A stretch of 64,000 bases of DNA from Rhodocyclaceae bacterium (lineage in GTDB: Bacteria > Pseudomonadota > Gammaproteobacteria > Burkholderiales > Rhodocyclaceae): positions 60,787 to 124,786 of the forward strand of contig JAGTRP010000010.1 of the NCBI GenBank assembly GCA_018261935.1. Direction: 5' to 3'. Below, one piece after another: positions 1 through 64,000 of the stretch. The notes under the pieces are model-generated. The model searched no databases and had not been told where the DNA came from. It worked only from the letters and a program-made list of their open reading frames with translations. A program made the translations under genes and the position numbers. Each line of letters opens with the position of its first letter. Position 1 is the stretch's first letter.

Positions 1-830
1 AGCTGGGCCTGCCGACTTCTCCCTACAAGTTCGCGGACTCCCTGGCCGAATTGCAGGCCGCGATCGATGGCGGCATCGGCTACCCCTGCGTGGTGAAGCC
101 CGTCATGTCGTCTTCCGGTAAGGGCCAGTCCACCGTCAAGGGACCTGAAGACGTGGCCAAGGCCTGGGACTACGCCGCCGCCGGCGGCCGGGTGAACCAG
201 GGCCGGGTCATCGTCGAAGGCTTCGTCGATTTCGACTACGAGATCACCCAGCTCACCGTCCGAGCCTGCGACGCCAGCGGCTCGGTCCAGACCTATTTCT
301 GCGAGCCCATCGGCCATGTCCAGGTGGGCGGCGACTACGTGGAATCCTGGCAGCCCCAGCCCATGAGCCCGGCCGCTCTGGCCAAATCCCGGGAGATCGC
401 CGCCGCCGTCACCGGCAACCTGGGCGGGCGGGGCATCTTCGGGGTCGAACTCTTCATCAAGGGCGACCAGGTCTGGTTCTCCGAAGTGAGCCCCCGGCCC
501 CACGACACCGGCCTGGTGACCCTCTGCTCCCAGCGCTTCTCCGAATTCGAACTCCACGCCCGGGCCATCCTCGGCCTGCCGGTGGATACCGCCCTGCGGG
601 AGCCCGGCGCCTCGGCGGTCATCTACGGCGGCATGGAAGCTGCCGGTGTCGCCTTCGAGGGCGTCGCCGAAGCCCTCGCCGTGCCCCGTACCGACCTGCG
701 CCTCTTCGGCAAGCCCGAGGCTTTCAAGAAGCGGCGCATGGGGGTGGCCGTGTCCAATGGGGCTAGCGTCGAGGAGGCCCGGGAGCTGGCCAAGCTGGCG
801 GCGGGGAAGGTGAGGGTAGTGGCGGGTTGA
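1..830 (+). CDS. purT: Formate-dependent phosphoribosylglycinamide formyltransferase PurT, 3' part
   Basis: Partial gene: the reading frame is open from base 3 and the start lies outside the window. The protein is an ATP-grasp enzyme that formylates GAR with formate and ATP in purine synthesis (cytosolic). The visible part carries the ATP-binding segment ([15 protein letters not shown] near the window edge), the metal-binding ATP-grasp core ([24 protein letters not shown]) and the C-terminal PurT domain ending KVRVVAG. Nothing suggests damage; it stops at a TGA. Identification rests on strong family resemblance from memory. Confidence 0.96.
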
Positions 831-1022
831 TTGGTCGCGTCCAGCCGGCTGGACGCCCTCAGTGTTGGATTGGGCCGAGCGGACACGGGATTGTGTTTGT
901 TATGGCCCAACATCCGACCTCCAGCCGGGCTGCAAGCGCCCCTGAGGGGAAACCGCCTGCGCCCGGTGTTATTGTTTTTCAATCAATGGCTTGTGAAGCG
1001 ATTTCCGGTGCGCGCCGGGAGT

Positions 1023-1038
1023 TGGCACATCTCCTGCG
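1023..1038 (+). promoter_or_regulatory. Sigma-54-type promoter upstream of the double-glycine peptide gene
   Basis: TGGCACA-TCTC-CTGCG has the -24 GG and -12 GC dinucleotides at the exact sigma-54 spacing (consensus TGGCACG-N4-TTGCW). The expected start point near 1049 leaves a leader of about 60 nt before the ATG at 1111. The preceding 831-1022 has no convincing gene; it contains an imperfect dyad (TTGGGCC near 876, GGCCCAA near 904) that could be an activator site, but this is speculative. Confidence 0.6.
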
Positions 1039-1110
1039 ATGAGTCTCGGCAAGGAAGGGCAGCGACTGCCCGATCCGAATCCGTACCACTCATCTTTCTG
1101 GAGAATTGCA

Positions 1111-1299
1111 ATGAAGACACTGACCATCAAAGACCTGCCTCTCAACGAGGAACTGGAATCCGAGGCGCTGGCCGCCGTGAGCGGCGGCATGGGAAGGACG
1201 CCTCAGCAGATACTTGCCTGGGAAATCTCGGGCAAGCCGGCGACATGGCAAGGCCTGGTCCTCAATGATCAGAACCGGCTCGAGCTGCCGGTCATCTGA
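1111..1299 (+). CDS. Small double-glycine leader peptide (62 aa), possible bacteriocin-like or secreted peptide
   Basis: The peptide starts MKTLTIKDLPLNEELESE and continues ALAAVSGGM. This is a classic double-glycine leader (hydrophobic and acidic positions, then Gly-Gly) of the kind cleaved by C39-peptidase ABC exporters. Cleavage after GG at residue 26 would release a 36-residue peptide without cysteines. The ATG at 1111 is chosen over an in-frame ATG at 1039 because GGAG precedes it and the leader then has the usual length. No transporter or modification enzyme lies nearby in the window, so it may be processed in trans. The mature function is unknown. Expression is probably sigma-54 dependent. 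Confidence 0.65.
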   Translation: MKTLTIKDLPLNEELESEALAAVSGGMGRTPQQILAWEISGKPATWQGLVLNDQNRLELPVI

Positions 1300-1310
1300 T
1301 TCCCGAGTCC

Positions 1311-1471
1311 TGGGGTCAGGTCTTGCATTCCAGCATCACCGATAGCCTATCGCCGCGATCCCTGCCGCCCCCTTCGTTTGCAGCGCCATGACGCCAAATG
1401 ATCGAGCCAGGAATGGGCAGGGGAGGGCATGTTGTCGTTCCGGAAATGCTGCAATGCAAGCCCTGACCCCG
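1311..1471. repeat. Short element bounded by imperfect 25-bp inverted repeats
   Basis: GGGGTCAGGTCTTGCATT at 1312 is mirrored by AATGCAAGCCCTGACCCC ending at 1470. With the flanking CAGCAT/ATGCTG the arms are about 25 bp with few mismatches. The enclosed ~110 bp has no gene and contains a small perfect dyad (CGATAG-C-CTATCG near 1340). The structure resembles a MITE or REP-type mobile unit inserted between two small genes. No target duplication was established. Confidence 0.45.
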
Positions 1472-1510
1472 TCATTTCGATCTTTGCGTCAGCCGCTATG
1501 TCTCAGCCAG

Positions 1511-1717
1511 ATGGACCAAACGCTTTCCATTGCCATCCTGGTCGGTTTCGTAGTTGCTTCGCCGTGGCTTCTGCTCTTCTTCTACCGGGCGACGATCCCG
1601 CCCGGCATGCTATGGGCAGCCATACTGTGCCAGTTTTTCCTGCCAATCATCGGCTGGGCCATTGCCCTGTACGTCGCGCTCAGGGACTGGGACTTCCCGC
1701 CGCCGCCTGACAGCTGA
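1511..1717 (+). CDS. Small membrane protein, two predicted helices (68 aa)
   Basis: The frame from the ATG at 1511 encodes a protein that is almost entirely two hydrophobic segments (roughly residues 5-25 and 33-57), with a proline-rich end (DFPPPPDS). The C-terminal pattern (hydrophobic, then GWAIALYVALRDW) is loosely reminiscent of small superinfection-immunity-type membrane proteins, but I cannot assign a family. Longer in-frame starts exist at 1388 and 1451; they would add a non-hydrophobic, compositionally odd extension across the inverted-repeat element, so 1511 is preferred. It sits downstream of a double-glycine peptide gene, a layout typical of peptide plus immunity protein, which is inference only. 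Confidence 0.45.
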   Translation: MDQTLSIAILVGFVVASPWLLLFFYRATIPPGMLWAAILCQFFLPIIGWAIALYVALRDWDFPPPPDS

Positions 1718-1881
1718 TCCGGGAAAACTCCGTTGCCATAGGTAGAGCGTTCGTTGCATCGGCCTCAAGGCCCTGAGGGTTTCGCTCGCCTGTTGTGCCA
1801 GTCGGCGACAATGGCTCCAATTCAAATGACACGGGTAGTGTTGCGGCCATGTTCAAGTCCGGCGGGCGAAGGCGGGGGCGG

Positions 1882-1887
1882 TATAAT
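1882..1887 (+). promoter_or_regulatory. Candidate -10 element for prfC
   Basis: A perfect TATAAT lies 30 bp upstream of the GTG chosen as the prfC start. No good -35 hexamer is seen at 16-18 bp, so this is a weak call. If it is real, the in-frame ATGs at 1795 and 1849 are excluded as starts. Confidence 0.35.
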
Positions 1888-1917
1888 TACGCCCTTTCCG
1901 CTTTTCCTTCTCCCGCC

Positions 1918-3492
<1,575 letters not shown>

Positions 3493-3528
3493 TCCGCCGG
3501 CAACGTTGATCCGGCCGCTACGGCGGCA

Positions 3529-4554
3529 TCAATCCAGGGCGAGCAGGGCGACGACCCGGTGCCGGTCGATGGCGGTCAGGGCCGGGGCGAGGGCGGAAAA
3601 GACCGGGTAATCGGGCTGTCCGGCCAAGGCCTGGAAATCGGCCACGAAACCGGTCGCCCAGTCCCCATCCTGCAAGACGGGCGAGGCCGCGAAACGGCTG
3701 CGGGCCTCGGTCAGGACGCGGCCGATCCCTTCCCGCACTTCGCGGACGCGGTCCTGGCCTTTGACTACTTCCTGCAAGGTCCGGCGCAGGCCGGTCATGT
3801 CCCGGGTCTGCCAGGACTCGGGGCTGATGGCTTCCCCTTCGACCGTGGTCTTAACCCGGGTGAGCTGGCCGCTGGGAAAGCGGATGCCCTTGCCCTTCAC
3901 CGCCAGGGCGTCGCGCAGGGCAGGCCAGGCCGATTCCGCCACGCTGAAAGTCGGCTCTCCCCGCGAGTCCGGGGCGACCCGGATATTGGCCGGGGCGAAG
4001 GCCTGGTCGAAGCGCCGGATCAAGGCTTCGGGCGAGAGGCCCGGCTCGATGCTGACCGACAGCAAGCGGGGGCTGTCGCCGCCCACGGAGAAGGTCAGGG
4101 TCTCCTTGTCGCCGGCCTGCAGGTTGCGCAGGTCCAGGCCCCGGATCTGGAAGCGCTGCCGGGCCTCGGCGCCGCCGCCGTAGGCGAGCTGGCTGTCGAG
4201 GCTGCCGCCGGAGAGGGCCTGGCGTTCCCGCCAGAGCCCGGCGAAATCCCGTAATTTCCGTTCCAGGGCGGCATCCCCCGGCTGCTGGGCGACCAGCCGG
4301 TTGCTGAGGTCGGACTTGAGGGCCTGCAGCCGGGCATCGAGCTCATCGAGATAGCCGAGGCTCTGCTGGGCGCTGGAAAGCTGCCGGTTGAGCAGGGGAT
4401 CCCGGTTGCCGAGGCTGCCAGCCGCCTGCCGCGGTGGCTGGGGGGCGGCTTTCCTGGCCGGGGGGAGGGCGGGACGCCCCTGGGAAAGAGGGAACCGGGT
4501 TTCGCCGACATCCCTATCGGCGGTGGCATTGGCATGGAGGGAGCTTATCCGCAT
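3529..4554 (-). CDS. Flagellar-operon protein of unknown function, downstream of flgL (341 aa)
   Basis: This is the last gene of the flgB-L operon, beginning 20 bp after flgL. There is no signal peptide or membrane segment. The N-terminal third is proline- and basic-rich, then comes a helical coiled-coil-like stretch (about residues 55-110). The middle region (roughly 135-230) alternates short strands in the style of the flagellin/FliD 'IN' motif (LTFSVGGD, then EALIRRFDQAF), and a helical tail follows. This suggests an exported hook-filament-junction or filament-associated protein, or a partner of FlgL, but I do not recognise the family. Codon use matches its neighbours. Confidence 0.75.
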   Translation of the reverse strand: MRISSLHANATADRDVGETRFPLSQGRPALPPARKAAPQPPRQAAGSLGNRDPLLNRQLSSAQQSLGYLDELDARLQALKSDLSNRLVAQQPGDAALERKLRDFAGLWRERQALSGGSLDSQLAYGGGAEARQRFQIRGLDLRNLQAGDKETLTFSVGGDSPRLLSVSIEPGLSPEALIRRFDQAFAPANIRVAPDSRGEPTFSVAESAWPALRDALAVKGKGIRFPSGQLTRVKTTVEGEAISPESWQTRDMTGLRRTLQEVVKGQDRVREVREGIGRVLTEARSRFAASPVLQDGDWATGFVADFQALAGQPDYPVFSALAPALTAIDRHRVVALLALD

Positions 4555-4574
4555 GGATCAGAAGAGCGGTGCCG

Positions 4575-5486
4575 TCAGAGCACGTTGAAGAGGGACAGGG
4601 TGCTGATCTTGCCGTAGGCCTTTTGCGTCGCCTGCAGCGCCGTGGTGTAACCGTTGAGGTTGACTGCGGCTTCGGAGTAATCCAGCTGCCCGAGTTCGAT
4701 CAGGGATTGCTTGTTGGAGAGGCTCACGTTGGCGAAGTTGTCATCCATGGTCTGGAGGATATTCTGGGCGCCGCCCAGGCGGGCGATCTTGCTGTTCACG
4801 GAATTCATGGCGTCATCCACGCCGTTCAGGCTGGCGGTCACTTCGGCCTGTACCACCGGGTCATTCACGTTGACGCCCGGCGCTTCCAGAACGGCCACGG
4901 CCCGGTCCAGCAGGTTCAGCATGTCGGCCATTTCCGGCAGGCTGACATTGGCGGCCTGGGTGACCCCGTTGCCCACCACCACGTTCTGGACCACGGTGTT
5001 GCCGGTGAAGCTGTAGCGGGCACCGAGGGCGGCCGCCGAATTGTAGGTCACGGCGGCGGTGGCCGTGGCTGTGCCGGAGAAGAGATAACGGCCTTCCTGG
5101 TCCTTGGCGTTGACCGCGTAGAAGAGGGCGTCCTTCAGGGACCGCAGGGAGCTGGCCATGGCATTGACGTCCGATGAGGTGTTGCTGCCGTCGGCTGCCC
5201 AGACCAGCAGGTCGCGGGCTTCCTGCATGTCCTTGTTCATGCTGTCGAGGTGGGTTTCGTTCTGCTGCAGGCGGCTCTTGAGGGCGGCGATGTTGGTCCG
5301 GTACTGGCCGAGGGCGGCCTCCTGCCGGTTCAGGCGGGAGATCCGCACGTTGCTCACCGGATCGTCGGAAGGCTGCAGCAGGCGCTGTCCGGAAGCCATC
5401 TGCTGCATGATGTTCCCGACCGTGACGGAGGAATCCTGCAGGGCCCGGTTCATGGTGGTGTGATATTGGGTGCTGGCGATGCGCAT
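4575..5486 (-). CDS. flgL: Flagellar hook-filament junction protein FlgL
   Basis: FlgL (HAP3) joins the hook to the filament together with FlgK. The 303-aa protein begins MRIASTQYHTTMNRALQDSS and has the flagellin-like N-terminal D0/D1 helices with the LLQPSDDPV motif (about residues 34-42). It ends in the conserved C-terminal helix (GYTTALQATQKAYGKIS, LSLFNVL). It follows flgK by 10 bp in the same operon, and AGGAGAA precedes its ATG. It is expected to be exported unfolded by the flagellar secretion system. Confidence 0.96.
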   Translation of the reverse strand: MRIASTQYHTTMNRALQDSSVTVGNIMQQMASGQRLLQPSDDPVSNVRISRLNRQEAALGQYRTNIAALKSRLQQNETHLDSMNKDMQEARDLLVWAADGSNTSSDVNAMASSLRSLKDALFYAVNAKDQEGRYLFSGTATATAAVTYNSAAALGARYSFTGNTVVQNVVVGNGVTQAANVSLPEMADMLNLLDRAVAVLEAPGVNVNDPVVQAEVTASLNGVDDAMNSVNSKIARLGGAQNILQTMDDNFANVSLSNKQSLIELGQLDYSEAAVNLNGYTTALQATQKAYGKISTLSLFNVL

Positions 5487-5496
5487 GGCCTTCTCC

Positions 5497-6876
5497 TTAA
5501 TTGAACATCGCCAGGGTGCTGTCGAGCAGCTGGTTGGCCACGGCGATGACCTTCATGTTGGCCTGGTACATTTGCTGGTACTGCATCAGGTTCATGGCCT
5601 CCTCGTCGGAATTGACGCCGCTGGTGGTCTTCCAGTTGGCCTCGGCCTGGTCGCGCACGGTCTGGGCGATCTTGAGGGAATCCTGGTTCTGCTGGCTGTC
5701 CATGGCGAGCTTGCCGGTGAGCTGGGTGTAGACATCGCCCAGGAGGACGGCCCCCAGGGAAGTGACGGTCACCGGCTGGTTCTTGAGGTCGATGACGGCG
5801 AGCAGGTTGTCGCTGTTGCCCGGCTGGGCGGCATTGGCCGAGAAGCCGAGGTCCTGGCCGGTGAATCCGGCGGGGACCTTGAGCAGGGCCGAGGTGCTGG
5901 CGGGGTCGAACTGGAAGAGGGCGCCGCCGGGGGTGCCGGCCATGGTGAAGCCGGCCCCGAGCTGGGTGTTGACCTGGGCCGCCAGCCCGCTGGCCATGTC
6001 CACAATGGACTGGGTGAGGGGGGCGAGGATGTTGTTCTCGAACTCGTCCAGGCCGCCGAGCTGGCCGCCCAGACCGCTGGTCCCCAGGGTGAAGGTCTCG
6101 TGGGCGAACACCAGTTGCAGGGTCTGGGCGCCGGTCAGGGTGCTCTGGACGGTGACGGTGGCGGCGGTCTTGCCCACCACCAGGGGCTGGCCGCTGCGCA
6201 GGGTGACGGTGCGGGAACCGTCCGGCTGGTCGATGACCTGCACCCCCACCAGGCTGGCCAGGGCATCGATCTTGCGGTCCCGCTCGTCCACCAGGCCCGA
6301 GGGGCTGGCGCCGGTGGTGGTGCTGGAGACGATCTTGTCGTTGAGGATGGCGATGTCGCGGCTGATTTCGTTGATCTGGGAAACCGCCGCCGTGCGCTGC
6401 TGCTGGGTGCTGATGCGCTGGACGGAAAGGACCTGGCGCAGGCTGTTGAAGCGCTGGGCCAGGGCATCGGCGGCGGTGACGACCTGCTGGCGCAGGGGGC
6501 TGGAGGTGGGCTCGACGCTGGCGGCGTTGAGGGCGCCGAAGAATCCGTCCAGGCCGTTGTTGATGCTGGCGCTGTCGTCGCCCATCACCTGTTCGAGCTG
6601 GGTGAGGTAGGGCTGGGTGGCGGAGCGCTGGCCGAGCTCGGAGCCGGCCAGCCACATCTGCAGGTTCTTGTAGCCGTCGCTGAAGCGCAGGAGCGACGAT
6701 ACCTTGACCCCGTCCCCGGGGGAAGCGATGGCGCCCCGGTTGTTGTGGGCGGCCCCGAGGAGGACGCCTTGGCGGGTGTAGCCGGGGGTCATGACGTTGG
6801 CGATGTTCTGGCTGGTCGTGTCGAGGACGATCTGGGCGGCCAGGGCGCCGGTCAGGGCATTGTTGATGATGGTCAT
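5497..6876 (-). CDS. flgK: Flagellar hook-filament junction protein FlgK
   Basis: FlgK (HAP1), 459 aa, begins MTIINNALTGALAAQ with the conserved TSQNIANVMTPGYTRQGV motif and ends with the C-terminal rod-like motif (SDEEAMNLMQYQQMYQANMK; LLDSTLAMFN). A longer reading frame upstream to 7047 overlaps flgJ and encodes an arginine/proline-rich artefact, so the ATG at 6876 is preferred. It lies between flgJ and flgL in the rod/hook operon. Confidence 0.96.
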   Translation of the reverse strand: MTIINNALTGALAAQIVLDTTSQNIANVMTPGYTRQGVLLGAAHNNRGAIASPGDGVKVSSLLRFSDGYKNLQMWLAGSELGQRSATQPYLTQLEQVMGDDSASINNGLDGFFGALNAASVEPTSSPLRQQVVTAADALAQRFNSLRQVLSVQRISTQQQRTAAVSQINEISRDIAILNDKIVSSTTTGASPSGLVDERDRKIDALASLVGVQVIDQPDGSRTVTLRSGQPLVVGKTAATVTVQSTLTGAQTLQLVFAHETFTLGTSGLGGQLGGLDEFENNILAPLTQSIVDMASGLAAQVNTQLGAGFTMAGTPGGALFQFDPASTSALLKVPAGFTGQDLGFSANAAQPGNSDNLLAVIDLKNQPVTVTSLGAVLLGDVYTQLTGKLAMDSQQNQDSLKIAQTVRDQAEANWKTTSGVNSDEEAMNLMQYQQMYQANMKVIAVANQLLDSTLAMFN

Positions 6877-6919
6877 GGCAGGTGGGTCTCGCGCAAAGGG
6901 GGGGGCGACGGCGCAGCCC

Positions 6920-7315
6920 CTATTTGTCCAGGGCGACCGCCGGCGGGCCGGACTTAAATGGCGCCGCATCCGCCGGGGCGTCGGCGGCCGGGGCGGTGAG
7001 GGTCGGCAGCAGCTGGCGCAGGATGAGGTCGGCGATGCCGAAGGCACGCTGGCCGGCCAGGGTGTCGGCCAGCAGGGTATCGGTCATGTCCAGCATGTCG
7101 GCGCCGGCACGGTCCTTGTAGATGCTGTCCTCGCCGGCGAACTCGCGGCTGGCGCGGCGCATCTGGCGCAGCATTTCGCCGATGAAGAAGCCCTCGAACT
7201 TTTCCGCCGCGGCCTCGGCCTTGGCGCGCAGGGCCGGGTCGGCCGGGGCTGGGGTGGGGGTGTCGGCGGCAGCCGTATCGGCGGTGGAAAGGGGAAGGTT
7301 GTCGCTCAAGCGCAT
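6920..7315 (-). CDS. flgJ: Rod-capping protein FlgJ, rod-binding domain only
   Basis: Only the N-terminal rod-cap half of classical FlgJ is present (131 aa versus ~310 in enterics). The conserved segment KFEGFFIGEMLRQMRRA (residues ~39-55) and the GADMLDMTDTLLADTLA helix are visible. The muramidase half is missing here; a separate glucosaminidase gene sits in the flgMN operon at 14065-14763. It lies between flgI and flgK as in other rod/hook operons. Confidence 0.9.
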   Translation of the reverse strand: MRLSDNLPLSTADTAAADTPTPAPADPALRAKAEAAAEKFEGFFIGEMLRQMRRASREFAGEDSIYKDRAGADMLDMTDTLLADTLAGQRAFGIADLILRQLLPTLTAPAADAPADAAPFKSGPPAVALDK

Positions 7316-7326
7316 GGCTGGGCCTT

Positions 7327-8442
7327 TCAGATCACGATCAGTTCGCCGTCGATGGCGCCGGCCTGGTCCAGGGCCTGGAGGATGGCCATGATGTCGTCGG
7401 GATTGGCGCCGGTGCTGTTGATGGCGTCCACGATGGTCTGCAGCTTGGCGCCGGCGGGCCAGTTGAACATGTGGCCGGAGCCCTGCTCGACGGCTACCCG
7501 GGACTGGGGCGTCACCGTCGTGTTGCCCCGGCTGAAGGGCGCCGGCTGGCTCACCGCCGGGGACTCGGAAATGACCACCCGCAGCGAGCCGTGGGACACC
7601 GCCGCCGGCCGCACCTTGACGTTCTCGGAGATGACCACGGTGCCGGTGCGGGAATTGAACACCACCCGGGGAACGTCCATGCCGGTGTCCACGGTCAGGT
7701 CTTCCAGGACGGAAACGAAGGCGACCCGGTGGGTCGGGTTGGCGGGGGCGATGACGTCGATGCTGGTGGCGTCCCGGGTGCTGGCGATCTCGCCAAACTT
7801 GCGGTTGATGGCCTCGACGATATTGGTCGCGGTCTTGAAATGGGGGCGCTTGAGGTTGAGGCGCACGGTGGGGCGGGTGTCGAAGTCGCTTTCGATTTCC
7901 CGCTCGATGCTGGCGCCGTTGGGAATGCGGCCGCTGGTGGGCGTATTGACCGTGACGCTGGAGCCGCTGGCACCCTGGGCGCTGAGGCCGCCCACCACCA
8001 CGTTGCCCTGGCCGAGGGCGTAGACCTCGCCGTCGGCGGCCCGCAGGGGGGTCAGCAGCAGGGCGCCGCCCCGCAGGCTTTTGGCGTCCCCCAGGGAGGA
8101 GACGGTGACGTCGATGGTCTGGCCCTTGCGGTAGCCGGGGGGAAAGACGGCGCTGACCATGACCGTGGCGGTGTTCTTGGACTTGGCGTCCACCCGCTCC
8201 GGCAGCTTGACCCCGAACTGCTTCAGCATGTTGGTGACCGACTGGCCGGCGTACTTGACCTGGGTGCTGTCGCCGCTGCCGTTCAGGCCGACCACCAGGC
8301 CGTAGCCGATGAGCTGGTTTTCCCGCATGCCCTCGATATTGACCAGGTTGCGCAGGGGCTGGGCGGCGTGGGCCTGGACCGCGAGCAGCAGGGTGGCGAA
8401 GACTTGGGCGGCGAGACAGGGGAGGAGGCGGCGGAATTTCAT
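7327..8442 (-). CDS. flgI: Flagellar P-ring protein FlgI
   Basis: FlgI builds the periplasmic P-ring around the rod. The 371-aa protein has a Sec signal peptide ([13 protein letters not shown], cleavage after AHA near residue 27) followed by the hallmark [19 protein letters not shown] and VVGLNGSGD. The C terminus [23 protein letters not shown] is typical. It ends 12 bp before flgJ and follows flgH by 10 bp. Confidence 0.97.
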
Positions 8443-8452
8443 GGTATCGGGC

Positions 8453-9109
8453 TCAGAAGGGCATCCAGGGGCTGACGAAGAAGCGGGTCAGCCAGCCGGC
8501 GCTGTTGGCGTCGGCCAGCGCGCCCTTGCCGGAGTAGGCGATGCGGGCATTGGCGATGCGCTGGGAGGAAATGCGGTTGTCGGTGTCGATGTCGGCGGCG
8601 CGGACGTAACCCGCGACCCGGACCATTTCCTCCCCCTGGTTCAGGTACAGGCTCTTTTCGCCCTGGATGCGCAGGAGGCCGTTGGGCAGCACTTCCTGCA
8701 CGATCACCGTGATGGCGCCCTGGAGCATGTTCTCCTGGGTGCTGGACGCCTTGCCGGCGAAATCCCGCTGGGCGCTGATGCTGGTTTCGGTGGCGATCTT
8801 CTGGTTGAGCACCAGGGTCGAGGGCTGGACGGAGACGCTGCTGCCCTTGTCGAACTGGGTGCCGGCCCGCTTGCTCGCCTGGGTGGTCTCCTGGAGCATG
8901 ACGGTCAGGACGTCGCCGGTCCGGAACACCCGGGTGTCGGAAGTCAGGGCCCAGGGCGTGTCGGCCACGAAGACGCCGCCGGACTGGCCCTTGCGGGCCA
9001 TCGGCGGGTTCGGGGGGGGCACCGGAGCCTCCGTCGGCGGTTCCGGCGGCAGGACGGCGCAGGCCGCCAGCAGGGCAGCGGCCAGGCTGGAGGGCAGGAC
9101 GTGCTTCAT
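8453..9109 (-). CDS. flgH: Flagellar L-ring lipoprotein FlgH
   Basis: FlgH (218 aa) forms the outer-membrane L-ring. It has a lipoprotein signal with lipobox LLAAC (Cys17) and the conserved [20 protein letters not shown] and [16 protein letters not shown] motifs. Its ATG overlaps the flgG stop (ATGA-type overlap, bases 9106-9109), indicating translational coupling. Confidence 0.97.
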
Positions 9110-9894
9110 CGGGTTGCCTGGGCGAGCTGCTGCATCATGTTGTCGGCGGCGGACAGGACTTTGGTGTTCATTTCATAGGTGCGCTGGGCCGCGATCATGT
9201 CCACCATTTCCTCCACCACCTGCACGTTGGAGCCTTCCAGGGTGCCCTGCTTGAGCTTGCCCAGGGCCTCGGTGCCGGGGACGCCCTCGGTGGGCACGCC
9301 GCTGGCGGTGGTCTCCATGTAGAGGTTGTCGCCGACGGCGAGCAGCCCGGTGGGATTGACGAAGTGGGCGAGGGTGAGCTGGCCGATCTCGGTGGGGTTG
9401 GTGGCCCCGGAAACGGTGACCGACACTAGGCCGTTCTCGCCGATGGAGATGCTGGTGGCGTTGGGGGGCACGGTGATCTGGGGCTGCAGGGGCAGGCCCT
9501 GGGCATTCACCAGGCGGCCCTCGGCGTTGAGCTGCAGCTGGCCGGCCCGGGTGTAGGCGCTCCGCCCGTCGGGCAGTTCCACCCGCAGGAAGCCCTGGCC
9601 GACGATGGCCACGTCCAGGGACTGGCCGGTGGTCTGCAGGCTGCCGGTGGTGAAGATCTTCTGGGTGCCCACCAGGCGGGTGCCGTTGCCCCGCTGGACG
9701 CCGGCCGGGGAGATGGTGTTGTCGTCCCGCTGGGCGCCGGGCTGGCGCTCGATCTGGTAGAAGAGGTCCTCGTACACCACCCGGTCGCGCTTGAAGCCGA
9801 CGGTGTTCACGTTGGCCAGGTTGTTGGCGATGGCCTGCAGCTTGTCGTCCTGGGCCTGCATGCCGGTCTTGCTGATCCACAGCGAAGGATTCAT
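9106..9894 (-). CDS. flgG: Flagellar distal rod protein FlgG
   Basis: FlgG (262 aa) forms the distal rod. It has the rod-protein N terminus (MNPSLWISKTGMQAQ; ANNLANVNTVGFKRDR) and the C-terminal helix EGSNVQVVEEMVDMIAAQR. Length is normal for FlgG. It is exported by the flagellar secretion system without a cleaved signal. It lies between flgF and flgH. Confidence 0.97.
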   Translation of the reverse strand: MNPSLWISKTGMQAQDDKLQAIANNLANVNTVGFKRDRVVYEDLFYQIERQPGAQRDDNTISPAGVQRGNGTRLVGTQKIFTTGSLQTTGQSLDVAIVGQGFLRVELPDGRSAYTRAGQLQLNAEGRLVNAQGLPLQPQITVPPNATSISIGENGLVSVTVSGATNPTEIGQLTLAHFVNPTGLLAVGDNLYMETTASGVPTEGVPGTEALGKLKQGTLEGSNVQVVEEMVDMIAAQRTYEMNTKVLSAADNMMQQLAQATR

Positions 9895-9927
9895 GTTTTT
9901 CTCCTGTTGTCTTTCGATCCCGGCCGC

Positions 9928-10653
9928 TTATTCGCGGACCAGGCGGTTGCCGGCTTCGGCCATGTTGTCGGCGGACTTGAAGAGCCGCATCTGGACTTCG
10001 AAATCCCGGTTCAGGCTCATGGTGGCGATCATCTCCTCCACCGCCGAGACGTTGCTCCCCTCCAGGTGGCCGCTCTTCACCATGACGGTGGTGTCGGCGG
10101 GCAGGGGCTGCCCGTCCCGGGCGACGATGAGGCCAGCCTCGTTCTTGCCGACGGCGCCGGGCTCCGGCTTCACCAGCTTGAGCCGGTCCACCGGCTGCAT
10201 GCCCTCCTGGCCCGGGGCCTGGACGGAAATGGTGCCGTCCCGGCCGATGGACACCTGCTTGAAGGGGGGCAGCACGATGGGGCCGCCGTCCCCCAGCACC
10301 GGGCGGCCATTGACGGTGAGGGCCCCCTCGCCGTCCACCTGCAGGCTGCCGGCCCGGGTATAGGCCTCGCCCTTGCCCCATTGCACGGCCAGGTAGCCCC
10401 GGTCCTCCACCGCCACGTCCAGGTCGCGGCCGGTTTCCCGCACCGCCCCCGGGCGCTCGGCCACGGCGTTGGCCTGCAGCTGGCTCATGTGGCGGGCGTC
10501 GTAGCCGTAGCCCGGGACCGCCTGGCTGGTGGCGAGCTCCAGGTCGGTGCGAAAGCCCGCGGTCTCCAGGTTGGCCAGGTTGTTGGCATGGACCTGCTGG
10601 GCCCGCAGGGTGCGCTCGGCCCCGCTCATGGCGGTGTAGATCAGTGCGTCCAT
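9928..10653 (-). CDS. flgF: Flagellar proximal rod protein FlgF
   Basis: FlgF (241 aa) is a rod protein. It shows the N-terminal rod motif (HANNLANLETAGFRTDLE), internal DVAVEDRGYLAVQW and the C-terminal LEGSNVSAVEEMIATMSLNRDFE. It lies 10 bp after flgE and 33 bp before flgG in the operon. Confidence 0.96.
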   Translation of the reverse strand: MDALIYTAMSGAERTLRAQQVHANNLANLETAGFRTDLELATSQAVPGYGYDARHMSQLQANAVAERPGAVRETGRDLDVAVEDRGYLAVQWGKGEAYTRAGSLQVDGEGALTVNGRPVLGDGGPIVLPPFKQVSIGRDGTISVQAPGQEGMQPVDRLKLVKPEPGAVGKNEAGLIVARDGQPLPADTTVMVKSGHLEGSNVSAVEEMIATMSLNRDFEVQMRLFKSADNMAEAGNRLVRE

Positions 10654-10663
10654 GGCCGCCTCC

Positions 10664-11848
10664 TTAGACTGCCTGCATGAGGGACTGCATCATCTGGTTC
10701 TCGGTGGAGATCACCTTGGTGTTGGCCTGGTAGTTGCGCTGGGAGGACATCAGGCCCACCAGCTGGCTGGCCACATCGACGTTGGACTGCTCGAGGGAAC
10801 CCACCGTCAGCTCGTCCGTGGTGCCGCTGCCCGGGGTGAAATACACCGGGCTGCCCGAGGACTTGGAGGGGGTCCAGGAGGTGTCGCTCACCGGCGACAG
10901 CCCGCCCTCGTTGGGGAAGGTGGCCAGGGCCAGGGCGCCGACGCTCTGCTTCTGGCCGTTGCTGTACTGGGCCATGACGGAGCCGTCCTTCTCGAGCTGC
11001 ACCCCGGTCAGGATGCCGGAGGCGTAGCCGTTGGCATTGTTGACGGTGGTGGTGGCCTCGCCGGCGAACTGGGTGGTGTTGGTGTAATTCACGTTCACCG
11101 TCAGGGGGGCGGCGCCGGTGGGGGTGCCCAGGGCCAGCGCCACCGGGGCGACGGGGGCGACGAGCTGGCCGCTGGTGTTGAAATTCAGGGGGGTGGTGGC
11201 GCCCAGGGCCGCGCCGTCGAAGGTGTAGTGGGCGGTCACCTGGTTGGTGCCCGTCTTGACGAAGTACTGGGTCATGCTGTGCTGGACGCCCAGGGAGTCA
11301 TAGACCACCGAGACCATGGAGCTGTTGAAGGACTGGGGATTGGCGGTAGAGAAGGGGGCGGCGGGAACGGGCCAGTCGGCGGAGAGATTGCCGACATAGG
11401 TCAGGCTGTCGCTGGCCTTGGCCGGGACCTGCCCGGTCGGCACTTGCAGGTCGCCCATGGCGCCGAGGGCCGAGCCGGTGGCGACGGCGGCGTAGCCCTG
11501 GGCCCGGCGGCCCTGGCTGTCCACCACGTAGCCGTCGGGGTCGGCGGAGAAGATGCCGACCCGGGTATAGAGCAGGGCGCCGGAATTGTCCTTGGTGGTG
11601 AAGAAGCCCCGGCCCTGGATGGCGGCGTCCATGCCGCGGCCGGTGCTCAGCACGCTGCCGCCCTGGTTGATGCTCTGGGTCTGGGAGCCGACCTCGACGC
11701 CGATGGGCTGGGTGCCGGCGTACATGGAGGCGAAATTGGCGCGGCTCGACTTGAAGCCGTAGGTGCCGGCATTGGCGATGTTGTTGCTGATGGTGTCGAG
11801 TTCGTCGTTGATGGCATTGAGGCCGGAGAGGGCGATGTCGAAACTCAT
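10664..11848 (-). CDS. flgE: Flagellar hook protein FlgE
   Basis: FlgE (394 aa) polymerises into the hook. The N terminus MSFDIALSGLNAINDELDT and ISNNIANAGTYGFKSSRA is diagnostic, as is the C-terminal LEQSNVDVASQLVGLMSSQR. The central domain is Thr/Ala-rich and of ordinary length. It lies between flgD (scaffold) and flgF. Confidence 0.97.
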   Translation of the reverse strand: MSFDIALSGLNAINDELDTISNNIANAGTYGFKSSRANFASMYAGTQPIGVEVGSQTQSINQGGSVLSTGRGMDAAIQGRGFFTTKDNSGALLYTRVGIFSADPDGYVVDSQGRRAQGYAAVATGSALGAMGDLQVPTGQVPAKASDSLTYVGNLSADWPVPAAPFSTANPQSFNSSMVSVVYDSLGVQHSMTQYFVKTGTNQVTAHYTFDGAALGATTPLNFNTSGQLVAPVAPVALALGTPTGAAPLTVNVNYTNTTQFAGEATTTVNNANGYASGILTGVQLEKDGSVMAQYSNGQKQSVGALALATFPNEGGLSPVSDTSWTPSKSSGSPVYFTPGSGTTDELTVGSLEQSNVDVASQLVGLMSSQRNYQANTKVISTENQMMQSLMQAV

Positions 11849-11860
11849 GGGGCTTCCTTT

Positions 11861-12526
11861 CTAGTTGGCTTGGGCGGCCGGACGACCGTTGAACTGGGTG
11901 ACGGCGGTGGGGAGGACCTCGCCGACCTGGGCCACGTTGAGCATGACGCTCCCCGTGGCCGCGACCTTGACGCTGGAAAGCTGACCGTACACCTCGGTGG
12001 CCGGCGTCTCCTTGCTGTCGGTTTCGATACGCAGGGAGTAGGCGCCGGGAGCGAGGCCCAGCCTGGCCGGATCGAGGGTGAAGCGGGCATCTCCCGCCCC
12101 CCGGGGGCCGAGGGGGATGCGGTGTTCGCCGCCGCCGGGACCGGTCAGCACCGCGGTGACCTGGGAACTGGCGCTCTGCAGGCTGAACCCGGCTTCCACC
12201 GGCTGGCTGGCGAGATTGACCCGGTCGCTCCTGACCGCCACCTGGGACCCGACCTGGGCCCCCAGGGCGACAGCCTGCATGCTCTGCAGCAGGGCGGCGT
12301 TGGCACTGCCCTGCTGGGCCAGCTTCTGGAGGGATTCCATCTGGCTCAACTGGGTGAGCTGGTTGACGAACTGGCTGGGATCGCTGGGCTCCAGGGGGTT
12401 CTGGTTCTTGATCTGGGCCACCAGCAGCTTGGTGAACAGTTCCGAAGGGGCGCCGGCGGCATTGGCGATGGGAGTCGCCCCCTCGGCGGCGGTGTTCTGG
12501 TTGGAGGTGAACAGGCTGGTCTGCAC
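11861..12526 (-). CDS. flgD: Hook assembly scaffold protein FlgD
   Basis: FlgD (221 aa) caps the growing hook and is released when the hook is complete. Residues ~29-60 carry the signature LFTKLLVAQIKNQNPLEP followed by FVNQLTQLSQMESLQ. The C-terminal half has the Ig-like hook-capping domain (GPRGAGDARFTLDP; YSLRIETDSK). It is placed between flgC and flgE, with 3-12 bp spacing. Confidence 0.96.
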   Translation of the reverse strand: MQTSLFTSNQNTAAEGATPIANAAGAPSELFTKLLVAQIKNQNPLEPSDPSQFVNQLTQLSQMESLQKLAQQGSANAALLQSMQAVALGAQVGSQVAVRSDRVNLASQPVEAGFSLQSASSQVTAVLTGPGGGEHRIPLGPRGAGDARFTLDPARLGLAPGAYSLRIETDSKETPATEVYGQLSSVKVAATGSVMLNVAQVGEVLPTAVTQFNGRPAAQAN

Positions 12527-12529
12527 GGC

Positions 12530-12952
12530 TTAGCCCTCCCCGAGCTTCAGCAGGGAATGCTGCATGCCCTTCACCCGCTGCAGCACTTCCACATTGGTCT
12601 CGAAGGCCCGGGAGGCGGCCATCATGTCGGTCATCTCGGCCACCGGATTGACGTTAGGGTAGAACACCATGCCTTCGTCGTTGGCCAGGGGATGGTCCGG
12701 TTCGTAGGACTTGTTCACCGGCTCGGTGCTTTCCACCACGTCGAGGACCTGGACCCGGGCGCCGGGCAGCTGGCCGCCGGCACCCTCCAGCCCGGCGACG
12801 GCGGCGAACACCGGCTTGCGGGCGCGGTAGGTGTCGGCCTCCTTGCCGGAAGCCGAGTGGGCGTTGGCGAGGTTGCTGGCGACGGTGTTGAGCCGTACCG
12901 TCTGGGCCGTCATGGCCGAGCCGGCGATCTGGGAGATTTGCTTGAATGACAT
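12530..12952 (-). CDS. flgC: Flagellar basal-body rod protein FlgC
   Basis: FlgC (140 aa), a proximal rod subunit, carries the N-terminal motif LNTVASNLANAHSASGKEAD, the KPVFAAV segment, and the C-terminal NPVAEMTDMMAASRAFETNV typical of the family. It starts two bases after flgB ends. Confidence 0.97.
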   Translation of the reverse strand: MSFKQISQIAGSAMTAQTVRLNTVASNLANAHSASGKEADTYRARKPVFAAVAGLEGAGGQLPGARVQVLDVVESTEPVNKSYEPDHPLANDEGMVFYPNVNPVAEMTDMMAASRAFETNVEVLQRVKGMQHSLLKLGEG

Positions 12953-12954
12953 GG

Positions 12955-13320
12955 TTATTGTCCTGAAATGGCCTTGGCCAGTCCCCGCAGCTTCATGTTG
13001 AGGAAGGTCAGGCTGGTCTGGAAATCCAGGCTGTTCTGGGAAAATTCCGCCTGCTCGACCCCGATTTCGACGGTGTTGCCGTCCTGGGTCGGATGGTTGG
13101 GGGTGCGGAACAGGACGCTGGATTCGCCGGTATCCAGGGCGAGGCCGGTGCCGTCCTCAGCCCCGGCCTGGCGCAGGCTGGCGGCGAAGTCGATGTCCCG
13201 GGCCTGGTAGCCCGGGGTGCTTTCGTTGGCGATATTGGAGGCCAGGATCTTGGTGCGTTCGGCCCGCAGCTTGAGCGCCTCCGGATGTATTCCTACGGCT
13301 TTGCTAAAATCGATGCTCAT
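12955..13320 (-). CDS. flgB: Flagellar basal-body rod protein FlgB
   Basis: FlgB (121 aa), the first gene of the rod/hook operon, has the rod motif ILASNIANESTPGYQARDID (residues ~25-44) and a C-terminal helix with NSLDFQTSLTFLNMKL. A strong Shine-Dalgarno (AAAGGAGA) precedes the ATG. Its start codon overlaps the 5' end of the divergent flgA, so its promoter must lie inside the flgA coding region or farther upstream. Confidence 0.97.
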   Translation of the reverse strand: MSIDFSKAVGIHPEALKLRAERTKILASNIANESTPGYQARDIDFAASLRQAGAEDGTGLALDTGESSVLFRTPNHPTQDGNTVEIGVEQAEFSQNSLDFQTSLTFLNMKLRGLAKAISGQ

Positions 13321-14080
13321 GTTTCTCCTTTCCTCTTCTTATTTCCTGAACAATGCCCGCCGCCGGTCCTGGGCTGCCGCCCTGGCCGGAGTGCTGGCCA
13401 TGCCCGCCGCCCTGGCGGCGGAATCCCTGGAGACCCGGGTCGGACAGGCCGCCCGCCAGTTCCTGCTGGAGCAGGCGGCCCGGGCCGGGCTGGCCAAGCC
13501 GGTGGTGGACCTGACGGTAGCGGCGGGCAGCCGCACCGTGCCGAACTGCCGGCCGCCGGTGGCGGTGGAACCGGTGGACACCCGGTATCCGGGGCGCATG
13601 CGCTTCGCCGCCTTGTGTCCGGCGGAGCAGGGGGGGCGGCAGGAATTCGTCGTCCGCGCCACCCTGTCGGCGGAGGTGCTGGTGACGGCCACGGCGGTGC
13701 CGGCCGGGAAGCCCCTCGTCCCCACCGACCTGGCCCTCGAACGCCGGGATATCTCGACCACGCCGGATGCCCTGTCCAATGTGGAGACAGTGGCCGGCCT
13801 GGCCAGCCGCCGCTCCCTGCGGGCCGGCCAGATCCTGGCCAGGCAGTGGCTGGTGGAGCCGGTGCTGGTGCGCCGGGGCGAAGCGGTGCGCATCGTCGCC
13901 CGCAGCGGTCCCATCGAAGTCAGCTCCGCCGGCGAAGCCTTGGAGGCCGGCCGCCGGGAGGACACGGTGCGGGTGCGCAACAGCGCCAGCGGCAAGGTCA
14001 TCCGGGCCCGGATCACGGCCAGCGGTACGGTGGAACCAGCGGACATGCCCGTCTCCATGCCGTCTCAATCCCCCGACTGA
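13319..14080 (+). CDS. flgA: P-ring assembly chaperone FlgA
   Basis: FlgA is a periplasmic chaperone for FlgI. An export signal (RRRSWAAALAGVLAMPAALAAES) is followed by the SAF domain (LVPTDLALERRDISTTPDAL; GRLAGQ-like LRAGQILARQWLVEP; VRIVARSGPIEV) and a typical C-terminal VRVRNSASGKVIRARI. The start is uncertain: the ATGs at 13313 and 13319 are the only plausible in-frame starts before the signal peptide, and neither has a Shine-Dalgarno. The gene is divergent from flgB with overlapping 5' ends and convergent with the glucosaminidase gene (16-bp overlap). Confidence 0.88.
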   Translation: MFLLSSSYFLNNARRRSWAAALAGVLAMPAALAAESLETRVGQAARQFLLEQAARAGLAKPVVDLTVAAGSRTVPNCRPPVAVEPVDTRYPGRMRFAALCPAEQGGRQEFVVRATLSAEVLVTATAVPAGKPLVPTDLALERRDISTTPDALSNVETVAGLASRRSLRAGQILARQWLVEPVLVRRGEAVRIVARSGPIEVSSAGEALEAGRREDTVRVRNSASGKVIRARITASGTVEPADMPVSMPSQSPD

Positions 14081-14763
14081 AGTCGATTGGCCAGCCGGAC
14101 CAGCTTGTCGGCGTAAGCCGGGTCGGTGGCGTAGCCGCCCCGGGTCAGGCCCTGGGCATAGGCGCGGGCATCGCTGCCGGCATTCAATGCCCCCTGGTAG
14201 CGGGGGTTGTCCAGGAGCAGCCGGGTGAAGTCCCGGAAGGCGCTGGCGGCATCCGGGTAGCTGCGGAAGCGCTCGACCCGGCCCTGGGGGGCGCCATTCT
14301 CGTATTCGGTGGTGGCGGCGTCGATGGCGGCGCCGGACCAGTTGCCGCCGGCCTTGAGGCCGAACAGGTTGTGGCTGTCGCTGCCGTCGGGCCGGCGCAG
14401 GGGATGCTGGCCCCAGCCGGATTCGAGGGCGGCGTGGGCGGTCAGGATATCGGCGGACACCCCCAGGCGCTGGGCGGCTTCCCGGGCCCAGGGGGCGACA
14501 GCGGCCGCGAAGTCCTGCTGGGCATCGCTGCCGGCGTCGGCGGCGGCCGGCGCGGACTGCAGCCGGAACTGGTGGAAGCGGCCCTCGGCACTCAGGGCCG
14601 TGGGGCTGCCCGAGCCGTTCTCGATGAAATCGGCGACCTCGGCCTGGAGCTCGCCGAAGAGGGCTGAAAAGGCCCGGGGGCCGGGGGCCGCCAGGGGCAG
14701 GGCGATGGCGTCCGGGTTGCCGTCGGCGGCCAGGGGGCGGGGAGAAAACTCAGGCCGGAGCAT
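14065..14763 (-). CDS. FlgJ-type peptidoglycan hydrolase (glucosaminidase domain), separate gene
   Basis: The 232-aa protein corresponds to the muramidase half of classical FlgJ. The glucosaminidase domain spans about residues 85-225, with HAALESGWGQ (putative catalytic Glu114), NLFGLKAGGNW, and the C-terminal TRGGYATDPAYADKLVRLANR. No signal peptide is visible, so export probably uses the flagellar apparatus. The ATG at 14763 overlaps the end of flgN by 14 bp. It likely opens the cell wall for rod growth, complementing the short FlgJ encoded in the rod/hook operon. A start at 14790 is possible but less likely. Confidence 0.88.
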   Translation of the reverse strand: MLRPEFSPRPLAADGNPDAIALPLAAPGPRAFSALFGELQAEVADFIENGSGSPTALSAEGRFHQFRLQSAPAAADAGSDAQQDFAAAVAPWAREAAQRLGVSADILTAHAALESGWGQHPLRRPDGSDSHNLFGLKAGGNWSGAAIDAATTEYENGAPQGRVERFRSYPDAASAFRDFTRLLLDNPRYQGALNAGSDARAYAQGLTRGGYATDPAYADKLVRLANRLQSGD

Positions 14764-15175
14764 AGGTATCCGCCTCGCCGTCGAGAACATATTTCATGAT
14801 TTCGTGCTGGTCCATGAGGAGCCGCCCGTTGCGCTCGTTCAGGGCCTTGCATTCCCGGGCCAGGCCTTCGAGGACCTGCCAGCCGGATTCCAGCGCCTGG
14901 CGCCGGTTTTCCGGGAATTGCCGGAAGACGGCGGCGATGGAGATGTCTTCGCCGGGGCCGAGGATTTCGGCCGCCAGGGCCACGCGCTCCCGCCGCCGTT
15001 CCTCCAGGGAATCGGCCAGGGCCAGGATGGCCTGGGCGATCTCTTCCAGCTTCTCCCCCCGGTGATGGAGGGCGGCCTCGAACTGGTTTTCCAGCAGCAT
15101 CTTGAGTTGGCCGTAGCCGATGAGGTCGGCCCGCATGCCCTGCATGAGACGGAGGAGGGGGGCGGGCGTCGTCAT
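14750..15175 (-). CDS. flgN: Flagellar export chaperone FlgN
   Basis: FlgN (141 aa) is the cytosolic chaperone for FlgK and FlgL. It is an all-helical protein with long heptad-like segments, conserved length, and the family's FlgN pattern near the C terminus (LARECKALNERNGRLLMDQHE). It overlaps flgM by 4 bp (15172-15175) and the glucosaminidase start, forming the flgM-flgN-hydrolase operon. Confidence 0.88.
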   Translation of the reverse strand: MTTPAPLLRLMQGMRADLIGYGQLKMLLENQFEAALHHRGEKLEEIAQAILALADSLEERRRERVALAAEILGPGEDISIAAVFRQFPENRRQALESGWQVLEGLARECKALNERNGRLLMDQHEIMKYVLDGEADTYAPA

Positions 15176-15453
15176 TCCCGGTTTCCGTGGTAGCGCTCGA
15201 TGAGCCCGGCGAGCTTGGCGGCGTTGAAGGGCATCTCGCCCCGGGCCAGGGCGTCGCGCAGGGCGGCGACCTTGGCCTCGTCGATGTCGGGCAGGTTGCG
15301 CAGGGCGGCCAGGGCCGGCTGCAGCACCGCCGATTGCAGTTCGGCGGCCGCCGGCGTCGCCGGGGAGGCCGGCTTGGCCGCATCGACGGGGGGTGTTTCG
15401 ACAACCTGGACGGCGGCCTTGGCTTCCGGCAGTCCCGAGCTTCCGATCTTCAT
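15172..15453 (-). CDS. flgM: Anti-sigma-28 factor FlgM
   Basis: FlgM holds FliA inactive until hook completion, when it is exported. The 93-aa protein has a disordered Ala/Pro-rich N-terminal half and the conserved C-terminal helix pattern (IDEAKVAALRDALARGEMPFNAAKLAGLIERY). The ATG at 15453 is chosen because GAGAGG lies 7 bases upstream and the MKI start is typical; an upstream start at 15480 would add nine residues. Its partner FliA is encoded ~2 kb away. Confidence 0.9.
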   Translation of the reverse strand: MKIGSSGLPEAKAAVQVVETPPVDAAKPASPATPAAAELQSAVLQPALAALRNLPDIDEAKVAALRDALARGEMPFNAAKLAGLIERYHGNRE

Positions 15454-15496
15454 GGGGTAACCTCTCGATTTCGTTCGCATATCAATTCCGGGCGTC

Positions 15497-16465
15497 TCAG
15501 TGGGTGTTGGTCAGGCTCACTTTCTGAGCGCGTAGTTTGTTCCGCAGCAGGGAAAGGGTCTTGTCGTCCGGCAGGGCGGAGTCGACGCCTTCCATCAGGG
15601 GCACGGTTTCCCGCGGCATGCCGAACATGGCCGCCACGGCCTGGGCCTGCCCGCTGGTCAGGATCAGGAGTTCGATGCGGCGGTTGACCCCGGCGGCGGG
15701 GCGCTCCACGTCGAGGGGGGCGCGGTCGGCCATGCCCACCTCCTGGAGGACGCCCTCCGCCGGCATGCCCCCGGCCAGGAGTTCGGTCCGCGCCGCCATG
15801 GCGCGCTGGCTCGACAGGGTCCAGTTGGAGAAGAGCGGTCCCTGGCGGTCGGCGGCAAACTGCACCGAGTCGGTATGCCCGACGATGAGCATCTGGTTTT
15901 CCATCAGGGCGAAGACCGGCCCCATCCTGCGCAGCAACTGGCGGAAGCGTTCGCTGGGAACGGCGCTGCCGCGCACGAACATTCCCACCCGGTCGGTGTC
16001 GTGGAGCATGACCCGCAGGCCGTAGGGGGTGACGATGGTCTGCAGGTTGCCGGCCAGGCCGGCCTGCTCGCTGAGCAGCGCCAGGGCCCGGGCCAGGTCC
16101 TGGAGTTCTTCGGCCGATTCGTAACGGTTCTTGATGACGCGCTTGCCCATCCCGGCTTCCAGGATGGCGTTTTCCCGGGCCACCACCGGATCCCGGGGGA
16201 TCAGGCTGCCGGTGGGGCCGCCTACGGTCTCGGTCATGTGGCCCTGGCCTTCGTCGATCAGGCCGCCGCCGACGATATTCAGGTTTTCCTGCAGCTCTTC
16301 CTTGTCCCGGGCGGCCATGACCCACAGGACCAGGAACAGGCACATGAGGGCCAGGCAGAAGTCGGCGAAGGCCACCTTCCAGGCGCTGCCGTGCTCGTCC
16401 TCCTCATTCTTGCGGGAGACGCGCTTGATGACGGCTTCGGCGTTGGCGTTGTGCTTGATGGACAT
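15497..16465 (-). CDS. motB: Flagellar motor stator protein MotB (LafU-type)
   Basis: MotB (322 aa) anchors the stator to peptidoglycan. The single N-terminal helix contains FADFCLALMCLFLVLW with Asp35 as the ion-carrying residue, the arrangement of proton-driven stators. The C-terminal OmpA-like domain has MLIVGHTDSVQF and NRRIELLI. The ATG at 16465 is chosen because MSIKH directly precedes the stator segment; an upstream extension to 16672 would overlap motA. It is the last gene of the late fliD-motB operon. Confidence 0.95.
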   Translation of the reverse strand: MSIKHNANAEAVIKRVSRKNEEDEHGSAWKVAFADFCLALMCLFLVLWVMAARDKEELQENLNIVGGGLIDEGQGHMTETVGGPTGSLIPRDPVVARENAILEAGMGKRVIKNRYESAEELQDLARALALLSEQAGLAGNLQTIVTPYGLRVMLHDTDRVGMFVRGSAVPSERFRQLLRRMGPVFALMENQMLIVGHTDSVQFAADRQGPLFSNWTLSSQRAMAARTELLAGGMPAEGVLQEVGMADRAPLDVERPAAGVNRRIELLILTSGQAQAVAAMFGMPRETVPLMEGVDSALPDDKTLSLLRNKLRAQKVSLTNTH

Positions 16466-16481
16466 GGCGCGGGGGCTTTCC

Positions 16482-17417
16482 TCAGGCGCTGAACTGAGGG
16501 TCGCTCTTGCGGCGCAGGTTGGGCCGGGACTCAGGGCCGGAATCATCCGGGTCGCCGCCGGCGATGAGGGCGTTGATCCAGGTTTCCAGCTGGGCGAAGC
16601 TAGGCTTGATGTTGAGCTGCACCAGGCGACGGCCGGCGTCGATGGCGAGCAGCGCCGGCTTGCCGGCGACATGGGTGACCAGGACCACCTTGACGCATTC
16701 CAGGGTCGAGATGTCCTGCTTCACCACCTGCTTCATCATGTTGCTGATGGGGTCGAGGACGCCGTAGCAGAACAGGATGCCGATGAAGGTGCCGACCATG
16801 GCGGCGGCCACCCGCTCGGCGATCACCGCCGCGCTGGCGCCTTCGCCGACGGTGTTCATGGCCATCACGATGCCCAGCACCGCCGCCAGGATGCCGAAGC
16901 CGGGCATGGCCTCGGCGATCTTCTGCAGGGACTTGGAAGGCTGGGACAGCTCTTCGTGGATCGCTTCCAGCTCCTGGTCGAGGACGCCTTCCAGCTCATG
17001 GCTGTTGATCTTGCCCATGGCCATGAGGCGGAAGTTGTCGACGATGAAGGCGATGAGCTTGGGCTCCTCGAGGATGAGGGGGTAGCGCTGGAACAGGGGG
17101 CTCTCGTGGGGGGCCTCGACGTGGGCGTCCAGGGCCTTGAGGCCGCCGGCGGCGGTCTGCAGCAGTTCGTACATGAGGAGCAGCTGCTGGCGCTGGAATT
17201 CCGATCCCTGCTTGCGCTGGACCACGATCTGGCGCAGCTGGCGCAGCATCTCGTTGATGACGTGGCGCGGGTTGCCGAGGATGATGGCTCCCACCCCGGC
17301 GCCGACGATGATGAGCAGCTCCACCGGTTGCCAGATGACATGGAGGATGCCGCCGCCGAGCATGAAGCCCCCGAAGACGCATCCCAGAACGACGGCGAAG
17401 CCGATAAGTTGTTGCAT
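16482..17417 (-). CDS. motA: Flagellar motor stator protein MotA (LafT-type)
   Basis: MotA (311 aa) has four transmembrane segments: two near the N terminus (about residues 1-22 and 31-49) and two after the cytoplasmic domain (~170-190 and 203-225). The functionally important prolines are conserved in AMPGFGILAAVLGIV and YGVLDPISNM, and the cytoplasmic domain carries YPLILEEPKLIAF. Its order after fliA and before motB is that of lafT-lafU in lateral systems. Confidence 0.96.
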   Translation of the reverse strand: MQQLIGFAVVLGCVFGGFMLGGGILHVIWQPVELLIIVGAGVGAIILGNPRHVINEMLRQLRQIVVQRKQGSEFQRQQLLLMYELLQTAAGGLKALDAHVEAPHESPLFQRYPLILEEPKLIAFIVDNFRLMAMGKINSHELEGVLDQELEAIHEELSQPSKSLQKIAEAMPGFGILAAVLGIVMAMNTVGEGASAAVIAERVAAAMVGTFIGILFCYGVLDPISNMMKQVVKQDISTLECVKVVLVTHVAGKPALLAIDAGRRLVQLNIKPSFAQLETWINALIAGGDPDDSGPESRPNLRRKSDPQFSA

Positions 17418-17432
17418 GGTTATTCCTCTTGG

Positions 17433-18158
17433 TCAGTTGTGCTGCAGGAAGTCCTTCATCTTCCGCAGCGCTCCCTTGTTGATCTGGCACACCCGGGCCT
17501 CGGTCAGGCCCAGCACTGCGGCGATTTCCTTCAAACCCAGTTCGAATTCGTAATAGAGCTGCACCACCCGCTGCTCCCGCTCGTCGAGCCGCCCGACCGC
17601 CTGCTCGATGGTGCGCCGGGCGATGAACTGGGCTTCCGGGGTGGCCCGGTCCGACGGCAGGTTGGTCAATTCCGTCACCAGCTCGTCGAAGCTCGCGAAC
17701 TCCTCGGCGGAGTCCGCGAGCTGGAATTCCTGGTAGTCGTCCACCGTCAGGTCGAGGGCTGCCATGATCTCGGCCTCGCTCGGCTCGTGGCCCAGGCGGC
17801 GGGTCAGTTCCCGGACCGCGTCCCGCAGCCGGTGGCTCTCCTGGCGGACGGTGCGGGGCCGCCAGTCCTGGCGGCGCAGCTCGTCCAGGATAGCGCCGCG
17901 GACGCGCAGGGCGGCATAGGAGGGGAACTTGTCGTCCGGCGGCCCGTAGCGCCGCAGGGCGTCGAGGAGGCCGAGGAGGCCGATCTGCTCCATGTCCTCC
18001 CGGCTCATGGTGGCGGTGACCTGGGCATTGAGCTGGCGGACGATGCGCTTCACCAGGGGGGCATGGGCGACCAGCTGCCGCTGCTCTTCCGCAGCGTTGA
18101 GGGCGGCGCTCGCGGCGCCGCACAGCTCGGCATATCCCATTTGCAGGTCGGTCATCAT
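17433..18158 (-). CDS. fliA: Flagellar sigma factor FliA (sigma-28, LafS-type)
   Basis: FliA (241 aa) directs RNA polymerase to late flagellar promoters. Region 2 (LVKRIVRQLNAQV through LRVRGAILDELRRQDWRPR), region 3 (LRDAVRELTRRLGHEPSEAEI) and the region 4 helix-turn-helix (GLKEIAAVLGLTEARVCQINKGA) are all present. It overlaps fliL by an ATGA-type junction. It sits inside the operon it probably transcribes (a sigma-28-like site precedes fliD), implying positive feedback restrained by FlgM. Confidence 0.96.
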   Translation of the reverse strand: MMTDLQMGYAELCGAASAALNAAEEQRQLVAHAPLVKRIVRQLNAQVTATMSREDMEQIGLLGLLDALRRYGPPDDKFPSYAALRVRGAILDELRRQDWRPRTVRQESHRLRDAVRELTRRLGHEPSEAEIMAALDLTVDDYQEFQLADSAEEFASFDELVTELTNLPSDRATPEAQFIARRTIEQAVGRLDEREQRVVQLYYEFELGLKEIAAVLGLTEARVCQINKGALRKMKDFLQHN

Positions 18159-18622
18159 TCGATGATGAGCTTGCCGATCATGGCTTCGGTGAAGGGCTTG
18201 TCCTGGCGCTCCCGGGCATAGCTCTCGCTGTAGGCCCGGTTGATGCCGGCGGTGAATTGCTCGATGGTCAAGGCCCGGGCGGTGTCCACGGTGTAGGCGG
18301 ACAGGGCCTTGACGGCGATGGCGCGCAGCAGGGGGAGGTGCTCCTTGGTCTTCTTTTCCAGCTCGGCGGAGGACTTGAAAACCAGGTCCAGGGCCAGGAA
18401 GTGGGGCGCCGACTGGTTGTCCTGGGCCCGCAGCATGACGATCACCTTGTCCAGGCTGACGTACTTGTGGTTCTGCGCCTCCGGCAACGGCTCAGGGGAT
18501 TCGGACTGGCTGGCGGTCCGGGGCTGCAGGTACCACCAGACGGCGCCGCCGGCGGCAAGGGCGGTCCCGGCCAGGAGGGCGAAGGCAAGAATCAGAAGCT
18601 GGGCAGTCGATTTGTTCATCAT
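18155..18622 (-). CDS. fliL: Flagellar basal body-associated protein FliL
   Basis: FliL (155 aa) is a single-pass inner-membrane protein that supports the stators. It has one N-terminal helix (about residues 8-30) and a periplasmic domain with KYVSLDKVIVML, FLALDLVFK, and a C-terminal ARERQDKPFTEAMIGKLIIE. It follows fliK by 3 bp and overlaps fliA. Confidence 0.93.
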   Translation of the reverse strand: MMNKSTAQLLILAFALLAGTALAAGGAVWWYLQPRTASQSESPEPLPEAQNHKYVSLDKVIVMLRAQDNQSAPHFLALDLVFKSSAELEKKTKEHLPLLRAIAVKALSAYTVDTARALTIEQFTAGINRAYSESYARERQDKPFTEAMIGKLIIE

Positions 18623-18625
18623 GGA

Positions 18626-19798
18626 TCAGGGGTGGTCGGACGTGAGGGCGAATCGGGTTCCCGCCAGGCCGTCTTCGGCCTCGGCCAGGGCGCGGCCGGG
18701 GGCGGCGGGCTCGGCATCGTCCTGCCGGGGCCGCTGGCGGCCGTCGCCGTCGCGGCCATGGCTGGAGACGTGTACCGAGACATCGGCATAGGGGCCCTGG
18801 GCCAGGTCCTGGCGCAGGCTGTCGCCGATGCTGTGGAGCTGGCGCAGCACCTCGCCGTGGGAGGCGCTGAGCTGAATCTGCAGGGTGCCCGCCTGGTGGC
18901 GGATAACCAGCTCGACGCTGCCCATCATCGGCGGGTCGAGGCGGATGACGGCCTGCTCGCTGCGGTTGGCGATCTGCACCTGGAGGCGCTCGCCGAGGGC
19001 TTCCAGCAGGGGCTGGCGCCATTGCTCGGGCGTGCCGGCGGGCAGCTTCACGGTGGTGGCCGCGGATGGGGAGGAGGCCGTGCCCGCCGATGCCGGCTGG
19101 GGGGCCGTCAGGTCCGCCCCGAGAACTGGGGCCGGGGCGGCGAGGCTCGGACTGCGCTGCTCGGCGCTGTCCGCGATTTCGCCGGCCGCCGGGGGCGGCG
19201 TCTGGCGCCCGGCAGCCTGGACGGGGGAATCCGGGTTTTCGTCGATGGTGGGTGTGGTCGCGGCCGCCTTGTCTAAGCTCGGCATTTTCTGGCCCAGGCT
19301 TGGCGCGGGAGCGGGGGCGCGGGGCTGGGCCGCCGTAGGTGCCGGCGTGTCGGCTGCCATGGCGGCGATGATCGGCGCAGTCGGTGTGGCGAGGATCGCT
19401 GCCCCCGGCATGGCCGTTGCCGGAGCGGCGGCGCCGGCGTCGGCGATCTTGTCGGCCTTCTGGTTGTCCGGCGCTCCGCTATCGGGGAGGGCAACCGGCA
19501 TCGGCAAGCCCAGCATGGCCGACAGCAGCGGCGGAGTCATGCCCGGCAAGGGGGTATCCGATCCGCTGTCCGCGGTATCGGCCTCGACAACGGCCAGCCC
19601 TTCCGTCGCCGCGGCCGGAGCGGCCTCCTGGCCGGCGGCCAGGATGATGGCTTCCAGGGCGGCGCCGAACAGCGGCAGCGCCCCGGCGCCATCGGGCAGG
19701 GCGGCGGCCGGTTCAGCAGCGGAAAACGGCTGGGCGGTTGCTGCTTCCAGGGGGAGGGCGGCGAGGGGCAGGGCGGCGAGGGGCAGGGCAAGGTTCAC
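18626..19798 (-). CDS. fliK: Flagellar hook-length control protein FliK (late operon copy)
   Basis: FliK (390 aa) measures the hook and switches export specificity. It has a long Ala/Pro-rich N-terminal ruler region and a C-terminal Flg_hook domain (VIRLDPPMMGSVELVIRHQ; LQIQLSASHGEVLRQL; LRQDLAQGPYADVSVHV). The GTG at 19798 is chosen because it overlaps the fliT stop (GTGA); longer frames run into fliT. Near the N terminus, ALPLA units repeat because of 15-bp direct repeats. A second FliK-like gene lies at 34920-35930. Confidence 0.88.
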   Translation of the reverse strand: MNLALPLAALPLAALPLEAATAQPFSAAEPAAALPDGAGALPLFGAALEAIILAAGQEAAPAAATEGLAVVEADTADSGSDTPLPGMTPPLLSAMLGLPMPVALPDSGAPDNQKADKIADAGAAAPATAMPGAAILATPTAPIIAAMAADTPAPTAAQPRAPAPAPSLGQKMPSLDKAAATTPTIDENPDSPVQAAGRQTPPPAAGEIADSAEQRSPSLAAPAPVLGADLTAPQPASAGTASSPSAATTVKLPAGTPEQWRQPLLEALGERLQVQIANRSEQAVIRLDPPMMGSVELVIRHQAGTLQIQLSASHGEVLRQLHSIGDSLRQDLAQGPYADVSVHVSSHGRDGDGRQRPRQDDAEPAAPGRALAEAEDGLAGTRFALTSDHP

Positions 19799-20106
19799 GG
19801 CTGGTTCTCCTTCAGCTCGTCGCCCTGGGCATAGGCGAGCCAGCCCTCCCGGTTGGCCCGCATCTTGGCCAGCCATTCGTCCAGACGGGCCAGTTCGTCG
19901 GTGCAGCGTTCCGTGGCCAGCTGGTGGGCATGGCGCAGCCCCTCGAAGGCCGTGCACTCGGCTGCGTTCCAGTTTCCGCCCTGGACCAGGTCCGGCAGCG
20001 CGGCGGACAGGGCCCGGTCGGCTTGAGCCAGGGCTTCCCAGTCCTGCCCGCGGGCGGCCTCGTTGAGGCGCCGGGTCAGGTGCAGCAATGCCGTGAGCTT
20101 ATCCAT
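19795..20106 (-). CDS. fliT: FliT-like flagellar export chaperone
   Basis: This 103-aa helical protein lies directly after fliS, overlapping it by 8 bp, at the position of fliT/lafD. Features are a short amphipathic N terminus (MDKLTALLHLTRRLNEAA), conserved WEAL, and a C-terminal helix containing LDEWLAKMRANREGWLAY. FliT binds FliD and other export substrates; sequence similarity in this family is low, so the assignment leans on position. Confidence 0.7.
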   Translation of the reverse strand: MDKLTALLHLTRRLNEAARGQDWEALAQADRALSAALPDLVQGGNWNAAECTAFEGLRHAHQLATERCTDELARLDEWLAKMRANREGWLAYAQGDELKENQP

Positions 20107-20494
20107 GGCTGTCCTGCACGCCCTGCCAGCCTTGCCGGAGAGTGGTCAGCAAACCACTGACTTCGTCCACCAGGGCGGCATCGAGGTTGGCACCGGCCTG
20201 GTAGAGGCGCTCGGCGCAATAGTCGTAGAGCCGGGCGAGATTGCCCACCACCTCGCTGCCGGAATCATCATCGAGGGCGCTGGACAGCCCGTTGATGATA
20301 TCGATGCATCTGTCCAGGCTCCGGGCCTTCAGCTCGTAGCGCCGGGCGGCGATGTGGGCCCGGGCCCGGGCCAGCTCTTCCAGGAGTCCGTCCATCAGGA
20401 TCAGCACCAGCTGCACGGGGGAGGCCTGGGCGGTTTGGGCGCCCAGGTTGACGGCGTGGTAGCTGCGGTAGGCTTCGTAGTTCGGTGTCGTCAT
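20099..20494 (-). CDS. fliS: Flagellin export chaperone FliS
   Basis: FliS (131 aa) binds the C terminus of flagellin in the cytosol. The family pattern is clear: YRSYHAVNLGAQTAQASPVQ, LVLILMDGLLEEL, RARAHIAARRYELKARSLDRC, IDIINGLSSALD, and LYDYCAERLYQAG. It is placed between fliD and fliT. Confidence 0.95.
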   Translation of the reverse strand: MTTPNYEAYRSYHAVNLGAQTAQASPVQLVLILMDGLLEELARARAHIAARRYELKARSLDRCIDIINGLSSALDDDSGSEVVGNLARLYDYCAERLYQAGANLDAALVDEVSGLLTTLRQGWQGVQDSHG

Positions 20495-20532
20495 TTGTCG
20501 TGTGAGGTCCTTGGGGAATCGGGATCGCCCGC

Positions 20533-21900
20533 CTAGTTGCCGCCCAGGTTGGCGAACATGTTCGCGGTGTCGCTCATCTGGGCCTGCAGGCTCTGCAGCC
20601 TGGAGAACTGCTGCAGGTAGCGGTTGTAGTAATTGGTGTATTGCTGGTCCAGCTGGGTCTGGCGCGTATTGATGACCTTCTGGCGGTTCTGCACCGAGTC
20701 CTGACGCCGCTTGATCTGGCCGGTGCCGCTGTTCAGCCAGACGTCCAGGTAAGTGTCCAAGGAGCCGAGGACGCCGCTCTTGGCGGTCGGGCTGGCGCTG
20801 CCGAAGACGGTGTCCAGGCCGCCGGGGTGGGCCGCCAGGCCTTTCTGCAGCTTGGCCGAATCCAGGGAAAGGTTGCCATCCCGGTCGGCGCTGATGCCGA
20901 AATCCATGATCCGCAATCCGCCCACGTTCTGGCGGATGAGGGAATTGAGCCGGCTGCGCAGGGTCCGCACCCCGGCGTCGGTGGCGAAGGCGGCAGCGGC
21001 GGCGCCTTTCTCCGCATCGCCGACGTTGGTGAGGTCGTCGAGGGCCTTCTTCAGGGTGTTGTAGGCGTCGACGAAGCCTCTGACATTGGCGGCGGTGGCG
21101 CTGTCGTCGCCGGCGACGGTCAGGGTCAGGGGGGCGGCGCCGGCGGCCTGGGCCTGGGTGAAGGTCATGGTGACCCCGGGGATGGCGGTGAAGGTGTTGC
21201 TGGCCTGCTGCAGCTTGACGCCGGTGTTCTGGGCCCCCATCCAGACGATGGCGTCCTGGGGCGCTGCCAGGGTGGTGGCGGGGGTGGTGTCGAAGTAGGT
21301 CTTGAGGCCGCCGGAGAGATTGGTGGTGTCGAGGCTGATGGCGCTGCTGGCGCCGGTGCTGCCGGCGGACAGCATCAGCTGGGTCTGGCCGCTGACAGTC
21401 ACGATCACGGCATTCACCTTGCCCTGGTTGCCGGAGGCCTGGTTGATGGCGCGGGCGATCTCGGCCTGGGACAGATTGCCGTCGGCATCGGTGTCGGCGG
21501 TGCCGAAATCCACATTGAAGGACGTGCCGCTGACCTGGATGGCCAGGAGACTTGCGGGCTGCACAGGCACCGGCACCGTCGGCAGGTTGGCGTAGGACAC
21601 CTGGTGGGCGGTGGCCACCTGCTCGACGAACAGGGAGTAGGTGCCGGGCTGGGCGCCGGCCGAAGCGGTGGCGGTGCCGAAACCGGTGGCGCCGAAGGTG
21701 GCCGAGTACTGGACCAGGCTCTTCTTGCCCGAGAGGCCGAGGAGGGCGCTGTCGAAGGCCCGCAGCGCCGACTGCAGCTTGGTGAGGGCGCTGGAAGTGT
21801 CCTGGGCCGTCTTCGATTGGGTGCTGAGCAGGGTTTGGAGCGGCTGGACGGCGGCGGTGGCCATCTGGGTGGCGACGGAGGTCGGGTTGATTTCAGTCAT
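20533..21900 (-). CDS. fliD: Flagellar filament cap protein FliD
   Basis: FliD (HAP2, 455 aa) caps the filament and inserts flagellin. The N-terminal segment (LQSALRAFDSALLGL), central strand-rich domains, and the C-terminal coiled coil (LDQQYTNYYNRYLQQFSRLQSLQAQM) are typical. Unusually, residues 136-147 spell a perfect EF-hand-like loop (DTDADGNLSQAE), followed directly by the family motif IARAINQ. It is the first gene of the late operon and is preceded by a sigma-28-like promoter and AAGGAGCCC. Confidence 0.95.
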   Translation of the reverse strand: MTEINPTSVATQMATAAVQPLQTLLSTQSKTAQDTSSALTKLQSALRAFDSALLGLSGKKSLVQYSATFGATGFGTATASAGAQPGTYSLFVEQVATAHQVSYANLPTVPVPVQPASLLAIQVSGTSFNVDFGTADTDADGNLSQAEIARAINQASGNQGKVNAVIVTVSGQTQLMLSAGSTGASSAISLDTTNLSGGLKTYFDTTPATTLAAPQDAIVWMGAQNTGVKLQQASNTFTAIPGVTMTFTQAQAAGAAPLTLTVAGDDSATAANVRGFVDAYNTLKKALDDLTNVGDAEKGAAAAAFATDAGVRTLRSRLNSLIRQNVGGLRIMDFGISADRDGNLSLDSAKLQKGLAAHPGGLDTVFGSASPTAKSGVLGSLDTYLDVWLNSGTGQIKRRQDSVQNRQKVINTRQTQLDQQYTNYYNRYLQQFSRLQSLQAQMSDTANMFANLGGN

Positions 21901-21941
21901 GACGGGCTCCTTCAGAAGGAAAAATGGGATTTCCCTCGTTA

Positions 21942-21970
21942 AAGGCGACCGGATCAGCCGCCGACTGAAA
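21942..21970 (-). promoter_or_regulatory. Sigma-28-like promoter of the fliD-fliS-fliT-fliK-fliL-fliA-motA-motB operon
   Basis: On the minus strand TTTCAGTCGG, 11 bp, then GTCGCCTT. The same two blocks at identical spacing lie upstream of flagellin (36986-37014). GTCG matches the GCCG core of the sigma-28 -10 element and AAGT/CAGT the -35 element. The site ends about 41 bp before the fliD ATG. Confidence 0.6.
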
Positions 21971-21984
21971 TTTTCCGGCTTCGA

Positions 21985-22410
21985 TCATGACTGCCCCCGT
22001 AGCCAGACCTGGGTCGCCATGTCGTCCTGGCGCTTCTGCTCCCGCGCTTCCCTCGCCCGCTGGTGGCGGTTTTCCTGGCGGACCAGGAACTGGCTCAAGG
22101 CCTCGTGCTGGCGGAAGGCGGCGGTGAGGGCGTTCTGGCTCACCGCCATGTCGGCGTCGTGGAGGGCGAGTTCCTCCCGGTGGGCGGCGGCCAGGGTCAT
22201 CACGGCCTGCTTGTAGTCGCCGCAGTTCATGGACAGGGCGGGGGACCAGGCGCCGCTGGCGCCGGTGCTGTGGCACAGCTGCTCCAGGCGCTCCAGGTTC
22301 CTGCGGTAGCGCTCCCGCAGGCGCTCCTTGCTGGCGACTTCCGAGGTCAGGCGGTCCACTTCCTGCTCCCGCAGGTCCGCCAGGCGGTTCAGGCTGGTCT
22401 GGGATTTCAT
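21985..22410 (-). CDS. fliJ: Flagellar export protein FliJ
   Basis: FliJ (141 aa) is a coiled-coil protein that acts in the centre of the FliI ATPase ring. Nearly all of the sequence is charged helix (LADLREQEVDRLTSEVASKE; LRERYRRNLERLEQL). It starts overlapping the fliI stop by 4 bp and ends the fliE-F-G-H-I-J operon, the usual position of fliJ. Confidence 0.9.
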   Translation of the reverse strand: MKSQTSLNRLADLREQEVDRLTSEVASKERLRERYRRNLERLEQLCHSTGASGAWSPALSMNCGDYKQAVMTLAAAHREELALHDADMAVSQNALTAAFRQHEALSQFLVRQENRHQRAREAREQKRQDDMATQVWLRGQS

Positions 22411-23717
22411 GCCGTCAACTCCTCGAGTTGTTGCAGGGTTTCCACCAGGGGGGCGGCTTCCCGGGTCCCCTGGTGGAGGAAGGCTTCGATCCGGGGCCAG
22501 CGTTCCACCGCCCGGTCGGTGGCCGGGTCGGCCCCCGCCACGTAGGCGCCCAGTGGGAGCAGGTCCCGGACCTGGGCGTGGCGGGCCGCCATTTCCTTCA
22601 GCCGGTGGGCCGCCGCCCGGTGTTCGGGGGAGGCCACCAGGCCCATGCAGCGGCTGACCGAGGCGGCGATGTCGATGGCCGGGTAGTGGCCGCGCTCGGC
22701 CAGTTCCCGGGACAGGACGATATGGCCGTCGAGGATGGCGCGGGCCGTATCCACCACCGGGTCCTGCTGGTCGTCGCCTTCGGCCAGGACGGTATAGATG
22801 GCGCTCATGCTGCCGCTTTCCGCCTCGCCGTTGCCGGCGCTTTCCACCAGTTGGGGCAGGAGGCTGAAGACCGAGGGCGGGTAGCCCCGGGTGGCGGGCG
22901 GCTCGCCGAGGGCCAGCGCCACTTCGCGCCGGGCCATGGCGTAGCGGGTGAGGGAATCCACCAGGAGCAGCACGTCCTGGCCCTGGTCCCGGTAATGGGC
23001 GGCGATGGAATGGCAGAGGTCGGTGGCCATGAGGCGCATCAGGGGCGACTCGTCGGCCGGGGCAACCACCACCACGGCGCGCTTGAGGCCTTCCTCGCCC
23101 AGGGAGAGATCGATGAATTCCCGCACTTCCCGGCCGCGCTCGCCGATCAGGCCCACCACCACCACGTCGGCCACGGTCTGCCGGGTGATGAGGCCCAGCA
23201 GCACGCTCTTGCCGACGCCGCTGCCGGCCATGAGGCCGACCCGCTGGCCCTTGCCGAGGGTCAGGGTGGCGTTGATGGCGCGCACGCCGACATCGAGGAT
23301 TTCCCGCACCGGCTGCTTGCGCAGGGGATGGACCCGGGGCGGCTGGGGTTCCAGGGGATGCTCGCCCCCCAGGCGGCCGAGGCCGTCGATGGGCTCGCCC
23401 AGGCCATTGACGATGCGCCCCAGCCAGGAGGGGCCGATCTGCAGGGCGCTGCGCTCCGGGGCCGGGACGACCCGGGCGCCGGTGGCGAGGCCCTCGGGCT
23501 TCTTGAAGGGCATCAGGAAGGAGACCTGGTCGCGGAAACCCACCACCTGGGCGGCCAGCCAGTCTCCGGAGACGGTTTCAATCAGGCAGCGCTGACCGGT
23601 GCGCAGGGGGCAGCCGACGCTTTCCAGGAGCAGCCCGGAAGCTCCGGTCAGGCGGCCGGTGAGGGTGGCTACCGGGACTTCGGCCAGATGGAGCTTGCGG
23701 ATGGCGGCACCGATCAT
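22407..23717 (-). CDS. fliI: Flagellar export ATPase FliI
   Basis: FliI (436 aa) energises the flagellar secretion apparatus. It has the Walker A motif GLMAGSGVGKSVLLG, DVVVVGLIGERGREVREFI, Walker B DVLLLVDSLTRYAMARREVAL, and GEPPATRGYPPSVFSLLPQL, all F1-beta-like hallmarks of the family. It overlaps fliH and fliJ by 4 bp each. Confidence 0.97.
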   Translation of the reverse strand: MIGAAIRKLHLAEVPVATLTGRLTGASGLLLESVGCPLRTGQRCLIETVSGDWLAAQVVGFRDQVSFLMPFKKPEGLATGARVVPAPERSALQIGPSWLGRIVNGLGEPIDGLGRLGGEHPLEPQPPRVHPLRKQPVREILDVGVRAINATLTLGKGQRVGLMAGSGVGKSVLLGLITRQTVADVVVVGLIGERGREVREFIDLSLGEEGLKRAVVVVAPADESPLMRLMATDLCHSIAAHYRDQGQDVLLLVDSLTRYAMARREVALALGEPPATRGYPPSVFSLLPQLVESAGNGEAESGSMSAIYTVLAEGDDQQDPVVDTARAILDGHIVLSRELAERGHYPAIDIAASVSRCMGLVASPEHRAAAHRLKEMAARHAQVRDLLPLGAYVAGADPATDRAVERWPRIEAFLHQGTREAAPLVETLQQLEELTA

Positions 23718-24388
23718 GCCTCGACCTCGGGCTGGTCAGCCATTTCCAGGAGCTGGGCGCTCACCTGCTCGATGCACGCCGCCAGGCGCTGCTTGCAGCC
23801 GGCATCGGCTTCATGGCCGCCGGCCTTGACTCGGCATTCCCCCGGCTCCATGCGGGGATCGGCGATGAGGTTCCAGCGCTGGGCCTTCTCGGGGGCGAGT
23901 TCGCAGATGCGGTCCAGCTCTTCGGGGTTGAGATAGACCTCTACCTCGTCCAGGGTGGCCGGCATGGCGCCCAGGGTCTCGTCCACCAGGGCGAGGAGCT
24001 GCACCGGCTGGAGGGCAAGTTCGCAACGGATCACCTGGCGGGCCACCTTGGCCACCAGTTCGACTACTTCCTGGCGCAGGGCGGACTGATAATCGTGCCG
24101 CAGCTGCTGGAGGCTCTCCAGCATCGCTTCCACCGGCTGGGCGAGGTTGTCGAAGTGGGCCAGGGCTTTCTGGCGTCCTTCCTCAATGCCTTCGTTGCGG
24201 CCCTCGATGTGGCCATCCTGCCGTCCCATGCGCAGCCCGCTTTCGTAGCCCTCCCGGTAGCCTTTGTCCATGCCTTCCTGGAAGCCGTCGGCGCAGGCCG
24301 CCTGCAGCTCCGCCGGCGAGCCGGCCAGGCCCCGGGCGCCGGCGGCGACCTGGGAGAGGGGAGGGAAGCGGTGGGGCCGCATGTTCAT
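23714..24388 (-). CDS. fliH: Flagellar export regulator FliH
   Basis: FliH (224 aa) binds FliI and controls its ATPase. The central region is rich in regularly spaced glycines (GFQEGMDKGYREGYESGLRM, GRQDG, GRNEGIEEGR), the GxxxG-type helix repeats typical of FliH, followed by the conserved C-terminal domain (LRQEVVELVAKVARQVIRCEL). The ATG at 24388 forms an ATGA overlap with the fliG stop; a longer frame runs through fliG and is not credible. Confidence 0.92.
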   Translation of the reverse strand: MNMRPHRFPPLSQVAAGARGLAGSPAELQAACADGFQEGMDKGYREGYESGLRMGRQDGHIEGRNEGIEEGRQKALAHFDNLAQPVEAMLESLQQLRHDYQSALRQEVVELVAKVARQVIRCELALQPVQLLALVDETLGAMPATLDEVEVYLNPEELDRICELAPEKAQRWNLIADPRMEPGECRVKAGGHEADAGCKQRLAACIEQVSAQLLEMADQPEVEA

Positions 24389-25410
24389 TCGACGACGGCC
24401 TCGGCGAAGAGCTGGATTTCGATTTCGCCGGCATCGGCCAGGGCCTTCACCTGGGCCATGATTTCCTGGCGCATCTGCTCGACGCGGCTCAGGGGAACCG
24501 GGCCGGTGCGCCGCATCAGCTCCTCGAAGCTCTGGGCCTGGCGGCGGGGCATGGCCTGCAGCACGGCGCTGCGGACGGCCGGTTCGGCACCCTTGAGGGC
24601 GATGGCCCACTGGTCGAGGGGGATGTCCTCGATGATGCGGGTGATGACGGTATCCGACTGGCGCGACAGGATGAAGAAGTCGTACATGCTGGCCTCGATC
24701 CCGGAAACCACCTCGGGATCCCGGGCCCGCAGCAACTCGACCATCTGTTGGCGGCTGCCGGGCAGGCGATTGAGGATGTCGGCCGCCTGGCGCACGCCTT
24801 CGACGCTGGCGCTCTGGGCGCCCAGGCTTTCCAGGCAGCGGCCGACCACTTCCTCCAGTTCCACCAGCAGTTCGCTGTCCACCTCGTTCAAGCGGGCGAT
24901 ATTGAGGAGGACGAGATCGCGCCCTTCGTTGGGCAGGGCGTGCATCACCTCGCTGGCCATGGCCGGCGGCAGGAAGGCGAGGAACACCGCCTGCATGCGC
25001 ACGTGCTCGCCGGCGATGCGGTCGGCGATCCACTTGGGGGACGCCCATTGCAGCCGGGCCATCTTGGGCCGGATGGCGTCGCCGTAGATATTGTTCAGGA
25101 CGCTGCTGGCGATGTCGCTGCCCAGGGCCAGGTCGAGGGAACGCTTCAGGTAGGAGCGGGAGGCGCCATGGACGCCGCTCTGCTCCCGGTACTCGTCGAA
25201 GAAGCGCTGGATGGCGTGCTTTACCGATTCCACCTTGATGCCGCTCATGCGGGACATCACCTGGGTGACTTCCAGCAATTCTTCCCGGGCCAGGCAGCGG
25301 AGCACGGCGGCGGCGGGTTCCTCGCCCATGCTCAGGAGGACGATGGCGGCCCGCTCGACCGGGGTCAGGGTGGAGGCTGCGCTATCGGCGGAATTATTGG
25401 GCTTGCTCAT
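24385..25410 (-). CDS. fliG: Flagellar motor switch protein FliG
   Basis: FliG (341 aa) couples stator to rotor. It shows the N-terminal FliF-binding domain (LTPVERAAIVLLSMGEEPAAAVLRCL), the middle domain (HALPNEGRDLVLLNIARL) and the C-terminal torque domain (LDQWAIALKGAEPAVRSAVLQ, MPRRQAQSFEELMRRTGPVPL). It overlaps fliF by 17 bp at its start and fliH at its end. Confidence 0.97.
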   Translation of the reverse strand: MSKPNNSADSAASTLTPVERAAIVLLSMGEEPAAAVLRCLAREELLEVTQVMSRMSGIKVESVKHAIQRFFDEYREQSGVHGASRSYLKRSLDLALGSDIASSVLNNIYGDAIRPKMARLQWASPKWIADRIAGEHVRMQAVFLAFLPPAMASEVMHALPNEGRDLVLLNIARLNEVDSELLVELEEVVGRCLESLGAQSASVEGVRQAADILNRLPGSRQQMVELLRARDPEVVSGIEASMYDFFILSRQSDTVITRIIEDIPLDQWAIALKGAEPAVRSAVLQAMPRRQAQSFEELMRRTGPVPLSRVEQMRQEIMAQVKALADAGEIEIQLFAEAVVE

Positions 25411-27097
25411 TTTTCTGTACCCATTGCTTGACGACTTCGGCCACCCGCTCGGGCTCCTTTGCGGCCAGGACCTTCAGGTGATCGACCATGACATCCACCG
25501 GGGAGCCGGCGGGGGGCAAGTCGTAGTTTTCGAGGAGGGGCACCACCGGCATCCCGACCGGGTTGGGGGAGCCGGGGAGTCCCAGGGCGGCCGGCGCCTC
25601 TTCGGCGGGGAGGGCCTGGGCCGCTTCCAGTTCGGCGGCCTCCCGTTGGGCGGCCTCGAATTCGTCGGCGTCGATCAGGGGCACGGGCGCCAGGCGCTGC
25701 TGGGCGATCCTGAGGAGCGGGCGGGCCACCAGCAGATAGGCGAGCAGCATGCCGAGGGCGGAGACAGCCCAGGAGCCCATTTCGATCTGTTTGTCGCGTT
25801 CTTCCCACCAGGGCACGGGCTCCGCCTTGGCCGGGAAGGGGAGGGCGGAGACGGTGAGCTTGTCGCCCCGTTCGGCATTGATCCCCAGGCCCGCGCTCAG
25901 CATGCGTTCGACGCCTGCGATATCCTCGGCGCTCCAGGCCGCCTTGCCGCCCGGGACGACCGAGGTGTTGAGGAGCACGGCGACATTGAGCCGCTGCAGG
26001 CGGCCGCGGCTGCGCTTGATCTGGCTGATGTTGCGGTCGTAGGTGTATTGGCGGGTGGTAGCGCTCTTCTGGGCGGTGTTCGCTTCCGGGGCGGCGGCCT
26101 TGTTGGCGTCCGGCTCCGGCGGGGCGACGGCGATGGGGCGGTTGCTCAGGGAACCGGGGACGCCGAGGGCCAAGCGGTCCCGGTCCTGTTCCTGGCGCAT
26201 CGCCTCGCTCATGACCTTGGGGGTGGCGCCGTACTGTTCGTGGGTTTCCTGGATGCGGTCGTTATCCACCTCGGCGGTGACGCTGACCTTGTAGTTGTCC
26301 TCGCCGACCACGGGGGCGAGCAGCTCGCGGACGTTGCGGCGGGTTTCCTCCTGGATGCGCCGGGCCGGTTCGTTGTCCTGGCCGGCCTCGAAGCCTTCGG
26401 TCAGGTCCACCCGGGCCGACAGGAAGTTGCCGGCCTGGTCCACCAGCTTGACCCGTTGCGGATCGAGGCCGGCGACGCTGCCGGCCACCAGGTTGATGAT
26501 GGCGGCAATCTGTTCGGGGCCGAGGCTGCGGCCCGGCTTGAGAGCCAGCACGACGGAGGCGGTGCTCTTCTCGCCATCGCTGGCGACAAAGGAGGACGAC
26601 TTGGCGATGGCGACATGGACCCGGGCCGATTCCACGGCATCCAGGGTCATGATGCTCTGGACGAGCTCGCCTTCCAGGGCGCGGCGAAAGCGCACGTCCT
26701 GCACGAACTGGCTGACGCCCAGGGGATCGTTGCGGTCCATCAGCTCCAGCCCGGCCGGCAGCTTGGCGACCACGCCCTTGGCCGCCAGCAGCATGCGGGC
26801 CTTGCCCAACTGGCCGTCGGGCACCAGCACCTGGCCGTTGTCGGGATGGACGCGGTAGGGAATGTGCTCGGCATCGAGGACGGCCATCATGTCGGCGGCG
26901 GCGACCTTCTCCCGGCCGCCGAAGACCGGCTTGTAGCCGGCCTGCTCCCGCCACAGGAACATCAGCACCAGGGCGGTGATGCCGACTGCGAGCAGGGTGA
27001 GGGGCAATAGCGTCTTCAGGAGGTTAGGGGTGAGCAGCGGCGCGCCGCCGGCGGGGAGCCGCAGGCGGGAGAGGAGGGGTTTGATGGTGGCGATCAC
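25394..27097 (-). CDS. fliF: Flagellar MS-ring protein FliF
   Basis: FliF (567 aa) forms the MS ring. It has a first transmembrane helix around residues 28-50 (LLPLTLLAVGITALVLMFLW), ring-building domains containing YRVHPDNGQVLVPDGQLGKA and RARVHVAI-like ARVHVAIAKSSSF, a second helix near residue 440-460, and a C-terminal FliG-binding tail (LLENYDLPPAGSP through VVKQWV). It begins 19 bp after fliE. Confidence 0.97.
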   Translation of the reverse strand: MIATIKPLLSRLRLPAGGAPLLTPNLLKTLLPLTLLAVGITALVLMFLWREQAGYKPVFGGREKVAAADMMAVLDAEHIPYRVHPDNGQVLVPDGQLGKARMLLAAKGVVAKLPAGLELMDRNDPLGVSQFVQDVRFRRALEGELVQSIMTLDAVESARVHVAIAKSSSFVASDGEKSTASVVLALKPGRSLGPEQIAAIINLVAGSVAGLDPQRVKLVDQAGNFLSARVDLTEGFEAGQDNEPARRIQEETRRNVRELLAPVVGEDNYKVSVTAEVDNDRIQETHEQYGATPKVMSEAMRQEQDRDRLALGVPGSLSNRPIAVAPPEPDANKAAAPEANTAQKSATTRQYTYDRNISQIKRSRGRLQRLNVAVLLNTSVVPGGKAAWSAEDIAGVERMLSAGLGINAERGDKLTVSALPFPAKAEPVPWWEERDKQIEMGSWAVSALGMLLAYLLVARPLLRIAQQRLAPVPLIDADEFEAAQREAAELEAAQALPAEEAPAALGLPGSPNPVGMPVVPLLENYDLPPAGSPVDVMVDHLKVLAAKEPERVAEVVKQWVQKNEQAQ

Positions 27098-27116
27098 GGC
27101 GGCGACTCTCTAAGTC

Positions 27117-27461
27117 CTAGAGCTGCAGTCTGATGAGTTCGTCGAAGGCGCCGACCACCTTGTTGCGCACCTGCATCAGCATGGAGAAGGAGAGGCTGGC
27201 CTCCTGGCTGGCGAGCATGGCGCCCACCAAGTCGTCGCTGCGGCCGCTGTCCACCGCCGCCAGCTTGTCGGATGCCGCCTGTTCCTTGGCATCGACGCCA
27301 TGGACGGCCTCCTTCATGGCATCGGCGAAGGAGACGCCGGCATCGGCGCCGCCATGCCAGGCGGTGGGCGGGGCAGAGATGCCGCTGGGGGCGATGGATG
27401 ACAGATCGGCCTCGATGCGGTCCAGGTCGGCCCGGATCAGGACTCCCAGTTCATTTCCCAT
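27117..27461 (-). CDS. fliE: Hook-basal body complex protein FliE
   Basis: FliE (114 aa) links the MS ring to the rod. The C-terminal signature SLSFSMLMQVRNKVVGAFDELIRLQL is typical, as is FADAMKEAVHGVDAKEQ. GGAG lies 6 bp before the ATG. It is the first structural gene of the fliE-J operon; an upstream short frame (27451-27636) ends inside its first codons, which would couple their translation. The transcript begins with a c-di-GMP riboswitch. Confidence 0.95.
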   Translation of the reverse strand: MGNELGVLIRADLDRIEADLSSIAPSGISAPPTAWHGGADAGVSFADAMKEAVHGVDAKEQAASDKLAAVDSGRSDDLVGAMLASQEASLSFSMLMQVRNKVVGAFDELIRLQL

Positions 27462-27636
27462 GGCAGCTCCTTAAGTTCGCCGCGAAGCCGGTCGCCTTTG
27501 ACTGGTGGGAGGGATGGGCAGATGCGCGAAACGATGACAGAAGGGATGGCGCGAGCGCGACGCCAACGGGCTGCCCGGCCGCCGGAGCGGAGCTCTGGGC
27601 GCAGTAGGGCTTGGATGAGACTGCGGGTTCGATCAT
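27451..27636 (-). CDS. Possible leader ORF downstream of the fliE-side riboswitch (61 aa)
   Basis: The frame starts with ATG preceded by GGAAGGCG (good Shine-Dalgarno) and begins MIEPAVSSKP, the same ten residues as the leader frame on the fliM side; after that the two diverge. Its stop codon lies just inside the fliE start, a coupling arrangement. The body resembles no family I know and may be a vestige of the duplicated leader rather than a functional peptide. Confidence 0.35.
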   Translation of the reverse strand: MIEPAVSSKPYCAQSSAPAAGQPVGVALAPSLLSSFRASAHPSHQSKATGFAANLRSCHGK

Positions 27637-27667
27637 GTCGCCTTCCAGTGAGCGGTTGAGCCGAGGG

Positions 27668-27702
27668 AAAAAGCCCTGTGCCATAGCCTTGGAAGGTCGC
27701 AG
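27668..27702 (-). terminator. Candidate riboswitch-controlled terminator, fliE side
   Basis: On the minus strand a CTG...CCTT/AAGG...CAG stem is followed by GGG-C-TTTTT. The stem is weaker than its mirror copy on the fliM side because a few bases differ. It lies about 80-110 nt after the aptamer and would be a natural expression platform. Folding has not been computed. Confidence 0.35.
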
Positions 27703-27784
27703 CCGCCGGAATCGGCGACGGAGGACAGCTAGTTCGACCGCCGGGCGTTTATCCGGCCTGCTGCCGGCAGTGCCGACGGCGTCG

Positions 27785-27870
27785 TTCTAGTCTGGCAACC
27801 CCGCTATCGTAGTCCGTGAGGACCGTAGACCGGAGGCTTTGCGACCCCGGCTTTCGCGCGGGTTTGCCCT
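27785..27870 (-). ncRNA. Cyclic di-GMP-I (GEMM-I) riboswitch in the fliE operon leader
   Basis: Read on the minus strand this contains the hallmarks of the class I c-di-GMP aptamer in order: AGGGCAAACC, a GAAA tetraloop in a GC-rich stem (GCGCGAAAGCC), TCGCAAAGCCTCCGG with the tetraloop receptor, a second hairpin (GGTCCTCACGGACT), and TAGCGGGGTTGCC closing the structure. It starts about 7-12 nt after the predicted transcription start and precedes fliE by about 320 nt. Identical over 86 nt to the copy at 28239-28324. Confidence 0.92.
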
Positions 27871-27882
27871 GATTTGGGAGTT

Positions 27883-27912
27883 ACTCTAACTGGGGTTTAG
27901 AAGGTATGTCAA
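27883..27912 (-). promoter_or_regulatory. Sigma-70-type promoter of the fliE operon leader
   Basis: On the minus strand TTGACA (27912-27907), 18 bp, then TAGAGT (27888-27883). The predicted start falls just upstream of the riboswitch aptamer at 27870. The -35 is a perfect match, so this is the stronger-looking of the two divergent promoters. Confidence 0.6.
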
Positions 27913-27992
27913 TAATATTTTTTACAGTTTCTTACATTTCGAATAAAAGGAGTTGAGTAGGGGAACGGTCGGTTGAGTGGGTGGTATGGTTC

Positions 27993-28020
27993 TTCTTATT
28001 TGATTGAAATCAAATAAGAA
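27993..28020. promoter_or_regulatory. Perfect 12-bp-arm AT-rich palindrome between the divergent promoters
   Basis: TTCTTATTTGAT, loop TGAA, ATCAAATAAGAA: a perfect 28-nt dyad, followed on the plus strand by ATTATTTTTT. It could be an operator for an unknown regulator of the fliE/fliM divergent promoters. The T-run also allows an intrinsic terminator on the plus strand, though no gene reads into it from the left. Confidence 0.6.
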
Positions 28021-28030
28021 ATTATTTTTT

Positions 28031-28044
28031 ACCCCGATCGGGGT
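28031..28044. promoter_or_regulatory. Perfect 14-bp palindrome, operator candidate
   Basis: ACCCCGATCGGGGT is fully self-complementary and sits 10 bp beyond the AT-rich palindrome, near the middle of the divergent intergenic region. Its GC-rich content inside AT-rich DNA makes it stand out. The regulator is unknown. Confidence 0.5.
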
Positions 28045-28171
28045 GAGGAGGGTTTGCCCAGGGGCTGCGTTAAATCCCTATGAATAAAGTGGTTATTTGC
28101 CGTCATTTCTCAAATAATCGTCCAGAATGCCGCATCAAGCCTTGAATCAGGCTCCTGCCAGCGTCAGATGA

Positions 28172-28210
28172 CGCCAAGATCAGCATAAAAATATGATTGC
28201 TATCTTGGCG
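28172..28210. promoter_or_regulatory. Dyad overlapping the fliM-side promoter
   Basis: CGCCAAGAT at 28172-28180 is mirrored perfectly by ATCTTGGCG at 28202-28210, separated by 21 bp (centre-to-centre 30 bp, about three helical turns). The right half overlaps the end of the -35 hexamer and the spacer of the fliM-side promoter. No equivalent was seen at the fliE-side promoter. Confidence 0.5.
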
Positions 28211-28226
28211 AAGATCGGTTTATAGT
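28198..28226 (+). promoter_or_regulatory. Sigma-70-type promoter of the fliM operon leader
   Basis: TTGCTA (28198-28203), 17 bp, TATAGT (28221-28226). The predicted start near 28233 lies a few bases upstream of the riboswitch aptamer at 28239. Confidence 0.6.
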
Positions 28227-28238
28227 CGCGCCAAAATT

Positions 28239-28324
28239 AGGGCAAACCCGCGCGAAAGCCGGGGTCGCAAAGCCTCCGGTCTACGGTCCTCACGGACTAC
28301 GATAGCGGGGTTGCCAGACTAGAA
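28239..28324 (+). ncRNA. Cyclic di-GMP-I (GEMM-I) riboswitch in the fliM operon leader
   Basis: The plus strand carries AGGGCAAACC, GCGCGAAAGCC (GAAA tetraloop), TCGCAAAGCCTCCGG, a GGTCC/GGACT hairpin, and TAGCGGGGTTGCC, in the order and spacing of class I c-di-GMP aptamers. It begins directly after a predicted promoter and leads toward fliM, whose ATG is about 315 nt downstream. Whether ligand turns expression on or off cannot be read from the sequence alone. Confidence 0.92.
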
Positions 28325-28413
28325 TGACGCCGTCGGCACTGCCGCCGGCAACGCGGGCGGGTACAAAATGCAACCCAGTCGAACTAGCTGTCCTCCGTCG
28401 CCGATTCCGGCGG

Positions 28414-28446
28414 CTGCGACCTTCCAAGGCTGTTGCAGGGCTTTTT
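28414..28446 (+). terminator. Candidate riboswitch-controlled terminator, fliM side
   Basis: CTGCGACCTT pairs with AAGG..GTTGCAG (one small bulge, some G-T pairs), followed by GGC-TTTTT. It lies about 90 nt after the aptamer, before the leader ORF. It could be the expression platform. Confidence 0.4.
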
Positions 28447-28477
28447 CCCTCGGCTCAACCGCTCACTGGAAGGCGAC

Positions 28478-28594
28478 ATGATCGAACCCGCAGTCTCATC
28501 CAAGCCCAGTCCCGACCCGGCGCCGTGGAAACGTTCGTCGTTCGCCGCAGCGGCATTCGCCTTTGGATGGCACCTTTTCCCCTGGACAGCGTAG
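28478..28594 (+). CDS. Possible leader ORF downstream of the fliM-side riboswitch (38 aa)
   Basis: An ATG with GGAAGGCG upstream opens a 38-codon frame starting MIEPAVSSKP and ending in a hydrophobic, Trp-containing tail (AFAFGWHLFPWTA). It is in the same frame as fliM but separated from it by TAG and TGA stops. Shared with the fliE-side leader only for ten residues. It may be a regulatory leader peptide or a remnant of an older first gene. Confidence 0.35.
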   Translation: MIEPAVSSKPSPDPAPWKRSSFAAAAFAFGWHLFPWTA

Positions 28595-28639
28595 GACGGT
28601 GCCGGTCAATGATTTCGACGTATAACGTGGTGTTTCGGC

Positions 28640-29497
28640 ATGAAATATAAGAAACCATATATTGGCCGTTCATCGTATCAAGTCATGGATCCCCGCACCC
28701 TGGGGCGTCCGGTGCATCTGCTGCGCCATTTCGCCGCGCAGTTGCGAGAAGACTTGGCGGCCGCATTCCACGCCGGCTTCAATCGCCGTTACCGGGCGAA
28801 TTTCCAGGTCGGGGAGGTCACCATGGCGCCCATGGAAAGCACGGCCCCACCCGGGCGCTGGCTGGCCTACGGAACGTCCCTGGGCCGCATCGGCTACGCC
28901 CTGGAACGCAGGGTGTTGTTGAGCGTCCTGACCTACCGCTACGGCCTGGCCGATGGCGAAGGGGGTGCCGGTGCCGCCGAACCTCCGCCCGAGACGGTCA
29001 CCGAAGAGCGCCTCTCTGCCATGCTCGGCCTGCAGCTGGTGAATGCCCTGGCGGCCCGGGTCGAGGCCGGGGCAGGGGATGGGGAAGCCCCCCGGCAGCA
29101 CGAGTTCGGCCCCCTCGGTCCCGCCGGCGCCCCTCGGGGCGGCTGGCTGGTCCGGACCACCGTCCGGGAAACCATCCACGATGTCGAGGGCGCGCTGTGC
29201 TTTGCCCTGGACGATGCCTGGATGGCCAGGCTGCTGCAGAAGCTGGCGCCGGAGCGCCGGGGCAAAGCCCGCGCCCCCGGGGCCCCGCTGCCGGCGCGCC
29301 TGCACCTCAACCTGGTGGCCCGCCTGCTGCAGAAGCATCTTTCCCTGGGCGAGCTGCTGGATATCCGGGTCGGGGATGTGATTCCCGTCAGTCTGCGGGC
29401 GACCGATGTACTCATCGACGACTCGCGGCTGTTCACCGCCACGGTCGCCGAACACAAGGGCAAGCTTTGTCTCACCTCTTTCGAAGATGCGGAATGA
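28640..29497 (+). CDS. fliM: Flagellar motor switch protein FliM, lateral-type, lacking the CheY-binding N terminus
   Basis: At 285 aa this is shorter than usual FliM (~330). The C-terminal SpoA domain is recognisable (LGELLDIRVGDVIPVSLRATD, then GKLCLTSFEDAE). The middle domain is divergent (LRHFAAQLREDLAAAFHAGF; LERRVLLSVLTYRYG). The N-terminal CheY-P-binding peptide (LSQxEIDALL type) is absent, and an in-frame TGA at 28610 prevents a longer N terminus. No clear Shine-Dalgarno precedes 28640; ATG 28685 (MDPRTLGRP) is an alternative start. It is the first gene of fliM-N-P-Q-R-flhB-flhA. Confidence 0.82.
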   Translation: MKYKKPYIGRSSYQVMDPRTLGRPVHLLRHFAAQLREDLAAAFHAGFNRRYRANFQVGEVTMAPMESTAPPGRWLAYGTSLGRIGYALERRVLLSVLTYRYGLADGEGGAGAAEPPPETVTEERLSAMLGLQLVNALAARVEAGAGDGEAPRQHEFGPLGPAGAPRGGWLVRTTVRETIHDVEGALCFALDDAWMARLLQKLAPERRGKARAPGAPLPARLHLNLVARLLQKHLSLGELLDIRVGDVIPVSLRATDVLIDDSRLFTATVAEHKGKLCLTSFEDAE

Positions 29498-29501
29498 ACC
29501 T

Positions 29502-29876
29502 ATGGATATGACAGAAAAGACCGCCGTGGACGCCCTGCTGGCCGATCTTCAGGAACACGCCGGCGATGCCGATGCCGACGGCGATGGGGCCGTTGCCCAG
29601 GCAGCAGGACGACCGGGGCGTAACCTGACCCAGATGATGCGCAAGATCCCGGTCACCCTGACCCTGGAAGTGGGGGCGGCGCGGGTATCCCTGCAGGATT
29701 TGCTGACCATCGGGATGGACAGCGTCGTCGAACTCGACACCCTGGCCGGAGAACCGCTGGTCATCAAGGTCAACGGCACCCCCATCGGCCGGGCGGAGGT
29801 GGTCGTGGCCGGCGAGAATTATGGTCTCAAGGTAGTCGAAATCAGCGACCTGGACCTCGACACCTTGCAGCGATGA
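29502..29876 (+). CDS. fliN: Flagellar motor switch protein FliN
   Basis: FliN (124 aa) builds the C-ring with FliM. The SpoA domain is clear: MMRKIPVTLTLEVGAARVSLQDLL, then VVELDTLAGEPLVIKVNG and GRAEVVVAGENYGLKV. The N-terminal 45 residues are acidic and variable. The ATG at 29502 lies four bases after the fliM stop; longer starts would overlap fliM. Its end overlaps fliP by 4 bp, leaving no room for fliO. Confidence 0.94.
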   Translation: MDMTEKTAVDALLADLQEHAGDADADGDGAVAQAAGRPGRNLTQMMRKIPVTLTLEVGAARVSLQDLLTIGMDSVVELDTLAGEPLVIKVNGTPIGRAEVVVAGENYGLKVVEISDLDLDTLQR

Positions 29877-30643
29877 GACGTGCCCTAGCCAGCCCCGCTC
29901 CCTGGTCGGGTGCGGCCGCCTGTCTCGGGCTCCTGTCCCTGGCGCTCGTGTCCGTGCCTGCCTGGGCGGAGCCCCTCAAGGTCCTGAGCAGCAGCGGCGG
30001 CGCTACCACGGAGTTTACGGTCAAGACCCAGGTCCTGATCATCATGACCCTGCTCGGGCTCCTGCCCGCGCTGGTGCTGATGATGACTAGCTTCACCCGC
30101 TTCGTCATCGTCCTCTCCCTGCTGCGCCAGGCCCTCGGACTGCAGCAGGGGCTGCCCAACCGCATGGTGACGGGCATCGCCCTCATCCTCACTTTCCTGG
30201 TGATGCGGCCGGTGGGCGAGCAGATCTGGCAGGAGGCTTTCGTGCCCTACGACCAGGACAAGATCGGCCTCGGAGAGGCCCTGAAGATCGCCGAAGCGCC
30301 GCTGTCCCGGTTCATGCTGGCCCAGACCAGCAAGAGCGCCCTGGCCCAGGTTTCCGGCTTGGCCCGGGAAGGGGCGGTGGCCAAGCCCCAGGACCATGCC
30401 TTCACCGTCAAGCTCGCCGCCTTCGTGTTGAGCGAGCTGAAGACCGCCTTCCAGATCGGCTGCATGCTGTTCATTCCCTTCCTGGTCATCGACCTGGTGG
30501 TGTCCTCGGTGCTGATGGCCATGGGCATGATGATGCTCTCGCCCCTGGTGATCTCGCTGCCCTTGAAACTGCTCCTCTTCGTGCTGGTGGATGGCTGGAC
30601 CCTCACCGTCAGCACCCTGGTCTCCAGCGTGCAGGCCTTCTGA
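29873..30643 (+). CDS. fliP: Flagellar biosynthetic protein FliP
   Basis: FliP (256 aa) is a core export-gate membrane protein. It has a cleavable signal peptide (ending near AWA, residue 32), then transmembrane segments with LLPALVLMMTSFTRFVIVLS and the family motifs LGLQQGLPNRMVTGIALILTF and FQIGCMLFIPFLVIDLVVSS. It overlaps fliN and abuts fliQ. Confidence 0.98.
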   Translation: MRRALASPAPWSGAAACLGLLSLALVSVPAWAEPLKVLSSSGGATTEFTVKTQVLIIMTLLGLLPALVLMMTSFTRFVIVLSLLRQALGLQQGLPNRMVTGIALILTFLVMRPVGEQIWQEAFVPYDQDKIGLGEALKIAEAPLSRFMLAQTSKSALAQVSGLAREGAVAKPQDHAFTVKLAAFVLSELKTAFQIGCMLFIPFLVIDLVVSSVLMAMGMMMLSPLVISLPLKLLLFVLVDGWTLTVSTLVSSVQAF

Positions 30644-30915
30644 TGCTGACCCCCGAAATCGCCGTCGACCTGGTCAGCGAAAGCCTGCACCTGGTCATGC
30701 TGATGGTCGTGCTGCTGATCGTGCCGGGGCTCGTCATGGGCCTCCTGGTCAGCCTGTTCCAGGCCGCCACCCAGATCAACGAGCAGACCCTCAGCTTCCT
30801 GCCGCGGCTCCTGGTGACCCTGGTGGTGCTGAGCGTCTCCGGGCACTGGATGGCCAGCTCCCTGATGGATTTCTGCGTTTCGGTCTTCCAGCGGGCCGCC
30901 CGGCTGGTCGGCTGA
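30643..30915 (+). CDS. fliQ: Flagellar biosynthetic protein FliQ
   Basis: FliQ (90 aa), an export-gate component with two transmembrane helices, contains LVPGLVMGLLVSLFQAATQ-type sequence (VPGLVMGLLVSLFQAATQIN) and EQTLSFLPRLLVTLVVL. Its ATG overlaps the last base of the fliP stop codon. Confidence 0.97.
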   Translation: MLTPEIAVDLVSESLHLVMLMVVLLIVPGLVMGLLVSLFQAATQINEQTLSFLPRLLVTLVVLSVSGHWMASSLMDFCVSVFQRAARLVG

Positions 30916-30941
30916 CGGTCGGAAGGGAGCACGGAGCCGCC

Positions 30942-31724
30942 ATGGAAATGGTCTTCAGCCAGCTGCTCTCCTTGCTGAGCGCCCTGTGGTGGCCCTTCTG
31001 CCGGGTCCTGGCGGCCCTCGCCGCGGCCCCAGTGCTGGGGGAAACCATGGTGCCGGTGACGGTGCGGGTGCTGCTGGCCCTGGTCCTGGCGGTGGCCCTG
31101 CTGCCCGCCGTGCAGACGCCCCTGGCCATCGATCCCTGGTCTATGCAGGGGGTAATGGCCAGTGTCCAGGAGGCCGTCATCGGTTTCGTGCTGGGGATGG
31201 CCTTCCATCTCGTCATGGCCATCGTCATGGTGCTGGGCTACCTGGTCTCCTCCCAGATGGGGCTGTCCATGGCAGTGATGAACGACCCCCTCAACGGCAC
31301 CTCCTCGGATGTGGTCTCCACCCTGTTGTCCATCCTCTTCATCCTGGTCTTCTTCGCGGTGGACGGGCACCTGGTATTCACCGGCGTCATCGGCGCCAGT
31401 TTCCGCGCCTGGCCGGTGGGGACCGGCATCGAGCTGCTGTCCCTGCAGACCCTGGCCTTCAACGTCGCCTGGGTGTTCTCGGCCGCCATGCTCCTGGCCG
31501 TGCCGGTCATTTTCTCGACCCTGGTGGTCCAGTTCGGCTTCGGCTTCCTCAACCGCATCGCGCCCTCGTTCAACCTGTTTTCCCTGGGATTCTCCCTGGT
31601 CACCCTGTTCGGCCTCTTCATGCTCTCCCACCTCGTGCGCTTCCTGCCGGAGCATTACCTGCGCATGACCAACCAGGTGCTGGAGATGCTGCACCAGGGC
31701 TTGCGGGCGGTGCCCCATGGCTGA
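30942..31724 (+). CDS. fliR: Flagellar biosynthetic protein FliR
   Basis: FliR (260 aa) is a multi-pass export-gate protein. It has about six hydrophobic segments, with PVTVRVLLALVLAVALLPAV, SSQMGLSMAVMNDPLNGTSS and FLNRIAPSFNLFSLGFSL matching the family. GGAG lies 6 bp upstream of the ATG at 30942. Its end overlaps the flhB start by 8 bp. Confidence 0.96.
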   Translation: MEMVFSQLLSLLSALWWPFCRVLAALAAAPVLGETMVPVTVRVLLALVLAVALLPAVQTPLAIDPWSMQGVMASVQEAVIGFVLGMAFHLVMAIVMVLGYLVSSQMGLSMAVMNDPLNGTSSDVVSTLLSILFILVFFAVDGHLVFTGVIGASFRAWPVGTGIELLSLQTLAFNVAWVFSAAMLLAVPVIFSTLVVQFGFGFLNRIAPSFNLFSLGFSLVTLFGLFMLSHLVRFLPEHYLRMTNQVLEMLHQGLRAVPHG

Positions 31725-32841
31725 GTCGTCCAGTGCCGACAAGAGCGAAAAGGCCTCGCCCCAGAAACTCCGGAAGGCCCGGGAGCAGGGGCAGGTGGTC
31801 CGTTCCCGGGACCTGTCCACCACCATCGGCATCCTGGTCAGCCTCAAGCTCATCGTGCTCCTTGCCCCCGCCTACCTGGAAGACTTCCGGGAGCTGTTCG
31901 GGCAGAGCTTCGCACCCCTTGCCGGCGAAGGCGGCCTGGAGAACGCCTGGTCCATGGCCTTCGCGGGGGCCATGCTGCTCTTCATCAAGATGATCCTGCC
32001 CCTGTTCGCCGTTCCCGCGGCCATCGTGGTGGGTTCCCTGTTTCCCGGCGGCTGGGTCTTCAGCTCCGTCCATTTGACCCCGCGCCTCGATCGCCTCGAC
32101 CCGGTGAGCAACCTGGGGCGACTTTTTTCTGGCAAGCGGGTGGGGGAGGTGGCAGTCTCCATCGTGAAGGCACTGACCCTTGGTGCCGTGCTGGTGTACG
32201 TCAGCCGCGGCACCGTCACCGACTACCTGCGCCTGCAGGGCATGCCCCTGGACCAGGCGCTGCTCCACGGCGCCGGCCTGGTGATCGACGGCCTGATGGC
32301 CCTGTGCCTGGTCTTCGTCCTCTTCGCCTTCATCGACCTGCCGGTGCAGAGCTTCTTCTTCCTGCGGGGGCAGCGCATGAGCAAGCAGGAGGTGAAGGAG
32401 GAATACAAGACCAGCGAGGGCCGCCCCGAAGTGCGCCAGCGCATCCGCCAGCTGCAGCGCCAACTCGCCCGGCGCGGCGTGCGCAAGACCGTTCCGACCG
32501 CCGACGCGGTGATCGTCAATCCGGAGCACTACGCCGTCGCCCTCAAGTACGACGAGAACCGGGCCGAGGCGCCCTTCGTGGTGGCCAAGGGTGTGGACGC
32601 CATGGCCCTCTACATCCGGGAAGTGGCCGTCGAGCACGGCGTCCAGGTGGTGCCGATGCCACCCCTGGCGCGGGCCATCTACAACACCAGCCAGGTGAAT
32701 CAGCAGATTCCCGTGCCCCTCTACAAGGCCGTCGCCCAGGTCCTGAATTACGTGCTGCAGCTCAAAGCCTTCCAGTCCGGCCGGCGTACGGCGCCGCCCC
32801 AGTTGCCCGACGATCTCGCCGTTCCCTCGCATCTCACCTAG
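31717..32841 (+). CDS. flhB: Flagellar export switch protein FlhB, with an NPEH cleavage motif
   Basis: FlhB (374 aa) controls export substrate switching. The N terminus (DKSEKASPQKLRKAREQGQV), four transmembrane segments, and the cytoplasmic domain (SKQEVKEEYKTSEGRPEVR) are standard. The autocleavage loop reads VNPEHYAVALKY, with N268-P269-E270-H271 instead of the canonical NPTH. Cleavage between Asn and Pro is still chemically possible, but the Thr-to-Glu change is notable. Confidence 0.97.
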   Translation: MAESSSADKSEKASPQKLRKAREQGQVVRSRDLSTTIGILVSLKLIVLLAPAYLEDFRELFGQSFAPLAGEGGLENAWSMAFAGAMLLFIKMILPLFAVPAAIVVGSLFPGGWVFSSVHLTPRLDRLDPVSNLGRLFSGKRVGEVAVSIVKALTLGAVLVYVSRGTVTDYLRLQGMPLDQALLHGAGLVIDGLMALCLVFVLFAFIDLPVQSFFFLRGQRMSKQEVKEEYKTSEGRPEVRQRIRQLQRQLARRGVRKTVPTADAVIVNPEHYAVALKYDENRAEAPFVVAKGVDAMALYIREVAVEHGVQVVPMPPLARAIYNTSQVNQQIPVPLYKAVAQVLNYVLQLKAFQSGRRTAPPQLPDDLAVPSHLT

Positions 32842-32851
32842 ATTCCAGACC

Positions 32852-34939
32852 ATGAACTTTCTGACCCGCCTGGCCAAAGACCTGCGCAGCTACCAGCCCG
32901 CCATGCCTATCTTCCTGATGGCCATCCTGGCGATGATCATCCTGCCGCTGCCGCCCCTGGTGCTGGATGCCCTGTTCACCTTCAACATCGTGCTGGCGGT
33001 GATCGTCATCCTGGTCAGCGTCTCCAGCCGCCGGCCCCTGGATTTCTCGGTCTTCCCCACCATCATCCTGGCCACCACCCTGCTGCGGCTCACCCTCAAC
33101 GTGGCCTCCACCCGGGTAGTGCTGCTCCACGGCCACGAGGGTACCCACGCTGCCGGCCGGGTCATCGAGGCCTTCGGCAACGTGGTGATCGGCGGCAATT
33201 TCGTCGTCGGCCTGGTGGTCTTCGTCATCCTGATGATCATCAACTTCGTGGTGGTGACCAAGGGCGCCGAGCGCATCTCGGAGGTGTCGGCCCGCTTCAC
33301 CCTGGATGCCCTGCCGGGCAAGCAGATGGCCATCGACGCCGACTTGAACGCCGGCCTCATCAACCAGGAAAAGGCCCAGACCCGGCGCCGGGAGGTGGGG
33401 CAGGAGGCGGATTTCTACGGCGCCATGGACGGGGCCTCCAAGTTCGTGCGGGGCGATGCCGTGGCCGGCATCCTCATCCTGCTGATCAACATGATCGGCG
33501 GCGTCGCCATCGGCGCCCTGATGCACGACCTCTCCTTCGCCGACGCCTTCCGCCAGTACGCGCTCCTCACCATCGGCGACGGCCTGGTGGCCCAGATTCC
33601 CGCCCTGCTGCTGTCGGCGGCGGCGGCCATCATCGTCACCCGCATCAGCGATGCGGACAATTTCGAGCAGCAGGTCGGCCAGCAGCTCCTGGCTTCTCCC
33701 AACGTCCTCTACAGCGCGGCGGCCCTGATGCTGGGCCTGGCCATCATCCCGGGCATGCCGTGGATGACCTTCCTCGGCTTTGCCACCGTCCTGGGCTTCG
33801 TCGCCTGGCGCATGGGGCGCCGGGGCGCCAAACCGGTGGCCGAGATGGCCAACCTCGAGGCGGCGCTGCTGGCGGAGAGTGCGCCGGAACTGGACTGGAG
33901 CGGCCTGCCCTATGTGGAGCCTCTGTCGGTGTCGGTGGGCTACAAGCTGGTGGGCCTCGTGGACCAGGGGCAGGGGGCCCCGCTCTCCAAGCGGGCCAAG
34001 GGCATCCGCCAGACCATCAGCGAGGAAATGGGCCTGCTGCTGCCGCCCATCGCCGTGCGGGACGACCTGGCCCTCAAGCCTTCCCAGTATGTGATCCTGT
34101 TGAGCGGCACGGCGGTGGCCCAGGCCGAGATCTATCCCGACCGCCTGATGGCCATTCCCTCGCCCCAGATCTATGGCGAGGTGGACGGCCTTCCCGCCGT
34201 CGAGCCGGCCTACGGCCTGCCGGTGACCTGGATCGCCCCCGAGGAGAAGGCCCATGCCCTGGGCCTGGGCTACCAGGTGGTCGATCCCGCCAGCATGATC
34301 GCTACCCACCTGGCCAAGGTGATCCGCGACCACCTGCCCGAACTGCTGCGCCACGAGGACGTTCCCGCCCTGATCGAGCGCCTGGGGGCCCAGGCGCCCA
34401 AGCTGGCGGCGGCCCTCGAGAAGGCGCTGACCCACAGCCAGCTCCTGAAGATCTTCCGGGCCCTGCTCACCGAGAATGTCTCCCTGAAGGACATCGTGCC
34501 CATCGCCACCACCCTGCTGGAGAGTTCGGAGACCACCAAGGATCCGCTCCTCCTGGCCGCCGAGGTGCGCTGCACCCTGCGCCGGCAGATCGTGGCCAAG
34601 GTCTGCGGGCAGAACCCCGGCATGAAGGCCTTCAATCTGGGCGGCGACCTGGAGAACATGCTCCTGGGCGCCCTCAACCAGGCGCGCCAGGGCGGCAACA
34701 AGGTGGCCCTGGACAACTATCCCATCGATCCCCAGCTCTTGTCCCAGCTGCAGGTGAACATGTCAGTGGCCTGTGAGCAGATGAAGCAGCAGGCCACCCC
34801 GCCGCTGCTGCTGGTGATGCCCCAGATCCGTCCCCTGCTGGCCCGCTACGCGCGGCTTTTCGCGCCGGGGCTGCATGTCCTCTCCTACAACGAGATTCCG
34901 GAGCAGCGGGAAGTCAGCATCATCGGCTCCCTGGGCTGA
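32852..34939 (+). CDS. flhA: Flagellar export protein FlhA
   Basis: FlhA (695 aa) is the major export-gate protein that docks substrates and chaperones. Multiple N-terminal transmembrane helices and the FHIPEP-family signature (LLRLTLNVASTRVVLL, GAERISEVSARFTLDALPGK, MAIDADLNAGLI) are followed by the cytoplasmic domain (FRALLTENVSLKDIVPIATTLLE). It ends the operon, convergent with the second FliK-like gene and overlapping it by 20 bp. Confidence 0.98.
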   Translation: MNFLTRLAKDLRSYQPAMPIFLMAILAMIILPLPPLVLDALFTFNIVLAVIVILVSVSSRRPLDFSVFPTIILATTLLRLTLNVASTRVVLLHGHEGTHAAGRVIEAFGNVVIGGNFVVGLVVFVILMIINFVVVTKGAERISEVSARFTLDALPGKQMAIDADLNAGLINQEKAQTRRREVGQEADFYGAMDGASKFVRGDAVAGILILLINMIGGVAIGALMHDLSFADAFRQYALLTIGDGLVAQIPALLLSAAAAIIVTRISDADNFEQQVGQQLLASPNVLYSAAALMLGLAIIPGMPWMTFLGFATVLGFVAWRMGRRGAKPVAEMANLEAALLAESAPELDWSGLPYVEPLSVSVGYKLVGLVDQGQGAPLSKRAKGIRQTISEEMGLLLPPIAVRDDLALKPSQYVILLSGTAVAQAEIYPDRLMAIPSPQIYGEVDGLPAVEPAYGLPVTWIAPEEKAHALGLGYQVVDPASMIATHLAKVIRDHLPELLRHEDVPALIERLGAQAPKLAAALEKALTHSQLLKIFRALLTENVSLKDIVPIATTLLESSETTKDPLLLAAEVRCTLRRQIVAKVCGQNPGMKAFNLGGDLENMLLGALNQARQGGNKVALDNYPIDPQLLSQLQVNMSVACEQMKQQATPPLLLVMPQIRPLLARYARLFAPGLHVLSYNEIPEQREVSIIGSLG

Positions 34940-35930
34940 GGCCGCCGCTTCCGGACAGCCCCGCCAGGGCCACCATGACTTCCGCCGCTGCCCGGAAGAG
35001 GGGCAGCGGCAGGGCGGCCCCCGGCGCGGCTTGAACCGGCCCGCCCCAGGCGGCAGCCGGTTCGGTGCCGGGCCGGCCCTGTTCCAGCCGGCAGCGCCGC
35101 AGGGGCAGGTCGCCCCCCGCCAGGGCCGCGGCGATGGCGGGCAGGGCCTCGCGCACTTGACGCACGGCGTCGCCGTTCTCCAGGAAGAGGGCGAGGACGA
35201 CCCCGCCAGCGGCCAGTTCCACCTGCACCGCGACATGCCCCAGGCCCGGCAGGTCGAATTCCAGGCGCAGGACGGCGGTGCCGGGGCGGCGCCGGCTTGC
35301 CGGCGGTTCTTCATCCTCCCGGTCCAGCAGGCGCAGGACCACCGGCTGGCCGGCCCAGGCATAGGTGGAATAGAACCAACGTTCGGCAACCGCCGCAGGC
35401 GACAGCGATGGCGGCTCCCCGGGTGTCACCGCCGGGTCGGCACCCAGTAGGGCAAGGGCCAAGCCCAAGGCAGGGCGTGGGCCGCGCGGGTCGGCCAGGG
35501 ACGCCAGGCCGGCCAGCAGCCGGGTCCGCCAGGCCATGGCCAGGGCGGCGGCGTCCGGCAGGGGGCGGGCGATCTGCCGCAGGGCCAGTTGATCGGGGCG
35601 CATGGCGGCCGGTTCTTCCCCGGGGGCGAGCCCGGCGGTGTCCGGGCGGGAACGGCTCGGCGGTTCCAGCAGCTGCAGTCGCAGCTGGGGCACGGTCGCC
35701 AGGACCCGGACCTGGAGGATGTCTCCCGGCGCCAGGCCGCCGGCCAGCCGGCCGAGGCCAGCCAGGCGCAGGGGCTCGCCGTCCGGCGTGGTGGCCAGGA
35801 GATCGTCTCCCGCCGTTCCGGCCAGGGCCAGCTGCAGGGTCTCGCCCACCATCGGCCGGCCGCTGCCGTTACCGCTATGCCGCCCGGCCGGAAGCGCCGA
35901 AAAGGGCGCTGCGATCCTTTCCAGGGCCAT
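34920..35930 (-). CDS. Second FliK-like hook-length control family protein (336 aa)
   Basis: The C-terminal third (about residues 215-280) matches the FliK Flg_hook fold: VLRLEFDLPGLGHVAVQVEL, VVLALFLENGDAVRQVREALPAI. The N-terminal part is Ala/Leu/Pro-rich with a small beta domain. The ATG at 35930 is chosen because GGAGGAAGG precedes it; a start at 35969 would reach into the flagellin terminator region. The real FliK candidate is in the late operon, so this may be an accessory or paralogous length-control protein. It overlaps the end of flhA. Confidence 0.7.
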   Translation of the reverse strand: MALERIAAPFSALPAGRHSGNGSGRPMVGETLQLALAGTAGDDLLATTPDGEPLRLAGLGRLAGGLAPGDILQVRVLATVPQLRLQLLEPPSRSRPDTAGLAPGEEPAAMRPDQLALRQIARPLPDAAALAMAWRTRLLAGLASLADPRGPRPALGLALALLGADPAVTPGEPPSLSPAAVAERWFYSTYAWAGQPVVLRLLDREDEEPPASRRRPGTAVLRLEFDLPGLGHVAVQVELAAGGVVLALFLENGDAVRQVREALPAIAAALAGGDLPLRRCRLEQGRPGTEPAAAWGGPVQAAPGAALPLPLFRAAAEVMVALAGLSGSGGLSPGSR

Positions 35931-35956
35931 TCCTTCCTCCCCTTGTTCTGACCATG

Positions 35957-35988
35957 AAAAAAAAGCCAACCGCGGAGGCGGTTGGCTT
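35957..35988 (-). terminator. Intrinsic terminator of flagellin
   Basis: On the minus strand GCCAACCGC, loop CTCC, GCGGTTGGC, then eight T (the A-run 35957-35964). With the flanking AA/TT the stem is 11 bp. It lies ~40 bp after the flagellin stop. Confidence 0.93.
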
Positions 35989-36027
35989 GGAAGCCGATCG
36001 CAGCTACGTGCGATGACGAGGAGAAAT

Positions 36028-36924
36028 TTATTGCATGAGGCTCATGACCAGCTGGGAGAGGCTGCTGCTTTGCTTGAGCATGGAGGTGCCGGCCTGCATC
36101 ATCATCTGCTTGGAGGTCATGTTGGCGGTTTCGGTGGCGTAATCGACGTCCATGATGCGGCCGCGGGCCTGGGTTGTGTTGGTCGAGATGTTCGACAGGT
36201 TGTTATAGACGTGCTCCAGACGGTTGGAGTTGGCACCCAGGGCAGCGCGCATGGTGCCGACGGCGTCGAGGGCGGTATTGAGCTTGGTGATCTCGGCGTT
36301 GGCGCTGCCGGCGGCCGTCAATTCGGTACCGGCTGCAGCCGCCGGCGTGACGTATTGGGCGCTGGCGGCAGTGATGGCGGCATCCAGGGCGTTGAGCGGG
36401 GTCGCCAGCACGGCGGTCATCTGTTCAGCGGCAGTCGCGCCGATCTGGAACTTGATGCCGGCCGCAACGGCCAGCGTGCCGGTACCGGTGCCGGTGCCGG
36501 TGCCACCTGCGGTCAGCAGCGCCTGGCCGTTGAACGAGGTGTTCTTCATGATGTTGTTTAGTTCCTTGCCCATTTCGTCGTATTCCGACTGCATGGAGGC
36601 TTGGTCGGTGGCGGTGGCCGTGCCGTCGGCGGCTTGGGTGGCCAGGTCCTTCATGCGCAGCAGGATGTTGCTGACTTCATTGAAGGCGCCTTCAGCGGTC
36701 TGCATCATGGAGATGGCGTTTTGGGCGTTGCGCATGGCCACGCCCATGCCGCGGGTCTGGGCTTCCATCCGGCTGGCGATTTGCAGGCCGGCGGCGTCGT
36801 CCATGGCGGAATTGACGCGGTAGCCCGTGCCCAGGCGGGCCAGGGAGGTGGAGAGTTCGCTGTGGGTGCGGCCGAGGGCGTTCTGGGTGGAGAGGGAGGC
36901 GGCGTTGGTGTGCAGGCTAAGCAT
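36028..36924 (-). CDS. fliC: Flagellin, LafA-type
   Basis: The 298-aa filament subunit has conserved D0/D1 ends (MLSLHTNAASLSTQNALGRT; AMDDAAGLQIASRMEAQTRG; C-terminal ANMTSKQMMMQAGTSMLKQS, LSQLVMSLMQ). MLSLHTN and the short central domain resemble lateral flagellins (LafA) rather than typical polar or enteric flagellins, from memory of those families. The centre contains a GTGTGTGT stretch from hexanucleotide repeats. It is monocistronic, with a sigma-28-like promoter upstream and a strong terminator downstream; AAGGAGTGA precedes the ATG. Confidence 0.97.
   Translation of the reverse strand: MLSLHTNAASLSTQNALGRTHSELSTSLARLGTGYRVNSAMDDAAGLQIASRMEAQTRGMGVAMRNAQNAISMMQTAEGAFNEVSNILLRMKDLATQAADGTATATDQASMQSEYDEMGKELNNIMKNTSFNGQALLTAGGTGTGTGTGTLAVAAGIKFQIGATAAEQMTAVLATPLNALDAAITAASAQYVTPAAAAGTELTAAGSANAEITKLNTALDAVGTMRAALGANSNRLEHVYNNLSNISTNTTQARGRIMDVDYATETANMTSKQMMMQAGTSMLKQSSSLSQLVMSLMQ
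36475..36505. repeat. Hexanucleotide tandem repeat inside the flagellin gene
   Basis: About five units of GTGCCG/GTACCG encode (Gly-Thr)n in the surface-exposed middle of flagellin. Each unit is two codons, so changes in copy number keep the frame and would only alter length. Confidence 0.7.
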
Positions 36925-36985
36925 GAGATCACTCCTTGTTGGTTGCTGAGGTTGCCGGGCAACAATCCCGTGCCCTTAACCTCAC

Positions 36986-37014
36986 AAGGCGACCCTGCTG
37001 TAGACCGACTTAAA
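36986..37014 (-). promoter_or_regulatory. Sigma-28-like promoter of flagellin
   Basis: On the minus strand TTTAAGTCGG, 11 bp, GTCGCCTT, the same two blocks and spacing as upstream of fliD. It ends about 61 bp before the flagellin ATG. The matching pair strongly suggests recognition by the FliA encoded in this locus. Confidence 0.65.
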
Positions 37015-37032
37015 TGCCGAGTGAAGAAATTT

Positions 37033-38493
37033 TCACTGGATGCCGTCTTCCGGGATTTCCGGCTCGACCCGGTTGCGGCCCTTGGCCTTGGCCTGGTCGA
37101 GGGCATCCCGAGCCCGCTGCAGGAAGGCGTCGCCGGGCTCCTGGGGCAGGTACTGGGCGACTCCCAGGCTGATGGTGACCACCTGCCTGGGATCCTTCAG
37201 GCCGAAATTGTAGGAGGCAATGCTGATCCGCAGCCTTTCGGCCACGGCGATGGCTTCGTGCCGAGGGCAGTCCCGGAGCTGGATGAGAATCTGCTCCCCG
37301 CTCCAGCGGGACACCGGGTCGCTGTTCCGCACCGCCTTCCGGGCCAGTTGAGCCAGGCCCCGCATGATCCGGTCGCCGGTCTTTCGCCCCAGGCTGCTGA
37401 CGATCCGGGCAGGCAGGTCGAGTTCCAGCAGGACCAGGGACAACGGTTGGTTGCCGCGATTGATTTCCAGCAGGGTCTGCTGGAAAACGAATTCGTAGGC
37501 CTGGCGGTTCATGAGGCCGGTGACGGTGTCGATTGCGGGGCCGTTATCCTGGCGCCGCTGGTAACGGCCGGCAAGGAAGAAGAGGCTCAGGGCCAGCCCG
37601 GCGCCGGCCGCGCCGCTGGCGAGATTGAGGTAGAGGGCCGGCTGGGCTGGCTGGGCGCCCTCCAATTCCCTCTGCTCGACCACCAGGTGCCACCCCAGTT
37701 CGGGAATGAGGCGGGAGTCGATCCGGAAGGTCCCGTCGCCGAGGCGAAAGCTCGCCTGGATCGGCGTGGCCGGACTGGACAGGATGTCAGCGGCGACCTG
37801 GCGCAGTCCGGGGTGATCGCGCAGGTGCTGCATCGCCGACTTGCCGTTGAGGATGATGCCGTTCCGGTCTACGAGATAGATGCTGCAGCGGAAACGGGAC
37901 TCCAGGCTTCCGATGAAGCGGATGATCGGGTCCAGGGTGAAGCCGGCCCCGGCGATGCCGATGAAGTTGTCCTGGGAATCGACAATCCGGTGGCTGACGG
38001 CGAGGGTTTGATGGTTGCCCTCGGCGATCTCCATGTCGGCGCTGGTCTCGTAGGCATCTTTCATGGCGCGGACACGGAAGAACCAGCCTTCCCCGGAGTC
38101 CCCCGTCGGGACTGCGTTGGGGGCGCTGTTCCCCCGGTAATAGCGGCGGCTCCGCTCCGACACCAGGAAAGTGGTGCTGAGGCCATACTGCTGCTTCACC
38201 TCGTTCAGGTAGCGCGCCATAGGGTCGGTGTCCCGCTCGCCGCCGAGGATCCAGTTGCGGACGAAGGTGTCGTTGGCCATCAGGGAGGAAACGAAGATCG
38301 GCAACTGGAGATTCTTCTGGATCTCGGCATGGATGTTATTGCCGGTCAGGAGCAGGGCCCGATCGGAGATCTCCCGGTTGGCGCTCGTTTGCGGCGCCAT
38401 GGAGTAAGTCGCAATGCGGGTTGCCAGGAAGCCCGCCGCCAGGACAAGGATCACCCCGCCGAGAATGCGGTATTTTCGGAAGAATTCATGCAT
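37033..38493 (-). CDS. Membrane sensor with degenerate GGDEF domain and intact c-di-GMP-binding I-site (486 aa)
   Basis: It has an N-terminal transmembrane helix (~10-30), a periplasmic dCache-like sensor region (~35-290; DNFIGIAGAGFTLDPIIRFIG), a second helix (~295-315), and a C-terminal GGDEF domain. The active-site motif reads W-S-G-E-Q (residues 397-401) instead of GGDEF, and the first metal-binding segment reads ELDLPARI instead of the usual DxDxFKxIN, so cyclase activity is doubtful. The inhibitory-site motif RxxD (R389-N-S-D392) is five residues upstream at the correct distance. It may act as a c-di-GMP receptor rather than a synthase. It sits behind flagellin's promoter region on the same strand. 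Confidence 0.85.
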   Translation of the reverse strand: MHEFFRKYRILGGVILVLAAGFLATRIATYSMAPQTSANREISDRALLLTGNNIHAEIQKNLQLPIFVSSLMANDTFVRNWILGGERDTDPMARYLNEVKQQYGLSTTFLVSERSRRYYRGNSAPNAVPTGDSGEGWFFRVRAMKDAYETSADMEIAEGNHQTLAVSHRIVDSQDNFIGIAGAGFTLDPIIRFIGSLESRFRCSIYLVDRNGIILNGKSAMQHLRDHPGLRQVAADILSSPATPIQASFRLGDGTFRIDSRLIPELGWHLVVEQRELEGAQPAQPALYLNLASGAAGAGLALSLFFLAGRYQRRQDNGPAIDTVTGLMNRQAYEFVFQQTLLEINRGNQPLSLVLLELDLPARIVSSLGRKTGDRIMRGLAQLARKAVRNSDPVSRWSGEQILIQLRDCPRHEAIAVAERLRISIASYNFGLKDPRQVVTISLGVAQYLPQEPGDAFLQRARDALDQAKAKGRNRVEPEIPEDGIQ

Positions 38494-38605
38494 CGGCTAT
38501 TAGCGTTCTTGTTCGTTGGTCGGGGGGCGCCTGCCGCAGCAAGCCTCGTTCCGTGCCAGGCCCTGTCGGCTTCCATGACACCGTATTCTATCGTATCACC
38601 CGTTT

Positions 38606-39049
38606 TCAGCGCCTGGCCAGCAGCCGGTCCAGCTGGTTGGCGAAGGCCTGCCGGTCGGCATGGCTGAAGGATGCCGGTCCGCCGGTTTCCACCCCGCTGC
38701 TGCGCAGGGTGTCCATGAAATTGCGCATGTCCAGGGCCTGGCGGATATTTTCCCGGGTATAGAGCTCGCCCCGGGGATTGAGGGCCAGGGCGCCTTTCTC
38801 GATGACCATCGCGGCCAGGGGGATGTCGGCGGTGATCGCCAGGTCACCGGGCTGAATCTGATCTGCGATATGGTTGTCGGCCACGTCGAAGCCCTTGGGC
38901 ACCTGCACCGCCCGGATGTTGGGGAAGGGCGGTGTCTTCAGCCACTGGTTGGCCACCAGGGTCAGGGGCAGGCGGGTGCGCTGGGCGGCGCGGTAGAGGA
39001 TTTCCTTGATGACGCCGGGGCAGGCGTCGGCATCGACCCAGATGTGCAT
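38606..39049 (-). CDS. YaiI/YqxD (UPF0178) family protein
   Basis: The 147-aa protein matches the UPF0178 family, which has a PIN-like fold: [66 protein letters not shown], and FMDTLRSSG. Function is not established; a nuclease-like role is suggested by the fold and acidic residues. The ATG at 39049 is the family start. It is divergent from the RbgA-like gene. Confidence 0.92.
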
Positions 39050-39121
39050 GGAGAGTTCTTCGAGATGTCCGGAGGCGGGGACCTGCGATAATAGCGCCCT
39101 TGATTCCGATCGAAGTCGAAA

Positions 39122-40024
39122 ATGTCCATACAATGGTTTCCCGGCCACATGACATCGGCCCGCAAGAAAGCGGCCGAAACCATGGCCCAGGCCGATGTTG
39201 TCGTCGAGGTGCTGGATGCCCGCCTGCCCGAGGCGAGCAGCAACCCGATGATCCACGAGCTGCGCGCCTTCCGGCAGCGCCCCTGCCTGAAGCTCCTCAA
39301 CAAGTCCGACCTGGCTGACCCGGCCGCCACCCAGGCCTGGCTGGATTTCTTCAACCGCCAGCCGGGGGTCAAGGCGGTGGCCATTTCCTGCAAGAAGGCC
39401 GGCGAAGTGGCGCGCATCCCCAGCCTGTGCCAGGCCCTGGCGCCCCACCGCAACGACAATATCAAGCCCCTGCGCCTGATGATCATGGGCATCCCCAATG
39501 TCGGCAAATCGACCTTGATGAATGCCCTGGTGAAGAAGAAGGTGGCGGCGGTGGGCGACGAGCCGGCCGTCACCAAGAGCCAGCAGCGCATCGACCTGGG
39601 GCCGCGCCTCACTATCTACGACACTCCGGGCATGCTGTGGCCCAAGATCGCCCATCCCAACGACGGCCTGATGCTGGCCGCCAGCCACGCGGTGGGGGTG
39701 AATGCCTACCATGAGCTGGAAGTGGCGACCTTCCTGGCCGGCCTCCTGCTCGAACGCTATCCGGCCCTGCTGACGGCCCGCTACGGCTTTCCGGTGGCAG
39801 ACCGGGATGCGGTGGGCGTCATCGAGGGGGTGGCGAGAAAGCGCGGCTGCCTGGTGAAGGGCGGGGGCGGGGAGTTCGACCTGGAAAAGGCCTCCCTCCT
39901 CCTGCTCACCGACTACCGTAGCGGGGCCCTGGGCCGCATCAGCCTGGAAACGCCGGAGAGCCGGGCGGCGATGCTTGAGCAGAAGGCAGCGGAAGCCCCG
40001 GCGCCGTCAGACGCTAAACCCTGA
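39122..40024 (+). CDS. YlqF/RbgA-type ribosome biogenesis GTPase
   Basis: This 300-aa GTPase has circularly permuted motifs: NKSDL (G4) precedes [14 protein letters not shown] (G1/P-loop) and DTPGMLWPK (G3), as in YlqF/RbgA. The N terminus [16 protein letters not shown] is diagnostic. RbgA assists late maturation of the large ribosomal subunit. It is convergent with the methyltransferase, with an 11-bp 3' overlap. Confidence 0.93.
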
Positions 40025-41030
40025 GCAGGGCCATTTTCAACGGCGGCTGGCCGTCGTAGCTGGGGAAATCGGCTTCCGGCTCGATCCACTCCATTTCCCG
40101 GATCGGGCGGCCGGCCTTGCGGGCGCAGCGCTCCAGCTGGTCAGCCCAGGTCTCCCGGGACACCTGGGCGACGTTGTTGCAGCAGATCAGGGTGCCGCCC
40201 TCGGCGGTGCACAGAAGCGCGGGCTTCAGGAGGGCCGGGTAATCATTCACCAGGTCCACGACCCCAAAGAGGCTCTTGGCGTAGCGGGGCGGGTCGAGGA
40301 AGACCAGGTCGAAGGCGTGGGGCTCGAGCTTGGGGAAGGGGGGCATGCGCTTGCCGCGGACCACTTCGGGCTGACCCAGGCCGGAGAGCTGGCGCAGGGC
40401 CGCGAAGGCGTCGCTTTTGACGAAGCGCAGGCGGATGGGCAGGTCGTTCAGGCGGGCATTCTCCTTGCCGACCTTGAGGCTCGACTCGGCAAAATCCACA
40501 TTGACCACATGCCGGGCACCGGCTTTCGCCGCAGCGACCCCGACGCCGCAGGTGTAGGCGAAGAGGTTCAGGACCGACTTGCCCTCGGCCTCCTGCATCA
40601 CCCGCCGGCGGGCCGCCCGCAGGTCGAGGAAGAGCCAGGGGTCCTGGCCGTCGTGGCGGGCCTGGATGCGGTATCTGATCCCCATCTCCAGGGCTTCCCG
40701 GGGCTGGTAGGCCGCCGGCATCTGCTCCGGCGGGAGCTCGTTGCCTATGCGGGAATTGGAGCGGCTGCGGTCGTTGTAGATCGGGGTCAATCCCGGCAGG
40801 GCCGACGCGTAAAAGGCCTCGATGGCGGCCAGTTCGGGAGCTTCCAGGGGGGAGTGGAAAGCCTGGACCAGGAGCAGGTCGCCGTAACGGTCCACCGTCA
40901 GGCCGGGACGGCCTTCGACGCTGCCATGGAAGAGGCGGTAGGCATTGGTCTCTTCGGCCGCCAGGCGGCTGAGCAGCTCCCGGCGGGAAGCGAAGGCGGC
41001 GGCCAGTTGGCCGGAAAGGGTATCGGACAT
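40014..41030 (-). CDS. Class I SAM-dependent methyltransferase, RlmI-like (probable rRNA cytosine methylase)
   Basis: The 338-aa protein has a Rossmann methyltransferase core with VLNLFAYTCGVGVAAAKAGA (SAM-binding), VVNVDFAESSLKVGKENA, and FDLVFLDPPRYAKS, the DPP motif of the RlmI/RlmK group. The N terminus includes TVDRYGDLLLVQAF. An N-terminal PUA domain, usual in RlmI, is reduced or missing. The ATG at 41030 is chosen because GGAG precedes it; a GTG at 41042 is the alternative. Confidence 0.82.
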   Translation of the reverse strand: MSDTLSGQLAAAFASRRELLSRLAAEETNAYRLFHGSVEGRPGLTVDRYGDLLLVQAFHSPLEAPELAAIEAFYASALPGLTPIYNDRSRSNSRIGNELPPEQMPAAYQPREALEMGIRYRIQARHDGQDPWLFLDLRAARRRVMQEAEGKSVLNLFAYTCGVGVAAAKAGARHVVNVDFAESSLKVGKENARLNDLPIRLRFVKSDAFAALRQLSGLGQPEVVRGKRMPPFPKLEPHAFDLVFLDPPRYAKSLFGVVDLVNDYPALLKPALLCTAEGGTLICCNNVAQVSRETWADQLERCARKAGRPIREMEWIEPEADFPSYDGQPPLKMALLRV

Positions 41031-41232
41031 GGGAAACTCCACGAAGGATGGAAGCGATCACCTCGGTGGGGCACCGCCGGAAGGCAGGAGCTGCCTGGGA
41101 GGAGCCATTCTACAGGAGGCCGGGGGGCACCGCCTGTTTGGTTGGAGGGAGGGGGACCTGCCGCCGGACAGGTGATCGGCCAAGCAGACACAGGATCGTC
41201 TCTTGAATCCGCGGCCATCGATGGCGCTGTAC

Positions 41233-43578
41233 TTACCGGACGCTGATGCTGATCCGATCGAAGCGGCCGCTCTCGTCGAGGGCCGTGATGTCATAACGAC
41301 CCGGCCTGTCCAGGCGATGCAACAGAGGATGGGCGGCCGGGCGCTGGGCGACGATGCTGCCGTTGACCAGCCAGAAAATCTGGCCGGAATGGCCCCGGAC
41401 TTCCAAGCGGAGCAGTGGCGCCACATCGGGGCGTGGACGCCTGAGTACTTCGCCGTCGTTGGCGCCGACGATCTTGAGTCCGGATTCCGGTGCCGCATTG
41501 CGGGCGCAGTCCCGGTGCCAGGGCGGTGGCAGGGCCTTCTTGCGCAGGTCGGCTCCCAGCCAGGGTTCCAGCGCCGCCGGCCAGCGGGCGCCGGCGATGG
41601 GAAGGCGGTCACCGGAGCTGCAGTCGCCCCGGGTCCGCAGGCCGCTGGCCTTGTCGATTTCGTAGCGGTAACGGGGTTCGCCGCCGCGCAGGCGATCGGG
41701 GAAGGTGGGCGGGGCGATCCCGTTCAGCACCCAGGCGGTGCGGGCCTGGTGACAAAGGGACTCCTCGCCGGCCTCGAAACGCGTTCCCAGGGGCCAGCAG
41801 ATTTTCTCCCGGGTGACGCTGGCTGGGGGAGGACGGGGTGCCACGGGTCGATGGTCCAGGGCATCGAAAATTTCCACCAGCAGGGGGGCGGCGATATTGG
41901 CGCCGAAGAATCCGGGATTGGGCGTGCCATCCGGCCGGCCGACCCAGACGCCGACGGTCAGGCGATCGGAAACCCCAACCGCCCAGGCGTCCCGGAAGCC
42001 GAAGCTGGTGCCGGTTTTCCAGGCGATGCCGCGCTGGGCACCGGGGCCGCCGTCCACGGCGCGAGCCACCGGCCCGCCCGACTCCAGGATGTCCCGAATG
42101 ATGTAGGCGGCGCCTTCAGAAAGCATGCGCTGTTCCTCCCGGGGCGCGTCGGGGGTGTAGCGCGGCTTGCCGGCGACGCCGGCACGGGCGAAGGCGGTGT
42201 AGGCGCCGACCAGCTGTTCGAGGGAAGTGCCGGCGCCGCCCAGGATGACCGAAAGGTTCGGGGCAGCGCCCTCGGGGAAGTCGAGTTTAAGGCCGCCGCG
42301 CCGCAACTGGGCCACGAAGCGGACCGGGTCGAGGCGGTCCAGGACCTCGACGGCCGGCACGTTCAGGGATTTGACCAGGGCCTCGGAAACGCTCACCGGA
42401 CCATGGAAGGATTGCTGGAAATTGCCGGGCTGGTAGCCGGAAAAGGATTGCGGGACATCCGCCAGCAGCGATTCCGAGTGGATCAGGCCCTCGTCCAGGG
42501 CCTGGCCGTAGAGAAAGGGCTTGAGGGTGGAGCCGGGGGAACGGGAAGCGCGCACCATATCGACGTGGGCGAAGCGCTCGTTGTCGAGGAAATCGGCTGA
42601 ACCGGCATAGGCGCGCACTTCCAGGCTGGCGTTGTCCACCACCAGCGCTGCCATGGAGACGTGGGGCGGCAGGCCGCCAAGGCGGTTGGCGAGCAGCAAT
42701 TCGACGCTTTGCTGGGCCTGGGAGTCGATGGTGGTGTCGATGCGCAGGTGTCCCTGGGCCGCCCTGCGCAGCCGCTCGGCCAGCAGTGGAGCCAGCAACG
42801 GGTCCCGCAGGGTACTGGCAATGACCGGTTCCTGCAGGGCGTCGGCTACTGCCTCGGCTGACCAGGTGCCGGCCAGCCGGCGCAGGACCTTGTCGCGGGC
42901 GATGCGAGCCCGAGCGGCATGGCGGTCCGGCCGGAAATGGGACGGGGCCTGGGGCAGGACGGTGAGGAGGGCGGCGTCGGCGTGGCTGAGGCGCCGGGAC
43001 GGCTTGCCCAAATAGGCCCGGCTCGCCGCTTCGACGCCTTCGAGGACGCCGCCCATCGGAGCGTAGTTGATGTAGAGGCCGAGAATCTCGTCCTTGGAGT
43101 AGCGCCATTCCAGCTGGAGCGCCCGCAGGATCTGCCGCAGCTTGCCCGGGATGGTCTTCGGCATGGGCTCCAGGATGCGGGCGACCTGCATGGTCAAGGT
43201 CGAGCCGCCGGAAACGATGCTGCCCTGGCGCATCCATTGCCAGCCGGCGCGGAGGAGGGCGAAGGGATTGACGCCGGGGTGCCAGCGAAAGGCGCGGTCC
43301 TCGTAGGCGATGAGGGCTTCCAGGTAGAGGGGCGAGACGTCGCCCAGGGCGACGGGGTGGCGCCAGACGTGGTCCCGGTCCGGGAAGGCGCGCAGGGGGG
43401 TACCGTCGCGGGCGACGATGAGCAGGGCATGGGGAGCGTCGCGCCCGGGGACCGGCGGCGGAAAGAAGCGATCGAGGGCCAGCAGGGCCAGCAGTACAAC
43501 GATGGCCGGATAAAGCCACCGCCCGCGCCCCCGCAGGGGCCACGGACGGTGGGAAAGGACCAGGGACGGCAACCGCAC
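41233..43578 (-). CDS. pbpC: Penicillin-binding protein 1C
   Basis: PbpC (781 aa) is a bifunctional peptidoglycan glycosyltransferase/transpeptidase. An N-terminal membrane helix (~22-38) is followed by the glycosyltransferase domain (AYEDRAFRWHPGVNP; GGSTLTMQVARILEP; YINYAPMGG) and the transpeptidase domain with SPGSTLKPFLYG (SxxK) and KTGTSFGFRDAW (about residue 518). The C-terminal PBP1C-specific beta domain is present. It is transcribed with the adjacent alpha-2-macroglobulin gene, which ends one base before pbpC begins, as in E. coli. Confidence 0.97.
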   Translation of the reverse strand: MRLPSLVLSHRPWPLRGRGRWLYPAIVVLLALLALDRFFPPPVPGRDAPHALLIVARDGTPLRAFPDRDHVWRHPVALGDVSPLYLEALIAYEDRAFRWHPGVNPFALLRAGWQWMRQGSIVSGGSTLTMQVARILEPMPKTIPGKLRQILRALQLEWRYSKDEILGLYINYAPMGGVLEGVEAASRAYLGKPSRRLSHADAALLTVLPQAPSHFRPDRHAARARIARDKVLRRLAGTWSAEAVADALQEPVIASTLRDPLLAPLLAERLRRAAQGHLRIDTTIDSQAQQSVELLLANRLGGLPPHVSMAALVVDNASLEVRAYAGSADFLDNERFAHVDMVRASRSPGSTLKPFLYGQALDEGLIHSESLLADVPQSFSGYQPGNFQQSFHGPVSVSEALVKSLNVPAVEVLDRLDPVRFVAQLRRGGLKLDFPEGAAPNLSVILGGAGTSLEQLVGAYTAFARAGVAGKPRYTPDAPREEQRMLSEGAAYIIRDILESGGPVARAVDGGPGAQRGIAWKTGTSFGFRDAWAVGVSDRLTVGVWVGRPDGTPNPGFFGANIAAPLLVEIFDALDHRPVAPRPPPASVTREKICWPLGTRFEAGEESLCHQARTAWVLNGIAPPTFPDRLRGGEPRYRYEIDKASGLRTRGDCSSGDRLPIAGARWPAALEPWLGADLRKKALPPPWHRDCARNAAPESGLKIVGANDGEVLRRPRPDVAPLLRLEVRGHSGQIFWLVNGSIVAQRPAAHPLLHRLDRPGRYDITALDESGRFDRISISVR

Positions 43579-43579
43579 C

Positions 43580-46500
43580 TCAGGGCGCCGCTTTCTCCTT
43601 GCCGTCGTTGACCGTCAGGCTGCCTTCGCCCGGGGCCAGGCCATAGATTTCGGGACGGTACATGTCTTCCGCGTACAGGGGCGGGAAGACGAAGCGGCCG
43701 GGGGTGACGACGCGAGCACGGTAGAACAGGGTCAGCTTGCCATCCAGGCGGGTGGCCACGACGAAGCGGTCATCGCGGAATTCGACGTGCTTGATGCGCG
43801 TATCGGTCATGGCCTGGGCCGGGTTGACGCCGCCGATGCTGACACCGCTCAGGCCTTCGCCCTGGGCGATATTGAGATTCTCGATCTCCAGGCCGGCCGG
43901 GATGCGGTCCACCACCATCCCGGTGCTGACGTGGTAGTGGCGTGGATTGACCGTCAGCCGGACGATCACCGTTTCGCCCACCCGCAGCGGCCGGTTGGGC
44001 AGGGCGTTGCCGTCGGCGTCAAAGAGGTCGCGGCTGAGGGCGATGACGTCATCCTTGGCGGCGGGCATCCTGGCGGGATTCCCCGTGATCGAGAGCTGCA
44101 GGTAGAGCTTTTCCTTGTGGGTATTCTTGAAGCGGATCCCGTTGGCCAGGAGCGACGGGCTCAGAGGCTGGACGAGGTTCCCCCGACCGCTGATGGTTTC
44201 CGACTGGTTCTTGCCCGCCAGTTCCGCCGTCCAGGGGTTGCCCCCGGTCTGGCCGGCGAAATTGCGGCCGAGCAGGAAGAGGGCGAGCTTTTCCTGGGTG
44301 CTGGTGTAGCGGTTGCGCTCCAGTTCGGTGGCGGCGATGGTGATGAGATTGTCCTTGCCGTCGATATCGATCTTGTGGCGGTCGAGAAGGACGTAGGACA
44401 GCGCCGCATCCCGCAGCGGGCTGCCGTAATCACCCCACCAGTAGCCGGTGTCGCGGGGCTTCTTGATCCCTTCGGCGAGGGCGGTTTGGGCGCGGTTCTC
44501 ATCCCCCATGAGCTTGAGGGCGAGGCCGAGGTGGACGAGGGCCAGCCCCGAGTGGGCCTGGGCGCGCACCTCGAACATCTGGCGCAGGGTGGACAGGGGG
44601 GCCTTCGACTCCCGGGCCAGAACATAGGCACCATAGGCCAGGACGCCGAAGCGGCCGCTGCCGCCGTAGCGGTAATCCTGCCAGCCGTTCTCGTTGTAGG
44701 GAACCTTGCCGCTCGGCAGGCCGGCAACCCCTTCCTGCAGATGCTTCAAGAGGAAATCGGTTGCCTTCTGCTGCATGGCGGAGGGGACGTTGAAGCCCTG
44801 CTCGCGGGCATCGAGCAGGAAATTGCTGACGTAGGAACTGAGCCAGTACTCATATTCCGACACATTGCCCCATAGGCTGAAGCCACCGTTCGGGGCCTGC
44901 ATGGCGCCGAGCCGGGCAATCGCCTTCTCCAGCATGTCGGCCCGCTGCTCCCGGGTGTAGGGCTTGAGGCCGAAGAGCTTGGCGCCCTCCTCGTCGACGA
45001 AGACATGGGGATAGGCCGTGCTGGTGGTCTGCTCGGCGCAGCCGTAGGGGTAGGTGAGCAGGCCCTGGATGGCCGAGCGTACGTCGATGGGCGCCTTGTC
45101 GGAAATGGTCAGGTGGGTCTGCACCGTGCTCCGCAGGAAGCCGGCGAGTTCGGCATCCTTGATCTCCACCGTCTCCCCGGGTCCGACGCCGAGGCGCTTC
45201 AATACCTGCTGCTGCGGCGTCGCCGCCTGGACTTGGAGGCCGAAGCCGCGTTCAAGCCGGATGTCGTCGCTACCGGTGACCAGTACCTTGACTTCGGTGA
45301 GGCCGAAGGCGTTGCCGGCTTCGATCGGGAAACGCAGGGTCTGCTTCTGCTGATCCTTCAGGCGGAGATCCCGTTCCGGGTTCTGGATATTAAGGCCGTC
45401 GGCATTGGTCAGCCGAACCTTGAATTTCTGCCCACTGCCGGAGAGGTTGTGGAGGTCGAGGGCGACGGTGGCGCTGTCACCGACGGTGAGGAAACGGGGC
45501 GTCAGCAGCTCGGCCACCAGGGGAGCCGCCACCACCACCTCGCTCTCGGCATTGCCGAAACGCTCGGGGGCGGCGACGACCGCCATCAGCCGCAGGGTGC
45601 CGTTGAAATCGGGTACGTCGAGAGCGATTTCGGCTTCACCCTGGTCATTGAGTAGGACAGGGCCGGAGAAGAGATCGATCAGGCGAACCTTCTTGGGGAG
45701 ATTCTTGGAGGGCTTGGGCGCGGCGTCGCCGCCGAACTTGAGCTTGCCCTTGCGCCCGGCCATCTTCTCGATCAGGCGGCCGTAGACGTCGTACTGGTCG
45801 GCGCCGTAGCGCAGCTTGCCGAAGAAATGGCCATGGGGGTCGGGGGTCGGGAAGCGGGTGATGTTGAGGATGCCGACATCGACCGCCGAGAGGGTGACCA
45901 CGGCCTGCTGTCCCTTGGCATCCGGCACCTTGACCTTGAGTTTGAGGCGGGTGTCCGGCAGCGCCTTCTTGGGCGCCTCCAGATTGACCGCCAGCTTGCG
46001 GTCGCCCCGCTCCAGGGGCAGGTGGGTCAGGCCCAGGGCCCGGGCCGGCGTGACCTTTTCGCCCTCGCTGCCGGGCCGCAGGACCAGGGCCGAGACATAG
46101 AGGTCGTGCCGCTTCCAGTCCTTGTCCACCGGAATGTCGATGGTGGTGCCGTCCCGGGACACGGACAGGCGCTTGACCCACAGGGTCTGGTCGCCCTCCA
46201 CCGTCACCAGCGCCTCGCCGTCATGGGGCGGGGTGATGGTCAGGCGGGCGGTGTCGCCCTCCTTGTAGGCGGGCTTGTCGAGCTTGAGGGCGACCCGGTC
46301 GGGGCGGATCCCCTGGGTCTCGTCGGTGCGAGCGCTCCAGCCGGCGTAGAACCGGTACTTGAGGGTCTGGCTGGTCTCGGGGTCGGTGATTTCGAGGCGG
46401 TAGCGGCCGTATTTCACCGGTACCCCGAGCTTGCCGCGGCTCCCCGCCGGGATGGAAACGCTGGTGGTTTCGACCAGTTCGTCGGTTTCGGTGAAGCCTG

Positions 46501-48700
46501 AATGCCAGCCCCGGTTGTCGTCGAAACGCCAGTAGTAATCTCGGTTTTCACGGAACAGCCGGACCGGGAGGGCGGTGGCTCCCTGCAGCCGGGCGGAGGC
46601 GTCGGCCCGCACCACTTCGAACGGGGCGACGCTACCCTCGCGGGCGTAGTCGCCCATGAAGAGGGGGCGTATGCCGATCAGCAGGGGGGCTGGCCAGACG
46701 GTACGCTCGATGTTGCGCACCACCGGCCGGCCGCCGCTTTCGAGCAGGCTGAGCGTGGTCCGCACCAGATAGGGGGAATGCTTGCCCTTGGCCGGCGAAA
46801 GATCCACATCGACCGTGGCTTCGCCGTTTTCGTCAAGTTCCCGTTCCTCCAGTTCGTTCCGCTGCTTCTCGGAATCCTCGTTGGTGTCGCCGAACTCGAA
46901 GCCCGGCAGCTTGGCGGCCAGCGGGTTCTTCTGGCGCTCGAACTGGGCAACCCCGAGGAGGCGGTTGCCGGCTGCCGGGGCGCCGTAGAGATAGCTGCCC
47001 TTGACCGCGATGTTCAGCGATTGGTCAGGCGCCACCGTCTTCTGTTCGGTGGACAGATCGAGCTTCATGCGCTCGGGCAGGAACTCCTCGACCCCGAAGC
47101 GATAGCTGGTGGTGGGCAGCTTGTCGGCCGGGTCGACGCGCAACTCCAGGGTCCAGAAACCGGTGGGGGAATCGGCGGGCAATTCGATGCGGTGCTGGTA
47201 ATAGCCGCCGAACTTGGCCTCCGGCTGCCAGGTGGCGGTGAACTGGCTCTTGCCGTCCGGTCGCCTGAGGATGGCCTGGATGGGCTGCGTCGGCACCGGC
47301 CGCCCGTCGGCATCCCGGGCCAGCGCCGAGACCTCGAAATTTTCCCCCGGCCGGTAGAGGTTGCGGCCGGAATAGGCGAAGAGGCTCACCGGCCGGCCGG
47401 GCAGGCCCCCGATGTCGTATTCGGAGAGATCGAGGGCCGGCTCCTTGAGGGTGATCATGGAGACCTGCTGGCCCTGGCGGGCTACGATCAGCTTCGCGTT
47501 TGTCGGGCGCTCGGCGAAATGAGCGCGACCGCTGCCGTCGGTCGCGGCCCGGGCCAGGACTTTGGCGTTCTCGTCCAGCCAACTCACTTCAACGCCGGAA
47601 ACGGCCTTGCCGCTGGTCAGGGAGCTGACATAGGCGTCGGCCCCCTTGGCAAACAGGCGGGCGCCGAGGCCGAGGTCGCTGACGTAGAAGTAGGTGACCT
47701 GGTAATCGTAGCGGAAGCGGTTCGGCTGGCTCATGACCGCGATGTAGATGCCGGGTTCGCGCAGTTCCTTGATGTCCTCCACCGGAATGAAGGTCACGTT
47801 CCGCCGGTTGGCCTTTTGCTCGGTGAGGAATCGCCCGGCATAGACGCTTTCGGTGAACGTGTGCATGCTGTCCAGCGTCCAGTTGTTGATCGCGCCCTTG
47901 AGATCGGTGGCGCGCCAGTCGTAGTTTTCGTATTCGTAATAGTCCTCGCCATCCTCGCTCTGCCGGCGCTCCGTCTTCGGACGCGGACCGCTGATCACCT
48001 TGTCCAGGAAACGGGGCAGCTGGGCCGGCTTGACCCGCAGGAACTGGATGTCCACCTCGGGCACATTCACCGTCACCACGGGCAGCCCGCCGTTCTGCTT
48101 GGCCGGCAGGACCATGCCGCGGCTGGCGAAGTAATAGGCCGGCGACACCGCCGCGGTCAGGATGGCGTAACGTTGGGGGGCCTCGAGGAGCTTGCCGCGG
48201 AGGGAGGGCAGGCCGGCAGCCACCCGCACCACGTAGCGCGTCTGGGGCTTGATGTGGGGGAAGAAGAGCAGCCGGGGATTCTCGCCGACCACCCAGGACC
48301 CCTTGACCAGCTTGCCTCCCTCTTTGGAAATCTCGTCGGGTACGGTGCTGACCGCAGCGTCGGCGTTGGCACGCGGGCGGTTGTCGTACTCCCCTTCGCC
48401 ATCTTCGTCGCCGGTGGCCCGGATGGGCTGGTCCCCCGGCCGGGCCGGCATCTCGAAGACCTGGATGTACTGATCATGGCTGCGCCTGGCATCGAGGGGC
48501 TGGGTAAAGGTCAAGGCCAGGGCGGGCGAACCGTCGAAGTCCCGGTTGGCCATCTCGACCAGCGCGAAAGGGCCTTCTTCATTCGGCGATGCGTCGGTTT
48601 GCCAAGGCTTGGAGACCAACAGGACGGCGGCGGCAGCCGTGCCGAGAACCAGCAGCAGCTGAATGAGGCCAAAGCCTCGACGAGCAAGATAGCGCAGCAA
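43580..48700 (-). CDS. Bacterial alpha-2-macroglobulin family protein (YfhM-like)
   Basis: This 1706-aa envelope protein traps proteases in the periplasm. An N-terminal hydrophobic segment (residues ~8-28) acts as signal or anchor; no lipobox cysteine is seen, unlike E. coli YfhM. Repeated macroglobulin domains follow, then the thioester motif PYGCAEQTT (about residue 1218; Ala in place of the usual Leu of CLEQ) and a C-terminal receptor-like domain (GMVVDRIPAGLEIEN). Pairing with pbpC suggests a combined envelope-defence and wall-repair role. Confidence 0.95.
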   Translation of the reverse strand: MLRYLARRGFGLIQLLLVLGTAAAAVLLVSKPWQTDASPNEEGPFALVEMANRDFDGSPALALTFTQPLDARRSHDQYIQVFEMPARPGDQPIRATGDEDGEGEYDNRPRANADAAVSTVPDEISKEGGKLVKGSWVVGENPRLLFFPHIKPQTRYVVRVAAGLPSLRGKLLEAPQRYAILTAAVSPAYYFASRGMVLPAKQNGGLPVVTVNVPEVDIQFLRVKPAQLPRFLDKVISGPRPKTERRQSEDGEDYYEYENYDWRATDLKGAINNWTLDSMHTFTESVYAGRFLTEQKANRRNVTFIPVEDIKELREPGIYIAVMSQPNRFRYDYQVTYFYVSDLGLGARLFAKGADAYVSSLTSGKAVSGVEVSWLDENAKVLARAATDGSGRAHFAERPTNAKLIVARQGQQVSMITLKEPALDLSEYDIGGLPGRPVSLFAYSGRNLYRPGENFEVSALARDADGRPVPTQPIQAILRRPDGKSQFTATWQPEAKFGGYYQHRIELPADSPTGFWTLELRVDPADKLPTTSYRFGVEEFLPERMKLDLSTEQKTVAPDQSLNIAVKGSYLYGAPAAGNRLLGVAQFERQKNPLAAKLPGFEFGDTNEDSEKQRNELEERELDENGEATVDVDLSPAKGKHSPYLVRTTLSLLESGGRPVVRNIERTVWPAPLLIGIRPLFMGDYAREGSVAPFEVVRADASARLQGATALPVRLFRENRDYYWRFDDNRGWHSGFTETDELVETTSVSIPAGSRGKLGVPVKYGRYRLEITDPETSQTLKYRFYAGWSARTDETQGIRPDRVALKLDKPAYKEGDTARLTITPPHDGEALVTVEGDQTLWVKRLSVSRDGTTIDIPVDKDWKRHDLYVSALVLRPGSEGEKVTPARALGLTHLPLERGDRKLAVNLEAPKKALPDTRLKLKVKVPDAKGQQAVVTLSAVDVGILNITRFPTPDPHGHFFGKLRYGADQYDVYGRLIEKMAGRKGKLKFGGDAAPKPSKNLPKKVRLIDLFSGPVLLNDQGEAEIALDVPDFNGTLRLMAVVAAPERFGNAESEVVVAAPLVAELLTPRFLTVGDSATVALDLHNLSGSGQKFKVRLTNADGLNIQNPERDLRLKDQQKQTLRFPIEAGNAFGLTEVKVLVTGSDDIRLERGFGLQVQAATPQQQVLKRLGVGPGETVEIKDAELAGFLRSTVQTHLTISDKAPIDVRSAIQGLLTYPYGCAEQTTSTAYPHVFVDEEGAKLFGLKPYTREQRADMLEKAIARLGAMQAPNGGFSLWGNVSEYEYWLSSYVSNFLLDAREQGFNVPSAMQQKATDFLLKHLQEGVAGLPSGKVPYNENGWQDYRYGGSGRFGVLAYGAYVLARESKAPLSTLRQMFEVRAQAHSGLALVHLGLALKLMGDENRAQTALAEGIKKPRDTGYWWGDYGSPLRDAALSYVLLDRHKIDIDGKDNLITIAATELERNRYTSTQEKLALFLLGRNFAGQTGGNPWTAELAGKNQSETISGRGNLVQPLSPSLLANGIRFKNTHKEKLYLQLSITGNPARMPAAKDDVIALSRDLFDADGNALPNRPLRVGETVIVRLTVNPRHYHVSTGMVVDRIPAGLEIENLNIAQGEGLSGVSIGGVNPAQAMTDTRIKHVEFRDDRFVVATRLDGKLTLFYRARVVTPGRFVFPPLYAEDMYRPEIYGLAPGEGSLTVNDGKEKAAP

Positions 48701-48878
48701 TTGAGTTCCCCCTAACCTGATGCCAGTGCAGGTGCGTTATTCCATATGGGTTTTATGGTGCGCACTATAACATGCATACGTAATATCGGCCGCCGGCGGT
48801 TCCATGGCTTCCGCTGCTTGCCGCAACCTCCATGGCCAGCGTCTCGACCGGCCTGGCCCCCATTTCCGGGAGCGTTCC

Positions 48879-49454
48879 ATGACCATCCTGATCCTCGGCC
48901 TCATCATCTTCCTTGGCGTCCATTCGACCCGCATCGTGGCGCCGGACTGGCGGGCTGCGCAGATCGCCCGCCTGGGCGAGAAGCGCTGGAAAGGGCTTTA
49001 TTCCCTGGCTTCGGCGGTGGGGCTGGGACTGGTGGTCTGGGGCTACGGGCTCAGCCGGGAAGTGCCGGTGGCCGTCTGGGACCCACCCCGCTGGACTTTC
49101 CACCTGACGGCGCTCCTGACCTTGCCGGCTTTCATCCTGCTGGTGGCGGCCTATGTGCCGGGCAACCGGATCAAGAGCGCCATTGGCCACCCCATGGTGG
49201 CCGGGGTGGCGCTCTGGGCCCTGGGGCATCTTCTTTCCAACGGCCGCCTCGGGGACGTGCTGCTGTTCGGAGCCTTCCTCGTCTGGGCGGCGGTGGACTT
49301 CCGGTCCTCGCGCCGCCGGGACCGGATCGCCGGCGTCACCTATCCGGCCCAGGCTGGTATCCGCGACCTCCTCACGCTGGCCATCGGCCTCGCCGCCTGG
49401 GCGCTCTTCGCCGGCGTGCTGCACGCCTGGCTGATCGGCGTGCGGCCCTACTGA
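48879..49454 (+). CDS. NnrU family membrane protein
   Basis: The 191-aa protein has five to six hydrophobic segments and the NnrU pattern: MTILILGLIIFLGVHSTRIV, LGEKRWKGLYSLASAVGLGL, IGHPMVAGVALWALGHLLSN. NnrU is linked to nitric oxide/denitrification gene sets in some bacteria, but its function is unproven and no denitrification genes are nearby. The ATG at 48879 is preferred over 48804 because the conserved N terminus starts there and GGGA precedes it. Confidence 0.9.
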   Translation: MTILILGLIIFLGVHSTRIVAPDWRAAQIARLGEKRWKGLYSLASAVGLGLVVWGYGLSREVPVAVWDPPRWTFHLTALLTLPAFILLVAAYVPGNRIKSAIGHPMVAGVALWALGHLLSNGRLGDVLLFGAFLVWAAVDFRSSRRRDRIAGVTYPAQAGIRDLLTLAIGLAAWALFAGVLHAWLIGVRPY

Positions 49455-49461
49455 CTGCGGC

Positions 49462-49980
49462 CTACTGCCGCTTCATCATCTCATGTACGTTTACCTTGCC
49501 GCCCGGCATGCCGCTCATCATCATGTCCCCGGGCTTCTGTCCAGGCTTGCAGGGGCCCAGCCACTTGGCTTCCTGGGTCATCTGCATTTCGCTCATGCCG
49601 TGCTGGGGCGGGCTGTAGCGCATCTTCATGTCGCTCTTGTAGCCGGATTCGAAATCGCCGGTGATGACGGCGTCGGTGGTGACGGTGATGCCCTCGTGTT
49701 TGCAGACCGAGTGGATGGCCATCTTGCCGCCGGAGCGATTCACGTCCATGGCGCTGCAGTTCGGCTTCTCGCCCCGGGCCTGCTCCTGCATGAGGTTGTC
49801 GGTGTTCTGGTCCACGCACATCTGCATGGCGCCGGCGGAGGGCATGCCCGCCATCTGGGTCTTCATTTCCCAGAGGCCGGACTTGCGCTTCGGCATGTCG
49901 GCGGCCTGGGCGGCGCCGGCCAGGAGGCCGGCGATAACAAGGAAGGAAAGAGCGGCAAGGGGCTGGCAGGGAGTCTTCAT
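49462..49980 (-). CDS. DUF3617 family periplasmic protein
   Basis: The 172-aa protein has a Sec signal peptide (ending near AQA, residue 26) and a Met-rich mature part with four conserved cysteines (MCVDQ, PNCSAM, SVCKHE, GPCKPG) and KSGLWEMKTQM, typical of DUF3617. The function is unknown. AAGGAGAAA precedes the ATG. It is convergent with the NnrU gene. Confidence 0.88.
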   Translation of the reverse strand: MKTPCQPLAALSFLVIAGLLAGAAQAADMPKRKSGLWEMKTQMAGMPSAGAMQMCVDQNTDNLMQEQARGEKPNCSAMDVNRSGGKMAIHSVCKHEGITVTTDAVITGDFESGYKSDMKMRYSPPQHGMSEMQMTQEAKWLGPCKPGQKPGDMMMSGMPGGKVNVHEMMKRQ

Positions 49981-50105
49981 GGTTTCTCCTTGGTGAAGGG
50001 TTGTGTTGCAAATGGCATGCTAATCCTCTCGGCGGGTTCCGTCAGCCGCTTTCACGAAGGCGGGGCGAGGGGCGATAATCCCGGCTTTTTTCCGGACCCC
50101 ACCCC

Positions 50106-50645
50106 ATGGCCCTCAAAGCGACCATCTACAAGGCCGAACTCCAGATTTCCGACCTCGACCGCCATTACTACCAGGAACATTCCCTGACCCTGGCACGGCA
50201 CCCCTCCGAGACCGACGAGCGCGTCATGGTGCGCCTGCTGGCCTTCTCCCTCTACGCCAGCGAGACCCTGGCCTTCGGGCGCGGCATCTCCAGCGAGGAT
50301 GAGGCGACCCTGTGGGACATCGATGCTACCGGCAACGTCGACCTCTGGATCGACGTCGGGCTGCCCGACGAGCGGGACATCCGCCGGGCCTGCCATCGCG
50401 CCAGAAAGATGGTGCTGCTGACCTATGGGGGACGGGCGGCCGACGTCTGGTGGCAGCAGAATGGAGCGAAGCTGGCGGCCTACGGCAACCTGACGGTCCT
50501 CAACCTCAGCGCCGCCGACAGCCAAGCCCTGGCGACCTTAGCCGGCCGCAACATGAAGCTTCAATGCACCATCCAGGAAGGGAATGTCTGGCTGGGGGAT
50601 GCCGACCGGAGCCTGGAACTCACGCCCCAGCGGCTGATGGGCTGA
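50106..50645 (+). CDS. yaeQ: YaeQ family protein
   Basis: The 179-aa protein matches YaeQ throughout: MALKATIYKAELQISDLDRH, HPSETDERVMVRLLAFSLYA, DLWIDVGLPDERDIRRACHR and a C-terminal MKLQCTIQEGNVWLGD. The family has a nuclease-like (PD-(D/E)XK-like) fold, and its role is uncertain. It is monocistronic. Confidence 0.95.
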   Translation: MALKATIYKAELQISDLDRHYYQEHSLTLARHPSETDERVMVRLLAFSLYASETLAFGRGISSEDEATLWDIDATGNVDLWIDVGLPDERDIRRACHRARKMVLLTYGGRAADVWWQQNGAKLAAYGNLTVLNLSAADSQALATLAGRNMKLQCTIQEGNVWLGDADRSLELTPQRLMG

Positions 50646-50651
50646 AGGCCC

Positions 50652-51611
50652 TCACGGCACCCACCAGTAGCGGATGATGTGGAAGAAGATGGGGGCCGAG
50701 AAACTGATGGAATCCACCCGGTCGAGCATGCCGCCATGGCCCTCGATCATCTGGCCCCAGTCCTTGACGCCGCGATCGCGCTTGATGGCGGAGAGCACGA
50801 AGCCGCCGAAGAAGCCCATGACATTGATGGCCAGGGCGATGAGGGCGGCCTGCCAGGGGAGGAAGGGCGTCATCCACCAGAGGGCGGCGCCGACGGCGGT
50901 GGAGGTCAGCACGCCGCCCACCAGGCCCTCGATGGTTTTCGAAGGCGAGATGTTGGGTGACAGCCGGTGGCGTCCCAGGAGCTTGCCCCAGACATACTGG
51001 AAAACGTCGCTCGACTGCACGGTGAGGATGAGGAAGACCACCAGCAGGGCGTTCCTGCCCTCGTAACCCGGGATCTCCAGGGTCATCAGGGCGGGGACGT
51101 GGGAGAGGCAGTAGACGCAGATCATGAGCCCCCACTGCACCTTGGCGGCCCGCTCCAGGAAGCGGGTGGTGTCCTCCCCCAGGGCGGACCAGATGGGCAG
51201 GAGCAGGAAGGCATAGACCGGGATCAGGATGGAGAAGAGGCCGTACCAGTCGATGCCGATGAGGAAATACTGGAGGGGCAGGAAAAAGAAGAAACTCCAG
51301 AGCAGGGCCCCGTGGTCGCCGTGCCGGGTGTAGGTGAGGGAAACGAATTCCCGCAGGCTCTGGAAGGAGATGAAGGCGAACAGGGCGATGACCCCGGCCC
51401 GGCCGGCCCAGAAAGCCAGAGCCAGGAGCCCGATCATCGCCCACCAGGCCTTGAGACGGGCATCCAGGTTGTCGAGAGTGGCGCTCGCGGCGCCGGGGGC
51501 GAGGCGGTAGCGCAACAGGCCGGCGATGGCGCTGGCGAGCAGGAGGGTGCCGAAGACCCCGGCAAAGACAGCGATGAGGGTGTCCTGAGCGGTCATGGCG
51601 GAAAGGAACAT
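50652..51611 (-). CDS. Phosphatidate cytidylyltransferase (CdsA/YnbB-like)
   Basis: The 319-aa multi-pass membrane protein carries the CdsA signature near the C terminus (SPSKTIEGLVGGVLTS; SAIKRDRGVKDWGQMIEGHGGMLDRVDS). It makes CDP-diacylglycerol from phosphatidic acid. It is the last gene of a six-gene lipid operon and is probably distinct from the housekeeping cdsA, as YnbB is in E. coli. Confidence 0.93.
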   Translation of the reverse strand: MFLSAMTAQDTLIAVFAGVFGTLLLASAIAGLLRYRLAPGAASATLDNLDARLKAWWAMIGLLALAFWAGRAGVIALFAFISFQSLREFVSLTYTRHGDHGALLWSFFFFLPLQYFLIGIDWYGLFSILIPVYAFLLLPIWSALGEDTTRFLERAAKVQWGLMICVYCLSHVPALMTLEIPGYEGRNALLVVFLILTVQSSDVFQYVWGKLLGRHRLSPNISPSKTIEGLVGGVLTSTAVGAALWWMTPFLPWQAALIALAINVMGFFGGFVLSAIKRDRGVKDWGQMIEGHGGMLDRVDSISFSAPIFFHIIRYWWVP

Positions 51612-51632
51612 GATGGTCGGTTCCGGTAACGG

Positions 51633-52262
51633 TCAGTCGGCGGCGGGGGCCAGGGCAAGCAGGGCTGTCCGGGCCCGGGCCAGGAAGGATGCCTTGTCCT
51701 CTGCAGGTTCGATGCGCAGGGGTTGGCCGAAGGTCAGGGTGCAGAGGAGGGGAACAGGGACCAGGGCGCCCTTGGGCATGACCCGTCCCAGGTTCTCGAT
51801 CCATACCGGCACGAATTCCACCTCGGGATGGGCACGGGCCAGGTGGTAGATGCCGCTCTTGAAGGGCAGCAACTCGTCGCCCAGGTTGCGGGTGCCCTCC
51901 GGGAAGAGGATGAGGGAATCGCCGGCGGCCAGGGCCTCGCCCATCCGGTCCACCGGATTCGGCCCCGGAGCGTGGGCCGAGGGCCGCCGATCCACCAGGA
52001 CTGCCCGGAAGACGCCTTGCACCAGGTAGCGGCGCAGTCCGCCCTTCAGCCAGTAGTCGGCCGCCGCCACCGGCCGGGTGCGGCGCCGCAGGGCCGCCGG
52101 CAGGGAGGCCCAGATGAGCACGAAGTCGCCGTGGCTGGTGTGGTTGCCGAAATACACCCGCGGCCGGGATTCCGGCTGGCAGCCCCGCCAGACGGCGCGC
52201 ACGCCGGTCAGCAGTTGGGCGAAGCCGGAAATGAGCGAGGCGGTCAGGTTTTCCAAGGCCAT
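51633..52262 (-). CDS. 1-acyl-sn-glycerol-3-phosphate acyltransferase family protein
   Basis: The 209-aa PlsC-family enzyme has the catalytic NHTSHGD (residues 40-46, HX4D) and FPEGTR (about residue 119) motifs. It acylates lysophosphatidic acid or a related lysolipid at the inner membrane. It lies upstream of the CdsA-like gene with 21 bp between them, so PA made here could feed CDP-DAG synthesis. Confidence 0.92.
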   Translation of the reverse strand: MALENLTASLISGFAQLLTGVRAVWRGCQPESRPRVYFGNHTSHGDFVLIWASLPAALRRRTRPVAAADYWLKGGLRRYLVQGVFRAVLVDRRPSAHAPGPNPVDRMGEALAAGDSLILFPEGTRNLGDELLPFKSGIYHLARAHPEVEFVPVWIENLGRVMPKGALVPVPLLCTLTFGQPLRIEPAEDKASFLARARTALLALAPAAD

Positions 52263-52280
52263 GATCGAAGGGGACGAGGT

Positions 52281-52751
52281 TCAGCGGACGAGATGGGAAA
52301 GGGCCTTGGGAAGGACTGCGGCCAGGAGCGCGAGGATCTGGACGAGGGCGAAGGCAGCCTGCCATTTGAGAAGGCCCAGGGCGCCGCAAACTCGGTCTTC
52401 CAGGGGACGGGGCGGGCCGCCGGCGGGATGCCCCAGGCCGGCATCGAAGGCCGCCAGGTCGGCTTCAGGCGCCGGGAAGTCGGACTTTTCCCAGTGCTCG
52501 GCCCAGTCCTTGAAGACATCGCGGTCGAAGGCCACCCGCAGGGCAAAATACTTTTCCCCGAGGCCGGCGATGACTGCCACCAGCAGGGCTGGGCCCGCCG
52601 GGGGCGGGGTTTCGGTCCACAGCAAGGTGGCGAGGGCGAGCAGCAGGAAGGCGAGGCTCGTCCTGTCGATGACGGAGCCAAGAGCCAGGAAGCGGGCCGC
52701 GACCCCGGCACGGGCGGCCAGGGTCTGGCGGGACGGCAGTTCAGACACCAT
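52281..52751 (-). CDS. Membrane protein of the lipid operon, unknown function (156 aa)
   Basis: It has two hydrophobic segments (about residues 28-55 and 130-150) around a soluble middle with aromatic and acidic residues (EKYFALRVAFDRDVFKDWAEH). The ATG at 52751 overlaps the 3' end of the phosphatase gene, so it is part of the same operon. I do not recognise a characterised family. Confidence 0.75.
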   Translation of the reverse strand: MVSELPSRQTLAARAGVAARFLALGSVIDRTSLAFLLLALATLLWTETPPPAGPALLVAVIAGLGEKYFALRVAFDRDVFKDWAEHWEKSDFPAPEADLAAFDAGLGHPAGGPPRPLEDRVCGALGLLKWQAAFALVQILALLAAVLPKALSHLVR

Positions 52752-54102
52752 CAGTCTTCCCTTCGACCAAAGTGGCCAAGGCGGCACGGTGGGCTGGTCC
52801 GAGGACCAGCCGGGGCCGGCGGGCGGCGATCAGGGCGACCGCTTCGTCCACTCCCCGAGCACGGCCACTTGCCAGCAGCCAGGCGGCGACAGCGCAGGCG
52901 CTGCGGGAATAGCCGAGGGCGCAGCAGACGAGGACGGGACCCTCACGGCGCAGGCGGGCGATTTCGTCGGCGGCCCGGGCGAGTTCTCCGGGGCAGGGAG
53001 GGACCAGGTCCAGCCAGGGCAGATTGGCATGGCCCTTTCCGGCGTCGGCCGGACACGGCAGTTCGGCGGTGAGATCGAGAACGGCGGCGAAGGGGCGGTC
53101 GGCGAGATCGTAGCGGGACGGCAGCCGCCCCAGCCAGACGTCGTCGGCGATTTCGTCGGGCGCGGGATGGCGGTGGGTCCACCAGCGGCTGTTCAGCCAG
53201 GCGCCGGCAAGGTAGGGCAGGAGGATGAGGGTGGCGCCGCAGCTCAGGTCACCGCCGCTTTTCTGGAAGCTCCTTGCCCCGCCCCAGGCGTAGATGAAGG
53301 CCACCAGGGCCAGGGCGGCAGCGGGCCACAGGAGCCAGAGGGCGATGCCCCCGGCCCAGGCTCCAAGGACGCAAGCCAGGGCGCCCACGAAATAGCGGAA
53401 CGCCAGACGGCGCCGGGTGGGGCACGGCGTGAGATGGAAGCCGGCCAGGGGCGATGGTCCCTGGTCCGGCCACAGCCAGAGGGAGAAGGCACCCGCCAGG
53501 AGGCCGGTGGGCACGTCGATGAAATGGTGCTGGTAGGTGGTCAGGACCGAGAGGCCGATGAGGAGGGCCCAGCCATGGACCGCTAGGCGCCAGGATCCCC
53601 GACTGGCGGCGGCGTAGCGGACCCAAAGGATGAGCAGCAGGCTGATGTGCAGGGACGGCGCCTGGTTGAAGGGCTGGTCGAAGCCCATGAGGATGTCGAA
53701 CATTCGGCCGAAGAGTCCGTCGGTGGGCGGGCGTTCGAAGCTGAAGCGCAGGGGAAAGAGGATGAAGCAGGCTACCGAGATGAGCTGGGCGGTGAGGAGC
53801 CGCTGGGCGTGGCGGTCGGTTTCCCGGCGGTTGCGGCAGAGCAGGAAGGAGAGGCCGTAAAGGAGGTCGATGGACCAGTAGGGAACGATGGTCCAGGCCA
53901 GGAAGGGAATCCGGCGCTCCCATTCGAAGGCCAGGACCCCCGGGGTGCCGTGGCCAGCGGCCCACCAGTTGGCGAAACCGTAGGAGGCGAAGAAGAAGGG
54001 GCCGAGGAATAGCAGCCAGAGGAGTCCTCGCCGCCAGGGGCGGGTTTCGGTCAAGGCGACGGCTTCGGCCGGGGGCAGGACAGCCCCGTCGGCGTCCCTC
54101 AT
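52741..54102 (-). CDS. Fused PAP2-type and dual-specificity phosphatase (YnbD-like)
   Basis: The 453-aa protein joins an N-terminal multi-pass PAP2-like membrane domain (NQAPSLHISLLLILW; TTYQHHFIDVPTGLLAG) to a C-terminal dual-specificity phosphatase domain with the CX5R active site (C-A-L-G-Y-S-R, near residue 392) and VAAWLLASGRARGVDEA. The second domain resembles phosphatases that remove phosphate from phosphatidylglycerophosphate-like lipids. The ATG at 54102 forms an ATGA overlap with the upstream gene; the much longer frame to 56298 is spurious. Confidence 0.9.
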   Translation of the reverse strand: MRDADGAVLPPAEAVALTETRPWRRGLLWLLFLGPFFFASYGFANWWAAGHGTPGVLAFEWERRIPFLAWTIVPYWSIDLLYGLSFLLCRNRRETDRHAQRLLTAQLISVACFILFPLRFSFERPPTDGLFGRMFDILMGFDQPFNQAPSLHISLLLILWVRYAAASRGSWRLAVHGWALLIGLSVLTTYQHHFIDVPTGLLAGAFSLWLWPDQGPSPLAGFHLTPCPTRRRLAFRYFVGALACVLGAWAGGIALWLLWPAAALALVAFIYAWGGARSFQKSGGDLSCGATLILLPYLAGAWLNSRWWTHRHPAPDEIADDVWLGRLPSRYDLADRPFAAVLDLTAELPCPADAGKGHANLPWLDLVPPCPGELARAADEIARLRREGPVLVCCALGYSRSACAVAAWLLASGRARGVDEAVALIAARRPRLVLGPAHRAALATLVEGKTDGV

Positions 54103-55862
54103 GAGTCGGAGCGGCGCCGGGCCAGGGAAACGGTGAAGATGCCCCATTCGTCGATGCGTTCCTCGAGCTTCTCGAAGCCGGCCTCGGCCACCAGCTGGTC
54201 CATCTCCGCCTGGGTGCGGCGGCGCATGACCCAGGATTGTCCGTCCCGGTGGCTGGTGAGGGCGCGGGCGATCAGTTCCAGTTGGGGATGCCAGGGCTGG
54301 CCGGTGTAGAGCAGGTAGCCGCCGGGTTCGACGGCATCGGCGAGGCCGGCCAGGGAGCGGGCGACGGCGTCGTTGTCCGGGAACAGCTCGTAGAGCCCGG
54401 AGACGATTCCGATGGTGGGCCGCGGCGAGACGGCGGCCAGGGATTGGCGGTCGAAGGCATCCCCCTTCTCGAAGCGGGCGAAGGCTTCCAGGCCCTTCTG
54501 GCGGATGAGGGCGCCGCCGTCGCGCACGTTGATGTCGCTGTAGTCCCGCAGCAGGATGGAATCCGGGCGCCGGGGATAGTTGTCCAGGGCTTCTAGGACA
54601 TAGCGGCCATGGCCGGCGGCGATGTCCATGACCCGCACCGGCCGGTCGGCATCCCACAGGGTATCCATGGCCCGGCGCAGCAATTCCTCCAGATGGATCT
54701 TGCGCTGGCGGATGCCGCGCCAGCCGATGGCGTCCAGGTAGTTGCGGTCGATGAGGCGGCCGAGGGAACCGAGGCCGGCGGGGGTGTTGCGGTAGACGTA
54801 GTCCAGGGTGCTGCCGGAGTCGAAGCCGGTCAGGTGGCCGAGACGGACGCCGTCCGAGAGGAGGCCTCCCAGCTTCATGTTGAAGCGCACCAGCGCCCAG
54901 TAGAGGCCCCGGGGGCTCAGGAGGGGCAGGGGGCGGGCCAGGGCTTCGGCTTCGTCGTGGGTGGGGCCGTGGCGATGGGCCTGGCGCAGGTCGGGGCGGC
55001 TCCAGGGCTCGGCGAAGCGGCGGAGGATGAAGTCCCGGGCCGGGGCGGTGGCCAGGTGGCGGTCCTTCTCCCCGAAGGTGTCGTGGTAGAAGCCCGGCAG
55101 CACCTGCTTTTCCTTGATGTCGGCGCCGAGGCGCTCGAAGAAGGCGTGCTGGGGGCCGTGGTGCACCACCCAGTCGGCGCCGGAAATGAGCAGCAGGGTC
55201 GGTATCGTGATGGCCTGGGCGTCGGCCACCACCCGTTCCGCCGCCTCGTAGAGGGCGAGGAGGATATTGACGGCAATGGGCCGGGTGATGAGGGGATCGG
55301 CATCGTAGGAGGCCTGCCGCTCCGGATCGTGGGTCAGGAAACGGGACTTGACGTAGCTGTTGACGAAGAATTTGCCTCGCAATGCCTGCATGAGGCGCAG
55401 GCCGGGACGGGCGAAGGGGACATAGAGTTTGACCTTGAAGGCAGGCGAGGCGAGGACCAGGCAGCGCACCCGGGGCGCGTAGTCGTGGGCCCAGGTGCTG
55501 ACCAGGACGGCGCCGACGCTCTGGGCCAGGACCGCCATTTCCTCCTGGGGGATGCCGTGGCTGGCGGTGATGTGGTCGATGAAGGTCTGGACGTCCCGCA
55601 CCGAGGTCCCGAAGCTGGGGGAGTAGCCCCGCTCGCCGGGGGAGCGGCCGTGGCCCCGGGCATCCCAGGCGAAGAAGTCGAAGTCCGGCAGGTCGAGCTC
55701 GTCGGCCAAGTGGGCCATGCGGCCCGAATGCTCGTGGCCGCGGTGGAATAGGACCACGGCGCCGCGGCGCCGGCCGCCAACCGCGGGCCAGTGGCGGTAG
55801 AAGAGGGAAACCCCGTCGTGGGTCTGGAAGGTCCGTTCCTGCACCGGTCGGGAGGTCGGCAT
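54099..55862 (-). CDS. Fused alpha/beta hydrolase and class I methyltransferase (YnbC-like)
   Basis: The 587-aa protein has an N-terminal alpha/beta hydrolase domain (GHEHSGRMAHLADEL; nucleophile elbow LAQSVGAVLV; ISGADWVVHHGPQ) and a C-terminal Rossmann methyltransferase domain (VRVMDIAAGHGRYVLEAL; VSGLYELFPDNDAV). The same fusion and neighbours occur in E. coli ynbC. Substrates are unknown; a lysophospholipid or lipid head group is plausible given the operon. Confidence 0.92.
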   Translation of the reverse strand: MPTSRPVQERTFQTHDGVSLFYRHWPAVGGRRRGAVVLFHRGHEHSGRMAHLADELDLPDFDFFAWDARGHGRSPGERGYSPSFGTSVRDVQTFIDHITASHGIPQEEMAVLAQSVGAVLVSTWAHDYAPRVRCLVLASPAFKVKLYVPFARPGLRLMQALRGKFFVNSYVKSRFLTHDPERQASYDADPLITRPIAVNILLALYEAAERVVADAQAITIPTLLLISGADWVVHHGPQHAFFERLGADIKEKQVLPGFYHDTFGEKDRHLATAPARDFILRRFAEPWSRPDLRQAHRHGPTHDEAEALARPLPLLSPRGLYWALVRFNMKLGGLLSDGVRLGHLTGFDSGSTLDYVYRNTPAGLGSLGRLIDRNYLDAIGWRGIRQRKIHLEELLRRAMDTLWDADRPVRVMDIAAGHGRYVLEALDNYPRRPDSILLRDYSDINVRDGGALIRQKGLEAFARFEKGDAFDRQSLAAVSPRPTIGIVSGLYELFPDNDAVARSLAGLADAVEPGGYLLYTGQPWHPQLELIARALTSHRDGQSWVMRRRTQAEMDQLVAEAGFEKLEERIDEWGIFTVSLARRRSDS

Positions 55863-55865
55863 GGG

Positions 55866-56480
55866 TCAGCTCCTGGAAAGGGAAAGTTGGGCGAGGCCGC
55901 TGCGGATGCGATTGACGATATTGAGGACGATGAGGCCGGCAACCGCCGGCATGAGCCAGAAGATCCAACCGGGCAGGGTGCCGGCGAGGCCCAGCCACAG
56001 CCCCAGGGCGCCGAAGACGACGGCCCGGTCGCTCTTGCCCATGGGACCGTCGTAGGTGCGTCCGGCGCCGACCATGGGGCCGAGAGCGCCGGCCATTTCC
56101 GACAGGGCGGCCAGGAAGACGACGGCGCCGACGCCGGCCCAGCCGAAGGGGGGGACGGCGACGAAGGGCAGGTAGAGGGCGGCGTCGGAGACCACGTCGG
56201 TGAGCTCGTTGAGGTAGGCGCCAAGGGCCGATTTCTGGCCGAATTCCCGCGCCAGAAGGCCATCCACCGCGTTCAGGGCCATGCGCAGGAACATCCACAG
56301 GGGCAGCAGCAGGAAAAGGCGGCTGTCACCAGCGGCCAGCAGCCAGGCGCCGAGGACGCAGGACAGCAGGGCGGCCAGCAGGGTGACGGCGTTGGCGGTG
56401 ACGCCGGCGGCGGCGAGGCGGCCGACCAGGGGCCTCAGCAGCCCTTGAAAGCGGGGCTTGAGTTGGTAGACGCTGATCAT
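55866..56480 (-). CDS. CDP-alcohol phosphatidyltransferase family protein (YnbA-like)
   Basis: The 204-aa multi-pass protein carries the CDP-alcohol signature in variant form: NAVDGLLAREFGQKSALG, then NELTDVVSD. The first and third Asp positions of the classical DxxDGxxAR...GxxxDxxxD are Asn; from memory, the YnbA subgroup shares this. It would transfer an alcohol to CDP-diacylglycerol. First gene of the lipid operon, 3 bp before the hydrolase-methyltransferase. Confidence 0.9.
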   Translation of the reverse strand: MISVYQLKPRFQGLLRPLVGRLAAAGVTANAVTLLAALLSCVLGAWLLAAGDSRLFLLLPLWMFLRMALNAVDGLLAREFGQKSALGAYLNELTDVVSDAALYLPFVAVPPFGWAGVGAVVFLAALSEMAGALGPMVGAGRTYDGPMGKSDRAVVFGALGLWLGLAGTLPGWIFWLMPAVAGLIVLNIVNRIRSGLAQLSLSRS

Positions 56481-56550
56481 AGCGGCGGACCTGGAAAGGT
56501 TCAGTCGCCGTGATTATGGCATGGGAATATGCCGCCCGGGCGGCGGGGGC

Positions 56551-57261
56551 TCAGCGCCGGAAGCTGTCGAAGACCACTTCCAGGCCCGAGACGACGAGGT
56601 CGCCGATGTCCCGCTCCAGGAAGCCGTCCTTCTCCCGCTGCCGCCGGCTACGCTCCCGCTCGGCCAGGAGGATGGCGTCCGCCAGGGCTTCCGGATTAGG
56701 GGCGGTGCGCTTGACCTCGGCCTGGTGGTAGCCGGCCAGGGCCTGTTCCACCGCCTGGGGGTCGAGGATGGTGATGGGCGAGCGGCAGTGGCCGCAGGCA
56801 TTTTCATTGCGGATATCCACCGGGGCGCCGCAACTCCCGCAGCGGATTACCTGCACCCGGGACTTGAGCTCTTCGATCTCCACCGGGGTGAGCTGACGCA
56901 CGAAACCCTTCTCGATCATGAACTGGGAGAAGGTGGTGAAGCGCCCGTGCTTCTGGAGGCAGCGGTGGTAGTTAAAGCGCCCGCCCTTGGCCACGTCGAG
57001 GCCGTGGAGCAGGGGCTCGTTGCAGCGGGGACATTGGAGCGTGTCCCGCAGGGGGAGGCGCTGATCGTCCCGGTGCTCGTGGATGAGCTTGAACAGTTCG
57101 ATGATCCCGCCGGGGGTGATCTGCACGCTCTCGAATTCGTCGAACCAGATGCTCTGGCAGGAGAAGCACAGGTCCAGCTCCACCGTGCCCAGGGGTTTGC
57201 GCTCGAAGCGGTGGGGCGCCATGGGATGGCGGCAGGAGGGGCACAGGGTGGCCGGGCCCAT
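56551..57261 (-). CDS. Zinc-ribbon protein of unknown function (236 aa)
   Basis: It contains several Cys pairs: CPSC and CFSC (residues ~8-35, TFIIB-type zinc ribbon with LDLCFSCQSIWFD), CPRC near residue 77, and CGSC...CGHC (~146-163). The rest is helical and charged, with no membrane segment. It overlaps no neighbour but follows the AsmA-like gene by 4 bp, so it is probably cotranscribed with it. Confidence 0.8.
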   Translation of the reverse strand: MGPATLCPSCRHPMAPHRFERKPLGTVELDLCFSCQSIWFDEFESVQITPGGIIELFKLIHEHRDDQRLPLRDTLQCPRCNEPLLHGLDVAKGGRFNYHRCLQKHGRFTTFSQFMIEKGFVRQLTPVEIEELKSRVQVIRCGSCGAPVDIRNENACGHCRSPITILDPQAVEQALAGYHQAEVKRTAPNPEALADAILLAERERSRRQREKDGFLERDIGDLVVSGLEVVFDSFRR

Positions 57262-57265
57262 GGCC

Positions 57266-58360
57266 TTATTTGCCTCCGAACAGTTTGCCGATGCTGCTGC
57301 CGATGCTCTGGGTCGTGCTGCTCAGGCCCTTGGCCACGGATTCCAGGCTGATCCCCAGGCCTTCGGCCATGGAGGCACCGACGCGCTTCATGAAGGTTTC
57401 GTTGAGGGAAAAGCGAGGATCGTCCAGCCGGCCTTCCAGCACGAACTTTACGCTGATCTGGCCGTTGCGGTCCTTGAGCAGGCCCACCACCGCCGAGCGG
57501 GGCATGCCCATGAAGGTGCCCATGCCGCCTTTGCCCGGCGCCAGTTCCAACTGGTGGACGGTGAGGGTCCCGGGGGCATGGAGATGGTTCTGCTTGACGG
57601 TGGAGTTGAGCTCCATATCCAGGCTGCCATGCTTGACGCCGGTCTCGGAGGCCTTGATGAGGTAGGGCTGGAGCGCCACCAGGTCAACGCCCTTGAGATG
57701 GGTGGCGATTTCCGAATCCCGGCTGGCGAGCTGGATATGGCCCTTGATGCCGAAGCTGCCGTCCCGCTGCACGCCCCTGACGATGCCTTCCAGGTTGAGC
57801 GCCGTGCGGGAGGTGAGTTCCGGCAGGCGCAGGTCGTCCACCCGGGCCTCCAGCCGTTCGAGGCGGACCTTGTGGGCCGGCCGGGCTACCGAAGCGTCGA
57901 AGAATTCCAGAACGGAAGCGTGCAACTGCACCGAATCGATGGTCACCGGCAGCCCGCCCCCTGAGTCACCGGCAGGGTCGGACTGCCTTTCGAGAATCCC
58001 CGGCAGCAGGCGCAGCTTCCCGTCTTTGGTGCGGAACACCGACAGGTAGGCCTTTTCGACCACGATACGGCTGATGCGGACCTGCCGGCTGGAGAAGAGG
58101 GCGCGGAAGTCCGGTGTCACGGTAATGCGCGCCGCCCGCAGGGCATCAGCCGTGGGCCATTCCTTGGGGCCGGGCACTCGCACGCCCCGCACCTCCACCG
58201 CCGACCAGCCGAGGGAAATTTCCCCCACTTCGCTTTCCGGCCCCAGGGCCTCCCGCACCTTGTCCCGCAGGCTGCCGGCGGCGAAATGGAGGCCGACGGC
58301 GGCCCCGATGGCGAGGACCGCGATCAGGACGAGAAGGGCGATGGCGATGCGTTTGGCCAT
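57266..58360 (-). CDS. AsmA-like inner-membrane protein (364 aa)
   Basis: An N-terminal transmembrane helix (about residues 5-27) is followed by a long beta-strand-rich periplasmic domain (LRAARITVTPDFRALFSSRQ; ISRIVVEKAYLSVFR; LTSRTALNLEGIVRG), the pattern of AsmA/DUF748-type proteins implicated in envelope lipid transport. The ATG at 58360 is chosen because it directly precedes the helix. It begins 4 bp after the rlhA-type gene ends. Confidence 0.75.
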   Translation of the reverse strand: MAKRIAIALLVLIAVLAIGAAVGLHFAAGSLRDKVREALGPESEVGEISLGWSAVEVRGVRVPGPKEWPTADALRAARITVTPDFRALFSSRQVRISRIVVEKAYLSVFRTKDGKLRLLPGILERQSDPAGDSGGGLPVTIDSVQLHASVLEFFDASVARPAHKVRLERLEARVDDLRLPELTSRTALNLEGIVRGVQRDGSFGIKGHIQLASRDSEIATHLKGVDLVALQPYLIKASETGVKHGSLDMELNSTVKQNHLHAPGTLTVHQLELAPGKGGMGTFMGMPRSAVVGLLKDRNGQISVKFVLEGRLDDPRFSLNETFMKRVGASMAEGLGISLESVAKGLSSTTQSIGSSIGKLFGGK

Positions 58361-58364
58361 GGGG

Positions 58365-60224
58365 TCAGAGGTGGATGCGGAAGTTCTTTCGCAGTTTGCC
58401 GACCACATGCATTTCGCAGCGTTTGCAGTCGAAGCGCAAGGTCAGCTTGTCGTTGCCCCGGATGAGGGTCATGGGGTCGGGGCGGACTCCCTTCACCTGC
58501 TTGGGGCACAGGTTGAAGCTGTAGCGCAGGCAGTGCTTGGTGATCATGAGGGAGACCGCGCCCTTCTCCTGGTTGGCCTCGTAGGCCTCGTCGATGAGGG
58601 AGACCCCGTGGCGGGCGTAGAAGGCGCGGGCCTTTTCATTATAGACGTTGCCCAGGTAGGTGAGCTCGCTGGCCGGGTAGGGGGCCGGCGGCTCCACCTC
58701 GGGCCAGCGGGTCGGCCTTTGGTAGGCGGCCTGGCGGGCCGACTCCAGCTTATCCACGGCCTCTCGGCGTAGGGCGTTGAGGGCCGAGGCGGGAATGAAC
58801 CAGGGCTGGGACACCCGCAGGTCGATGCTAGTGGCGACGAACAGTGTGTTGCCGAGCTTGCCCAGGTTGTCCCGCATCGACGCCAGGGCCTGGTCGGGAT
58901 TCTTCGCCGCTTCCTTGGCATGGGGCAGGGCGGCGGTGGCGCAAATCCCGTTCTCGTCGGTGAGGGTGAGGGCGAAGCCGTCCTCCGTCTCCGCCAGGAG
59001 GAGATGGACGCTGATCCGGCGGTCGGCGGATTTCTTCTCCAGGGCGCGCTCGAACTCCTGGTCCCGGTTGCGGTAGATTTGGGTGCCGACCGCGAGGCCC
59101 GCCGGCATTTCGGCCGGAAAGACCCGCCGGCCCTCGGCCCGGTTGATGCGTAGCCCCACCAGCTCCTGGTCGGCATCGAAATAGGAGAGGCCGTCGCCAT
59201 TGTTGAGGGTGACGGCGGTATCCACCTCGAAATGATCCCGAGCCACCCGGGCCACCTGGCCGATGGCCTCGCCCATGAATTTGGGGGAATCGAAGGCCCC
59301 GACATCGATGCGACGCTCGTTCACGAAGTAGTCGGTGGCGCCCCGGTTGAAGGTCTTTTCCGGCCGGGGCGTGAAGGTGAAGGTGCAGCGCCCGGAGGAG
59401 GCGGGCCGGTAATCGGGCATTTCCGCCATGATGCCGTCCAGCAGTTGGCGGTAGTGGGCGGTGATGTTCTTGACGTAGACGAGGTCCTTCAGGCGGCCCT
59501 CGATCTTGAAGGAGCTGATGCCCGCCTCCACCAGAGCCCGCAGATTGGCGCTCTGGTCGTTGTCCTTCATGGACAGCAGGTGGCTGTTGCGGGCGACGAT
59601 CTGGCCGTCCTGGTCCGCCAGGTCGTAGGGCAGCCGGCAGGCCTGGGAGCACTCACCCCGGTTCGCGCTGCGGCCGGTATGGGCGTGGCTGATGTAGCAC
59701 TGGCCGCTGTAGGCGACGCAGAGGGCGCCATGGACGAAGAATTCCAGGGTGGCCTGGGTGGCGCCGGCGATAGCGCGGATCTGGGGCAGGGAGAGTTCCC
59801 GGGCGAGGACGATCTGGGAGAAGCCCATCTGCTCCAGGAAGCGCACCTTCTCCACCGAGCGGTTGTCGGTCTGGGTGCTGGCGTGGAGCGCCATGGGGGG
59901 CAGGCCCATTTCCAGGAGGCCCATGTCCTGGACGATGAGGGCATCGGCCCCCGCTTTGTAGACCTGCCAGGCGATGCGCCGGGCTTCCTCCAGTTCCTCG
60001 TCCTTGAGGATGGTGTTGAGGGCTACCAGGACCCGGGCATTGTAGCGGTGGGCGTGGGCGGCGAGCTTCTCGATGTCGGCCACGGTGTTCCCGGCCGAGG
60101 CCCGGGCGCCGAAGGCGGGGCCACCGATATAGACGGCGTCGGCCCCGTGGTTGATGGCCTCGATGCCGAAGTCGGCGTTCTTGGCAGGGGCGAGAAGTTC
60201 GAGGGTGTTTCGGGAGGAATGCAT
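58365..60224 (-). CDS. rlhA: U32 family RNA hydroxylation protein, RlhA-type
   Basis: The 619-aa protein has the peptidase U32 core (LELLAPAKNADFGIEAINHGADAVYIGG split over residues 8-35; FVHGALCVAYSGQCYISHA with conserved Cys) and the C-terminal extension with HCLRYSFNLCPKQ and CKRCEMHVVG cysteines that distinguishes YdcP/RlhA (23S rRNA 5-hydroxycytidine) from the shorter TrhP/YegQ. Cysteines may hold an iron-sulphur cluster. Assignment to RlhA over TrhP rests on length and C terminus. Confidence 0.85.
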   Translation of the reverse strand: MHSSRNTLELLAPAKNADFGIEAINHGADAVYIGGPAFGARASAGNTVADIEKLAAHAHRYNARVLVALNTILKDEELEEARRIAWQVYKAGADALIVQDMGLLEMGLPPMALHASTQTDNRSVEKVRFLEQMGFSQIVLARELSLPQIRAIAGATQATLEFFVHGALCVAYSGQCYISHAHTGRSANRGECSQACRLPYDLADQDGQIVARNSHLLSMKDNDQSANLRALVEAGISSFKIEGRLKDLVYVKNITAHYRQLLDGIMAEMPDYRPASSGRCTFTFTPRPEKTFNRGATDYFVNERRIDVGAFDSPKFMGEAIGQVARVARDHFEVDTAVTLNNGDGLSYFDADQELVGLRINRAEGRRVFPAEMPAGLAVGTQIYRNRDQEFERALEKKSADRRISVHLLLAETEDGFALTLTDENGICATAALPHAKEAAKNPDQALASMRDNLGKLGNTLFVATSIDLRVSQPWFIPASALNALRREAVDKLESARQAAYQRPTRWPEVEPPAPYPASELTYLGNVYNEKARAFYARHGVSLIDEAYEANQEKGAVSLMITKHCLRYSFNLCPKQVKGVRPDPMTLIRGNDKLTLRFDCKRCEMHVVGKLRKNFRIHL

Positions 60225-60300
60225 AAAGGGGCTTCAACGACTGATGGTCCGGATTTTAACCCTCCGGGCCATTACAATGGCGGCCCCACAAGGAGCACCC

Positions 60301-60501
60301 ATGGAATCCCGAGTCACCGACATCGAAGTCAAGCTGAGTTTCATGGAAGACCTGGTTGAGGAACTCAACCGCACCGTCTTCCGCCAGCAACAGCAGATGG
60401 AGCAGTTGCAGCAGGAACTGCGCGTCCTGCGCCAGCAGGTCCAGGGCAGCATCCCCGCCGCCGGCTGGAGCCAGCGGGAGGAACTGCCGCCCCACTATTG
60501 A
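60301..60501 (+). CDS. slyX: SlyX family protein
   Basis: The 66-aa coiled-coil protein shows the SlyX pattern: VTDIEVKLSFMEDLVEELNRTV, then a glutamine-rich coil and the C-terminal LPPHY. AAGGAGCACCC precedes the ATG at 60301; a longer in-frame start at 60151 would run antisense through rlhA. Function unknown. Confidence 0.92.
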   Translation: MESRVTDIEVKLSFMEDLVEELNRTVFRQQQQMEQLQQELRVLRQQVQGSIPAAGWSQREELPPHY

Positions 60502-60516
60502 GCGTCCCGGCGAGGG

Positions 60517-61347
60517 TCAGTAGATGAAGCGGGGCCGCAGCTCGGCGAGATTCAGTTCGTCGAGAATGCGCTCGGCCCGCTCCCGGGCGTTACGGCGCGG
60601 GTTGCCCTTGTGGCTGGCGACGATCAGCTCGTTCTTCATGGAGTGCTCCCAGCCCACCAGCTCGGTCACCGTGACCTGGTAGCCGTGGGCCTCCAGGAGC
60701 AGGCAGCGCAGGACATTGGTGATCTGGCTGCCGAATTCCCGGGTATGGATGGGATGGCGCCAGATTTCCGACAGCGGCGTCTTGGCGAAGGACTCGTTCT
60801 TGTTCTTCCGCAGCACCGCCGCCACCTCGGCCTGGCAGCAGGGCACCAGGACAATGTGGCGGGCCTTCTTTTCCAGGGCGAAGCGGATGGCGTCGTCGGT
60901 GGCGGTGTTGCAGGCGTGCAGCGCCGTGACGATGTCGATGCGCTCCGGCAGGGCCGGCGAGCGGATGGATTCCTCCACCGACAGGTTGAGGAAGGACATG
61001 CGTCCGAAGCCGAGCCGCTTCGCCAGTTCCCGGGAACTATCCACGAGTTCCGGGCGGGTCTCGATGCCATAGATGTGCCCACTTTCCTTCGCCTTGAAAA
61101 ACAGGTCGTAGAGGATAAAGCCCAAGTAGGACTTGCCGGCCCCGTGGTCGGCCAGGGTGACATCGGCGTGGGCGGCGAAGGCATCCTCGAGCAGGGGCTC
61201 GATGAACTGGAAGAGGTGGTAGACCTGCTTGAGCTTGCGCCGGGTGTCCTGGTTGAGCTTCCCGTCCCGGGTGAGGATGTGGAGTTCCTTCAGGAGTTCG
61301 ATGGACTGGCCCGGACGGATTTCCGGGATGAGGGGTTCGGATTTCAT
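60517..61347 (-). CDS. Class I SAM-dependent methyltransferase, unknown substrate (276 aa)
   Basis: It has the SAM-binding motif ADHGAGKSYLGFILYD, acidic loop YGIETRPELVDSSREL, DIVTALHACNTATDDAIR, and VLVPCCQAE. This HACD/PCC pattern occurs in a family of uncharacterised methyltransferases related to eukaryotic METTL25/GSTCD-type proteins. No partner is evident. It is convergent with slyX. Confidence 0.8.
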   Translation of the reverse strand: MKSEPLIPEIRPGQSIELLKELHILTRDGKLNQDTRRKLKQVYHLFQFIEPLLEDAFAAHADVTLADHGAGKSYLGFILYDLFFKAKESGHIYGIETRPELVDSSRELAKRLGFGRMSFLNLSVEESIRSPALPERIDIVTALHACNTATDDAIRFALEKKARHIVLVPCCQAEVAAVLRKNKNESFAKTPLSEIWRHPIHTREFGSQITNVLRCLLLEAHGYQVTVTELVGWEHSMKNELIVASHKGNPRRNARERAERILDELNLAELRPRFIY

Positions 61348-61465
61348 GGATTTCGGCTCTTGGTCAGCTTCGCGTCAATTTAGGTCAGGTCTGTGTCAAC
61401 TTTCTCTACAGCCGACACGTTATATGCTCAACGGTGAATAAACACCGATTTCTATGGAGAGAGAG

Positions 61466-61750
61466 ATGGGAAGTTTGAGTACCGAGTCCTTCGAGGAATT
61501 TCTGGACTCATTGAAACAGGCCGGCATCGAATTCACCAATGAAAGCGAGCTGCGGGAGCGCCTCGCCGAAGCCCAGCGCTGGCGTTATGCCTTCACCACG
61601 CTGGCTGCCAATGGCCGGGCCATCGGTATCCGCTTCGAAGACCGCAGCGCCGGCAGCAACGAAGCGCAGCTTCGCCAGACCTTCGCCCAGTTCCAGTTTC
61701 CCGAAAGGGCCGAAGCGGCCTTCGCCGCCAGCCTCAAGACGGAACACTGA
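61466..61750 (+). CDS. Small conserved-looking hypothetical protein (94 aa)
   Basis: It is a soluble, acidic protein with ESFEEFLDSLKQAGIEF at the start and a short beta/alpha middle (AIGIRFEDRSAGSNEAQL). The ATG at 61466 is preferred over 61454 because GGAGAGAG lies just upstream. A strong terminator follows 30 bp after the stop, which supports a real gene. I do not recognise the family. Confidence 0.75.
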   Translation: MGSLSTESFEEFLDSLKQAGIEFTNESELRERLAEAQRWRYAFTTLAANGRAIGIRFEDRSAGSNEAQLRQTFAQFQFPERAEAAFAASLKTEH

Positions 61751-61779
61751 TTCCGCGTCTTTCCCCAGATGATTCGAGC

Positions 61780-61810
61780 AACGGGCACCGCAAGGTGCCC
61801 GTTCTTTTTT
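61780..61810 (+). terminator. Intrinsic terminator
   Basis: AACGGGCACC, loop GCAA, GGTGCCCGTT, then C and six T. A perfect 10-bp stem after the small gene at 61466-61750 and just before the convergent ettA end. Confidence 0.93.
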
Positions 61811-61820
61811 GCCTGCACCC

Positions 61821-63485
<1,665 letters not shown>

Positions 63486-63551
63486 GGCGGAGGGACGTTG
63501 CCTGAATTGTAAAAACCGCGAGTTTACCCGCCCGCGGGGTGGCGTGGCCAA

Positions 63552-63821
63552 TCAGTCCGGTTCCAGGGTGACGAGGAGGGCGCCTTCATCGACGTTGTCG
63601 CCCTCGGTGACATGGACCTCCAGCACGCGGCCGGCGTAGGGAGAAGGAATGTCCAGGGCCACCTTGCCGGTTTCCAGGGTGAGGATATTGTCGTCCCGCT
63701 CCAGGCGGTCACCGGCCTTCACCAGGAGTTCGAGGATGAAGACGGAACCGTTGGCACAGTTGCCGCAGGTCTCCCAGCATTCGGGATACTTGGGCATGCG
63801 GACTTCGATGGTATTGGCCAT
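63552..63821 (-). CDS. Stand-alone lipoyl/biotinyl-domain protein with a cysteine-rich N terminus
   Basis: At 89 aa this is just one lipoyl-type domain: VFILELLVKAGDRLERDD, then ETGKVALDIPSPYAG with the likely modified Lys in the ETGK turn. Ahead of the first strand is an unusual MPKYPECWETCGNC segment with three cysteines. It is not next to any dehydrogenase gene. The ATG at 63821 is chosen because MANTIEVRMPK is the family-like start. It is probably a carrier for an unidentified enzyme system. Confidence 0.82.
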   Translation of the reverse strand: MANTIEVRMPKYPECWETCGNCANGSVFILELLVKAGDRLERDDNILTLETGKVALDIPSPYAGRVLEVHVTEGDNVDEGALLVTLEPD

Positions 63822-63857
63822 GAGTCGATGAAAAAGATCGGTTAATGGAGAAAGGTG

Positions 63858-63885
63858 TTGCATTCTACGCGCCGATCCGTATAAT
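63858..63885 (+). promoter_or_regulatory. Promoter of tRNA-Arg
   Basis: TTGCAT (63858-63863), 16 bp, perfect TATAAT (63880-63885), ending 18 bp before the mature tRNA. Confidence 0.7.
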
Positions 63886-63903
63886 GCGGCCTCTCACAAC
63901 GAC

Positions 63904-63980
63904 GCGCCCGTAGCTCATCTGGATAGAGTACTTGGCTACGAACCAAGGGGTAGGGAGTTCGAATCTCTCCGGGCGCGCCA
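63904..63980 (+). tRNA. tRNA-Arg (anticodon ACG)
   Basis: A 77-nt cloverleaf: acceptor arms GCGCCCG/CGGGCGC, anticodon stem CTTGG/CCAAG around loop CTACGAA (anticodon ACG), T-loop GTTCGAATC, discriminator G and encoded CCA. ACG is read as ICG after adenosine deamination. Confidence 0.97.
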
Positions 63981-64000
63981 GTAGATTCAAGCAGAGAGGC

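Follow-up and report, generated by a model that had tools for sequence, protein, structure and literature searches.

Two GEMM-I (c-di-GMP-I) riboswitch aptamers on opposite strands face outward from each other between fliE and fliM of a secondary flagellar gene cluster in a bacterium of the Rhodocyclaceae. The preferred reading, with a probability of roughly 0.55, is that of twin inverted GEMM-I leaders, of which the fliM-facing copy is likely a duplicate, with predicted binding of c-di-GMP by both and with both operons likely down-regulated when the level of this messenger is high. That both operons answer to the same signal is likely, and regulation by c-di-GMP from both sides at once can fairly be inferred from the sequence. 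All positions refer to the window, which is the whole stretch of 64,000 nucleotides that was analyzed.

The flagellar genes were assigned by profile matches. On the minus strand, fliE (27117-27461; TIGR00205, 72.7 bits with a cut-off of 30) is the first gene of a run that continues with fliF, fliG, fliH, fliI, and fliJ (21985-27097; NCBIfam or Pfam matches). On the plus strand, a divergent, lateral-type fliM (28640-29497), which matched TIGR01397 only weakly (23.7 bits versus a cut-off of 219.6), is followed by fliN, fliP, fliQ, fliR, flhB, and flhA (29406-34939; NCBIfam or Pfam matches). The curated NCBIfam cut-offs were passed by fliE, fliF, fliI, and flhA; fliN fell slightly short (82.7 versus 84.05), fliG and flhB scored below, and fliM scored far below. 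The Pfam cut-offs were passed by fliN, fliP, fliQ, fliR, fliH, and fliJ. The two operon runs, fliE-F-G-H-I-J and fliM-N-P-Q-R-flhB-flhA, are thus present as a sequence-only reading of this DNA had proposed. The window FliM has 1222 database relatives, and the named organisms among the 120 relatives listed included Rhodocyclaceae, Azonexus, Herbaspirillum, and Aquincola.

The rest of the flagellar set spans approximately 4.5 to 36.9 kb of the window. Genes for FlgD, FlgE, FlgK, and other hook or rod components (some recognized by eye) are present, as are those for FliD, FliS, a FliK-type protein, FliL, sigma-28, MotA, MotB, FlgM, FlgN, and flagellin. FlhA was found on two contigs of the genome, C4 and C18, with the higher score for the C4 copy (898 versus 778 bits), and the set on C4 is presumably the primary flagellar system. 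The window cluster, being a second gene set besides another one, represents a lateral (secondary) flagellar system. The genome also contains 55 GGDEF matches. FlhDC as the regulator was rejected because the FlhC family had no match in the bacterium's own genome.

A cmscan of the window against Rfam, with a gathering score of 35 for RF01051, placed the fliE-facing aptamer, probably the older and shared copy, at 27878-27791 on the minus strand (76.4 bits, E = 3e-13) and the fliM-facing aptamer, likely the duplicate, at 28231-28318 on the plus strand (77.2 bits, E = 1.9e-13). Both matched the family end to end (1-87 of 87), and the claim of two outward-facing GEMM-I aptamers between fliE and fliM was borne out by these scores of 76 to 77 bits. 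An identity over 86 nt had also been claimed and is exact (27870-27785 versus 28239-28324). In an alignment of 29 GEMM-I sequences that included the plus arm (alignment A3), 16 columns were invariant, and the minus arm was identical there. The base that determines the specificity of GEMM-I aptamers is a G for c-di-GMP and an A in the cGAMP-sensing variants. Both window arms read AGGGCAAA, that is, a G at either candidate position within this motif, one of which we take to be the decisive one. A third aptamer of this genome (L003) is not flagellar and is located upstream of a gene for a Sel1-repeat protein.

The two aptamers belong to an inverted repeat, each arm of which comprises the aptamer, most of the leader, and the start of a small open reading frame (ORF). 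The fliE-side arm is located at 27889-27607 (minus strand) and the fliM-side arm at 28220-28507 (plus strand), so that the interval named in the sequence-only reading, 27607-28507, coincides with the outer limits of the repeat. The arms of approximately 285 bp are identical in 264 of 292 alignment columns, and the remaining 28 columns represent about 20 events, including indels. Arm-versus-arm identity occurs in three blocks of 86, 54, and 72 nt with two divergent patches between them. The segment between the arms (27890-28219, 330 bp) holds most of both promoters. Tandem riboswitches have two aptamers on one transcript; the window aptamers, on opposite strands and pointing outward, are no such tandem.

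A predicted sigma-70-like promoter precedes each aptamer, TTGACA-18-TAGAGT (27912-27883, minus strand, 10 of 12 consensus positions) on the fliE side and TTGCTA-18-TATAGT (28197-28226, plus strand, 9 of 12) on the fliM side. A promoter-like site ahead of each aptamer and a flagellar operon downstream of it agree with what had been proposed. Both sites are in the same register, with the first hexamer beginning 34 nt ahead of aptamer position 1 and the second hexamer ending 5 nt before the aptamer. These sites are two of five sigma-70-like sites in 27450-28700, compared to 0.6 (standard deviation, 0.7) in shuffled sequences. As judged from the sequence, each aptamer sits in a 5' leader behind a predicted promoter. 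Copying of the promoters along with the arms is not claimed, since the similarity is only weak: 30 of 60 positions of the promoter regions were alike in register, the best local match was equaled in 33 of 2,000 shuffles, and the identity was 47% versus 36% for the aligned flank beyond the repeat.

An intrinsic terminator as the expression platform was rejected because no terminator-like site was found in 27450-28700, with 1.5 expected from shuffles. Each leader contains a predicted small ORF, the start codon of which is 242 nt (fliE side) or 247 nt (fliM side) from the aptamer start. The fliE-side ORF (27451-27636, minus strand) has 61 codons and a stop that overlaps the fliE start, and the fliM-side ORF (28478-28594, plus strand) comprises 38 codons, with its end 45 nt short of fliM. 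The first ten codons are common to both ORFs, and a Pfam search of the two yielded no family match.

For a survey of related loci, a FliM alignment of 28 rows (A1) was searched against the species-genome collection; 149 stretches encoding the protein were found, and the best 80 were retained for analysis. The gene fliE was located upstream of fliM on the opposite strand in 79 of these 80 lateral-type loci, and none was detected in L068. A covariance model (R1) was built from 29 GEMM-I sequences and searched over the window, the 80 loci, and L062. Strong matches on the strand that faces fliE were obtained in ten of the 80 loci: L142, L082 (Zoogloea), L065 (Dactylopiibacterium), L071, L077, L092 (Azoarcus), L067 (Aquabacterium), L144, L069 (Aquincola), and L070. 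On the fliM-facing strand, the model gave no strong match in the 80 loci. Two weak matches elsewhere, in L110 (E = 0.36) and L103 (E = 0.45), were at chance level, and L062 had no match. When seven of the 80 loci were submitted to Rfam, RF01051 was found in six.

In the family, FliM was present at an E value of 1e-20 in 14 of 395 genomes, the bacterium's own included. Seven of the 13 others carried one fliE-facing aptamer in the fetched flank and six did not. Since six of these seven are contigs already among the ten, there are 11 distinct relatives with a single fliE-facing aptamer. The Zoogloea-like rows are close kin (L142, L082, L071, and L150), as are L077 and L092, so that counts across the relatives are not independent. 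The median gap between the fliE and fliM frames, measured stop to stop, was 795 nt for the ten aptamer loci and 479 nt for the 69 loci without an aptamer; the window gap of 1178 nt was measured from start codon to start codon and thus differs from this measure. GEMM-I is frequent in the family, in 198 of 395 genomes, and occurred in 30 of 61 in the sample of relatives. No link of a neighboring GGDEF gene to the system is claimed, with a match within the 10-kb flank in 1 of the 80 loci. The inherited single fliE-facing GEMM-I of lateral clusters is the broader finding.

The folding of 13 leaders, those of the 11 relatives and of the two window arms (winE and winM), was predicted to obtain insights into the possible switch. 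The best duplex partner of the aptamer 5' core started 154 to 192 nt from the aptamer start in 12 of the 13 leaders, with L065 as the exception. Compared to 300 shuffles, the duplex energy was exceptional in L142 and L070 (no shuffle as low) and modest in L082, L071, L092, L065, L144, and L077 (5 to 13 shuffles as low). It was ordinary in L069 (30), winM (39), L150 (45), winE (65), and L067 (97). In equilibrium folding, the probability that the core pairs with downstream sequence exceeded that of all 40 shuffles in L142, L082, L071, L144, and L070, of 38 in L092 and L069, of 37 in L150, and of 35 in L077. For the long-range helix, nine of the 11 relatives thus ranked above 35 or more of their 40 shuffles; the helix was not favored in L065 and L067, where 29 and 18 of 40 shuffles, respectively, were at least as high. 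Nor was it favored in the window arms, where 24 and 34 of the 40 shuffles reached at least the same value.

The ribosome site of the small ORF was predicted to be less open, by 0.18 to 0.34, beside a separately folded aptamer, as when held by the ligand, than in the free ensemble in eight of the 11 relatives, and L065, L067, and L069 showed a change of at most 0.03. In the window arms, this site was about equally hidden in both ensembles (0.23 versus 0.22 to 0.23). A forced open state in these arms exposed four of the six GGAAGG bases at a cost of +2.9 kcal/mol on the fliE side and +2.4 kcal/mol on the fliM side. A gap of 2 to 3 kcal/mol falls within the usual error of folding models. The open state of the window leaders could be reachable during transcription, and it is not predicted to dominate.

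The start codons of the small ORFs in these comparisons were picked by eye, with L144 and L069 being the least sure. A short start-to-stop ORF of the type MNxxILV or MNxxLLV begins at this codon in L142, L082, L071, L150, and L065, which suggests that the start codon of the small ORF matters. The energy of the Shine-Dalgarno (SD)/anti-SD duplex was tried as another test in 11 leaders, with L144 and L069 left out, and was discarded because most of the nine relatives did not beat their shuffles. Of 300 shuffles, one was as low in L065, 7 and 8 in the two window arms, 38 in L070, 45 in L067, and 148 to 292 in the other six. L065 and the two window arms stood out in this test, but the best partner in the window arms was not the local hairpin.

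Taken over the models, the leaders of nine of the 11 relatives are predicted to alternate between the aptamer fold and the long-range helix, and the better hidden ribosome site in the presence of the aptamer suggests an OFF switch. High levels of c-di-GMP generally oppose motility, and the OFF reading follows from the folding predictions together with this rule. Its direction is the least certain step, since the open state of the window was computed to be slightly less stable than the hidden one. With an alternative 2 to 3 kcal/mol above the hidden state and a long-range helix that did not exceed the shuffles, the direction in the window can therefore only be inferred.

The same twin sensors may alternatively turn both operons ON in the presence of c-di-GMP. 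Lateral flagella would then be produced upon surface contact or at an early stage of biofilm growth, and the aptamer, when held by its ligand, would protect the leader or favor read-through. The more strongly hidden ribosome site of the folded-aptamer state in those eight relatives and the general opposition of c-di-GMP to motility argue against this possibility. In its favor, the window arms are not predicted to open without the ligand, and GEMM-I switches of both directions exist according to the available portions of two reports (PMC6366702, PMC9262584). An ON response is unlikely on balance.

In the preferred OFF reading, the 5' core of the aptamer would pair with the strand just upstream of the small ORF when the aptamer fold is not formed. 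Binding of c-di-GMP would hold the aptamer fold, the small ORF would stay untranslated, and expression downstream would fall. On the fliE side, this loss may result from the lost coupling through the overlapping stop and start codons, and elsewhere from a Rho-type polarity in the long leader. Since the aptamer and the greater part of the platform are common to both leaders, the set points for the two operons would be matched.

The origin of the second aptamer was assessed with a FliM tree of 87 rows, which was midpoint-rooted and contained several long end branches. The 12 aptamer-bearing rows, the window and L150 included, needed three changes on this tree, compared to 11.5 changes when the aptamer label was shuffled, with none of 500 shuffles as low as three. 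The window fell among the aptamer bearers. Its two aptamers were identical to each other at 80 of 80 compared positions, and the closest relative, L150, shared 70 of 80. In the simplest history as read from these sequences, the fliE-facing riboswitch would be old and would have been lost in the Oxalobacteraceae and some others. Since the single aptamer in the relatives always faces fliE and never fliM, the fliM-facing riboswitch is most likely a later, inverted duplicate that arose in this lineage.

The differences between the arms are clustered: when 20 events were placed uniformly 100,000 times, the three longest identical runs never summed to such a length. Selection may contribute to the identity of the arms. 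The conservation in the relatives was 0.82 for block 1, the aptamer, and at background, 0.34, for block 3. Because block 3 is nevertheless identical between the arms, recency or gene conversion must contribute, which weakens arm identity as a proof of selection.

This identity of a nonconserved block is also what should be expected if the fliE-side leader alone works and the leader on the fliM side, copied recently, exerts no regulation yet or just supplies a promoter. None of the 80 related loci has a fliM-side aptamer, so that the operon needs none there, and no coupling is apparent on a side where the small ORF stops 45 nt short of its operon. On the other hand, block 2 (54 nt) and the aptamer of the copy stayed intact while the adjacent patches diverged, and the promoter-like site is located in register ahead of the fliM-side copy. 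A single working leader is improbable. An assembly artefact as the source of the second arm is highly improbable: inverted repeats can mislead assemblers and the genus is represented by one species in the genome collection, but the arms differ by those 28 columns, both are inside one contig of 124.8 kb, and the FliM protein is listed on two contigs in the protein database, the longest being 127.8 kb.

The evolutionary scenario attached to the twin-leader reading has about even odds. A riboswitch leader would have been copied in inverted orientation across divergent promoters, and one messenger would gate both halves of the machine through matched sensors, with one operon contributing the MS ring, rotor base, and ATPase and the other the switch ring and export gate. 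Gene conversion may keep the arms alike. Recombination between them could flip the 330-bp promoter segment and exchange the promoter strength between the operons.

The sequence-only reading had also held that this spot normally carries lafK and that the riboswitch pair replaces a master regulator; neither statement could be maintained. Lateral flagellar systems of Vibrio and Aeromonas carry LafK, and they resemble the window cluster in being a second flagellar set with adjacent fliE and fliM operons. They differ from it in that sigma-54-activator motifs were found neither in the window nor in any of the 80 related loci, where ORFs of at least 150 residues with a GAFTGA-type motif were searched for. 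A motif-only search of this kind would miss degenerate activators. Ten of the 80 loci already have the fliE-facing GEMM-I. Replacement of LafK was rejected on this absence of motifs; what sets the window locus apart is that an inherited riboswitch was doubled, not that lafK was substituted.

Both window arms are full-length, high-scoring members of the RF01051 class. As inverted copies on opposite strands that precede two operons of the same machine, they represent a new arrangement of an already known riboswitch class. Among the closest counterparts are the single-aptamer lateral clusters, e.g., L082, L092, and L069, which agree in place, strand, gene order, a sigma-70-like promoter just upstream (recognized by eye), a long leader, and a small ORF. 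They differ in having one aptamer, in the core GGCACAC instead of the GGCAAAC of both window arms, and in a small-ORF sequence unlike that of the window. A pair of outward-facing aptamers on opposite strands, about 240 nt apart, was also found in genome G035 (contig C41, L160). Its neighbors are an uncharacterized ORF and a pentapeptide-repeat ORF (by eye) and not flagellar genes, and its two aptamers are unlike in length, score, and G+C content. Given this example, a divergent GEMM-I pair as such is not unique.

The accessible parts of the literature describe Cd1 of Clostridioides difficile as an OFF switch of the GEMM-I class that precedes the flgB operon and works by terminating transcription (PMC6366702, PMC9262584). 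It resembles the window in its position before early flagellar genes and in the OFF direction (PMC6366702), which is the one proposed here. Cd1 is single and terminator based in these accounts, whereas the window has one leader on each strand, both of them long, free of terminator-like sites, and containing a small ORF. A tandem arrangement has been described for c-di-GMP riboswitches and is enriched in this family, as far as the available text of the source goes (PMC12452182). Such tandems likewise consist of two nearby copies for one ligand, arranged in series on one transcript, whereas the window pair heads separate, divergent transcripts. The Vc1 leader of Vibrio cholerae has no evident terminator or anti-SD according to the portion of the report at hand, which termed the mechanism unclear, and it shares the missing terminator-like site with the window leaders (PMC4744006). 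A literature search, limited to the best-ranked matches with few subscription papers and thus weak evidence, yielded no report of an outward-facing or duplicated riboswitch pair on one cellular machine and none that places GEMM-I aptamers in the lateral clusters of betaproteobacteria.

Provided that the two leaders are responsive, c-di-GMP would control the second flagellum at the first step, on the RNA level and in both operons together, in a bacterium that carries another flagellar gene set besides the cluster with the c-di-GMP leaders. If true, the arrangement would show the recruitment of a riboswitch to a second operon by inverted copying. The 11 relatives with a single fliE-facing GEMM-I, a long terminator-free leader, and a small ORF are a natural test series, which could address the mechanism of terminator-free GEMM-I switches such as Vc1 as portrayed in the part of the report considered here (PMC4744006).

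The leaders of the relatives, distinct loci with a single fliE-facing GEMM-I aptamer, carried the aptamer core GGCACAC in all 11 cases, and the core was GGCAAAC in both arms of the window and in most GEMM-I sequences of the alignment of 29 (A3). Downstream of the fliE-facing aptamer, a leader ORF of seven or eight codons was conserved in five relatives (L142, L082, L071, L150, and L065), encoding a peptide of the form MNxxILV or MNxxLLV (MNPEILVR in L065); no short ORF of this form was found in the window's leaders. The window's two promoters are separated by an AT-rich segment; close to its centre, at 27993-28020, is a perfect 13-bp inverted repeat, TTCTTATTTGATT/AATCAAATAAGAA, a possible regulator site.

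A second divergent GEMM-I pair was found at locus L160 (G035:C41), at 2926-3005 (-) and 3245-3329 (+), about 240 nt apart and flanked by an uncharacterised ORF on one side and a pentapeptide-repeat-like ORF on the other. The contigs G216:C1, G257:C1, and G236:C1 each contained two same-strand GEMM-I matches about 2.2 to 2.4 kb apart. The third GEMM-I of the own genome (L003, C3:38379-38467, minus strand, 66.3 bits) precedes a gene for a small protein with Sel1 repeats, whose N-terminus looks signal-like by eye; this ORF, as mechanically extended, overlaps the aptamer.

Directly upstream of the lateral flagellin gene (window 36028-36924) is a gene for a dCache-GGDEF protein (37033-38493, minus strand). 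At only one of the 80 related loci did a match occur within the fetched 10-kb flank. By eye, the GGDEF motif of the window's protein is degenerate, reading WSGEQI, and an RxxD motif, RNSD, lies five residues ahead of it. From its sequence, this protein may be a c-di-GMP receptor and not an enzyme.
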